Source: a virus. Taken from it: a stretch of DNA of 35,749 nucleotides. Made by a program: the position numbers and the translations under genes. This document shows positions 1 through 35,749 of this stretch, in pieces. Numbering within the stretch: position 1 is the first letter of the stretch; every line of letters starts with the position of its first letter. A model generated the notes under the pieces. The model was given only the letters and a program-made list of their open reading frames with translations, was not told the origin of the DNA and searched no databases. The stretch covers positions 1 through 35,749 of IMG/VR virus record IMGVR_UViG_3300044628_000292. The stretch is one strand, 5' to 3'.

Positions 1-155
1 ATGATTTTATCAACTTAACGGCTGGCTTTATTACGTTAAGTGATTCGACGTTGCGTACCGAAATTACCCGCATTCTTTCTGCCAACAACTTTTTGTATGT
101 ATTTGGCGAAGACAGTATCAACGTCTTTTCGGATGTGCGGGTAGATTCTACGCTT
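1..155. repeat. Terminal direct repeat, left copy (circular overlap)
   Basis: Bases 1-155 match 35595-35749 at 153 of 155 positions. The differences are C/T at 11 versus 35605 and T/C at 29 versus 35623. Both are third-codon-position changes that leave Ile and Phe unchanged in the tail gene. This is what an assembler leaves when a circular or circularly permuted genome is linearised, here with two population variants. Confidence 0.9.
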
Positions 156-974
156 GGCACTACGTTGTTTACGAATACCAACGTATCTGCCTCAGTCGGC
201 TCCAAGCTAAAACACGCTATTTTCCCTTACTTCCGTTCTGTGCTGTTTATGAACGAGTACGGGGTCTATGCGTTGGTGGGTGCAACCACGACCAAGATCA
301 GTGATCCGTTGGATGGCGTGTTCCCACTAATTAACTTTGATGAGTTTATTAGCGGTGGTCAGTGCTTAATCAATAACATTTTATGTGCCGTATTTAACTT
401 TAAGTTCAATGACGATGGCACAGAGCGTTGGATACAGGCAGCATTCTTTGAGCGCAAGTGGTTCTTTACCAATCAATTAACGGATTGCTACTTTGTCGTG
501 CCAGCATTTAAGGATGGATTCTTAAACCTGTATGGCACTAGCGGAAAAGACTTGCATCAGTTTTACGAAGATGTCTTGAATCCGGTAGATATGATTTTGG
601 AAACTGCTTTGTTGCCGATGGGTGATCCTATTCGTGACAAGCAGGCATTAAAGATTGGCATTGAAGCAACCCTTGGTGGTGAGCCAATTGTCTTTGATGC
701 TTATGTGGATTCAGAAAATCAGCAATCGCCAGCCATTGAGTTCTCCAATGCGATCATTTGGGTGAATAATGTTGGCAATCCTATCTCTTGGAGCAACAAC
801 GCATCCTTGTTGATCGGATGGGCTGCGGCAAACAGTGCTGGCAGTGGCTACTATTTGTACAAGAAAGATGCCAAAATGTTTGGCAAGTATTTGGGGATTA
901 CGCTGGAGGGTAGCGTTACTCCATTCACGATTAACGGTTTTGAGTTTGAGCATGAATTGAGAGCGAGGTTCTAA
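1..974 (+). CDS. P22 gp10-like tail (DNA stabilisation) protein, 3' part
   Basis: This is the C-terminal 323 codons of the gene that begins at 34838; the reading frame is open from base 3 with no stop until 972-974. Joined across the circular junction it gives about 576 residues. In P22 the gp10 family plugs the portal and connects it to the tail after packaging; that role is inferred from order (portal, scaffold, coat, gp4-like, this gene, fibres) and general resemblance. The sequence is beta-rich with many aromatic residues and no membrane segment. The TTG at 51 is only an internal codon. The next gene begins directly after the stop (TAAATG). Family call moderate, coding status firm. Confidence 0.75.
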   Translation, partial: DFINLTAGFITLSDSTLRTEITRILSANNFLYVFGEDSINVFSDVRVDSTLGTTLFTNTNVSASVGSKLKHAIFPYFRSVLFMNEYGVYALVGATTTKISDPLDGVFPLINFDEFISGGQCLINNILCAVFNFKFNDDGTERWIQAAFFERKWFFTNQLTDCYFVVPAFKDGFLNLYGTSGKDLHQFYEDVLNPVDMILETALLPMGDPIRDKQALKIGIEATLGGEPIVFDAYVDSENQQSPAIEFSNAIIWVNNVGNPISWSNNASLLIGWAAANSAGSGYYLYKKDAKMFGKYLGITLEGSVTPFTINGFEFEHELRARF

Positions 975-2498
975 ATGCCAGTACCTAATACATTTGCAAA
1001 TGCAACGGCAACGATACCGTTATCGCAACTGGATGCTAACTTTGCAACCACGATTACGCTTGGCAATACGGCAATACAGCTAGGCAACACGGTTAGCACA
1101 TTAAACAACATGACGTTGGCGAATGTCACTGTCACCAGTGGCAATGTGACGCTAACTAACGTGACGGTTACGACTGCTAATGTCACGACAGGCAATATAA
1201 CTAATTTAATAAGTGGTAATGTTGCCATAACAGGTGGCAGTGTTAACGGCACGACGTTAGGTGCTTCTAATGCTGCCTCTGCCAACGTGACTACTTTGAC
1301 TACAAGTTCAACTGTCACAGTCAATGGCGGCACTGCAAATACGGTTCAGTATTTGGACTCTAGCAAAGTCATGAGCGGCTCTGCCAACTTGACCTTCGAT
1401 GGCACAACGCTTGGCGCGGCGCAGCTTACGGTCAACAGCAACAACATCTCAGCGGTCAATAGCTTGGGTTTCCGTAACCGCATCATTAACGGTGATATGC
1501 GGATCGACCAGAGGAATAACGGGGCGAGTGTTACTCCTGCCGTAGATGGTTATACACTTGATAGATGGAGTGTTCTTATTTCACAAGCTTCTAAATTTAG
1601 TGTAGAACAAACAATTTCAGGAGTAGTAGCTCCTGTTGGGTTTACCGATTATCTTGGATGCACTTCTTTATCAGCATATTCAGTTTTAACTGCTGATTAT
1701 TTTACTGTGCGGCAGGCTATTGAAGGTTTTAACATCGCAGATTTAGGCTGGGGAACAGCAAATGCTAAGACAGTTACTTTGTCATTTTGGGTGCGTAGTT
1801 CATTAACAGGTACTTTTGGGGGGTCTTTTCAAAATAACACTTCAGCCCGCAGTTATCCATATACTTACACAATTTCTACAGCAAACACTTGGGAGCAAAA
1901 ATCAGTAACTATTGCTGGTGATACTAGCGGAACATGGCAAACAGGGAATTTAACAGGGATTTTTATTTATTTTGGTCTTGGTGTTGGGTCAACATTTAGC
2001 GGAACAGCGGGAGCATGGGCTGGCAGTAATTTCCTATCAGCTACAGGCGCAACCTCTGTAGTCGGCACAAACGGAGCCACCTTCTACATCACCGGCGTAC
2101 AACTAGAAGCTGGCTCAGTAGCAACACCGTTCGAGCGCAGAGATTATGGGCGTGAGTTGGCGATGTGCCAGCGTTATTACTGTAGATTTCAAGGACAAGC
2201 AGGAGCGCCAACCCCAATTTGTGCAGCGTTTTTGGCTTCAACGACTTCCGCGCAGGGTTCTATTTCTTTTCCAGTAACAATGAGAGCCAATCCCACTCAA
2301 TCGGGGTCTGCTGCTGCTGATGTTGAGGTAACTTGGTCAGCGGGAACATCTGCCACATCTGCGTTGACTTTAGATTTGGTGTCCCCAAACAACGCTCTTT
2401 TGAGAATTACTACGTCTGGACTGACCACAGGACAAGGTGCTTACTATCGCGTGGCAAGTGGTGCAACAAAATTTCTTGATTTTTCTGCGGAGTTGTAA
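975..2498 (+). CDS. Tail fibre / receptor-binding protein
   Basis: 507 residues. The N-terminal part (about 30-110) is a degenerate repeat of Asn-Val-Thr units (NVTVTSGNVTLTNV and similar), as in fibre shafts. The middle (about 170-385) reads as a carbohydrate-binding-like beta domain (RNRIINGDMRIDQRN, then VTLSFWVRSS). It is followed by GVQLEAGSVATPFERRDYG and ELAMCQRYY, a signature common near the C-terminal part of phage fibre proteins. It should bind the host surface at the tail tip. A GAGG ribosome site lies 6 bases before ATG. Bases about 1550-2050 look more AT-rich than the flanks, suggesting a swapped domain. Confidence 0.8.
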   Translation: MPVPNTFANATATIPLSQLDANFATTITLGNTAIQLGNTVSTLNNMTLANVTVTSGNVTLTNVTVTTANVTTGNITNLISGNVAITGGSVNGTTLGASNAASANVTTLTTSSTVTVNGGTANTVQYLDSSKVMSGSANLTFDGTTLGAAQLTVNSNNISAVNSLGFRNRIINGDMRIDQRNNGASVTPAVDGYTLDRWSVLISQASKFSVEQTISGVVAPVGFTDYLGCTSLSAYSVLTADYFTVRQAIEGFNIADLGWGTANAKTVTLSFWVRSSLTGTFGGSFQNNTSARSYPYTYTISTANTWEQKSVTIAGDTSGTWQTGNLTGIFIYFGLGVGSTFSGTAGAWAGSNFLSATGATSVVGTNGATFYITGVQLEAGSVATPFERRDYGRELAMCQRYYCRFQGQAGAPTPICAAFLASTTSAQGSISFPVTMRANPTQSGSAAADVEVTWSAGTSATSALTLDLVSPNNALLRITTSGLTTGQGAYYRVASGATKFLDFSAEL

Positions 2499-2500
2499 TC

Positions 2501-2683
2501 ATGCAATACAAGATTCAAAACGGCCTTGATGGTACGCCCTGCTCGGTGGCTATTGTCGGGAAGTTGATCAGCATCCCCTTCGACCCAGCCAACACAGACT
2601 ATCAAGCCTTTTTAACTTGGTGCGCCGAGGGCAACGAACCATTGCCAGCAGATGAAGGAGAACAAACCGATGGAGGAACATGA
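2501..2683 (+). CDS. Small protein downstream of fibre, possible fibre-assembly-type protein
   Basis: 60 residues, ATG after GGAG-TTGTAATC. The stretch FDPANTDYQAFLTWCAEG followed by an acidic Pro-rich tail resembles short proteins commonly encoded next to tail fibres (fibre-assembly or XkdW-like types). Its stop overlaps the next start. It has no membrane segment or catalytic motif. Function is inferred from position only. Confidence 0.6.
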   Translation: MQYKIQNGLDGTPCSVAIVGKLISIPFDPANTDYQAFLTWCAEGNEPLPADEGEQTDGGT

Positions 2684-3015
2684 TGGCTGTTAATTCACCT
2701 TTTACTCCGTCCGGTAACACGGTAGCGTTTGTTGCTGCTACAACAGCACCAACAGCGGTTCAAGCCGTGTCTTCAACTTTGGGTGGAAATCAATACAGAG
2801 TTATTAACGCTGGTTCTGTGACAGCGTTTTTAGGCTTTGGTGCAAGCGCAGCGGCAGCAAATGCAGCAGCAGCGATTGTGACTTCTTCCGGTCAAGCGTT
2901 GCCATTGTTGGCTGGAACGGATGAAATTATTACTTTTACCCCAAACGCTTATTTCACAGCAATTACTAGCAGCAGCAATGCAGCAATCTACATAACCCCA
3001 GGTGACGGGAGTTAA
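2683..3015 (+). CDS. Small beta-rich virion-associated protein (paralogue of 13876-14223)
   Basis: 110 residues, starting at the second of two adjacent ATGs (2680 and 2683) because that gives a 6-base gap from GGAGG. It is rich in Ala, Thr and Ser and predicted to be mostly beta. It ends AIYITPGDGS, which matches the end of the 115-aa product at 13876-14223 (TVYVTPGEGL). Both also share a pattern of a small hydrophobic core around an Asn/Gly turn. It lies between two fibre genes, so a role as an accessory fibre or head decoration protein is plausible but unproven. Confidence 0.6.
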   Translation: MAVNSPFTPSGNTVAFVAATTAPTAVQAVSSTLGGNQYRVINAGSVTAFLGFGASAAAANAAAAIVTSSGQALPLLAGTDEIITFTPNAYFTAITSSSNAAIYITPGDGS

Positions 3016-3018
3016 CAA

Positions 3019-3996
3019 ATGTTAAAGACGGTCAGCACTTACGTTAATGTTATCGGCGCTCTTGTTTACAGGGGAACGTGGGATGCTGCGACAAATAATC
3101 CAACCCTTACTTCTAGCGTTGGAAATAAAGGTGATTACTATTATGTAAATGTTGCTGGTTCTACTAATCTGAATGGAATTACTGATTGGCAAATTGGTGA
3201 TCTTGCTATTTTTAATGGCGCTGTTTGGCAAAAAGTTGATAACACGGATGCCGTTCAATCAGTAAACGGTCAGACAGGTGCGGTTGTGCTTACCGCTGCC
3301 AATGTTGGGGCTACACCTAACACCACGTTTGTTTTAGCAGGCACGGGTATTTCCGGTGGTGGGCAGTTGACCGGCAATGTCACCATTAACTTGGCTAACA
3401 CGGCGGTGACAGCCGGTACTTACGGCACTGCCAGCCAAGTATCTCAAGTTACGGTTGACGCTCAAGGTAGGATTACCAGCGCAGCCAATGTAGCCATTGC
3501 TATTGCGAACTCTGCGGTGTCTGGCCTTGGCACAATGGCAACTCAGAATGCCAACAATGTGGCAATTACAGGTGGCAATGTTACCGCTACCAATGTCACT
3601 ACAACGAATTCCTTTATCGGCTCGGCATTTCAGGCTTCAGGTAGCGCAGGCGGTACACTAAAAAGTTCAAGCGGTGCAGCCCAAATGCAGTGGGGATCAG
3701 GCGGTGGTAACAACCTATCGCTTGAAGTTGCTACAAATATCAATCCTGCTAACGCTGCGGTAAGTATCAGCCCGACAGGTTCAGGTACGGTATCAATCAA
3801 TCCTGCTGGTGGTGGATCTGCCAACCTGACAAACATTACTGCGGCTAATGTAACCGTTACTGCCAACTTGTTTGCTAACCTAACAACTACCAGTACAGCG
3901 GCTATGCCTGATCCTAGTTTGCCGCTAGCACCAGAAGGTTACATAACGGTCTATGTCAACGGAAGCGCCAAGAAAATCCCTTATTACGGAGTCTGA
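3019..3996 (+). CDS. Second tail fibre-like protein
   Basis: 325 residues after a GGGAG site. The N-terminal 75 residues contain YRGTWDAATNNPTLTS and GDYYYVNVAGS, the beta module found in many phage fibres that carries a WQIGDLAIFNG motif. Then comes VQSVNGQTGAVVLTAANVGA, a typical fibre linker. Next are Gly/Asn/Thr-rich repeats (GTGISGGGQLTGNVTINLAN, ITGGNVTATNVTT) like those in the 975-2498 fibre. The short C-terminal end (LPLAPEGYITVYVNGSAKKI) probably makes the tip. It probably pairs with the first fibre in the tail. The exact role, fibre versus collar, cannot be told. Confidence 0.72.
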   Translation: MLKTVSTYVNVIGALVYRGTWDAATNNPTLTSSVGNKGDYYYVNVAGSTNLNGITDWQIGDLAIFNGAVWQKVDNTDAVQSVNGQTGAVVLTAANVGATPNTTFVLAGTGISGGGQLTGNVTINLANTAVTAGTYGTASQVSQVTVDAQGRITSAANVAIAIANSAVSGLGTMATQNANNVAITGGNVTATNVTTTNSFIGSAFQASGSAGGTLKSSSGAAQMQWGSGGGNNLSLEVATNINPANAAVSISPTGSGTVSINPAGGGSANLTNITAANVTVTANLFANLTTTSTAAMPDPSLPLAPEGYITVYVNGSAKKIPYYGV

Positions 3997-3998
3997 CA

Positions 3999-4220
3999 GT
4001 GGAACCTCAGTTCCTTATCAACATTCTTTTTGCAGCCGCAGGAGCCGCTTTTGGGTGGATACTGAACAGTATCTCGCGCTCAATCATCAGGATCGAGGAC
4101 AGAATGGCAGAAATGCCAATGATGTATGTCAATCGGGATGATTACCGAGCAGACATTCAAGAGATAAAGGGAATGCTTGGCAAAATCTTTGACCGTTTGG
4201 ATCAAAAGGCCGATAGATGA
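3999..4220 (+). CDS. Small membrane-anchored protein
   Basis: 73 residues, GTG start preceded by GGAG. Residues 5-24 (FLINILFAAAGAAFGWILNS) form one membrane segment, followed by a charged amphipathic helix (DYRADIQEIKGMLGKIFDRL). Very similar short proteins are common in podovirus late regions beside fibres, usually unannotated; holin- or spanin-like roles have been guessed for such proteins. Its stop overlaps the next start by 4 bp (ATGA), beginning a chain of tightly coupled genes that includes the acyl carrier protein and ketosynthase. Confidence 0.65.
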   Translation: MEPQFLINILFAAAGAAFGWILNSISRSIIRIEDRMAEMPMMYVNRDDYRADIQEIKGMLGKIFDRLDQKADR

Positions 4221-4564
4221 GCCTGAACATGGATGCGCTGGCGACTCCGATCTTCGGAGAGCCGGACAGCCTCCGCGACTTCCTGTTTGAAAACGGCATT
4301 CAACACCAAGTCTTTTGGGAAAGACTGACTGACGCTGGCTTCTATGTGCCACGCTACCCCATCATTGATGCTGACCCGCAAGACCTTGACGATTGGCTGT
4401 TAATACATCAACAAGAACACCAAGCGTACTCCACTATTCTTAACCTGAATGACCCCTTTAATCTGCTAGACTTGGATTTCAACCAAGAGGATGACTTTTA
4501 CGATTGGGTAAATAGTCACTTGTTGATCCATGAGCAAATAGCACGAACACTGGGGGTGACATGA
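4217..4564 (+). CDS. Conserved-type hypothetical protein, acidic, His-containing
   Basis: 115 residues, strongly acidic, rich in Asp, Leu and Trp. It has two related stretches: DDWLLIHQQEHQ (about 58-69) and YDWVNSHLLIHEQIA (about 94-108). Each is a Trp followed by a HxxxH pair on a helix, which could be a metal site or a dimer interface. There is no signal peptide. It is joined by ATGA overlaps both to the upstream membrane protein and to the acyl carrier protein downstream, so it is made together with them. I do not recognise a family and assign no function. Confidence 0.65.
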   Translation: MSLNMDALATPIFGEPDSLRDFLFENGIQHQVFWERLTDAGFYVPRYPIIDADPQDLDDWLLIHQQEHQAYSTILNLNDPFNLLDLDFNQEDDFYDWVNSHLLIHEQIARTLGVT

Positions 4565-4854
4565 TTTCCGATGAAGACTTCTTGCGGCTGTTTAATACCG
4601 CAATGGCACTGGCTAAACCAATGGGAAAGCCAACCGTAAACGCCGAACAGATAGATTCTGGCTTTGAAACCATTGACGTTGATAGCCTAGATTTATTGAT
4701 AATTGCCATGTACTTGTGTGATGCCTTTGCCGTTCCAGAAGAGATTGGCAAGGAAATGAGGCCAGCAAACTTGCGGGAAATGAAAGACTTTCTGGTGGCT
4801 AATGCGACTGTAGAAGGTTTTGATGTCAATTCAGCCATAGCGGTGATGCAATGA
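4561..4854 (+). CDS. Acyl carrier protein
   Basis: 97 residues. The segment IDVDSLDLLIIAMYLCDAFA (about 38-57) matches the ACP signature: Asp-Ser-Leu-Asp with Ser42 as the predicted 4'-phosphopantetheine site, at the start of an acidic recognition helix. Then come VPEEIGKEM and a final helix LREMKDFLVAN, as in AcpP helix IV. The protein is acidic and slightly longer than AcpP (78 aa), with an extra C-terminal tail. It would carry acyl chains as thioesters after modification by a host phosphopantetheinyl transferase; none is seen in this window. Its stop overlaps the ketosynthase start by 4 bp, which strongly suggests they work together. Confidence 0.85.
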   Translation: MISDEDFLRLFNTAMALAKPMGKPTVNAEQIDSGFETIDVDSLDLLIIAMYLCDAFAVPEEIGKEMRPANLREMKDFLVANATVEGFDVNSAIAVMQ

Positions 4855-5975
4855 GCCTATTTCTAACCTACGGGCATACCGTATCCAACCCGCAAACCAC
4901 GCTGATGGAAGACATTTTGCACCCACAGCGTGTGCATTTCATACCGGAAAGCTACCAAGGCACTAAACAAGGCTTTAAGTATGCTCCGCATAATCTTGCC
5001 AACATGGTGATGGCACCAGCAACGCTGGAATGGCTGCGGGAAAACCCGGCACTAGGCAAGACTGCTTTTATTCTAGCAGCAGGCAATGCCCACTTTGCTG
5101 GCATCAACCCGCGCAAAAACCAAACGAACACGCAGTTGCATTATGAGTACAAGTTTTTGCCCTTCACGCTTACGCAAGTCATGGCTGGCAGGCTGGCAAA
5201 TATGATCTGCCAACCCGATTACATTGCTACTGACTCCACCGCCTGCGCATCCAGCCTCAAAGTCATGATGGACTGCTTGATGCTGGAAGCCTTTGGCTTT
5301 ACCCGTTTCATCATCCTGTCTGTGGAAGATGCCGTATCTAATTCCGTTTTGCAATTCTTTGGTGATTCAGGTGCCTGCCTAACCTTGGCTGAAGAAACTA
5401 AGAAAGACATTAAGCCTAGCGCCTTTGACAGTACAAATGGCGGCTTTTACGTTGGTCAAGGCGCTGCCTTTGCTGTTTTGCAAACAGAAGGTGAGGTCAA
5501 CCACTATGGTCTGACCCCAAAAGCTAGGCTTGTCGGTGCCTACCATGCGGCAGAAAAGTGGAACAATGCCATAGGTCAAGCACCTGATGGCACGGGCTAT
5601 GTAGATGCTATTGAAGGTGCCATGCGGTATGGAGAAGTGTTCCCAATTGACATCAAAATTGTGAAGACACACGGCACTGGCACAGAGTCTAACAACGTGT
5701 CTGAAAAGTTAGCATTGATGAACACTTTGGATAGCTTTGTAGCAACGTCATTTAAACCAAAAATAGGTCACACAATGGGCGCTTCGGGCTTGCTAGAAAC
5801 GCTACTTTTGCTTGACAATCTGGTTTATGGTGTTGTACCTGCTATTCCTAACCGGACAGAAAAAGACGATATTTTCCTGTCTGAAGACTGCGAGACTCCT
5901 GATGGGCTGATCCTTAGTCTTGCCGCTGGAATGGGTAATGTGTATTCCGCAGCAATCTTTGACCCAGTGAGGTGA
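4851..5975 (+). CDS. Beta-ketoacyl-ACP synthase (FabF/KAS-like)
   Basis: 374 residues with a complete condensing-enzyme active site. The nucleophile is Cys132 in DSTACASSLK, the first His is His274 in KTHGTGT, and the second is His307 in GHTMGASGLLE. Lys302 (His minus 5) and Glu316 (His plus 9) sit where FabF has its conserved Lys and Glu. KAS enzymes join a malonyl unit to an acyl thioester on ACP with loss of carbon dioxide. It is shorter than typical FabF (about 410 aa). The C-terminal GFGGTN-type loop is replaced by AAGMGNVY, so chain-length preference may differ. Coupled to the ACP gene by ATGA; no reductase or dehydratase lies nearby, so host enzymes would complete a cycle. Confidence 0.88.
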   Translation: MSLFLTYGHTVSNPQTTLMEDILHPQRVHFIPESYQGTKQGFKYAPHNLANMVMAPATLEWLRENPALGKTAFILAAGNAHFAGINPRKNQTNTQLHYEYKFLPFTLTQVMAGRLANMICQPDYIATDSTACASSLKVMMDCLMLEAFGFTRFIILSVEDAVSNSVLQFFGDSGACLTLAEETKKDIKPSAFDSTNGGFYVGQGAAFAVLQTEGEVNHYGLTPKARLVGAYHAAEKWNNAIGQAPDGTGYVDAIEGAMRYGEVFPIDIKIVKTHGTGTESNNVSEKLALMNTLDSFVATSFKPKIGHTMGASGLLETLLLLDNLVYGVVPAIPNRTEKDDIFLSEDCETPDGLILSLAAGMGNVYSAAIFDPVR

Positions 5976-5977
5976 TT

Positions 5978-6430
5978 ATGGTTCAGATGGTGGACAGTCG
6001 AGAACAAGAACTCAGTCCAGAAGATATTGTAGCCATTGCTGCAATGAATACTGATGCAGGCGTTGATCGCTCAAAAGCAATCGCTATGATTAACGAAGAA
6101 CTAAAGATGGATGACACCTTGTTTATCCGTCAAGGCAATACTCTTTTTATCATTCATAAGGCAAAACCGGGCGTCGGTTGGTTTCGCGCATTGAATGCTG
6201 ACGTTGCTGCCAACTATCTTGAGAACAGCGTAGAGTTTATCCGCGCTTGTTACAAGATGGGTTTCGACACAATGGCATCCACTTTCCGTGATCCTGCCAT
6301 TCTGCAAATCTTCCGTTATATCTCAAAGAACCCACCCAATCCTGAGATGGGTTACAACTTGCGCCAAACGTCTGACGGTCAGTTTATGGGAAGTATTAAA
6401 ACTGGGCCAGCAAGAGGAGGTGTGCAATGA
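5978..6430 (+). CDS. Hypothetical protein, weakly GNAT-like; T7 gp13-like position
   Basis: 150 residues starting at ATG 5978, since GAGG lies 5 bases upstream; a GTG at 5972 is the alternative. The layout (acidic helical N-terminus, DTLFIRQGNTLFIIHKAKPG beta hairpin, two helices around SVEFIRACYKMGFD, then a C-terminal strand) recalls small GNAT acetyltransferases and the T7 gp13 group. T7 gp13 also precedes the internal virion proteins. No clear acetyl-CoA loop motif is visible. It overlaps the next gene by ATGA and follows the ketosynthase by 2 bases, so it could use acyl groups from the ACP, but that is speculation. Confidence 0.6.
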   Translation: MVQMVDSREQELSPEDIVAIAAMNTDAGVDRSKAIAMINEELKMDDTLFIRQGNTLFIIHKAKPGVGWFRALNADVAANYLENSVEFIRACYKMGFDTMASTFRDPAILQIFRYISKNPPNPEMGYNLRQTSDGQFMGSIKTGPARGGVQ

Positions 6431-7857
6431 GTGGCATTCCTATTGTTGGTGATGTTATTGACTTTGCGGGCGATATTGTCGAAGCTGTTGGCGATTTTGT
6501 GGAAGACGTTGTTGAAGTAGTCGGTGACGTTATTGAATACGTTGTTGAAAACCCTGAAGTTTTAATTATTGCCGTTGTTGCGCCACAGCTTTTACCTAAA
6601 ATTGGCATAACGGGCATTGCGGTTCAACCTGTAACTGCTGGTTTGATTTCAGCGTCGCAAGGCGGTGACTTAGAAGACATTGGTAAAGCCGCGCTTGGTA
6701 GCTTTGTCGGTCAAGGCGTTGGCATTCCTGTGGCAAAAGGTGTTGGCAATGTTGTTGGCACTGGAAATGCAGCCCAAGTTGCTTTAGCTAATTTTGCTGG
6801 TGGTGCTGCTGGTGGTGCTGCTGGCGCTGTGGTAACAGGTCAAGATGTTGGCGAAGCCGCTGTTATTAGCGGATTAGGTTCTGCTGGCGCGTCTTTGGCG
6901 CGTTCAGGTGCGGTTTCATTGGGGCAACAACCACAAAGTTTAGCTGGCGACGTTGCCGCTGACATTGGTGAGGCTGTAGGTCGTACCGCTGCCGGTGGAG
7001 ACATAAGACAAGAATTAGCTGGTGCTGCACTAAGTTCTTTAAGCAGAGAAGGCCAAATAGCACTAGATGAATTAAGAAGCAGACCAGAAACCGCTGCAAC
7101 GAAACAAGCGATTGCTGCATTCTCTCAGCCTCGCAGCCCCGGTGTTGGTACACAACTTGGTGAGGCACTAGCGCAAAATAGAGAGGCAGGGTTTGCTTCA
7201 ACTGAACCAGAGCAAATTGGTGATTTAACCATAACAAAAACTGGTCAATATGCCAAAGACGGTGTATTGCCGACAGTTATTGTTACTCCAAACAAACCCG
7301 GAGACGGTGAAGGATTTGGTGGTGATGTTCGCACTGGTCGAACCATTCCGAGTTCGTTGCCATCCGGTAGAGCTAAAGCTGCTGGCACAGCAGGTGGTGT
7401 TACAACCACTGCAACTGGTGGCATGGGTGCTGGTGAAGGCGCTGGTGGCAGAGCGCCAGAAGAAATGACGGGCGCTGAGTTGCTCGAAAGTGCAGCGGAA
7501 GGCGAAGAAACAAGAGAGTTGCCAGAGGTCGTGGTTGAAGGTGAAGATGAACTTATTGTTGAGCCAATCGACTTTACTAAGTTTACTGACGAAGAGTTGA
7601 TTGAGTATCTGAATCAAGAGTTTCCATTGACTGAGCCTGAACCCGTTGAACCTGATTTTCAGCCATTAGATGTTAGACCAGCTAGAGGAAGCACTCGAAG
7701 AGCAGCACCAAGTTCAATCAGTCCTCGCGTCGTAGGCACTAGCCCAACAGCAGCAATCGTGGGTGAAAAAGAACCTATTTTTGGTGGTGAGGAAGATGCA
7801 CAGCAAAGCGTATGGAACACCCGTTCCTTGCGTTTAAGAAAGGCATTGGGTGGCTAA
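6427..7857 (+). CDS. Internal virion / ejection-type protein, Gly/Ala-rich
   Basis: 476 residues. The first 45 residues are a long acidic amphipathic run of Val/Asp/Glu (VIDFAGDIVEAVGDFVEDVV). A hydrophobic stretch (about 46-70) follows, then long Gly/Ala-rich helices (about 75-170), a pattern typical of phage internal proteins that enter or cross membranes. The C-terminal half is disordered, rich in Pro, Glu and Gly. It heads a set of four large genes (to 12704) lying after the fibres, the position of ejection proteins in podoviruses. Its start overlaps the previous stop. No enzymatic domain is recognised. Confidence 0.6.
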   Translation: MSGIPIVGDVIDFAGDIVEAVGDFVEDVVEVVGDVIEYVVENPEVLIIAVVAPQLLPKIGITGIAVQPVTAGLISASQGGDLEDIGKAALGSFVGQGVGIPVAKGVGNVVGTGNAAQVALANFAGGAAGGAAGAVVTGQDVGEAAVISGLGSAGASLARSGAVSLGQQPQSLAGDVAADIGEAVGRTAAGGDIRQELAGAALSSLSREGQIALDELRSRPETAATKQAIAAFSQPRSPGVGTQLGEALAQNREAGFASTEPEQIGDLTITKTGQYAKDGVLPTVIVTPNKPGDGEGFGGDVRTGRTIPSSLPSGRAKAAGTAGGVTTTATGGMGAGEGAGGRAPEEMTGAELLESAAEGEETRELPEVVVEGEDELIVEPIDFTKFTDEELIEYLNQEFPLTEPEPVEPDFQPLDVRPARGSTRRAAPSSISPRVVGTSPTAAIVGEKEPIFGGEEDAQQSVWNTRSLRLRKALGG

Positions 7858-7858
7858 T

Positions 7859-8962
7859 ATGAAAATACTTGAGATGATGGTTGGTAGTCGTGGCATGGGT
7901 GACGCTAAAGCGATGGCTGAGATGCTACGTCGCATGGGGCGTCGTGGTGACACCATGCTTGCTCACATTACGCCAGAAGAAGCTGAGATGCTGATGGAGG
8001 CTGGTGGTAGCGGCACCATTAACCCGGTTACTGGCTTGCCTGAGTTTGCTCCTCGCCGTTTAGATACCTACTATGGCTTTGAGCCGGACGCACAAACCAC
8101 TCGTGTTCCAGAGCCAGAGATTGAGCGTTTCCAGCCTGCGCCAGAACGAACTGTTAGCAGTGACATTAGACAAGAACGCCTCAATCCAGAGGTGGACTTT
8201 ACTGCTGGCTTAACAAGAAGGTATCAACAAGAGCCTCGTTTGCCTGATTATGAAAGCGTTGACTTTGCTCGTATGCCAGAGCGTCAAACCTTTCCAACAG
8301 ATTTTCAAACACAGCGTTTGCCACAACTGGCAAACATTGATGTAATGAACCGAGGCAATGTTCCTGAATTCAGACCTTTGGAAGACATTGAGGCACCAAC
8401 TAGACAGCCGGGGTTTGCAGAACGCGCTGAAAAAGGATTGCAAGAACTGCAAGACATACTAGATCGTTACCCAAATCTGACACGCGCTGGTACTGCGGGT
8501 GCTAGCGTTTTAGCGCAAGCCTTGATGTTCAATCAGGCTAATCAGGCTATGCGTCGTGACATTGAAGCTACTCGCGCTGCTGCTCAACCTTTCCGTCAAG
8601 CGCAATCTGAAGCAATGGGTCGCGCTACTGGCGAAGGTTTAACAGCAGAGCAACAGCAAGAGTTAGAGATTCAACAGGCCCGTGCGCGTGAGCAATTAGG
8701 TCAGCGTGGTACGCCAACAGGCAGTGCAGCCGCAGGTATTCTGGCAGCACAGCAGCGTCGTGCGCGTAGCCTAGCCCGTCAAGAGAGTTTTGGTGAAGCC
8801 TTGCGCCTTGCTAACATTGCAGATCAGTATGACCGTCGCGCACTAGAGATGGAATTGCAGCGTGATCAGCAGTTGGCACAGTTGTTTGCTGGCATTCTAG
8901 GCCGTGAAGTACAGCAGGCACAGCGTACTCAAGCGCCTGCGCCAGCCGCTACCGGGAGGTAA
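7859..8962 (+). CDS. Internal virion / structural protein, coiled-coil
   Basis: 367 residues from ATG 7859 (a GTG at 7850 would add three residues). It begins MKILEMMVGSRGMGDAKAMA, then has a Pro/Arg/Glu-rich middle that looks unstructured. An Arg/Gln/Ala-rich helical C-terminal half (about 200-355, including QQELEIQQARAREQLGQRG and ARSLARQESFGEALRLAN) is probably a long coiled coil. It has no catalytic motif. It is the second of four adjacent large late genes, so an ejected or tail-interior protein is the likely role. Confidence 0.6.
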   Translation: MKILEMMVGSRGMGDAKAMAEMLRRMGRRGDTMLAHITPEEAEMLMEAGGSGTINPVTGLPEFAPRRLDTYYGFEPDAQTTRVPEPEIERFQPAPERTVSSDIRQERLNPEVDFTAGLTRRYQQEPRLPDYESVDFARMPERQTFPTDFQTQRLPQLANIDVMNRGNVPEFRPLEDIEAPTRQPGFAERAEKGLQELQDILDRYPNLTRAGTAGASVLAQALMFNQANQAMRRDIEATRAAAQPFRQAQSEAMGRATGEGLTAEQQQELEIQQARAREQLGQRGTPTGSAAAGILAAQQRRARSLARQESFGEALRLANIADQYDRRALEMELQRDQQLAQLFAGILGREVQQAQRTQAPAPAATGR

Positions 8963-8964
8963 TC

Positions 8965-10329
8965 ATGGCAGTTGATACATTGAGTGACGCACTAGGTACA
9001 GCACCGTCCTTAGTTAGGGGTTTGGGTGCGCAGACAGGCATGAAAGGGCGTGCAGATTTTGCGCGTAGCAAGATAGCCGAAACCTTTGAATCTGGTGCTA
9101 GGGCTGAAGAAGAAGCAGCTAAAACACAGTTTGGCATCGAGCAAGGTCAGCGACAGCGAGAAGCTACAGCAGAGCGTGACTTGGCAAACAAGTCCAGAAT
9201 TGAAGCATCACGCTTAGAACTGGAAAACCAACCTTATCAGCAGTTTGAAGCGCCGCAGATTAAAGCCTCGGACTACGCCAAGAATGCTGGTATGCGTTTG
9301 TTGTCTTCGCTAATTGTTGGTGGCATTGGTGGCGCTTCAGCCCGCGCCCAGTTAGTTGCCATTCGTGAAATGCAGGATGCTGAAGACCGTGTGCAAGGCG
9401 AAAGATTTAGTGCTGCCAAGCTAAAGTTTGATGAGGCAGATAGGGCGCGTAAAGAGCATAACAATATGCTTAAAGATCGCTTTGACCGTATGCTGAATCT
9501 GCTTTCTAAAGATCGTAATGCAGCAATGGTAGAGGCCAAGCTAATTGAAAGTCAGGCTGGTAATGGCTTGATTGCTGCACAGCTACGCAAAGGAAACTAT
9601 CAGAAAGCCTATGAGCTATTCACAAAAGCTATTGCTGCTTCTGATCAGGCTGATGCTGAACTAGCAAAGCAGCAGGCTATTTTGGCTGGTAAAAAAGAAC
9701 TCAAGGCTATGGGTGGCGGTGGTGGCGAGAAAAAGGTCAAGATTAGTGATTTGCCATCGGATTTGCGTAAGCAACTGAAAGAGGCTGGCGATGCTGTTAC
9801 CAACCTTAGCAATGTTGATTCAACAAAAAATGATAAATACTTTGGTATTACCTCATCGGCAACTGCTGGTTCATTGATGCTTCAAGCCGTTGAACGTGGT
9901 GGCAATTTTGCGGATGTTGCAAACAGAGTTGCCAGTAAACCAATAGATGCTCAAACAGTGAACTGGTGGAAATCTTATTGGGAATACATTTCTAAAGTTA
10001 GAAACCAATTGTACGGCGCTACATTAACTTCAAACGAACAGGCAGACTTTGAGCGCTTTACGATTACGCCAGCTACAACGCCAGAAATTGCAAAACTATA
10101 CTTTACCCGTCAGCGTAAAGTTTTAGATGATGCAATAAAAAGAAAGCAAGGTGAGGCTCTAGGCGCATTGAAAGCACAAACGCCTGAAGAACTTGTAGGC
10201 TCTTTAAGCGGTGCTGGTGGCTCCCGTATCCCAACGGTAAACACGCAAGCAGAGTTTGATGCCGTGCCTCCGGGTGGTGAGTACATTGATGCGCAAACAG
10301 GCAAGCGTGCTAAAAAACCAATGAGGTAA
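8965..10329 (+). CDS. Internal virion / ejection-type protein
   Basis: 454 residues, ATG after a strong GGGAGGTAATC site. Most of the chain is charged helix (about 30-250), with a short hydrophobic Gly/Ser stretch RLLSSLIVGGIGGASARAQL (about 110-130) that could insert in a membrane. The C-terminal third contains aromatic-rich segments (NWWKSYWEYISKVRN). It resembles the middle-sized ejection proteins of podoviruses in size, place and composition, but I cannot assign it to a named family. Confidence 0.6.
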   Translation: MAVDTLSDALGTAPSLVRGLGAQTGMKGRADFARSKIAETFESGARAEEEAAKTQFGIEQGQRQREATAERDLANKSRIEASRLELENQPYQQFEAPQIKASDYAKNAGMRLLSSLIVGGIGGASARAQLVAIREMQDAEDRVQGERFSAAKLKFDEADRARKEHNNMLKDRFDRMLNLLSKDRNAAMVEAKLIESQAGNGLIAAQLRKGNYQKAYELFTKAIAASDQADAELAKQQAILAGKKELKAMGGGGGEKKVKISDLPSDLRKQLKEAGDAVTNLSNVDSTKNDKYFGITSSATAGSLMLQAVERGGNFADVANRVASKPIDAQTVNWWKSYWEYISKVRNQLYGATLTSNEQADFERFTITPATTPEIAKLYFTRQRKVLDDAIKRKQGEALGALKAQTPEELVGSLSGAGGSRIPTVNTQAEFDAVPPGGEYIDAQTGKRAKKPMR

Positions 10330-10331
10330 TC

Positions 10332-12704
10332 ATGGCAAGAGATCGTTTTGGTGGCGAGGTGGTTGCTGAACAGCCTAAGACAGATCGTTTTGGCGGTAGT
10401 CTGGTAGATCAGATTCCCGGTCAAAGCGAGGAAACGCTACGCGCTGCTGCAAACTTGCCGCCTGAAAGCCGTATTGTCACTAAGTCACCCTTTGAGACTG
10501 GCTTGGAAGCAATAGGTGCTGTGCCAGTCTTAGGTGGTGTTTCAAAACTGTTTGAGCTTGGCGCAAGAGGTACACGACTTGCACCGTATGGAGCGCGTGC
10601 CGCTGATGTATTCATTCCCAAAACTGGCAGAGAGTTGCTCAAGACAGGTGCTTTGACTGGCTTGGGTGGTGCCGCTGCACAAACAGCAAGTAACCTGCTA
10701 CCGCCAGAAACTAACCCGTTGGCACGTTTTGGCGTTGAGACTGTGGTTGGTGGAGGCACCGAAGGTCTGGCACGTTCACTGGGTGTTGCTGGTCGTGGCT
10801 TGCGCCCAATGCTCCCCGGTGGCGTTGAGAGTGCCGCAAAGCGTGTAGTCAGAGCAATGACACCACAGCAAGTGGCTGCACTACCTCAAACTGTGGAATC
10901 TAAGATTGCAATGGTGCGTGCTGCGCAAGAGAAGTTGCGTGGCAAGCCAATGAATGAGCCAATTGATGCGGCAGAAGTTGCAAGGCTGCTAAACATTGAG
11001 TCGGTTGAGGGTCGGCGTCGTGGTGAGCAATTGGCAGGTAGCTTAGTTTCTGGCACTGAAGCGCGTCTTGCGCAGATTAGTCAGCCTCGCACGATGGAAG
11101 CTATCGGTGCTGATGCTCGTCAATTGGCTGCTGATAGATTAAAAGCCTTGCGTGATGCTAGAGAAGCTGCAACCAACACTAACAAACAAGCCATGCTTAC
11201 CGAAGCCCGTAATAAGGAATTGCAAGGGCAGGGGGTGGAAGGCACTAGGGCTTTCAAAAACATGGAAGTTGCATTGGATGCGTTTATACGCGATCCGATA
11301 ACAAAAAGAGAACGTATTACTGGTGCAACCAAAAGCCAGTTTGATGAAGTTCGCCGAGAAGCTCTTGGTATTACTTACGATCCGTTGACGGGTCAAACAA
11401 GCAAGGCTAAGGTTGGTTTTGAGCGCCTTGAGCAATTGCGTCGCCGGTTGGGTGATCGTGCTTCTGGTCTGCCCGAAACTGGCTTTGATGCCATTGGTCA
11501 GCAAGATGCCAAAGACCTTAAAGGTTTGGTTGAACGCATCATGTCTGAGTTTACTGGCAAAAGGTTTGACAAGTACCGTGCTGATTATGAGGAATTAAGT
11601 CAGCCAATTAACCAGTTTGCAACTGAGGTTGGTCAGGCTTTGACTGCGCCAAGTCAGCAAATTCGTGGCGCAATGGCTACCCAAGCCTCAACTTTGCCTG
11701 CAAAAATCTTTAGCACACCGGAGAATGTTGATGACTTTATTAACTTTACTGGTGGTAATCGGACTGCTGTTGAGAATCTGGCTAGAAATTATGTAAGCGC
11801 AGAGCTTAGAGAAAAGACGCCTGCGCAAATTCGCTCTTGGTTAAACCAAAACAGTGAGTGGCTAACACGCTTTCCCAATCTCAATAAAGAGTTTGCTGAC
11901 TACGCACGCAAGGCAGCACAGACTGAGCGCACTGTAGCCAAGACTGGCAAGCTAACTGAGCAGCGTGCCAAGATGTTTGAGATGGGTGGCACTCAGACAC
12001 AGCAAGCTGAGAGTTTCAAAAACTTGATTATGGGCAATAGTACCGTGCGCGACGTTGCCTCTGCCGCCAAAGTCTTGGGTAGAACACCTGAAGGTGCTGA
12101 AGCATTTAAGGCTGGTGTGCGTGACCTGATCGGCACCTTGCCTCCGGGGGCAATTGAGAGAAGTTACCGTGATCGCATCAAGCCTTCCATGCAGGCTAGT
12201 GGCTTGTACACGCCGGATGAGCTTCGGTTTATAGATGAAGCTGTTGCTGACATGGTAAGCATACAAAATGTTATTAGCCGGGCATCCCAAAACATAGGTC
12301 GTGTACCGGGTACAGAATCTTCTGCGCAGGAGCTTACTCGCCTGATCAACAATGAGTTGGCGCAGGTCAGGAAGGGTAGCGCTGTGGCTGGATTGTATGC
12401 AGCAGGTTTAGCTGCATTAGGAAGTCGGTTTGTCCCAGAGATCACGCCGGGCGTTGCAGCGGCAGGTGGCGCTGCGGTAGCTACTGGCGGTAAATTTGCC
12501 TATGATCGCTATACCCAGTATGTTGCCAACATTCGAGCAGCCGTTAGTGACATTGTGACTGATCCGGTCAAGTTAAAGCAGGTAATGAAGGCTCCCAAAG
12601 AGCAACGTCAGGGTGTTATTGCAACACTGATCCGTCAAACCATTGGTACGCAAGTTGGCACTAGAGCGCCAGAAAGGATTGAAAATGCCCCTAATGAAAG
12701 GTAA
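10332..12704 (+). CDS. Large internal virion / ejection protein
   Basis: 790 residues, the largest uninterrupted product in the window, started by GAGGTAATC-ATG. The N-terminus carries two copies of a DRFGG motif (residues 4-8 and 18-22). A hydrophobic Gly-rich region follows (about 60-125), then a long Arg/Glu/Ala/Leu-rich helical body, and a second hydrophobic segment near 700-740 (GLYAAGLAALG, AAGGAAVATGG). This size and pattern fit the last and largest ejection protein of podoviruses. No transglycosylase or peptidase motif was seen. The downstream small basic gene starts inside its end. Confidence 0.62.
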   Translation: MARDRFGGEVVAEQPKTDRFGGSLVDQIPGQSEETLRAAANLPPESRIVTKSPFETGLEAIGAVPVLGGVSKLFELGARGTRLAPYGARAADVFIPKTGRELLKTGALTGLGGAAAQTASNLLPPETNPLARFGVETVVGGGTEGLARSLGVAGRGLRPMLPGGVESAAKRVVRAMTPQQVAALPQTVESKIAMVRAAQEKLRGKPMNEPIDAAEVARLLNIESVEGRRRGEQLAGSLVSGTEARLAQISQPRTMEAIGADARQLAADRLKALRDAREAATNTNKQAMLTEARNKELQGQGVEGTRAFKNMEVALDAFIRDPITKRERITGATKSQFDEVRREALGITYDPLTGQTSKAKVGFERLEQLRRRLGDRASGLPETGFDAIGQQDAKDLKGLVERIMSEFTGKRFDKYRADYEELSQPINQFATEVGQALTAPSQQIRGAMATQASTLPAKIFSTPENVDDFINFTGGNRTAVENLARNYVSAELREKTPAQIRSWLNQNSEWLTRFPNLNKEFADYARKAAQTERTVAKTGKLTEQRAKMFEMGGTQTQQAESFKNLIMGNSTVRDVASAAKVLGRTPEGAEAFKAGVRDLIGTLPPGAIERSYRDRIKPSMQASGLYTPDELRFIDEAVADMVSIQNVISRASQNIGRVPGTESSAQELTRLINNELAQVRKGSAVAGLYAAGLAALGSRFVPEITPGVAAAGGAAVATGGKFAYDRYTQYVANIRAAVSDIVTDPVKLKQVMKAPKEQRQGVIATLIRQTIGTQVGTRAPERIENAPNER

Positions 12705-12876
12705 AAGTGCTAAAACCATTAGCAAGAACATTGGCGAGATGGTTCGTAGCTTCAAGGAATCCGGCAAGATTGGTACGAGTAAGCCTGCAAGCGTGCGTAA
12801 AGCTGTCAAACAGGCTTCGGCGATTGCTTACTCGAAAGCTGGCAAATCGCGTATGAAGCGGGGGAGCAAGCGATGA
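12685..12876 (+). CDS. Small basic protein, DUF6496-like
   Basis: 63 residues from ATG 12685, with AAGGA 7 bases upstream, overlapping the end of the ejection-protein gene by 20 bp. The pattern ISKNIGEMVRSFKESGKIG followed by KQASAIAYSKAGKS recalls the widespread phage and bacterial DUF6496 family (recalled, not searched). It is highly basic and may bind nucleic acid. Its stop overlaps the next start. Confidence 0.65.
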   Translation: MPLMKGKSAKTISKNIGEMVRSFKESGKIGTSKPASVRKAVKQASAIAYSKAGKSRMKRGSKR

Positions 12877-13046
12877 ATTACGACAATGGTGGTAGCAATG
12901 ACAAGATGAACTCTGGCGTGGAGGAGTTACGCCGGATGAAAGAATCTGCCAAGCAAATGGCAGACAAACGAGGTGGCCCAATGCTGGTTAGCGTTCGGAC
13001 TACCATGCTGCGTCAGAAACGTGACAATCGGAAAATGGAAAGGTGA
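12873..13046 (+). CDS. Small hypothetical protein
   Basis: 57 residues beginning MNYDNGGSNDKMNSG and ending in a Lys/Arg-rich helix. ATG overlaps the previous stop by 4 bp (ATGA) and is preceded by GGGGAG. It lies in a run of small basic genes between the ejection proteins and the lysis genes. No family recognised. Confidence 0.55.
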   Translation: MNYDNGGSNDKMNSGVEELRRMKESAKQMADKRGGPMLVSVRTTMLRQKRDNRKMER

Positions 13047-13054
13047 GGTGGGTT

Positions 13055-13231
13055 ATGCCAGAAGATATGACTATAGTGGAAAAGATCAAAGACGCTGCCA
13101 GAGCTTATGGGCGTGCTTATAAAGAAGGTCTTGGAATGCGCTCTGATGAAAAAGAAGATGAAAAAACAGAAATGAAACGGGGAGCATATCGTGAAAAAAG
13201 ACCAGCACAGACCCGCCGAGCGAAACGATGA
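13055..13231 (+). CDS. Small basic hypothetical protein
   Basis: 58 residues from ATG 13055 with a GAGGTGGG site before it. One amphipathic helix (KIKDAARAYGRAYKEGLG) is followed by a mixed charged, Arg-rich tail. The following gene begins within its last codons. Unknown function. Confidence 0.5.
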   Translation: MPEDMTIVEKIKDAARAYGRAYKEGLGMRSDEKEDEKTEMKRGAYREKRPAQTRRAKR

Positions 13232-13434
13232 AAAAACAAAAGGGGCTGAATCCAGAACTTGAGCAGGCTATCTATGACCTACTCAAACAAACAATGAATG
13301 ATCCAATAGCATCACTGACAGACAAAACTAAGGTACTAGACCGGGTGTTGAAGCTAGAGCAGATCAAGCAAAAAATCAGTGACGATGAATGGGGCAAAGG
13401 GTTTTTTAATCCTGACGATGAAGGAGATGAGTAA
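13228..13434 (+). CDS. Small helical protein, function unknown
   Basis: 68 residues. Two predicted helices (LEQAIYDLLKQTMN and TKVLDRVLKLEQIKQKI) lead to a conserved-looking DDEWGKGFF and an acidic tail. Similar short proteins are frequent in podovirus late regions. A small-terminase-like or DNA-binding role has no direct support here, and the gene is far from the large terminase. Its stop overlaps the next ATG. Confidence 0.55.
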   Translation: MKKQKGLNPELEQAIYDLLKQTMNDPIASLTDKTKVLDRVLKLEQIKQKISDDEWGKGFFNPDDEGDE

Positions 13435-13640
13435 TGGTAGACGGGGCTGCGTTGAGAATTATTAACATTGCAATGGATGTTTTGTCACACAAGGTGTTGA
13501 CGTTCGTTGCTCTGCTGTTTTGCTTTGTGTTGGCTTGCTGGACAATGGTGATGCCAACATGGGAAAGGATGGCGATGTCTGCTTTCTTTGCTGTCTTTAT
13601 TTACTTGCCGTGCATGATCGTTGAAAGGAAATCAACATGA
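13434..13640 (+). CDS. Small membrane protein with two transmembrane segments
   Basis: 68 residues with two membrane spans (about 20-38, VLTFVALLFCFVLACWTMV, and about 45-62, MAMSAFFAVFIYLPCMIV). Both ends overlap their neighbours (TAATG upstream, ATGA downstream). It could take part in lysis or membrane change, as a holin-like protein would, but the better holin candidate is at 14878. Confidence 0.6.
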   Translation: MVDGAALRIINIAMDVLSHKVLTFVALLFCFVLACWTMVMPTWERMAMSAFFAVFIYLPCMIVERKST

Positions 13641-13876
13641 AACTTAACATTAACAAAACTAGCACGACTGTCATGATGTCAGACAATAGTGAGTACAAGG
13701 GCAGCGCGGGTGAACCCTACCGTTGCGCTTCTGTGGCTGACACTTATGGTCGTGGCAAACCTACTCGCACCAATCCTATGGGCTTTATGAGTATGCAGTG
13801 CTTTTCTGGTTCTGCTGATCAAAAGAAGTCGCCAACATCAAAGCCGGGCAACGCTGGTGGTAAAAGGATCATCTAA
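13637..13876 (+). CDS. Small hypothetical protein
   Basis: 79 residues starting at an ATGA overlap. Rich in Ser, Lys and Gly, with little predicted secondary structure; SDNSEYKGSAGEPYRCASVA is its most distinctive part. It precedes the small beta-rich protein at 13876 with a one-base overlap. No family recognised. Confidence 0.5.
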   Translation: MKLNINKTSTTVMMSDNSEYKGSAGEPYRCASVADTYGRGKPTRTNPMGFMSMQCFSGSADQKKSPTSKPGNAGGKRII

Positions 13877-14223
13877 TGGCTAACAATATTGCTTTTCAAG
13901 AGATGGGCAAAACGGTGCGGATCAACGTCGGCACCACCGCTAATACAATAGCCATAACAGCCGATTCTCCGTGCAACCAACTTCGTATTCATAATGGCAC
14001 AGCAGGAGAAGTGTTTATTCGTTGCGGAACAACGGCAACAAGCAATGCAGCTATTCCTGTAGCTGGCACGCCTAATTACGGCACGGTTTTGCATAACAAT
14101 TCAACTGTAATTTTTACATCGCCTCGCGCACCAACCCCTGAAGGCGGCTATGTATTTTATGTCTCTGCGATTGTGGCTTCGGGTACGGCGACTGTATATG
14201 TCACGCCGGGTGAGGGTTTGTAA
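13876..14223 (+). CDS. Small beta-rich virion-type protein (paralogue of 2683-3015)
   Basis: 115 residues, beta-rich with repeated Ile/Val/Thr patterns (NTIAITADSPCNQLRIHN, GEVFIRCGTTA). The end ATVYVTPGEGL matches the end of the product at 2683-3015 (AAIYITPGDGS), so the two look like diverged paralogues in separate parts of the late unit. A decoration or fibre-accessory role is possible. The 84 bases after it hold no clear hairpin. Confidence 0.58.
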   Translation: MANNIAFQEMGKTVRINVGTTANTIAITADSPCNQLRIHNGTAGEVFIRCGTTATSNAAIPVAGTPNYGTVLHNNSTVIFTSPRAPTPEGGYVFYVSAIVASGTATVYVTPGEGL

Positions 14224-14307
14224 TCAGCAGCAAATAACTCGGCGTTCCTTCTATCATTATGACTGCACAACAAGTGAGATAAACCAGAGGGGCTGTGCGA
14301 GGATGAA

Positions 14308-14877
14308 ATGATTGTTGAAATATCAACAGCCATTGCTCTGATAAAAGGTGCAAAGGCTGCGTTTGATGTAGCAAAAGATGCTTTTGATGAGATAAGAGAG
14401 TGTGCTGAAGCTGGTAAGTCTGCCCATGAATCATTGGGCGCATTAACCAGCTTTTTTTCTGCCGCAGGAAAAGCAGAAGAAGGTATCGCCAAAGCCAAAG
14501 AGTTGCAGGAAAACCCACCGGAAGATGTGGCGCAAGACAATCGCAGTGATTACGAGATTGTGATTGACATGATGGTGGCAGAAAGACAACTAAAGCAGTT
14601 CTATGTTGAGTTGCGAGAGATGTTTGTTTATCAATTCCAAGAACCCGGATTGTATGAAGAGTTTTGGAGTCGATTAGAGAAGTTGCGGTCTGATCGTAGG
14701 GCTAAAGAAACGGAAAAACGACTGCAACAAAAAGCAATACAAATGGCTGCAAAGCGCAAGAAAAGCCAACAGCTTGATATGATTTACCAAATCATTGCTG
14801 CAATTGTTATAGGCATTATTATTTTTGCATTTGGCTACGGAATGTGGTGGATGCTTCAACAGAAAGGAAGTTTCTAA
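14308..14877 (+). CDS. Tail-anchored membrane protein beside lysis genes
   Basis: 189 residues, ATG after GCGAGGATGAA. A long charged cytosolic helical part (about 1-155) ends with a single membrane segment near the C-terminus (about 160-182, IIAAIVIGIIIFAFGYGMWW). It lies directly before the holin-like gene, so a role in lysis or in the membrane step of infection is plausible. It lacks the signal peptide expected of a spanin. Family not recognised. Confidence 0.6.
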   Translation: MIVEISTAIALIKGAKAAFDVAKDAFDEIRECAEAGKSAHESLGALTSFFSAAGKAEEGIAKAKELQENPPEDVAQDNRSDYEIVIDMMVAERQLKQFYVELREMFVYQFQEPGLYEEFWSRLEKLRSDRRAKETEKRLQQKAIQMAAKRKKSQQLDMIYQIIAAIVIGIIIFAFGYGMWWMLQQKGSF

Positions 14878-15371
14878 TGTTGCCGTTACTTGCTCCGATT
14901 CTTTCTCAGCTTGCTGGTGCTGGTATGCAGAAGGTAGCTGATGCCGTGATGGACAAGGGTTTAGATGCCGTGGAAGACAAACTAGGCATTAAGCTAACGC
15001 CGAATGCTGATGGCGTCCTTGATCCTGCCAAACTTGCTGAAGTAGAAGCTGCCGCCATGAAACACAAAGAATTTATGGCTGAACTGGATCAAAAAGATAG
15101 AGATTCAGCAAGAGCAAACCGACTGGCAATCGTGACAAACAAGGATATTCCGTGGTGGGAAAAGGCTGTCATGCCATTCCTTGCCGTGTTTACAGTGGTG
15201 GCAACATTTACTCTAGTAGGCATTCTCTGCTTCGTAAACATTGCTGATTCGCAAGAACGGATTGTGATCTTCGTACTTGGCTTTGTGACTGCGGTAGCTG
15301 GTCAAGTGTTGAGCTTTTACTTTGGATCGTCGCAAGGCTCCAAAGATAAAACAGAGGCGTTGACGAAATGA
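14878..15371 (+). CDS. Holin-like membrane protein (3TM / GTA-type)
   Basis: 164 residues from ATG 14878, one base after the previous stop. An amphipathic N-terminus and a soluble helical part (to about 95) precede NKDIPWWEKAVMPFLAVF and two strong membrane spans (about 105-123 and 130-152), ending FYFGSSQGSKDKTEAL. This arrangement is typical of the three-helix holins described for gene-transfer agents and many phages. Holins form the membrane lesion that releases the endolysin; the next gene is an M15 endolysin overlapping by 4 bp. Confidence 0.72.
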
Positions 15372-15811
15372 AACTGTCTGAGCATTTCACGCTAGAAGAG
15401 TTGACGGTAAGCGAAACCGCAGCACGGAAAGGCTTGGATAACACGCCAGATAATGATGCTTTGTTCAACCTAAAACGGTTGGCTTTATTTTTAGAAGACG
15501 TAAGAACAGCGGTTGGCAAGGGCGTGCGCATTAACTCGGCGTATCGTGCGCCAGAGGTGAATGCAAGCGTTGGTGGCAGCAAGACAAGCCAGCATTGCAA
15601 AGGACAGGCAGCAGATATTCGGGTTGCTGGCATGACGCCTGATCAAATCTGTCAGGCAATCATTGCGGCTAAGTTGCCGTTTGATCAAGTGATCAGAGAA
15701 TTTGATAGCTGGACACACGTTAGCATTGCCCCTGAAGGCAAGCAGCCGCGCAAGATGGCGCTGATCATAGACAAAAAAGGAACCCGTCCGTATGCCCCGA
15801 AAAAATCCTAG
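15368..15811 (+). CDS. Endolysin, M15-family D-Ala-D-Ala-type peptidase
   Basis: 147 residues. The metal site is clear: SAYRAPEVNASVGGSK, then SQHCKGQAADI with His76 and Asp83, then WTHVSI with His117. This is the M15 peptidase signature (SxHxxGxAxD and a late His). These enzymes cut peptide cross-links in peptidoglycan and end infection. There is no signal peptide, so it needs the holin encoded just upstream (ATGA overlap). No separate wall-binding domain, as is usual for phages of Gram-negative hosts. Confidence 0.88.
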   Translation: MKLSEHFTLEELTVSETAARKGLDNTPDNDALFNLKRLALFLEDVRTAVGKGVRINSAYRAPEVNASVGGSKTSQHCKGQAADIRVAGMTPDQICQAIIAAKLPFDQVIREFDSWTHVSIAPEGKQPRKMALIIDKKGTRPYAPKKS

Positions 15812-16055
15812 TTTGTCGATAGGCAGGGGCGAGAAGCTTCCTGTCAGCAAGGGTGCTGGTTTGACCGCAAAAGGTAGAGCCAAACTTAACCGCGAGACTG
15901 GCAGCAATCTAAAGCCTCCTGCGCCTAATCCAAGGACTAAGAAGGATGCAGGCCGCAAGGCTAGTTTCTGTGCGCGTATGGCTGGTGTAGTGCGTAAGGC
16001 TAAAGGGCCAGCTACACGGGCAAAGGCGTCACTAAGAAGGTGGAACTGCCGATGA
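15792..16055 (+). CDS. Small basic protein, DUF6321-like
   Basis: 87 residues, very basic, overlapping the endolysin end by 20 bp. The order GEKLPVSKGAGLTAKGRAK, RETGSNLKPPAPNP, KKDAGRKASFCARMAG, then KAKGPATRAKASLRRW follows the DUF6321 family found in many phages (recalled, not searched). The arginine and lysine content suggests nucleic-acid contact, but no function is known to me. Confidence 0.7.
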   Translation: MPRKNPSLSIGRGEKLPVSKGAGLTAKGRAKLNRETGSNLKPPAPNPRTKKDAGRKASFCARMAGVVRKAKGPATRAKASLRRWNCR

Positions 16056-16564
16056 GTCATCCAGCGCAAATAGACTTCGTTGCAAATCTGCGGTTTAAGT
16101 TTCCAGAATACTTCGTTGGCAAGAATGTGCTGGAAATAGGTAGCCTAAACATTAACGGTTCAATCAGACCACTCTTTGAGAAATGTACCTATGTTGGGGT
16201 TGATCTTGGCGAGGGAGCCGACGTTGATGTGGTGGCTAGAGGGGAAGACCTCACCTATCAAAATGATAGCTTTGACGTTGTTGCAAGCTGTGAATGTTTT
16301 GAGCATAACCCTGAGTGGGTGGCGACGCTAAAAAACATGATCAGGATGGCGTCAGGTTTGGTATTCTTTAGCTGTGCTACCACTGGACGCAAAGAACACG
16401 GTACACGCAGGACTAGCCCACAAGATGCGCCATTCTGCGGTGACTACTACCGCAACCTGACTGAAGAAGATGTGCGGCAGGAAATAGATTTAAGCGTGTT
16501 CAAGCGGTATGAGTTCAGCACTAACTCAGATTGCCATGACCTTTACTTTTGGGGGATCAAATGA
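16052..16564 (+). CDS. SAM-dependent methyltransferase (class I fold)
   Basis: 170 residues from ATG 16052, with AAGGTGG 8 bases upstream; an upstream GTG at 16040 is possible. Motif I is VLEIGSLNINGS (about 26-37). An acidic strand end follows (TYVGVDLGEG), then DSFDVVASCECFEHNPEW, the usual motif II/III region of class I methyltransferases. The substrate cannot be read; small phage enzymes of this type act on sugars or small molecules more often than on DNA, and no DNA-methylase NPPY-type motif is present. It is late-expressed, at the end of the rightward unit. Confidence 0.72.
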   Translation: MSHPAQIDFVANLRFKFPEYFVGKNVLEIGSLNINGSIRPLFEKCTYVGVDLGEGADVDVVARGEDLTYQNDSFDVVASCECFEHNPEWVATLKNMIRMASGLVFFSCATTGRKEHGTRRTSPQDAPFCGDYYRNLTEEDVRQEIDLSVFKRYEFSTNSDCHDLYFWGIK

Positions 16565-16713
16565 AGACCGGACTTTATAGCAATATCAATGCTAAACAGG
16601 AAAGAATCAAGGCGGGAAGTGGTGAGCGCATGAGAAAGCCGGGAAGTAAAGGTGCGCCCACCGATGCTGCATTCCGTAAGTCTGCCAAGACTGCACGCAA
16701 GACGAAACGCTAA
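16561..16713 (+). CDS. Small basic phage protein
   Basis: 50 residues, ATG overlapping the methyltransferase stop by 4 bp. The pattern TGLYSNINAKQERIKAGSGE followed by MRKPGSKGAP recurs in many uncultured phages as an unnamed family. It is the last gene before the strong terminator of the rightward unit. Function unknown. Confidence 0.65.
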   Translation: MKTGLYSNINAKQERIKAGSGERMRKPGSKGAPTDAAFRKSAKTARKTKR

Positions 16714-16747
16714 TCGCTGCTGGCCTAGTCTTCCCTTCTAGGCTTTC

Positions 16748-16776
16748 CCCCCGCCTTCCTCTGGCGGGGGTTTTTT
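16748..16776 (+). terminator. Rho-independent terminator of the rightward unit
   Basis: An 8-bp GC stem (CCCCCGCC at 16748-16755, GGCGGGGG at 16763-16770) with a 7-base loop is followed by six T. It is oriented for the + strand and separates the converging rightward and leftward units. Confidence 0.9.
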
Positions 16777-17504
16777 CACTCACTACCCATCAAGCCGCCT
16801 TCAAACAGGTACGTTCCCATGTGACCCATTTGGCACCAAGGCGCTGCATAAATCTTGCCGCCAATCTTACGCCACTGGTGACAGAAGAAGTAATCCTCTG
16901 ACAACAAGCGTTTGCTCTTTGGATCAATGGGATCAAGGAAGAAAGCGTAGATTTCCTGCCCTGCCAAGTGTGTCATGTCGCTAACGTAAGTGTCTGTGTG
17001 AGGCTTCAATTGCTCAAACACATCACGCTTGACCAGCATGAAGCCTGTGCCAAGGGCTGATACCTCACACGGCTGATCTACTGGCACGGTAATAGAAGAT
17101 TCGCCTTCCAGAAGATTGACTACAAAGCTGCCTGTGTGGTTGTGCAAGTTGTCTTTGCCATCCAACACAGCTTGTTTAACCATATCCCAATTGATTTCCT
17201 TCTTTGGATAGATTCCACCTATGACATCAACATCGGCTTCAAGCATTTTGACTGCATCTTCTGCCCGAAACTTGATGTCAGCGTCAATCCAAAGTAGGTA
17301 ATCAGCATCACCTTGCAGGAATTGGTGCGCCATATTGCAACGTGCGCGGGTAATCAGGCTTTCATTGAACATGAAGGAACAAGAAGTTTTGTAACCTTTG
17401 CTACCTAGCACGCCAATCAAGTTAATCAACGACTGAACAAATACACCTGTGCATTGCCCACCATACATGGGCGTTGCAATAAAGATATGTTTCTGCTTTT
17501 CCAT
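16776..17504 (-). CDS. GT-A fold glycosyltransferase
   Basis: 242 residues, GGAG before ATG. IFIATPMYGGQ at the N-terminus and DYLLWIDADIKF with an Asp74-Ala-Asp76 DxD-type motif are the marks of a GT-A glycosyltransferase that binds a nucleotide sugar through a metal. The phrase LLSEDYFFCHQWRKIGGKIY near the end fits the acceptor-side region in such proteins. It is the last gene of the leftward unit. Targets could be host surface glycans, phage DNA or a virion protein; nothing here decides. Confidence 0.78.
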   Translation of the reverse strand: MEKQKHIFIATPMYGGQCTGVFVQSLINLIGVLGSKGYKTSCSFMFNESLITRARCNMAHQFLQGDADYLLWIDADIKFRAEDAVKMLEADVDVIGGIYPKKEINWDMVKQAVLDGKDNLHNHTGSFVVNLLEGESSITVPVDQPCEVSALGTGFMLVKRDVFEQLKPHTDTYVSDMTHLAGQEIYAFFLDPIDPKSKRLLSEDYFFCHQWRKIGGKIYAAPWCQMGHMGTYLFEGGLMGSE

Positions 17505-17521
17505 GTGATCTCCGTAAGGGT

Positions 17522-17549
17522 GGGGCGTGCCACAGTGACGCTGCGCCCC
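17522..17549. other. GC-rich inverted repeat in gene gap
   Basis: GGGGCG (17522-17527) pairs with CGCCCC (17544-17549), with an inner CAC/GTG pair. It lies in the gap between the nuclease and glycosyltransferase genes. No T-run follows on either strand, so it may be an RNA hairpin or protein site and not a full terminator. Confidence 0.4.
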
Positions 17550-17558
17550 GCAACGCTC

Positions 17559-17918
17559 CTAACTACCTTCAGGCGAAGGTTCATCCTGTGGCTGATGGGG
17601 GGTTAATTCGTTACCTAACAGAGTCAGCAAGTCGGAAAGTCGGAGCATGGCTAAAGACTTATTGCCATCCTCGCGCATGATCACAAGGGGTATTTGACCT
17701 ATCTCGCAAGCCTTCTCTGCTTGCTCCATAAAATCATACACTGCAATCTTGCGTCTGCGTTTGCATTCAATGAGATATTTGCCAAGGATTAAGTCACCTT
17801 CATCGGACACCTGATACTGCTTCAGGTTCCGACGAATGCGTATGCCTAGCTGATCAAATATTGCATTGGCGACTTCACGTTCATAGCTTGCGCCACGCTG
17901 CCTGTTAAGTTTGCTCAT
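17559..17918 (-). CDS. PDDEXK nuclease, Holliday-junction-resolvase-like
   Basis: 119 residues from the ATG at 17918. The motif order RGASYEREV (Glu13), DEGDLIL (Asp42) and LIECKRRRK (Glu51-x-Lys53) is the PDDEXK core as in archaeal Hjc-type resolvases and phage relatives. These cut branched DNA made in recombination or before packaging. An upstream in-frame extension (to 18098) is unlikely to be coding because it overlaps the cysteine-rich peptide gene. It fits the recombination set in the same leftward operon. Confidence 0.75.
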   Translation of the reverse strand: MSKLNRQRGASYEREVANAIFDQLGIRIRRNLKQYQVSDEGDLILGKYLIECKRRRKIAVYDFMEQAEKACEIGQIPLVIMREDGNKSLAMLRLSDLLTLLGNELTPHQPQDEPSPEGS

Positions 17919-18000
17919 GGTGGGGGTGGGGTACTCGCTGCGTCTGTGTGCGCTCCACCGGGTAGTCCCAGCAGCACAGCATCCGCTTTCCCCCAAAAAG

Positions 18001-18147
18001 TTAGTAGCAATTTGTGTTGCAGCTATTGCCGTAGCAGCAGGTTGTACAAGTAACACACCTACCTTGATCGCAGTAGGTATTGTAAGTGCAGGTTGCATAA
18101 ACCAGTGGTGCGGTAATCGCTAACCATAACGCAAATAGGTATCTCAT
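18001..18147 (-). CDS. Secreted cysteine-rich small peptide
   Basis: 48 codons plus stop, ATG at 18147 with GGAGG 5 bases upstream. Residues 1-18 (MRYLFALWLAITAPLVYA) look like a Sec signal peptide with a VYA cleavage site. The remaining 30 residues hold eight cysteines (positions 20, 26, 31, 34, 37, 38, 43 and 47), including CTTCCYGNSC. A periplasmic disulfide-bonded or metal-binding microprotein is likely; a lipoprotein is less so, as the lipobox is poor. It lies between the SSB-like and nuclease genes. No family recognised. Confidence 0.68.
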   Translation of the reverse strand: MRYLFALWLAITAPLVYATCTYNTYCDQGRCVTCTTCCYGNSCNTNCY

Positions 18148-18157
18148 GTAACCTCCA

Positions 18158-18439
18158 TTAGAAAGGAATATCGCCATCATCTTTCCGCTTACTAGGGAAA
18201 GGGTTTACATTGCCGGGGCCGGTACTTTCAGGCGGCACCCAAGTATCTTCTTTGATCGAAATTAGCGCACCCCCTTTCGTGTCCTTAGTCCATGCTGCCA
18301 GCTTGATTGTGTCACCCGGAGCGTAGTGTTCAGATACCTTGAGTTCACCACGCCAGTCAGGGCTACTAGGCGACTTCTTGTTACGGTTGCTCAGTAGTAC
18401 CCCTGTACCCATCTTGCGTTCAATGTCTGGTCGATCCAT
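18158..18439 (-). CDS. SSB-like small protein with acidic tip
   Basis: 93 residues, GGAG before ATG. The last residues DDGDIPF match the acidic C-terminal tip of bacterial SSB (DDDIPF), which binds replication and repair proteins. The body (GTGVLLSNRNKK, WRGELKVSEHY, DTIKLAAWTKDTKGGALISI) has short strands compatible with a reduced OB fold, but the size is well below SSB (about 178 aa). It overlaps the wHTH gene and lies close to the annealing protein and exonuclease genes, so ssDNA binding or recruitment during phage recombination is the likely job. Confidence 0.62.
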   Translation of the reverse strand: MDRPDIERKMGTGVLLSNRNKKSPSSPDWRGELKVSEHYAPGDTIKLAAWTKDTKGGALISIKEDTWVPPESTGPGNVNPFPSKRKDDGDIPF

Positions 18440-18683
18440 GTTGCTTCTCCTTAACTAATGAATAACGTGCTATCTCTTTCCTGCCAACACGCACCGTTTG
18501 CGTCACGATGGTGTGTCCATCTTTCCTAAGTTCTTCAATGCGTGCCGCCAGCCGTAGCACGCCGTACAGTCTTAGGCTATCAAGGGCTGTAATGCCATCG
18601 CCTTGCTGCAAATGATCTAGGATCATGGCTGATTGCCCCTTGCCGCTGGCTGGCTTCAACCCTTTTTTATTTGCTGATCGCAA
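18420..18683 (-). CDS. Winged helix-turn-helix protein
   Basis: 87 residues if started at TTG 18683, where AGGAGG sits only one base upstream. ATG 18626, with AGGGG 9 bases upstream, would give 68 residues. The core AMILDHLQQGDGITALDSLR, LYGVLRLAARIEELRKDGH, then IVTQTVRVGRKEIARY is a short winged-helix fold common in phages. It overlaps both neighbours, so it belongs to the recombination operon. Its regulatory target is unknown. Confidence 0.7.
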   Translation of the reverse strand: MRSANKKGLKPASGKGQSAMILDHLQQGDGITALDSLRLYGVLRLAARIEELRKDGHTIVTQTVRVGRKEIARYSLVKEKQHGSTRH

Positions 18684-19501
18684 TCCTCCTTCGCCCTTTT
18701 CACGCCCTTAGTCCATACCTCAAATAGCACTGGCTTCTCAGCTTCAATCATGCCAAGCACAAAGTCATTAGCGCCTTCCAGTGCTGTGATCTTTGCCAGC
18801 TTCTCGGCAGCGTTTAGCTTCCCGCTTGCCATGATGCTTGTGACCATATCCAAGTAGCCGTTGACAAACTCATCATCGTTGGCATGGTAGGCATAGGCTT
18901 CGCTCTTTCCCGGCACCATAAAAGCAACGCCTGTGGTTTGCTTTGGTGGTGGTGCAGGTACTTCGATGGGTGCAACTGCTTGGGGTACGATCAGAGGCTC
19001 TTTACGCGCTTCCGGGATGGTTTCAACTTCAGTCTCATCAAGCATTCCGAGTCCACAATGTGCAAGAACCGACCTGCGTATTGCTTTCGTAGTCGCCTTA
19101 AGGATGGCATTAGCCAATCTCTCGCCGACAAGGGTTGAAACATCCACTGCGCCTTGATTTTCTGAAACTCTACCGTCAGCGCCCGTGCATCGGACGGAGA
19201 CAATGTAAATTCCATCCACACGTTCCCGATGCGTAATCTGAGTGGAAAGTTTGTGGAGCGCACAAAGTTGTTGAGTAGCTCCTGCGTTCGCGTAGAGGAT
19301 TTGTTTACCATTGAGTGTGAGTAGGTCAAAGGGTTTAGCGGCTGGATCAAGACCAACTTGGCGGCAGCGGTACAAGTAATACTCTTTCTTCTGATCCTCG
19401 TTCAGTCCAGACAAGTCACCACGCAACACAATGGATGATTGGATAGCAGGGTCAAGTACGGCAATTGCCGACTCCCCTGCCATGTTGACTACGTTACTCA
19501 T
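18656..19501 (-). CDS. Probable single-strand annealing recombinase
   Basis: 281 residues, GAGAGGATTAACC before ATG. The segment LNEDQKKEYYLYRCRQVGLD (about 33-52), then LTLNGKQILYANAGATQQL and KATTKAIRRSVLAHCGLGML, recalls a phage group found beside YqaJ exonucleases and thought to act like RecT/Rad52-type annealing proteins. Assignment is by this pattern and by the exonuclease three genes upstream. A Pro-rich linker (about 170-195) separates a helical C-terminal domain. It would pair ssDNA ends during recombination-driven replication. Confidence 0.62.
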   Translation of the reverse strand: MSNVVNMAGESAIAVLDPAIQSSIVLRGDLSGLNEDQKKEYYLYRCRQVGLDPAAKPFDLLTLNGKQILYANAGATQQLCALHKLSTQITHRERVDGIYIVSVRCTGADGRVSENQGAVDVSTLVGERLANAILKATTKAIRRSVLAHCGLGMLDETEVETIPEARKEPLIVPQAVAPIEVPAPPPKQTTGVAFMVPGKSEAYAYHANDDEFVNGYLDMVTSIMASGKLNAAEKLAKITALEGANDFVLGMIEAEKPVLFEVWTKGVKRAKEDCDQQIKKG

Positions 19502-19688
19502 GGTTAATCCTCTCTTCCATCATGGCATCTGCCATCTCATATGCCCTTCTGACAAACTCAGAAACGGGTGCGTGTATGTCAGAAGCTAACAATCCCTGCA
19601 TTGCTTTAGCTGCAAAGTAATCGCGCAAGTCCATGCCATCACTTCCTGCGCCTGTGTATGGAAATGCTTTGAAATTATCTTCACTCAT
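19494..19688 (-). CDS. Small conserved-type phage protein
   Basis: 64 residues, ATG after GGAAGGAAATC. It contains DGMDLRDYFAAKAMQGLLAS, a motif I recall from many short phage proteins of unknown role, and a C-terminal helix. It overlaps the annealing protein gene start and the previous gene end by 8 bp each. Confidence 0.65.
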   Translation of the reverse strand: MSEDNFKAFPYTGAGSDGMDLRDYFAAKAMQGLLASDIHAPVSEFVRRAYEMADAMMEERINHE

Positions 19689-19947
19689 GATTTCCTTCCT
19701 CCATATCTAATTTGGCTCTTGCATAACCAGCAGTAAAACAAGCCTTGATCAACAATCCGTAGAACGAATTTGGATGAATATCGCCTTCATCCCACCATAG
19801 GTATCTGCACCATACTTTGCAGCCTTCTATGTGCATACGATCATAGTTCTTGTACTTCATAAAATGGTTATGGATCGTAGGCCATATATTTCTTGAATGA
19901 CCGTAGTGCCATGATGAATCTAAGTCATCATATTTTTTCTTCCGCAT
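19681..19947 (-). CDS. Hypothetical protein, aromatic-rich
   Basis: 88 residues, GAGGCGGCT before ATG. It is rich in Tyr, Trp and His (SSWHYGHSRNIWPTIHNHF) with a C-terminal helix. It sits 7 bases after the exonuclease gene. No family recognised. Confidence 0.5.
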   Translation of the reverse strand: MRKKKYDDLDSSWHYGHSRNIWPTIHNHFMKYKNYDRMHIEGCKVWCRYLWWDEGDIHPNSFYGLLIKACFTAGYARAKLDMEEGNHE

Positions 19948-19954
19948 AGCCGCC

Positions 19955-20848
19955 TCACTTCAAAAGGAAACGGCGGGAACCGGGTTGTTCAACGACAAAT
20001 TTGTCATACATCTCTGGCATGGCATTGCGGAACAAGTCTTTAGAAAAAGACTTAGTCGATTTGCTGGCCTTCCAAGTAGCTAGGATTCGCCCGTCATAGG
20101 TTGCCAGTTGGCTGGCTTCCATCATGTAGCCTTGCACTTTGGCAGCTAGGCCATCTTCCTGCGCTTCTAATACTTTGCGCTGTTCTTTGACGATCTTCAG
20201 CATCTCGCAAATGTTTTCCAATTCCTGATTGGCTAACAGGCTGTTGCCATTGTCTTCCTTGTACACAATCTTGGCAGCATCACCCATCGTTTCAGGGTCA
20301 AAGTTCCTAGCCTTGATGCGCCCCCAAAACTGTGCCATCTCTCTGGCGTGTAAATCCCACTGCTCCTCTGAGAAATGCTGTGGATAGTGGCAGATTTCCT
20401 GACCGCCAAAGCACACCACTAAGACTACGTTAGGGATGCGGTGGACTAAGGATTCATGCAAGCATTGAACACGGTAGCCTGTGTCAACATCAGTTGTACC
20501 ATCGTCGCCATACTTCTTCCGCTGGTGGATACCTAGATTCTTGACCTCATAGAGTGTCTGCCCATCCTCTGAAATGTAATCAAAGTGTGAGGCAAGAAAG
20601 GTATGTTGCGGATGATAGAGAGCGTAGTCAGCATCTTTGAAATTGATGCGTTGTCTGCGTGCAAACTCGCGCATGATGGGTTCCTGCATTACCAAACCCA
20701 TTTGCACAGCTTCTACGTTGGATAAGTCATCTAACGGTTTAACGCCAATCTTCTCAGCGTAAACCTCACCGCTTCTACCTTCAACGAAACGGCGTGCATC
20801 GTTAGACCACAATGCGTTATTGCGCACTTCGGGTGAAAAGTCACTCAT
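19955..20848 (-). CDS. YqaJ-type exonuclease
   Basis: 297 residues. The PDDEXK-type core is visible as GLVMQEPIMREFARR (Glu56), ASHFDYI (Asp90), LYEVKN (Glu101-x-Lys103) and the Gln128 motif GYRVQCLHES, in the order of lambda-exonuclease/YqaJ family nucleases. The C-terminal third is a long helix. It should process dsDNA ends to expose single strands, working with the annealing protein encoded downstream. Start follows GGGGCTAAAC, the leader used repeatedly in this genome. Confidence 0.85.
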   Translation of the reverse strand: MSDFSPEVRNNALWSNDARRFVEGRSGEVYAEKIGVKPLDDLSNVEAVQMGLVMQEPIMREFARRQRINFKDADYALYHPQHTFLASHFDYISEDGQTLYEVKNLGIHQRKKYGDDGTTDVDTGYRVQCLHESLVHRIPNVVLVVCFGGQEICHYPQHFSEEQWDLHAREMAQFWGRIKARNFDPETMGDAAKIVYKEDNGNSLLANQELENICEMLKIVKEQRKVLEAQEDGLAAKVQGYMMEASQLATYDGRILATWKASKSTKSFSKDLFRNAMPEMYDKFVVEQPGSRRFLLK

Positions 20849-20860
20849 GTTTAGCCCCAG

Positions 20861-20977
20861 TTAGTTTTCGTCCTGATCCCACAATAAGACTGATAGCAAC
20901 AGGACAATAATTGCTGCCAGTCCACCGGCACCCACTAATGCAGCACCGATAAAAGTTATTACTTGAAAGGTGTTCAA
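20861..20977 (-). CDS. Small single-span membrane protein
   Basis: 38 residues from TTG 20977, with GAGGTG 4 bases upstream. One hydrophobic stretch (VITFIGAALVGAGGLAAIIV, continuing LLLSVLLW) is followed by an acidic end DQDEN. It fits exactly in the gap between two genes of the leftward operon. No family known; the TTG start lowers certainty. Confidence 0.45.
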   Translation of the reverse strand: MNTFQVITFIGAALVGAGGLAAIIVLLLSVLLWDQDEN

Positions 20978-21174
20978 GGCGCACCTCTTTCGCGGATAGC
21001 AAAGGCACAGTAAGCAGCATCACGCGCATCACACACTTTGGCACATTCCTCTCGCTCTGAGGCTGCAATTAGGTTGGCAAAGCGTTCGAGCTTATCTGCC
21101 CATACTGACCCGTAATGCTGATCGTCAAGACAGTCTGTTTCCCGCGCCATCCTCATGATGTCATCTCTCGTCAT
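20974..21174 (-). CDS. Small phage protein, helical
   Basis: 66 residues from ATG 21174. The pattern MTRDDIMRMARETD, LERFANLIAASEREECAKVC, AIRERG is one I recall from many short phage proteins of unknown role. An upstream extension has poor coding features. It overlaps neighbours at both ends by 4 bp. Confidence 0.65.
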   Translation of the reverse strand: MTRDDIMRMARETDCLDDQHYGSVWADKLERFANLIAASEREECAKVCDARDAAYCAFAIRERGAP

Positions 21175-21368
21175 AGTTTCCTCTGGCAAGTGAAGGCCTG
21201 AATGTCCACCCTGAAGGCCGCAGCAAACCTGCAATCAGCGGCTATGCGGCTCTCAGTTTGAACAGCGCCAATGTAGTAGCTAATGATGAGTAGGACGATG
21301 GTAAACACCGACCTAGCCCACCACCGATGAATAGCCTCTACGCCTTGTTTTAGCACCTTGGCGATCAT
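21171..21368 (-). CDS. Small membrane protein
   Basis: 65 residues from ATG 21368. One membrane span (about 20-38, SVFTIVLLIISYYIGAV) divides a basic N-terminal helix from a C-terminal part with two cysteines. The ribosome site is weak. It overlaps the gene downstream by 4 bp. Function unknown. Confidence 0.5.
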   Translation of the reverse strand: MIAKVLKQGVEAIHRWWARSVFTIVLLIISYYIGAVQTESRIAADCRFAAAFRVDIQAFTCQRKL

Positions 21369-21375
21369 GTCACGC

Positions 21376-21651
21376 TCAGAAGGGGCTATCACGCATGGCC
21401 TCCTCGAACTCTTGCCTAGCTTTCTCTCTGGCAATCTGAGTATCTTCAACTAAGACAAACCATTGCGCATTAGGCCCACAGTCAATGTCACGCTTGGACT
21501 GCCGTTGAGCATAGCAATACGGGAACTCTTCCTTGCCAGTAACAAGGCTTCGTTCAGTGGTAACAGGATTGATGCAGCGGTCTTTCTGACCGTGTTCATT
21601 GCCAAAGAAGAAGCAATCAACACAGAGTTTGATGTCTTTAATGTAAGTCAT
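21376..21651 (-). CDS. Cysteine-rich small phage protein
   Basis: 91 residues, GGGGCTTATCC before ATG. Cysteines at about 10, 13, 26, 46 and 58 (CVDC, RCINP, YCYAQRQ, DCGPNAQWF) suggest a small metal site. Similar Cys-spaced proteins ending CGxxAxWF occur widely in phages with no known role. Ends with an acidic helix. Confidence 0.65.
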   Translation of the reverse strand: MTYIKDIKLCVDCFFFGNEHGQKDRCINPVTTERSLVTGKEEFPYCYAQRQSKRDIDCGPNAQWFVLVEDTQIAREKARQEFEEAMRDSPF

Positions 21652-21680
21652 GGATAAGCCCCAGATGGATGGATAACGGA

Positions 21681-21866
21681 TTAGGCGTCGAGTTCTACCA
21701 ATTGGAAACGGCGTTCACGAAGGCGAAGAACAGAAGCGGACAGGTGATGAACAGACGCTTTAGCACGGTCTAAAGCAGCTTGAGCAGCAGCTTCCTGCTT
21801 GCGAATACGGTCTATAAGGTCTGTGTCTTGACGAGGATCGAATTGATCCTGATAGGTGTAAATCAT
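21681..21866 (-). CDS. Small coiled-coil protein, first gene downstream of early promoter
   Basis: 61 residues from ATG 21866 with GGAGG 5 bases upstream. Beginning MIYTYQDQFDPRQDTDLIDR, the rest is a charged Ala-rich helix likely to be a coiled coil. It is the first gene after the promoter at 21915-21943. Unknown function. Confidence 0.58.
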   Translation of the reverse strand: MIYTYQDQFDPRQDTDLIDRIRKQEAAAQAALDRAKASVHHLSASVLRLRERRFQLVELDA

Positions 21867-21914
21867 TGGAACCTCCCTGATTAGGAAACGGATAATGTGC
21901 ATCAGCACACGCGC

Positions 21915-21943
21915 ACAATAGTTCACAGAATACACAAAGTCAA
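21915..21943 (-). promoter_or_regulatory. Sigma-70-type early promoter (leftward)
   Basis: On the minus strand TTGACT (21943-21938) is separated by exactly 17 bases from TATTGT (21920-21915). It reads towards the gene at 21866 and so into the recombination operon. An inverted repeat TGTGC-ATCA-GCACA (21896-21909) lies just downstream and may be an operator. Confidence 0.65.
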
Positions 21944-21981
21944 CAACTATTTTGAGAGATAGAGTGAAAGGCATTCTGCCC

Positions 21982-22002
21982 TGTGGATAAGTCTGTGGAT
22001 AA
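21982..22002. promoter_or_regulatory. Two DnaA boxes
   Basis: TGTGGATAA occurs at 21982-21990 and 21994-22002, each the exact complement of the consensus TTATCCACA, spaced 12 bp start to start and in the same orientation. They sit next to the iteron array. Confidence 0.75.
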
Positions 22003-22047
22003 GTAGTCTGTTTCTTTTTGGCAAGTGGAACACCTATATAAATATAT

Positions 22048-22270
22048 CTATACGTTTACTATAGTCTAAGTAAACGTATAGCTATACGTTTCCTATATAT
22101 ATACGGTTACTATAGCTATACGGTAACTATAGCTATAGGGTAAACCGTCATATGGGTATATGAGGGTCTATCGTTCTAACATCTATCTCTCAAAACTTAT
22201 AGGTATAGTCGTTTACTAAGACTATACGTTTACTTTCCTATACGGTTTCTAAATCTATACGGTTCCTATA
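22048..22270. repeat. Iteron-like array, CTATACG(G/T)TT(A/C)CTATA
   Basis: Copies begin at 22048, 22082, 22100, 22116, 22222, 22238 and 22255 on the plus strand, and one lies inverted at 22069-22081. The first and inverted copies form a perfect 13-bp inverted repeat (22048-22060 with 22069-22081). Steps of 16-17 bp recur. The variants differ mainly at G/T and A/C positions. Initiator binding or regulator binding are both possible. Confidence 0.8.
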
Positions 22271-22467
22271 CATATAGGTAGGCGCGTGTCAATTTGGAAA
22301 GATGATTTCCGATTTTTTTGGCAGATTCAAATGTCAAAGGAATGAACCTGCATTTGTTGCCAAACAAGCTAGGGTTGAGTTTTGCATAGGGGTTTTTGAA
22401 AAGCGGATTGACTGGCAAGTGTAGGAATGCCCCTAAAACGCATTAAAACGCGCTACAAGGCTAGGAA

Positions 22468-22495
22468 ATAAAAAAGCCGGTACTGAGTACCGGCT
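22468..22495 (-). terminator. Rho-independent terminator for leftward transcripts
   Basis: AGCCGGTAC (22475-22483) pairs with GTACCGGCT (22487-22495) around a 3-base loop. On the minus strand a T-run follows. It would stop transcripts from 24438 before they enter the origin region. Confidence 0.85.
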
Positions 22496-22518
22496 AAGGG
22501 GAAAACGTCTTAAAACGC

Positions 22519-22683
22519 TTATTTCAAGCGATACCCATAGCCAATAGGTTTCGCTGATTCTTTTTCGCCAAGTAGGTTTCGCTTGTAGACCGGCACGATC
22601 TCATGTCTTGCTTTGCAAGCAAGGGTAAACGGTTGACTATTCAGCGCATCAATTGCTTGTGTTTTGGTTTTGTAAACATTCAT
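22519..22683 (-). CDS. Small hypothetical protein
   Basis: 54 residues from ATG 22683, AAGGGG 6 bases upstream. Basic and mixed (MNVYKTKTQAIDALNSQ, then KPIGYGYRLK). It is the last gene before the terminator at 22468-22495. Unknown function. Confidence 0.58.
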   Translation of the reverse strand: MNVYKTKTQAIDALNSQPFTLACKARHEIVPVYKRNLLGEKESAKPIGYGYRLK

Positions 22684-22693
22684 TGTGATCCCC

Positions 22694-22777
22694 TTAGAAT
22701 GACAGTAAAACGAAAAGAAAAGCCCACATAACAGCAAGGCCTAGTAAACCGCCGAGAATCTCAAGAATGATTTGCAT
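22694..22777 (-). CDS. Very small membrane peptide
   Basis: 27 residues from ATG 22777 with GAGGA about 9 bases before it. The product is nearly all one membrane span (ILEILGGLLGLAVMWAFLFV). It lies tightly between two genes and its start overlaps the gene upstream. Too short for certainty. Confidence 0.42.
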   Translation of the reverse strand: MQIILEILGGLLGLAVMWAFLFVLLSF

Positions 22778-23015
22778 AGTCAGTTTCCTCGCTGATAACT
22801 TGTTCAATGGTGCCAATGTCACTGCGGATTAAATTGTTTACTGCATTGGCAACTGCAGCGTAAAAAGCCGCTTGGCATTGCAATTGAGCAGAGTTCCCCT
22901 GATTCATAGCGGCTTGAATCCAAGCCTTATTAGCCGCTTGGATATTGTCAATATCTGATAACTGCAGCCTTGCCAGATAAGCATTGAGAATTCGCGCATG
23001 GTCTATTTTGATCAT
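22761..23015 (-). CDS. Small helical hypothetical protein
   Basis: 84 residues from ATG 23015, preceded by AAGGGGCAAATC. It is alpha-helical and Ala/Gln/Asn-rich (NIQAANKAWIQAAMNQGNSA, then AAFYAAVANAVNNLI). No family recognised. Part of the first leftward group with the ArdC-like gene. Confidence 0.58.
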   Translation of the reverse strand: MIKIDHARILNAYLARLQLSDIDNIQAANKAWIQAAMNQGNSAQLQCQAAFYAAVANAVNNLIRSDIGTIEQVISEETDYANHS

Positions 23016-23025
23016 GATTTGCCCC

Positions 23026-23307
23026 TTAATCAGCGTATGCGTCCAGCGTCCAGCCAGCCGGTAACTTGTCATTGTGGAAATACAATCGTACGTCATAAAC
23101 TTCAGCGTAAACATTGCACACGTCGCAAGTTTTGAAGTCGGTGCCAGTGGGTAGAACGTAGAATGTAGCTTCTGGCAAGTGTTGCCATTGATCAATCCAC
23201 TGGTCTAGCTGGATAACTTCGTGATCATCTAAGCCGGAGTAGTCATCATTGATCAAAGCCGGTAGGAAATGCCCCGCTATTGCGAAATCATAGTAGTCAT
23301 TCGTCAT
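23026..23307 (-). CDS. Hypothetical acidic protein
   Basis: 93 residues, AAGGGGCAATT before ATG. It contains HFLPALINDDYSGLDDHEV followed by TDFKTCDVCNVYAEVYDVRL, a pattern I recall from short proteins on phages and plasmids (DUF6926-like, uncertain). The cysteine pair CDVC may bind metal. No known function. Confidence 0.6.
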   Translation of the reverse strand: MTNDYYDFAIAGHFLPALINDDYSGLDDHEVIQLDQWIDQWQHLPEATFYVLPTGTDFKTCDVCNVYAEVYDVRLYFHNDKLPAGWTLDAYAD

Positions 23308-23349
23308 AATTGCCCCTTGGTAGGTTAGGAAACGGCGTAAAGCACGCCC

Positions 23350-23372
23350 AAAAGCCCCGTATAGGGGCTTTT
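23350..23372. terminator. Hairpin terminator after ArdC-like gene
   Basis: AAAAGCCCC (23350-23358) and GGGGCTTTT (23364-23372) pair around GTATA. The stem itself begins with A and ends with T on both strands, so it can act in either direction. It lies 10 bases after the ArdC-like stop and may only reduce transcription of the genes downstream. Confidence 0.7.
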
Positions 23373-23381
23373 AGTCATGCT

Positions 23382-24272
23382 CTATGCTGCAATTGCTTCG
23401 GTGACTTGCTCAGTCTCGTTCACTTGCTCACCCGTCAGATAATCCAAAGCATTTTGTGCTTTTGCTGCCGCTGAGAGAATGAATTTTTTATCATTGCGCA
23501 AAGCCTGTAGCCAGCTTTCAATGTAGCCAGCGTGGCGTAAATCCCCATCAATGCCACATTTTGCGCAAAGCATTGCAGCGCCTAATTCTGCAACTAATTC
23601 CTCAAAAGCATAATTTTCACTGCCAAACCTAGCTGGAGTGATGCGCTTTAATCGCTTTTCGTGTCCGCTTGCGTGTACTGATTCGTGTAGCAAAGTGGCA
23701 TAGTAATTTTCACGAGAATCAAAAGCTGCCTGTGGTGGCATCACAATGGCGTCAGTGCTAGGCCTGTAATAAGCGCTGTCACCAGCGTGTGTTAGCCCGC
23801 CTGTTAGTTGCAAGCGAGTAACTATTTGATCAGCTTCGTTGCAAGCATCCCATTCAACTGCCGGTATCTCAGGCATTGGCGGTAATTCAATGCCAGAACA
23901 TTGTTCAATATTGAAAACGTAATAATGTTTGATAAAAGCATACGCACTGGTGACAGATTCACCCTTGTCGCCTATGGTTTCCCGCCGGTGAACATTCCAA
24001 TATACAACCGGAGTACCCTTTTGATCGGCTAACACGCTACCGCCAAGCATTTGCGCTTGCTTGAAAGTAACGTAGTAAGGAATAGCAAAGGGTTGCATTG
24101 ATAGCCAAAAGTGATTGATGCCCCTGTAAACCGTACCGCTGGCAGGATTGAATGGCATCCCTTGCCCTGGTTGCTGCTTTAGGTAACGCCAAGGCTTTAC
24201 CCACGGCGTAGCCCCTTTTTCTAGCTCGGAAATGATTCTGTCGGTAATTTGTTGTGCAATATCGATTTTCAT
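23382..24272 (-). CDS. ArdC-like antirestriction protein (ssDNA-binding domain plus zincin)
   Basis: 296 residues from ATG 24272. The N-terminal domain (about 1-130; IISELEKGATPWVKPWRY, ASGTVYRGINHFWLS, PVVYWNVHRRE) matches the ArdC/DUF1738 ssDNA-binding fold. The C-terminal domain has HESVHASGHEKR with His196-Glu197 and His200, the HExxH zinc site, and ENYAFEELVAELGAAM provides a likely third ligand. Plasmid ArdC protects incoming DNA from restriction. In this phage it lies near the start of the first leftward unit, consistent with early action. Leader AAGGGGCTAAAC precedes it. Confidence 0.82.
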   Translation of the reverse strand: MKIDIAQQITDRIISELEKGATPWVKPWRYLKQQPGQGMPFNPASGTVYRGINHFWLSMQPFAIPYYVTFKQAQMLGGSVLADQKGTPVVYWNVHRRETIGDKGESVTSAYAFIKHYYVFNIEQCSGIELPPMPEIPAVEWDACNEADQIVTRLQLTGGLTHAGDSAYYRPSTDAIVMPPQAAFDSRENYYATLLHESVHASGHEKRLKRITPARFGSENYAFEELVAELGAAMLCAKCGIDGDLRHAGYIESWLQALRNDKKFILSAAAKAQNALDYLTGEQVNETEQVTEAIAA

Positions 24273-24282
24273 GTTTAGCCCC

Positions 24283-24438
24283 TTATTTGATTCGTTCGTA
24301 AACCGCAACGCAGCTAATAACGTCATCATGGTCTAAGGCTTGCTCTTGAGCATGATTCGCATCTTCCGCTTCACAATGGAAACTCCAACGACTCATTTCC
24401 TCGTTATTTTCTTCAACAATGACAATATATTCATTCAT
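24283..24438 (-). CDS. Small acidic protein
   Basis: 51 residues from ATG 24438, preceded by AGGGGCTAAAC. Begins MNEYIVIVEENNEEMSRW and has two cysteines; beta-alpha pattern. It is the first gene after the leftward promoter at 24487-24515, 10 bases before the ArdC-like gene. No family recognised. Confidence 0.6.
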   Translation of the reverse strand: MNEYIVIVEENNEEMSRWSFHCEAEDANHAQEQALDHDDVISCVAVYERIK

Positions 24439-24464
24439 GTTTAGCCCCTGATAAGTTTAGGAAT

Positions 24465-24479
24465 ATGCACTGAGTGCAT
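24465..24479. promoter_or_regulatory. Candidate operator, ATGCACT-G-AGTGCAT
   Basis: A perfect 7-bp dyad around one base lies just downstream of the leftward -10 box, covering the expected start of transcription. A related half (TGAGTGTATG) is repeated 24 bp away at 24495-24504. Confidence 0.55.
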
Positions 24480-24486
24480 GGGTGTA

Positions 24487-24515
24487 AATATATATGAGTG
24501 TATGCATTAACTCAA
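24487..24515 (-). promoter_or_regulatory. Sigma-70-type leftward promoter
   Basis: On the minus strand TTGAGT (24515-24510) and TATATT (24492-24487) are 17 bases apart. The first gene start is 50 bases on (24438). Confidence 0.65.
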
Positions 24516-24868
24516 GGGGCATCTATATATATATAGGTATATATTTTTCTATTGGCTTGTATATAGGGATATAGGTAATCTATTAGGAATAGTTGCTCGG
24601 GTGATAATTGGTATATTGTCAATCTTCGCGCTCTTGTATATTTATTAACATGGGGCAATAGGCATTGTTTTCCATGCAATATTGTCTATTGGTCAATTGA
24701 CATAGGGGCAACGGTGCCATTTATGCAATTGACGTTATGACAAGGGCATAGGTCTGACCTATTGGGAACGGGCAGGCGATAGGGATTGGACTGTTATGTT
24801 TGTGGCAATGCGATGGGTCTTGACCCTCCGTGGTTGCGCGCCCTATTCCCCTCCCCGCCCCAAGGAAA

Positions 24869-24914
24869 TTTACGTTTTCCTCCCTGCTATTTATGCTACA
24901 GTTGGTTTACTGTA
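24869..24914 (+). promoter_or_regulatory. Rightward promoter with overlapping operator dyad
   Basis: TTTACG (24869-24874) and TATGCT (24892-24897) are 17 bases apart. Directly after, TACAGT-TGGTTT-ACTGTA (24897-24914) is a perfect 6-bp dyad with a 6-base gap at the expected transcription start, a layout typical of phage repressor sites. The ribosome site GGAGG follows before ATG 24930. Confidence 0.58.
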
Positions 24915-24929
24915 TTAACGGAGGTGCGA

Positions 24930-25142
24930 ATGTATGAAATAGATAGCGATGTACCGATGCCTGAAGTTAAGGTTCGGCATAACTACCCGCATGAGGCTTT
25001 GCAGGTGGGGGAGAGTTTCTTTGTGCCGGGTGGGAATATGAATGTCTTGTGCAATTACAACCGGATCAGGGGTAAGCGGTTGGAGAGGAAGTTTGTGTGC
25101 CGTCGGGAGGGTGACGGTATTCGGGTATGGCGAATTGAATAG
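24930..25142 (+). CDS. Small protein, DUF7303-like
   Basis: 70 residues, GGAGGTGCG before ATG. MYEIDSDVPMPEVKVRHNYP, then ALQVGESFFVPGG and a basic end DGIRVWRIE match short phage and bacterial proteins of the DUF7303 type (recalled). First gene of the rightward unit. A DNA-related role is only a guess. Confidence 0.65.
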   Translation: MYEIDSDVPMPEVKVRHNYPHEALQVGESFFVPGGNMNVLCNYNRIRGKRLERKFVCRREGDGIRVWRIE

Positions 25143-25151
25143 GGAGGGACT

Positions 25152-25385
25152 ATGTTGAATGCAAAGAAGGCACACGCCTTGTTGGATTATTTGAAGGATA
25201 GGTTTGGGTTAAGGAATGACCGGGAGTTGGCGCGGGAGTTAGGTGTGCAGTCGGGTTATGTCAGCCGGGTGCGGCATGGGCATTTGCCGGTCAGTGCAAG
25301 CTTGATGTTGGGAATCCACGATGTGTTTGGACTGGAGATTCATGAGATCAAGGATTTGGCGCAAAAGGCAGATGGACAATCCTGA
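25152..25385 (+). CDS. XRE/Cro-like helix-turn-helix regulator
   Basis: 77 residues, GGAGGGACT before ATG. RNDRELARELGVQSGYVSRV with the turn and recognition helix SGYVSRVRHG (about 32-42) is a lambda-Cro/XRE-type helix-turn-helix. It may bind the dyad at 24897-24914 in front of its own operon, but the target is inferred. Its stop overlaps the next gene. Confidence 0.75.
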   Translation: MLNAKKAHALLDYLKDRFGLRNDRELARELGVQSGYVSRVRHGHLPVSASLMLGIHDVFGLEIHEIKDLAQKADGQS

Positions 25386-25626
25386 CCGCTATCAGGAAGA
25401 GCTGTTGCTTTCGCGCCAGATGTTGCGCTCGGAGATGAGGAATGCCATTGCCGCACAGGATGCCAAACAGAAGAGGGCGTTGGTTGCAAGGTGGAAAGAG
25501 GTGTACCGCCCTGAGATCGTGAAAGAGTTATTGGCTGTGGCTAAAGACTACGAGGCGCGGTACAGGATTGCTAATTGGAACTTAGAGGGCTTTGACAATG
25601 AGCGACGTAAAACAAAAAAGTTTTGA
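25372..25626 (+). CDS. Small helical protein near terminase
   Basis: 84 residues from ATG 25372 (AAGG 3 bases upstream), overlapping the regulator stop by 14 bp and the glycosyltransferase start by 29 bp. Charged helices (LLLSRQMLRSEMRNAIAAQD, WKEVYRPEIVKELLAVAKDY) fill it. A small-terminase role is conceivable from its position but not shown by the sequence. Confidence 0.55.
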   Translation: MDNPDRYQEELLLSRQMLRSEMRNAIAAQDAKQKRALVARWKEVYRPEIVKELLAVAKDYEARYRIANWNLEGFDNERRKTKKF

Positions 25627-26416
25627 AGACATCACAGTAGTTGCCATTTATGGCGATGGTCGGGGAAAGGTTGCGCTGCCAGCATTAAGAAAGACTGCCG
25701 AGGCACTGCCCGGCTGCAAGTCGCTGTTGATTACCAATATTGAGTTAGACATTACCAAGATACATCAGAAGATCATTGCTGCACCTTTGGACTATCAGGC
25801 TTATACCGAGTTTGTGATGTATGCCTTGCATAACTACATCGACACTGAGTACGCCTTGATTGTGCAGCACGATGGTTGGGCGTTGGATGCAAAGAATTGG
25901 AATGATGACTGGTTCAACTATGACTATGTGGGTGGCCCCAGTCATGCAGCCTTAATGCCCAATGGGGAGTTCTCAACGCTCTACCAATGGTGCATGGATG
26001 GTAAGGACTACAAGGATGCGCTGATTGTGCAGAACGGTGGCTTCTCCTTGCGTAGTAAGAAGTTTTTAGAAGCCCCTTCCAAGCACGGGATCATGCGCCG
26101 TAACTTTCCTGAAGCCATGTTGAACAATGAGGATGTGCAGCTAGGTTGCTTCTTGCGTCCTGCAATGGAAAATGTGGGCATCAAGTATGCGCCACTAGAA
26201 GTGGCTAAGTATTTCTCGTTTGAACACTTTGGCCCTATTCACAATGGCATGAACTCGACCAAGATATTTGGTCATCACAGCCGCTTTAGACAGTTGCTAT
26301 CCAACGGTGAGATGCTCTACAAGTTGACTGAAGAGCAGCGTAAGCAAATCATGGGTGAGGAACAAGCCTTTGCCATGTTTGAGAATCACTACGGATACAC
26401 CATCCATGCAGTTTGA
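25598..26416 (+). CDS. DUF5672-like glycosyltransferase
   Basis: 272 residues from ATG 25598, GAGGG 8 bases upstream. ALIVQHDGWAL with Asp-Gly after a strand, YDYVGGP, IVQNGGFSLRSKKFLEAP and NNEDVQLGCFL follow the order of DUF5672 proteins, which are GT-A-like (family recalled). It is probably a sugar-transfer enzyme; acceptor unknown. Its end overlaps the large terminase start by 11 bp, an unusual place for a glycosyltransferase. Confidence 0.75.
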   Translation: MSDVKQKSFEDITVVAIYGDGRGKVALPALRKTAEALPGCKSLLITNIELDITKIHQKIIAAPLDYQAYTEFVMYALHNYIDTEYALIVQHDGWALDAKNWNDDWFNYDYVGGPSHAALMPNGEFSTLYQWCMDGKDYKDALIVQNGGFSLRSKKFLEAPSKHGIMRRNFPEAMLNNEDVQLGCFLRPAMENVGIKYAPLEVAKYFSFEHFGPIHNGMNSTKIFGHHSRFRQLLSNGEMLYKLTEEQRKQIMGEEQAFAMFENHYGYTIHAV

Positions 26417-28163
26417 TCGCAAGAGCTTTTACCGCTTCTGCCGCCAGTTAAGGATTGAGTCCAAAGAACAGGGCATGATTACCTTGGGTGAGCGTTTGCT
26501 CGGCACCCAAACCTATGTTATGGATGAGGTAGCGCGTGGTCTGCAAGATGACATCCATTTCTTTGTGGTATTGAAAGGCCGTCAGCTTGGTATCACCACG
26601 ATCTCCTTGGCGCTCGATCTTTACTGGCACTTCATTCATCCCGGTATGCAGGGAACGCTAACGACGGATACCGAAGAGAACCGCGAACAGTTTAGAAGCA
26701 CGCTGTCCATGTACATGGATGGCCTGCCCAAGCAGTACAAGATTCCCCTGATGAGCCACAACCGCAATCAGTTGGTACTGCAAAACCGCAGTCGGATGTT
26801 TTATCAGGTGGCAGGCACAAGAGCCAAAGGTGGATTGGGTCGAGGCAAGGGCATTACCTTCTTGCATGGCACGGAAACGTCTTCATGGGGCGACGAGGAA
26901 GGCTTGGCGTCGCTCTTGGCATCCTTGGCTGAAACCAACCCGCTTCGCTACTATATGTTCGAGAGTACGGCGCGAGGCTTCAATATGTTCCACGATATGT
27001 GGACAACTGCCAAACGTGCGCGAACACAGAAAGCAATTTTCTGTGGCTGGTGGCGTAACCAGTTGTACATGGCTGATCCCAAGTCAGACATCTACAAGGT
27101 GTACTGGGATGGCAAACTTTCGCCCGAAGAGAAGGAATGGACGAAAGACATCAAGAAAATGTACAACTACGAGATCAACTCTCGGCAGATTGCTTGGTGG
27201 CGCTGGAAGCTGCACGAAGGTTTGAAGGACGATGGCCTGATGTATCAGGAATTCCCACCCACAGAGGACTACGCCTTTGTGATGACGGGAACCTCCTTCT
27301 TCTCTACCGCCCGTTGTACCGACGCTATGAAGGAAGCCAAGCGTTCACCCTTTATTCCCTATCGCTTTAGCATGGGTGCCAACTTCCAAGACACCACGCT
27401 AATCCAAAGTAGCGAACGATTGGCGACCCTAAAGATTTGGGAAGAACCCGTACCGAACGCCTACTACGTCGTGGGTGCTGATCCTGCCTACGGATCGTCG
27501 GACTGGGCAGATCGTTTCTGCATTCAGGTTTTCCGTTGCTACGCTGATGGCATGGAACAGGTTGCAGAGTTTGCCACCTCGGAGTTAAATACCTTCCAAT
27601 TCGCTTGGGTGATCTGCTATCTGGCTGGCGCTTACGGAAATTCCTTGCTGAACTTGGAAGTCAACGGCCCCGGACAGGCCGTGATTAACGAGATGAGGAA
27701 CCTAAGAAGGCAGGCCATGTCGTTGCCACCGTCGGAAGCCCGACACCTGAACGACGTTTTAGGCAATATGCAGCACTACCTGTGGCGGAGAAACGACAGT
27801 TTTGGTATTAGCAACAGTATTGGTTGGGTGACAACGCATTCCAGTAAGGAGCGAATGCTGAATTACCTGAAGGATTACTTCGAGCGCGGGATGCTAAAGG
27901 TGTATTCGGAAGAGTGCATTGACGAAATGAAGGGGATTGTGCGCGATGGAGGCACGATTGCCGCCACTGGTAGGTCAAAAGATGACCGTGTGATCGCGTC
28001 AGCATTAGCTACTGCCGCTTTTGCAGAGCAATTACAGCCTAGATTGATTGCAAACCGGGTAACCAAGGACAAAAAAGAGTCAAAAAGCGACGAAAATGAG
28101 CAAGGTGGGCAGGTTCAGGTACAAAAACAGGTGTCAAACTACCTAAAAGCACTGGGTTTTTGA
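26406..28163 (+). CDS. Large terminase subunit
   Basis: 585 residues from ATG 26406. ATPase: FFVVLKGRQLGITT (about 52-65) as the Walker A-type loop, GITFLHGTETSSW with Glu157 in the Walker B/SE position, and FESTARG (185-191) as coupling motif. Nuclease: VVGADPAYGSSDW with Asp359, LNLEVNGPGQ with Glu418 and SKDDRVIASALA with Asp526/527. It pumps DNA into the prohead at the portal and cuts it. Length is usual for TerL. A longer in-frame start at 26355 lies inside the previous gene. Confidence 0.93.
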   Translation: MQFDRKSFYRFCRQLRIESKEQGMITLGERLLGTQTYVMDEVARGLQDDIHFFVVLKGRQLGITTISLALDLYWHFIHPGMQGTLTTDTEENREQFRSTLSMYMDGLPKQYKIPLMSHNRNQLVLQNRSRMFYQVAGTRAKGGLGRGKGITFLHGTETSSWGDEEGLASLLASLAETNPLRYYMFESTARGFNMFHDMWTTAKRARTQKAIFCGWWRNQLYMADPKSDIYKVYWDGKLSPEEKEWTKDIKKMYNYEINSRQIAWWRWKLHEGLKDDGLMYQEFPPTEDYAFVMTGTSFFSTARCTDAMKEAKRSPFIPYRFSMGANFQDTTLIQSSERLATLKIWEEPVPNAYYVVGADPAYGSSDWADRFCIQVFRCYADGMEQVAEFATSELNTFQFAWVICYLAGAYGNSLLNLEVNGPGQAVINEMRNLRRQAMSLPPSEARHLNDVLGNMQHYLWRRNDSFGISNSIGWVTTHSSKERMLNYLKDYFERGMLKVYSEECIDEMKGIVRDGGTIAATGRSKDDRVIASALATAAFAEQLQPRLIANRVTKDKKESKSDENEQGGQVQVQKQVSNYLKALGF

Positions 28164-28552
28164 TGATTAAGGTACTTTCCATTACTGAAATCAAGCTAAG
28201 ACTGCACAATATGCGTCTAAATCGCAAAAGAGGCTACTCAATGGCTGAGTTTGCGAAGATGGCAGGAGTGGACTATCGGAACATGAAAAAGGCCTTTTTT
28301 GAGCTAAAAATGCCTGTTTCTGAGACCACACAGCGCCGTATTTCCAAGGCTTTGACGGCTTTAGAGAACGGCGAGGCAGGAATGAGGATGGATATTGCAG
28401 GCCGGATGAAGCTGGACTACCACCCGCCAAAGGATTTTGGCAAAACGCTCAAGCGTGGCTACACGCTGGAGATGAATAACGGCAAAATTGGCTTGTCCGT
28501 TAAACCCATTAACAAGTACGATTATACAAAACCACATTTGCTAAAGAAGTGA
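28163..28552 (+). CDS. Helix-turn-helix-type protein
   Basis: 129 residues; ATG overlaps the terminase stop. YSMAEFAKMAGVDYRNMKKA (about 24-43) is a likely helix-turn-helix, followed by SETTQRRISKALTALE. The C-terminal part (LKRGYTLEMNNGKIGLSVKP) is beta. It may be a regulator or a packaging-related DNA-binding protein; I cannot tell. Confidence 0.62.
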   Translation: MIKVLSITEIKLRLHNMRLNRKRGYSMAEFAKMAGVDYRNMKKAFFELKMPVSETTQRRISKALTALENGEAGMRMDIAGRMKLDYHPPKDFGKTLKRGYTLEMNNGKIGLSVKPINKYDYTKPHLLKK

Positions 28553-28561
28553 GGGGCTAAC

Positions 28562-28975
28562 ATGAGTGTATTACATGATTACAAGTGTCCGGTGCATGGC
28601 TACTTTGAAAGTCGGCAGGCAGTATGCCCTTCCGGCTGCACGGATGTGCAGTTAGTGTTCTTGCAAGCCGTCGGTCTTGCCAGTGATGCAACGAAACATA
28701 ATGACAAAACGCTAAAACAACTTGCGCTAGACTTCAAGATGAGCGATATTAAATCGACCAGAGAAGGTGAGGCGCAGCCGCCGCGCCATGCCACGCCTAA
28801 TAATCCGTTCGCACCCCGTTGGGGATCGCCTGCGGAAGTGGGTGGCTACAACCTTAACTCGATTGCGGGTGAGTCAGTGTCAGGAATGCAGGCGGTCAAG
28901 CAAGCGGGTACGAATTTGAGTGGCCCGAAAGTTGGGTCTTACATTGCCGACCATGAGAATTTACAGATCAAATGA
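28562..28975 (+). CDS. Small zinc-ribbon-like protein
   Basis: 137 residues, leader GAGGGGCTAAC before ATG. The start YKCPVHGYFESR and AVCPSGC give a Cys/His/Cys/Cys set like a zinc ribbon (about 8-24). The rest is low in structure. It lies between terminase and portal, with ATGA overlap to the portal. A head-assembly role is possible. Confidence 0.62.
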   Translation: MSVLHDYKCPVHGYFESRQAVCPSGCTDVQLVFLQAVGLASDATKHNDKTLKQLALDFKMSDIKSTREGEAQPPRHATPNNPFAPRWGSPAEVGGYNLNSIAGESVSGMQAVKQAGTNLSGPKVGSYIADHENLQIK

Positions 28976-30633
28976 GAATTCCTGAAAGCCCAGTTGATCG
29001 CCAAGCGTTCTACATTGACATCATGAACAAGTGTCTGGTGTCTCAAGGTGAGCGCCAAGCACAATACTCCACCCTACGCTCCTACTACCTGTTCGGCGCT
29101 GATCAAAACTCACCGCCTGCGCACTTCAATAAAATTTATCCGCACATTGATCAACTGTCTGCCTTTATGTACTCGGCAGACACGACGCGCTTCTCCATCA
29201 AGATTGGCGCGTCTGTGCCTGAAGTGTTCAAAAAGAAAATATCCGCACTGACCAAAGCATTGCACGATTACTGGACTGCTAGTAACGCAGACCAAGTGTT
29301 TGGTCAGGCATTGAACTGGGCGTTTTGCTACAACTCCACCTTTGTCAAACTAATCTGGCGCAATGGTATCCACCCGTACATGGTGGAACCCGGCGTGTTT
29401 GGCGTGCTACGCGAAGACACACCGTACACAGATCGCCAAGAGGCAATGGTGCAAGAGTTCTACATGACCAAATCGGAACTCTACTCACGCCTGTACTCGC
29501 ATGAAAAGCGTGATGAGATTCTAAGTCGCATTGCGCTGGCTGAACAGCAAACCAAGAAGTACCCCGAAGGCGTTGAGCGCCTAGTAACTTCTGCAATTGA
29601 TCCGACAATCTACGGTAACGTGCAGATGAATCTGGCTGGCAACATGACGTACACGCCACAGATTGCAGAGCCTACCGTCAAAATGCGGGAGCTTTGGATA
29701 TACGACGATAAGGTTGACGATTACGTCTGCGTCACCATTGCTGATCCAGACATCGTCATCTATGATCGTGCATCCAAGAGCCTATTCTTACAAGGTGAGC
29801 AGCCGTTTGTACAAATCTGCCCATCGCCTCAATACGATTACTACTATGGTCAGTCTGAAACGCAGCGTCTTGTGTTCTTGCAAGAGATGCGTAATAAACG
29901 AACCGGACAGATACTCGAATTGCTGGACAAGCAGGTCAACCCACCCAAGGCGTTTATCGGTTTCCAAGGAATCTTGGATGAAAAGATGTTTGCGCTTAAT
30001 CGTGCCAACGGCATGGTGGCGTCTGATATGCCTAACGCCAAAGTAGAAGAGTTCACGCCAAACATCCCGAACGACTTGTTCCGCGAACTCGGTGAGATTG
30101 ACGCCATGTTTGCTGAAGCCTCTGGTATTACCAGCGTACTGTCAGGTCGTGGCGAAACTGGCGTTCGTAGCCAAGGCCATGCCAGCCAACTTGCTCGACT
30201 GGGATCATCCCGTGCTAAAAAACGCGCATTGACCATTGAAGACAGTCTTGAGAAAATTGCAACGCTGTATCTGAAGATGATGATGGTCTATGACGATACG
30301 CGCTACCGTGACGAAGATGGCAACGAATTTATTGCTGCCCAGTTTACGGATGACTTTGTTGTCAAAGTGGACGCGCATTCTAATAGCCCAATCTTCATGG
30401 AAGATGCCAGAGACTTGGCCTTTAGCCTGTTTAATGCTGGCGCTATTGGTAAGGCCAGCTTGCTGGAGATGGTCGAGCCGCCAATGAAAGATCGACTGGT
30501 GGAAGAGGTCAAGGCAATGGAAGCTGCCGCAGCTATGCAGCAAATGATGCAGCCCCCTGCCGCACCGCAAGGCGGCGCTCCGGCGGGTGCAACACCGGAG
30601 CAACCCGAACAACCGCAACTGAGGGCTGTGTAA
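28972..30633 (+). CDS. Portal protein
   Basis: 553 residues placed directly after the terminase block. FNKIYPHIDQLSAFMYSADT (about 44-63), the long alpha-helical stem part (GHASQLARLGSSRAKKRALT, about 403-422) and a Pro/Ala/Gln-rich C-terminal tail fit P22/podovirus portal proteins, though the exact family is not certain. It forms the ring through which DNA enters and leaves the head. Length is typical. Its stop overlaps the next small gene start. Confidence 0.85.
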   Translation: MRIPESPVDRQAFYIDIMNKCLVSQGERQAQYSTLRSYYLFGADQNSPPAHFNKIYPHIDQLSAFMYSADTTRFSIKIGASVPEVFKKKISALTKALHDYWTASNADQVFGQALNWAFCYNSTFVKLIWRNGIHPYMVEPGVFGVLREDTPYTDRQEAMVQEFYMTKSELYSRLYSHEKRDEILSRIALAEQQTKKYPEGVERLVTSAIDPTIYGNVQMNLAGNMTYTPQIAEPTVKMRELWIYDDKVDDYVCVTIADPDIVIYDRASKSLFLQGEQPFVQICPSPQYDYYYGQSETQRLVFLQEMRNKRTGQILELLDKQVNPPKAFIGFQGILDEKMFALNRANGMVASDMPNAKVEEFTPNIPNDLFRELGEIDAMFAEASGITSVLSGRGETGVRSQGHASQLARLGSSRAKKRALTIEDSLEKIATLYLKMMMVYDDTRYRDEDGNEFIAAQFTDDFVVKVDAHSNSPIFMEDARDLAFSLFNAGAIGKASLLEMVEPPMKDRLVEEVKAMEAAAAMQQMMQPPAAPQGGAPAGATPEQPEQPQLRAV

Positions 30634-30806
30634 TGAATCAACGATCAGGCGCAATGAACTCCCAGTCGATGCTGAAAAGTGGGGATCAACCCCGCATGAG
30701 CCAACGTGATATTCAATCAACGCGGCAACCACCGTCGATGAGCTTTAACCGTAACGCCTTCAAAGGCGCTAGTAGAAATACTGGCACCAGAAGTACCGGA
30801 CGATAG
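30633..30806 (+). CDS. Small basic protein after portal
   Basis: 57 residues, ATG overlapping the portal stop (TAATG). Rich in Ser, Arg, Gln and Met (MLKSGDQPRMSQRDIQSTR), basic, with no secondary structure obvious. A terminator follows. Function unknown. Confidence 0.55.
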   Translation: MNQRSGAMNSQSMLKSGDQPRMSQRDIQSTRQPPSMSFNRNAFKGASRNTGTRSTGR

Positions 30807-30818
30807 TAAAATAGCAAC

Positions 30819-30842
30819 GGGCAACATTTTGCCCCTTTTTTT
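30819..30842 (+). terminator. Rho-independent terminator between portal and scaffold genes
   Basis: GGGCAA (30819-30824) pairs with TTGCCC (30829-30834) around a 4-base loop, followed by C and seven T. It is a full hairpin-plus-T-run for the + strand, inside the head operon. Confidence 0.85.
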
Positions 30843-30844
30843 AG

Positions 30845-30873
30845 TTGACGCGATAGTTAATTTATATCTATCG
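30845..30873 (+). promoter_or_regulatory. Candidate promoter with CGATAG/CTATCG dyad
   Basis: TTGACG (30845-30850) could be a -35 box; the -10 is weak (CTATCG at 17 bases). CGATAG (30851-30856) and CTATCG (30868-30873) form a perfect dyad with an 11-base AT-rich centre. It lies 3 bases after the terminator and 24 bases before the next ATG, so it may restart head gene transcription. Confidence 0.4.
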
Positions 30874-30896
30874 TTCGCGCAACATAGGAGTACCAA

Positions 30897-31328
30897 ATGG
30901 CTGTGAAACCACAGGACATGATGGACTTGATGAAGGCTGATCAAGGAATGGGAGGCGAACCCGCCACCCCGCCTGCGTTTGAGCAGGAAGAAACGACTGC
31001 GCCGATGGCAAGTCCTTTGAGTACGCCCGAACCAAAGCGCGGTGAAGAAGAAGCTGCGCGTTTGAATGTCATGATGGCGCTAGACATGATGCAACAAGCA
31101 CTAGCCGCCTTCGATATGGGTTCGGAAGAATCCAAAACCATTGAAAAAGTGATCGCTGAAATTACTCGCCGCTTTGGTGAGCGCGAGTCTGATTCGCGTC
31201 GCTTGATGCCTTCTGAAATCATCCAAATGATTCAGTCTCTACCACAAGCGGGTGGCGCTACGCCGGGGCAGAGAGAAGCAATGTCAGCGCCTATCGCGGG
31301 AACTACCGCACCACCACTTCCAATTTAA
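30897..31328 (+). CDS. Hypothetical head-region protein
   Basis: 143 residues, AGGAG 6 bases before ATG. Acidic and Pro-rich first third, then helices (LNVMMALDMMQQALAAFDMG, TIEKVIAEITRRFGERES). Stays between portal and scaffold; perhaps a scaffold helper or minor head protein. No family recognised. Confidence 0.58.
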   Translation: MAVKPQDMMDLMKADQGMGGEPATPPAFEQEETTAPMASPLSTPEPKRGEEEAARLNVMMALDMMQQALAAFDMGSEESKTIEKVIAEITRRFGERESDSRRLMPSEIIQMIQSLPQAGGATPGQREAMSAPIAGTTAPPLPI

Positions 31329-31337
31329 GGAGCAATC

Positions 31338-31523
31338 ATGGAACTTTTTAAGCCAAAGGGTGCAATGACCGTTCGCCGCCCGACTGACAACTCGCAGATG
31401 AATGGTCAAATTTACAACACGCCTCGTTTCGCAGAAATGGGTGGCCTGTCGAATGCTTCAAAAACCGGCAAGCGCAACTCCATGACTATGAGCAAGCCGG
31501 GCGACACCAAGAAAATTTACTAA
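31338..31523 (+). CDS. Small hypothetical head-region protein
   Basis: 61 residues, AGGAGCAATC before ATG. Basic and Asn/Met/Lys-rich (MELFKPKGAMTVRRPTDNSQ), little structure. A short linker gene in the head block. Confidence 0.52.
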   Translation: MELFKPKGAMTVRRPTDNSQMNGQIYNTPRFAEMGGLSNASKTGKRNSMTMSKPGDTKKIY

Positions 31524-31542
31524 TTAACTCAAGGGGCTAATC

Positions 31543-32070
31543 ATGAGTCTGGAAAACTATTCTCCCGAAGCAATTGAAGAGCTTGCTGCACTTTCAAAAC
31601 GCTTGTCGGAAGACCCAAAAACACGCAAATCCTTTCTAAGACTGGCAAAAGAGGTCAATCCTGACCTGCCTGTGCCTGAATTGGAGATGGAAGAGGTTGT
31701 CAACCAGCGTGTTTCGGCGTCCGAACAGCGTGTGGCAGACCTTGAGAAGCAGTTGCGTGCGCGTGAGGTGCGTGATGAACTAAATCGCCGCCGTAGCAAG
31801 CTAAAAGAGAGTGGTTACGCTCAGTCTGATGATGACATTCTTGAAATTGAGAAACTGATGACCGACAAAGGCATTGCTAATCATGAAACCGCCGCTGATT
31901 ACTGGCGTCACATGAAGCAATCGGCAGTGCCGACACCCGGTTATCCAGCGCCCGTCATGTCTCGCTTGGATGTGAAGGGCTATATGAAGAATCCGGTAGC
32001 TGCTGCCCGTGAAAATGCAGCGGCGGCTTTGGCTGAATTACGCAAAAATCCAAAGCCAATCGGTTTGTAA
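31543..32070 (+). CDS. Scaffolding protein (probable)
   Basis: 175 residues, leader AAGGGGCTAATC. A long charged helix (about 55-125; VNQRVSASEQRVADLEKQLR) and Pro-rich end fit phage scaffolds, which guide coat assembly and then leave. It lies right before the capsid gene, as expected. No protease is seen, so scaffold release may be non-proteolytic. Call rests on position and helix content. Confidence 0.65.
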   Translation: MSLENYSPEAIEELAALSKRLSEDPKTRKSFLRLAKEVNPDLPVPELEMEEVVNQRVSASEQRVADLEKQLRAREVRDELNRRRSKLKESGYAQSDDDILEIEKLMTDKGIANHETAADYWRHMKQSAVPTPGYPAPVMSRLDVKGYMKNPVAAARENAAAALAELRKNPKPIGL

Positions 32071-32101
32071 GGGGCTATTTTTTAAACTTCGGAGGTAAAT
32101 T

Positions 32102-33112
32102 ATGCCTATTGGTGGCGGCATTCTTCCGGCTTCGGGTACTAATCAGTACAACGAGTTGACCTACGTCACTCGTCGGGCATTTATCCCGAAGTTGGTCGTG
32201 CAAATCTACAACTCGACGCCCCTGATGGCGGCACTGATTGCAAACTCGCAGACTGCCTCCGGCGGTGTGTCGTCTGTATCGGTTCCAGTTCAGGGTTCTC
32301 AATTCGTGAATGCTCAGTGGTCGGACTATTCCGGTTCGTTCGCGCAGCCTTCCGTTCAGCAAGGTGCTTACCAAGCTGAATTTAACCTGAAGCTGCTGGT
32401 TTCTCCTGTGCCGTTCCTCGGTATGGAAGGTGCCGTACAGCAAGACTACGCAATCATTCCTCTGATCGAAGCGCGTATGAACGACGCGACCAACGTGATG
32501 ATGGATTCGATGGCAACCGCGCTGTATAACAACACCACGAACAACCAGCAATTCATCGGTCTGCCTGCGGCAGTAGATGATGGTACTGGCACCGCAACCT
32601 ACGGTAACATCAACCGTACTACGGACACATGGTGGAAGTCGAAGCAATACGCTGCTGGCTCGGTCAACCCGACCCGTCAAAACGTACTGCAATACATTTC
32701 CGGCACCGTGAAGAATGGCGCAGAGGTTCCGACCTTTGGCGTTTGCGGTTTCGGTACTTGGACGTTGCTGGCACAGGATTATGTAGGTCAAGAAAACTAC
32801 ATGATCACTCCCGGCTCCGGCTTTGATGGTGATGCCAATGGCCCACAGGCTGCTTTCCGCGCCCTGATGGTTGCTGGTGTGCCAATCTATCCAGACCCGT
32901 ATTGCCCGGAAGGTACTCTGTATCTGCTGAACACGAACTATCTCTCGCTCTATATCCATGAGCAGGCATCGTTCGCCTTCACTGGCTTCGAGTCCACACT
33001 TCCGAACTTCCAGATTGGCTACGTTGGTGCAGTTCTGATGATTGCAGAATTGGTAAACACCAAGCCGAAAGCCATGACGAAGATTACGGGCTACAACTCT
33101 TTGAGCCTGTAA
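32102..33112 (+). CDS. Major capsid protein, probably HK97-fold
   Basis: 336 residues, CGGAGGTAAATT before ATG. ELTYVTRRAFIPKLVVQIYN (about 15-34) is the N-arm-like part, RMNDATNVMMDSMATALYNN is a spine-helix-like segment, and the C-terminal FESTLPNFQIGYVGAVLMIA resembles the P-domain end of phage coats. Position after the scaffold and before head-completion genes supports it. The codon usage is more CG-rich than its neighbours, as expected for the most abundant protein. Confidence 0.82.
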   Translation: MPIGGGILPASGTNQYNELTYVTRRAFIPKLVVQIYNSTPLMAALIANSQTASGGVSSVSVPVQGSQFVNAQWSDYSGSFAQPSVQQGAYQAEFNLKLLVSPVPFLGMEGAVQQDYAIIPLIEARMNDATNVMMDSMATALYNNTTNNQQFIGLPAAVDDGTGTATYGNINRTTDTWWKSKQYAAGSVNPTRQNVLQYISGTVKNGAEVPTFGVCGFGTWTLLAQDYVGQENYMITPGSGFDGDANGPQAAFRALMVAGVPIYPDPYCPEGTLYLLNTNYLSLYIHEQASFAFTGFESTLPNFQIGYVGAVLMIAELVNTKPKAMTKITGYNSLSL

Positions 33113-33122
33113 GGAGGAAATC

Positions 33123-33446
33123 ATGTCTCTTGCACCTAATAAAATTATTCTGGCTGGCGCTCAAAGCAACACTCCGGGCGCTTACTTCCAGACTGTTACT
33201 ATTAACGCAGTGGCAACTGGCAACGGTACTGTCATTCCGGCAGGTATCTATGTCATGTTCCCGTCCGCTAACGTCACCGTGTTGGCCTATAACGGCAGTT
33301 CTAATGCTACCGTTATGGCATCCAATACCGGTGGTGTTGTGATCTCCGATGGTGTCAATATCTTTGCTAAGAATTCTTCTGGCAATGCGACAGTGACACT
33401 GCTGGACATCAACGGTGGTCAAGCTGCTGGCGAAACCTACGCATAA
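33123..33446 (+). CDS. Possible head decoration protein
   Basis: 107 residues, AGGAGGAAATC before ATG. Entirely beta-patterned and Gly/Asn/Thr-rich (VTINAVATGNGTVIPAGIYV, NVTVLAYNGSSNATVMAS). Immediately after the capsid gene, as is common for decoration proteins. Not assigned to a family. Confidence 0.58.
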   Translation: MSLAPNKIILAGAQSNTPGAYFQTVTINAVATGNGTVIPAGIYVMFPSANVTVLAYNGSSNATVMASNTGGVVISDGVNIFAKNSSGNATVTLLDINGGQAAGETYA

Positions 33447-33455
33447 GGGGGAGCT

Positions 33456-33857
33456 ATGGACGCAAATGCAGTAGGCCGGTCGTATCCAGATTCGTTTGGC
33501 AATTACCGTTTGGCAGAGCAAACAGGCGTAAGCCTAGCTGCTACTGGTGATGTCACGACTTTGGTTGCGCAAGCGGCAACTAAATACATTGTGCGTCGGA
33601 TAGTTCTGTCTAACTTCAGTGGTAATGCAAGTGGTGCCAATGTGGGTGTCTTCACTGCCGCAAGCGGTGGAGGCACTGCCATTGCAGCCGATCAAGCCCT
33701 AAGTGCTGCAACTGGCACGACTAAGTTTGATGACTTGACATTGGCTTCTGCTGCAAACACTGACGTTCAAACTGCCCGAGTGCTTTATGTTAATTGTTCG
33801 GTCAACGCCGCAGTTACTTGCGATGTTGCCCTGTATGGAGATATTGTCTCGCTATGA
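33456..33857 (+). CDS. Beta-rich head/tail accessory protein
   Basis: 133 residues, GGGGGAG before ATG. YPDSFGNYRLAEQTGVSLAA, then strands KYIVRRIVLSNFSGNA and LYVNCSVNAAVTCDVALYGD. Similar Gly/Ala/Thr beta proteins sit between coat and tail genes in many podoviruses. Its stop overlaps the next ATG. Confidence 0.58.
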   Translation: MDANAVGRSYPDSFGNYRLAEQTGVSLAATGDVTTLVAQAATKYIVRRIVLSNFSGNASGANVGVFTAASGGGTAIAADQALSAATGTTKFDDLTLASAANTDVQTARVLYVNCSVNAAVTCDVALYGDIVSL

Positions 33858-34195
33858 CCACGATCTTTGTTCGCAATAATGGTTCTGACCCTTTTTTCGA
33901 TGCTTTGGATGGTACGGTGTACCATTTCGAGTCTGGAAAAGAGATTGAGATTCCTGAAGTTGCAGCAAAGCATATCTTTGGTTATGGCGATGACAATAAA
34001 GAGCCGTATCTTGTAAGACTTGGTTGGATGAAAATGAGTAACCAGTTTAACGAAGCAATGGAAAAGCTGGCCTTGTTTTCTTTTTCGAAAGAGTCTGTTA
34101 AGCCCGTCCACTTGTCAGCCCCAGTGGTGGAACGAGTAGCCGCCCCAATGCCCAAGGCAAAGGGTGCGGCGAAAGTTGCAAACCTTGATGGTTAA
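33854..34195 (+). CDS. Head-completion-region hypothetical protein
   Basis: 113 residues from ATG 33854 (ATGA overlap). The longer frame from 33794 overlaps the previous gene. FVRNNGSDPFFDALDGTVYH, KEIEIPEVAAKHIFGYGD, then a Lys/Ala/Pro-rich end. A connector or adaptor is possible by position; no family recognised. Confidence 0.58.
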   Translation: MTTIFVRNNGSDPFFDALDGTVYHFESGKEIEIPEVAAKHIFGYGDDNKEPYLVRLGWMKMSNQFNEAMEKLALFSFSKESVKPVHLSAPVVERVAAPMPKAKGAAKVANLDG

Positions 34196-34197
34196 AA

Positions 34198-34836
34198 ATG
34201 GCAGATACGCTTGCTGGTTACATTACGCAAACCCGGCGTTTATTACATGACGTTAATGCGAACTTCTGGACAGATGCAGAGCTAACGGATTACATAAACG
34301 ATGGGCGTAACACCCTAGTCCGAGACTCAGGGTGCAATCGCGTTTTGCAGAATCACACGGTAACCTACAACGTCGAAACCATCGACTTTGCTGACTTGCC
34401 TGAAGGCGTCAATACCGTTGATGTGCTGAATGTGATCCTTTACTGGGGGAACTCCCGCATTCCACTGTACTACCTGCCTTGGACTGACTTTAATGCTCAG
34501 TTGCGCTATTGGCAAAACTATACTGGGCGTCCAGTGGGCTTTTCCATGTATGGGCCTAAGAAGATTTTTATTGGCCCAAAGCCTGATCAGGCATACGAGA
34601 TGGAGATTGATACCGTTGTCTTGGTTGATCCAATGACTAACGGTGCTGACGTTGAAGTATTACCAACACCTTTTACTGAAGCGGTGCCGTTCTACGCCGC
34701 TTACATAGCAAAATACCAAGAGCAATCCTACGGCGAGGCTGAAATCTTCAAGCAAGAGTACACCAAGCACGTTATGGAAGCTCTGAACACCACCTTTACT
34801 CGCAGGCTGCCGACACCTTACACAGCGGGGTATTGA
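34198..34836 (+). CDS. P22 gp4-like tail accessory (adaptor) protein
   Basis: 212 residues. GYITQTRRLLHDVNANFWTD, then AELTDYINDGRNTLVRDSG near the N-terminus is the typical adaptor/gp4-like start in podoviruses. A central IDFADLPEGVNTVDVLNV and YYLPWTDFNAQLRYWQNYTG follow. It attaches to the portal and receives the gp10-like protein encoded one base downstream. No lysozyme-like motif seen. Confidence 0.75.
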   Translation: MADTLAGYITQTRRLLHDVNANFWTDAELTDYINDGRNTLVRDSGCNRVLQNHTVTYNVETIDFADLPEGVNTVDVLNVILYWGNSRIPLYYLPWTDFNAQLRYWQNYTGRPVGFSMYGPKKIFIGPKPDQAYEMEIDTVVLVDPMTNGADVEVLPTPFTEAVPFYAAYIAKYQEQSYGEAEIFKQEYTKHVMEALNTTFTRRLPTPYTAGY

Positions 34837-34837
34837 T

Positions 34838-35749
34838 ATGGCTGCGGCAGAGCAGAAAAAAAATTACGCCGTAGTCAAAGACTTCAAAGGTCTTAACACC
34901 AAGAATAACCGCACGGTAATTGGTGATGGCGAGTTTAGCTGGCTAGAAAACATCCAGCCCATTGGCTACGGCAATCTCAAGATTACACCCGGCAATCAGC
35001 AGCTTGCGAATGTTGCATTTACTGCAAATGTTTCGTTTCAAGGCTCTGTCAACATTAGCAACAACGAGTATGTACTGGCGTTCCAAGACGATGGATCGGC
35101 ACAGTATGTCAACATTACGACAGGCGCTCAAGGAAACATTGCTCCGGCAAATACCTTTTCTAATGCCGATGTAATGATTACGCAGTGGCGCAATGAACGT
35201 GCGCTAATTATTGATCCGGTTAAAGGTTACAAGACTTGGGATGGCACCAATTTACTCTCCATTGGCAGCATCAATACGATTACCATCAATAATGGTGGCA
35301 GTGGCTATCTGACATCCAATACTGCTGTTACCTTTGGCGCACCCAATCAAGCGAATGGCGTACAGGCAACGGGTACGGTGGTGGTGGTTGCCAATGCGGT
35401 ATCGGAAGTGATTGTGACTGAGGCTGGCACAGGTTATACCACCGCGCCAACAGTCACTATTACTGGCGCAGGCACAAATGCCAATGTGACTTGCACGATT
35501 CTGAATCAGAGTGGATCTGATATTGCCACTTTCTCAGGCCGCACTTGGATTGCGCAGGATCGTACCGTGTATTACACGGCAACCGATACCTACAATGATT
35601 TTATTAACTTAACGGCTGGCTTCATTACGTTAAGTGATTCGACGTTGCGTACCGAAATTACCCGCATTCTTTCTGCCAACAACTTTTTGTATGTATTTGG
35701 CGAAGACAGTATCAACGTCTTTTCGGATGTGCGGGTAGATTCTACGCTT
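34838..35749 (+). CDS. P22 gp10-like tail (DNA stabilisation) protein, 5' part, continues at base 1
   Basis: ATG at 34838 follows the gp4-like gene after one base and stays open to the window edge (304 codons). It opens with a charged segment and the phrase KDFKGLNTKNN, typical of the start of P22 gp10-type packaged-DNA stabilisation proteins. Residues about 148-222 form a Gly/Thr/Val-rich stretch with GGSGY and GTGYTTAPTVTITG motifs, a beta repeat seen in many phage and surface proteins. That probable insert may explain why the full product (about 576 aa) is longer than P22 gp10 (472 aa). The last 155 bases repeat the start of the window. Confidence 0.72.
   Translation, partial: MAAAEQKKNYAVVKDFKGLNTKNNRTVIGDGEFSWLENIQPIGYGNLKITPGNQQLANVAFTANVSFQGSVNISNNEYVLAFQDDGSAQYVNITTGAQGNIAPANTFSNADVMITQWRNERALIIDPVKGYKTWDGTNLLSIGSINTITINNGGSGYLTSNTAVTFGAPNQANGVQATGTVVVVANAVSEVIVTEAGTGYTTAPTVTITGAGTNANVTCTILNQSGSDIATFSGRTWIAQDRTVYYTATDTYNDFINLTAGFITLSDSTLRTEITRILSANNFLYVFGEDSINVFSDVRVDSTL
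35595..35749. repeat. Terminal direct repeat, right copy (circular overlap)
   Basis: Second copy of the 155-bp end repeat; the reading frame of the gp10-like gene continues through it into base 1. The unit genome is thus 35,594 bp. It lies inside a gene, which argues against a physical terminal repeat of the T7 kind and for an assembly overlap. Confidence 0.9.

What the first reader, a model, noticed from the sequence alone, without database searches (positions are those of the whole stretch)
21982..22270. Candidate replication origin: DnaA boxes and CTATACG iterons
Two exact DnaA boxes lie 46 bp from a cluster of eight or more related 13-17 bp repeats with a CTATACG(G/T)TT(A/C)CT core, spaced 16-17 bp in places. 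One pair forms a perfect 13-bp inverted repeat. The DNA is strongly AT-rich. This matches an iteron-type origin, which is not a usual feature of P22-like podoviruses.
Basis: partly seen in the sequence, partly recalled or inferred. Interest (0 to 1): 0.72.

Follow-up and report, generated by a model that had tools for sequence, protein, structure and literature searches.

The report
Host-DnaA-type replication origin in a phage
A noncoding stretch of this metagenomic phage genome looks like a bacterial or plasmid-style start site for DNA replication, with docking sites for the host's own starter protein DnaA beside a fast-evolving repeat array, and the phage encodes no recognisable starter protein or helicase, so it probably borrows the host's.

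Summary
Two exact DnaA boxes (21982-21990, 21994-22002) lie 45 bp from eight copies (0-1 mismatch) of CTATACGNTTNCT in the least stable 250 bp of the genome. The repeats far exceed chance.

Exact DnaA boxes occur 159 times in 765 kb (5.8 expected), 157 on one strand, mostly as 11-12-bp tandems upstream of the same exonuclease/annealase operon. The repeat array changes sequence, orientation and copy number between lineages in about 17-18-bp units. A sigma-70-like promoter (TTGACA-17-TAnnGT) follows in most lineages. The architecture persists to about 54% exonuclease identity and, with DnaA boxes and an AT-rich stretch only, to 43%.

The genome closes into a circle and encodes no detectable Rep, helicase, primase or polymerase. 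One relative carries an O-like initiator, primase and DnaB helicase instead of this region (single contig, possibly chimeric).

Best reading: a host-DnaA-dependent origin (about 0.7). The iteron binder is unknown, so membership in the iteron-plasmid family fails on its defining Rep gene. The 'P22-like' label is unsupported. Counter-evidence: no GC-skew minimum; one sister lineage lacks the boxes; T5-like phages have DnaA boxes plus repeats in an injection-stop region.

The parts
21982..21990 (-). DnaA box (TTATCCACA), promoter-proximal
   Evidence: exact consensus; conserved in relatives
21994..22002 (-). DnaA box (TTATCCACA), 12 bp from the first
   Evidence: exact consensus; neighbour spacings in relatives are 11, 12, 21 or 22 bp
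22031..22280 (.). least stable 250-bp duplex of the genome, candidate unwinding region that contains the repeat array
   Evidence: nearest-neighbour stability and AT content
22048..22060 (+). iteron CTATACGTTTACT
22069..22081 (-). iteron CTATACGTTTACT, inverted; direct in L044/L049/L225
22082..22094 (+). iteron CTATACGTTTCCT
22099..22111 (+). iteron ATATACGGTTACT (1 mismatch)
22116..22128 (+). iteron CTATACGGTAACT (1 mismatch)
22133..22145 (+). degenerate copy CTATAGGGTAAAC, in the 17-bp register
   Evidence: read; repeat family D1
22222..22234 (+). iteron CTATACGTTTACT
22238..22250 (+). iteron CTATACGGTTTCT
22255..22267 (+). iteron CTATACGGTTCCT
21950..21963 (+). left arm TTTTGAGAGATAGA of a perfect 14-bp inverted repeat, between the promoter and the DnaA boxes
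   Evidence: I7
22182..22195 (+). right arm TCTATCTCTCAAAA, inside the AT-rich region; conserved in the CTATACG lineages
21915..21943 (-). sigma-70-like promoter TTGACT-17-TATTGT firing away from the origin into the recombination operon
   Evidence: TTGAC[AT]-16/18-TAnnnT in most lineages although the spacer to the boxes diverges
22475..22495 (-). intrinsic terminator closing the upstream gene, isolates the region
21681..21974 (-). first gene after the origin; likely real start 21866 (about 61-aa coiled-coil protein), found beside most of these origins
19955..20848 (-). RecE/lambda-type exonuclease
18656..19501 (-). Rad52-fold single-strand annealing protein (not an initiator)
   Evidence: AlphaFold2 model and Foldseek; Pfam Rad52 only E 0.16
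18420..18683 (-). 87-aa winged helix-turn-helix protein (HTH_39), possible but unproven DNA binder
18158..18439 (-). SSB-like protein
   Evidence: weak, E 1.8e-4
17559..18098 (-). PDDEXK / RusA-like nuclease

Best explanation
The region 21915-22290 is the phage's replication origin and works on host machinery. Host DnaA binds the tandem boxes at 21982-22002, which lie on the same face of the helix. With a protein that fills the 17-bp repeat array (identity unknown), and helped by negative supercoils left behind RNA polymerase leaving the adjacent leftward promoter, it opens the very unstable AT-rich array at 22031-22280. The host's helicase loader, DnaB, primase and polymerase III then start theta replication. 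The phage's own exonuclease, Rad52-like annealase, SSB-like protein and nuclease, made from that promoter, take over for recombination-driven concatemer synthesis. Shown: the sequence elements, their conservation and their co-location. Inferred: DnaA binding, strand opening, initiation, and the later switch.
For: (1) In 103 related loci (765 kb) there are 159 exact DnaA boxes against 5.8 expected, 157 on one strand and 146 clustered (the loci are related, so not independent). Of 66 loci with >=1.7 kb upstream of the exonuclease, 49 carry an exact tandem pair; two that do not (L011, L034) are contigs that end at this very region, and L035, L041/L043 and L052 have tandem sets that include 1-mismatch boxes. 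(2) Boxes persist while their surroundings diverge: exonuclease 70-77% identity, 54% (L248) and 43-44% (L222, L236, L238). (3) The array evolves like protein-binding iterons: the unit changes between lineages (17-bp CTATACGGTTACT; 18-bp TATAGGTATAACAAAGGA; 18-bp GGTTATAGGTAT), 34 bp are gained or lost, and one unit is inverted in register. (4) Least stable 250 bp of the genome. (5) The window closes on itself (155-bp end repeat, 153/155), so gene content is close to complete, and no Rep, helicase, primase or polymerase is found by Pfam, PHROGs or NCBIfam on nearly all ORFs nor by six-frame search for DnaB_C and Rep3_N. DnaB_C occurs in 1 of 50 related records, the one (L038) that carries a replication-gene module instead of the boxes. 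(6) L038 (exonuclease 95% identical) has an O-like replication protein, primase finger and DnaB helicase in place of the region, and the phages from which that module comes have no tandem boxes (0 of 30; 7 single boxes in 754 kb, chance level). (7) A conserved promoter points away from the boxes.
Against: No experiment. Cumulative GC skew does not mark the site. The lineage of L111/L115/L118 (one 37-kb record, G015) keeps the operon but has neither tandem boxes nor DnaB, so the boxes are not essential to the family. In L031 the box segment is deleted while the array remains (possibly an assembly effect). L038 is one 12-kb contig and no second contig with that junction was found, so it could be chimeric. 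T5-like phages, which replicate with their own enzymes, carry tandem DnaA boxes and CTATAG-containing repeats in a noncoding stretch.
Confidence: 0.7

Rival explanations
1. The region is a control region for the leftward recombination operon: DnaA, and a phage or host regulator at the repeats and the 14-bp inverted pair, switch the promoter at 21943-21915. Replication starts elsewhere.
For: Conserved promoter next to the boxes; box-to--35 distances of 27, 37-39, 47-48 and 59 bp are about one helical turn apart; an inverted 14-bp pair brackets the array; an HTH regulator gene is present at 25152-25385.
Against: Spacings of 44-45 and 77 bp break the phasing; an array of about 250 very AT-rich bp is long for an operator; it leaves the missing replication genes and the L038 exchange unexplained. 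The two roles are compatible, as in lambda where transcription activates the origin (PMC5043065).
Confidence: 0.15
2. A sub-version of the origin reading: a plasmid-type iteron origin with its own, unrecognised phage initiator (for instance the 87-aa winged-helix protein, the origin-adjacent coiled-coil protein or another ORFan) that binds the repeats; DnaA is only an assistant. Overlaps with the best explanation, which leaves the array binder open.
For: Architecture equals iteron plasmids, which need Rep, DnaA and an AT-rich segment (PMC5043065); the array changes sequence between lineages as if following a binder; the coiled-coil ORF accompanies 46 of 53 loci with tandem boxes.
Against: No Rep-family protein in any of 11 near-complete records; the winged-helix protein also occurs in relatives without the boxes and was not found in G002 or the L082-type records that have them; the coiled-coil ORF is absent from 7 loci that have the boxes.
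Confidence: 0.35
3. A stop signal for two-step DNA injection, as proposed for T5, where a noncoding region with repeats, palindromes and DnaA boxes halts transfer.
For: T5-like phage Gostya9 has two tandem box pairs followed by 15-bp CTATAG-containing repeats; PMC13250531 describes DnaA boxes and repeats in the T5 injection stop signal.
Against: That signal needs a fixed genome end, whereas this genome assembles as a circle and relatives G002 and G003, also with end repeats, break at other positions; no T5 A1/A2-like genes were seen among the annotated ORFs.
Confidence: 0.05
4. A DnaA-titration site or a structured RNA rather than an origin.
For: Tandem boxes could bind DnaA in bulk; both strands fold better than shuffles (z -4.5 and -6.3).
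Against: Only 2-5 boxes per genome, few for titration; the strongest hairpin is not conserved because one iteron is inverted in sister lineages (6-7 of 13 pairs); no Rfam match.
Confidence: 0.04

Closest known systems
Iteron plasmid origins that also need DnaA (P1 oriR, F oriS, RK2 oriV, pSC101)
   Same: Direct repeats of about one and a half helical turns, DnaA boxes, an adjacent or overlapping AT-rich segment (PMC5043065)
   Different: No Rep gene beside the array or recognisable elsewhere in the genome; AT-rich segment and array coincide in the window; the array's sequence is not conserved within the phage group
Phage lambda ori and O/P module
   Same: Iterons plus AT-rich DNA and activation by a neighbouring promoter (PMC5043065, PMC7466680)
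   Different: Not inside an initiator gene; no O or P homologue; exact DnaA boxes instead
Bacterial oriC
   Same: Clustered consensus DnaA boxes beside an unwinding-prone segment, initiator supplied by the host
   Different: In a phage, only two boxes, plus a 17-bp repeat array
T5-like injection stop region
   Same: Tandem DnaA boxes and short repeats in noncoding DNA (PMC13250531)
   Different: T5 has fixed ends and its own replication enzymes; this genome appears circular or permuted

Membership tests
Iteron plasmid (theta) origin | several direct repeats of about 17-22 bp in helical register | tested here: met
   17-bp period, 8 copies
Iteron plasmid (theta) origin | DnaA box(es) next to the repeats | tested here: met
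   two exact boxes, 45 bp away; conserved
Iteron plasmid (theta) origin | AT-rich unwinding region | tested here: met
   least stable 250 bp of the genome; opening itself not tested
Iteron plasmid (theta) origin | cognate Rep initiator (Rep_3/winged-helix type) encoded by the replicon | tested here: not met
   no Rep3_N in 11 records; none among window ORFs. A novel Rep cannot be excluded
Iteron plasmid (theta) origin | autonomous replication and incompatibility | not testable with these tools
   needs cloning
Lambda-type phage origin | iterons inside an O-like initiator gene, helicase loader P beside it | tested here: not met
   array is intergenic; no O/P-like gene in the window, although an O-like gene exists in L038
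Host DnaA-dependent origin (oriC-like) | clustered consensus DnaA boxes under selection | tested here: met
   159 against 5.8 expected, one strand, conserved spacing
Host DnaA-dependent origin (oriC-like) | replication requires DnaA | not testable with these tools
   experiment
T5-type injection stop signal | lies at a fixed distance from a unique genome end | tested here: inconclusive
   circular closure in the window, G002 and G003 with different break points argues against; virion ends not known
   SU10-type portal model and weak phrog matches only

The most novel reading that the evidence does not exclude
A whole group of tailed phages has given up its own initiator, helicase and primase and starts replication like a bacterial chromosome or plasmid, by host DnaA alone at a tandem-box origin. 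The repeat array is recognised by a host factor or an undescribed small phage protein, and the origin is exchangeable with a complete O/primase/DnaB gene module.
Probability: 0.4. Interest if true: 0.75.

Novelty: new variant of a known kind. Interest (0 to 1): 0.6.

Why it matters
Characterised tailed phages usually bring their own initiator (general knowledge). A metagenomic phage group whose only visible replication signal is a DnaA-box origin would tie phage replication to the host's initiation control, would explain why its genomes lack replication genes, and offers a natural set of origins in which DnaA boxes stay constant while iterons turn over. The apparent swap between an origin without genes and a gene-encoded module gives a direct test of what the region does.

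Tried and rejected
GC skew as origin marker: negative. T7-like promoter reading of ATACG...ACTATAG: dropped, because the matches are confined to the array and one other site and no phage RNA polymerase was found. Structured RNA: rejected, hairpin not conserved and no Rfam hit. Annealase 18656-19501 as initiator: rejected, Rad52 fold. The other AT-rich stretch (24404-24653) as origin: no DnaA boxes and no array; it lies between divergent genes, so probably promoters. Strict mutual exclusion of boxes and helicase: holds in the data but is confounded, because the helicase phages are a different group (no matching coat protein) and some relatives have neither. Host identification: failed; the only genome hit is a phage contig in a Balneolaceae MAG, probably not informative. 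No DNA relative in the phage collection; the origin region has none in plasmids, and in phages matches only short stretches around the tandem boxes. Literature searches for phages with a DnaA-box origin and no initiator gave no direct precedent in the library held.

Full report
What is there. The window is a viral metagenome record (IMG/VR class 'linear'), but its first 155 bases recur at its end (153/155), so it closes to a circle of about 35,594 bp and its gene content is close to complete. Relatives G002 and G003 also show end repeats, with break points elsewhere. The finding lies in the 544-bp gap 21975-22518 between two minus-strand genes; the upstream gene is closed by a terminator at 22495-22475.

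Anatomy. From right to left: an AT-rich segment 22031-22280 holding eight copies of CTATACGNTTNCT (17-bp register), two exact DnaA boxes 12 bp apart, the left arm of a perfect 14-bp inverted repeat whose other arm lies within the array, a sigma-70-like promoter at 21943-21915 reading left, then a small coiled-coil ORF and the operon exonuclease / annealase / winged helix / SSB-like / PDDEXK nuclease. The array exceeds chance even against shuffles of its own AT-rich DNA (8 against 0.04), and the segment is the least stable 250 bp of the genome.

Relatives. Scans with the exonuclease gave about 100 related loci. In them exact DnaA boxes number 159 in 765 kb (5.8 expected), 157 on one strand, 146 clustered, neighbours 11, 12, 21 or 22 bp apart. 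Of 66 loci with enough upstream sequence 49 have an exact tandem pair; two of the others are contigs that end at the origin itself (L011, L034), and L035, L041/L043 and L052 keep tandem sets that include one-mismatch boxes. At 70-72% exonuclease identity the origin is compact: 2-4 boxes, a few CTATACGGTTxCT copies, AAATAAATAAAAAAAA, and one further box. A pattern scan found the same layout at 54% (L248) and 43-44% (L222, L236, L238) exonuclease identity, with other repeats.

How the array evolves. Within the CTATACG lineage, 34 bp (two units) are absent in L044 and L225 relative to L049, and the inverted unit of the window is direct in those three. Between lineages the unit changes altogether (period 17, 18 or 19). 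This is the behaviour of protein-binding repeats, not of an RNA hairpin, whose pairing falls to 6-7 of 13 in sister lineages.

What the phage lacks. Pfam, PHROGs and NCBIfam scans of nearly all window ORFs and six-frame searches for DnaB_C and Rep3_N found no initiator, helicase, primase or polymerase. The one conserved mid-sized unknown in the operon, 18656-19501, has a Rad52 fold (AlphaFold2 pLDDT 82; top Foldseek hits RAD52 and Mgm101, with low TM-scores). Rad52-like Sak recombinases are needed for replication of a staphylococcal phage (PMC5499656), which fits a later recombination-dependent phase here, by analogy only.

A natural exchange. L038, whose exonuclease and annealase are 95% identical to the window's, has no DnaA boxes. 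Upstream of its exonuclease it carries an O-like replication protein (phrog_26426, 1.7e-16; phrog_678, 3.4e-14), a primase zinc finger (phrog_6088, 3.3e-15) and a DnaB helicase (DnaB_C, 6.6e-21). DnaB_C was found in this record only, among 50. The helicase module belongs to another phage group without tandem boxes (0 of 30; 7 single boxes in 754 kb, chance level) and without a matching coat protein. So an origin without genes and a gene-encoded module occupy the same place. This rests on one contig and a rescan found no second example.

Mechanism. Established for iteron plasmids: Rep, DnaA and a nucleoid protein together open an AT-rich segment, and in lambda transcription helps (PMC5043065). 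By analogy, here host DnaA at the tandem boxes and an unknown array binder would open 22031-22280, aided by the promoter that fires away from it, present in most lineages as TTGACA-17-TAnnGT. The host replisome would then load. Binding, opening and initiation are inferred.

Limits. No GC-skew minimum. The G015 lineage keeps the operon with neither boxes nor DnaB. In L031 the boxes are deleted. T5-like phages carry tandem boxes followed by CTATAG-containing repeats in what the literature calls an injection stop signal (PMC13250531; that Gostya9's stretch is this signal is my inference). The circular assembly and differing break points argue against that role here but do not exclude it. The comparative counts come from related sequences and are not independent.

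Verdict. Observation confirmed; origin reading likely; iteron-plasmid membership not met for lack of a Rep; P22-like label unsupported. A new variant of a known kind of origin, in an unusual carrier.

Noticed in passing
window 4851-5975 (+): Beta-ketoacyl-synthase-like gene (Ketoacyl-synt_C E 2.7e-13, weak N-terminal domain) within the structural gene run, intact and 69-97% identical in six of seven compared relatives; unusual cargo for a 36-kb phage.
   Followed up: partly
window 21950-21963 and 22182-22195: Perfect 14-bp inverted repeat TTTTGAGAGATAGA / TCTATCTCTCAAAA, 218 bp apart, one arm next to the promoter, the other in the array; the right arm is conserved in the CTATACG lineages. Could be a pair of regulator sites; binder unknown.
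   Followed up: partly
L252 (Gostya9, T5-like) about 1500-1900: Two tandem DnaA-box pairs followed by 15-bp TTATTTCTATAGTTA tandem repeats in a noncoding stretch, strikingly like the window's layout.
   Followed up: partly
L038 (IMGVR_UViG_3300047284_000257) 899-3204 against 5989-8432: Possible replication-module recombinant: O-like/primase/DnaB genes of one phage group joined to the exonuclease/annealase operon of another.
   Followed up: partly
L124 16799-17446 (record G015): A box-less relative encodes a protein that matches the Pol III beta clamp central domain (Pfam E 2.5e-7) though PHROGs calls its family RusA-like.
   Followed up: no
window 23382-24329 (-): ArdC-type antirestriction protein (ArdcN plus MPTase-PolyVal), conserved close to the origin in most relatives.
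   Followed up: no
window 24404-24785: Second very AT-rich intergenic stretch between divergent genes, no DnaA boxes or array.
   Followed up: yes
L097 / G019:C8: A 37.6-kb relative of this phage is a contig in a MAG labelled Balneolaceae (JAGYJQ010000016.1); probably just binned with it, host unproven.
   Followed up: no
window 1-155 and 35595-35749: End repeat of 155 bp with two mismatches; the map closes to about 35,594 bp.
   Followed up: yes
window 25152-25385 (+): Small CI/CII-like helix-turn-helix protein just upstream of the terminase genes.
   Followed up: no
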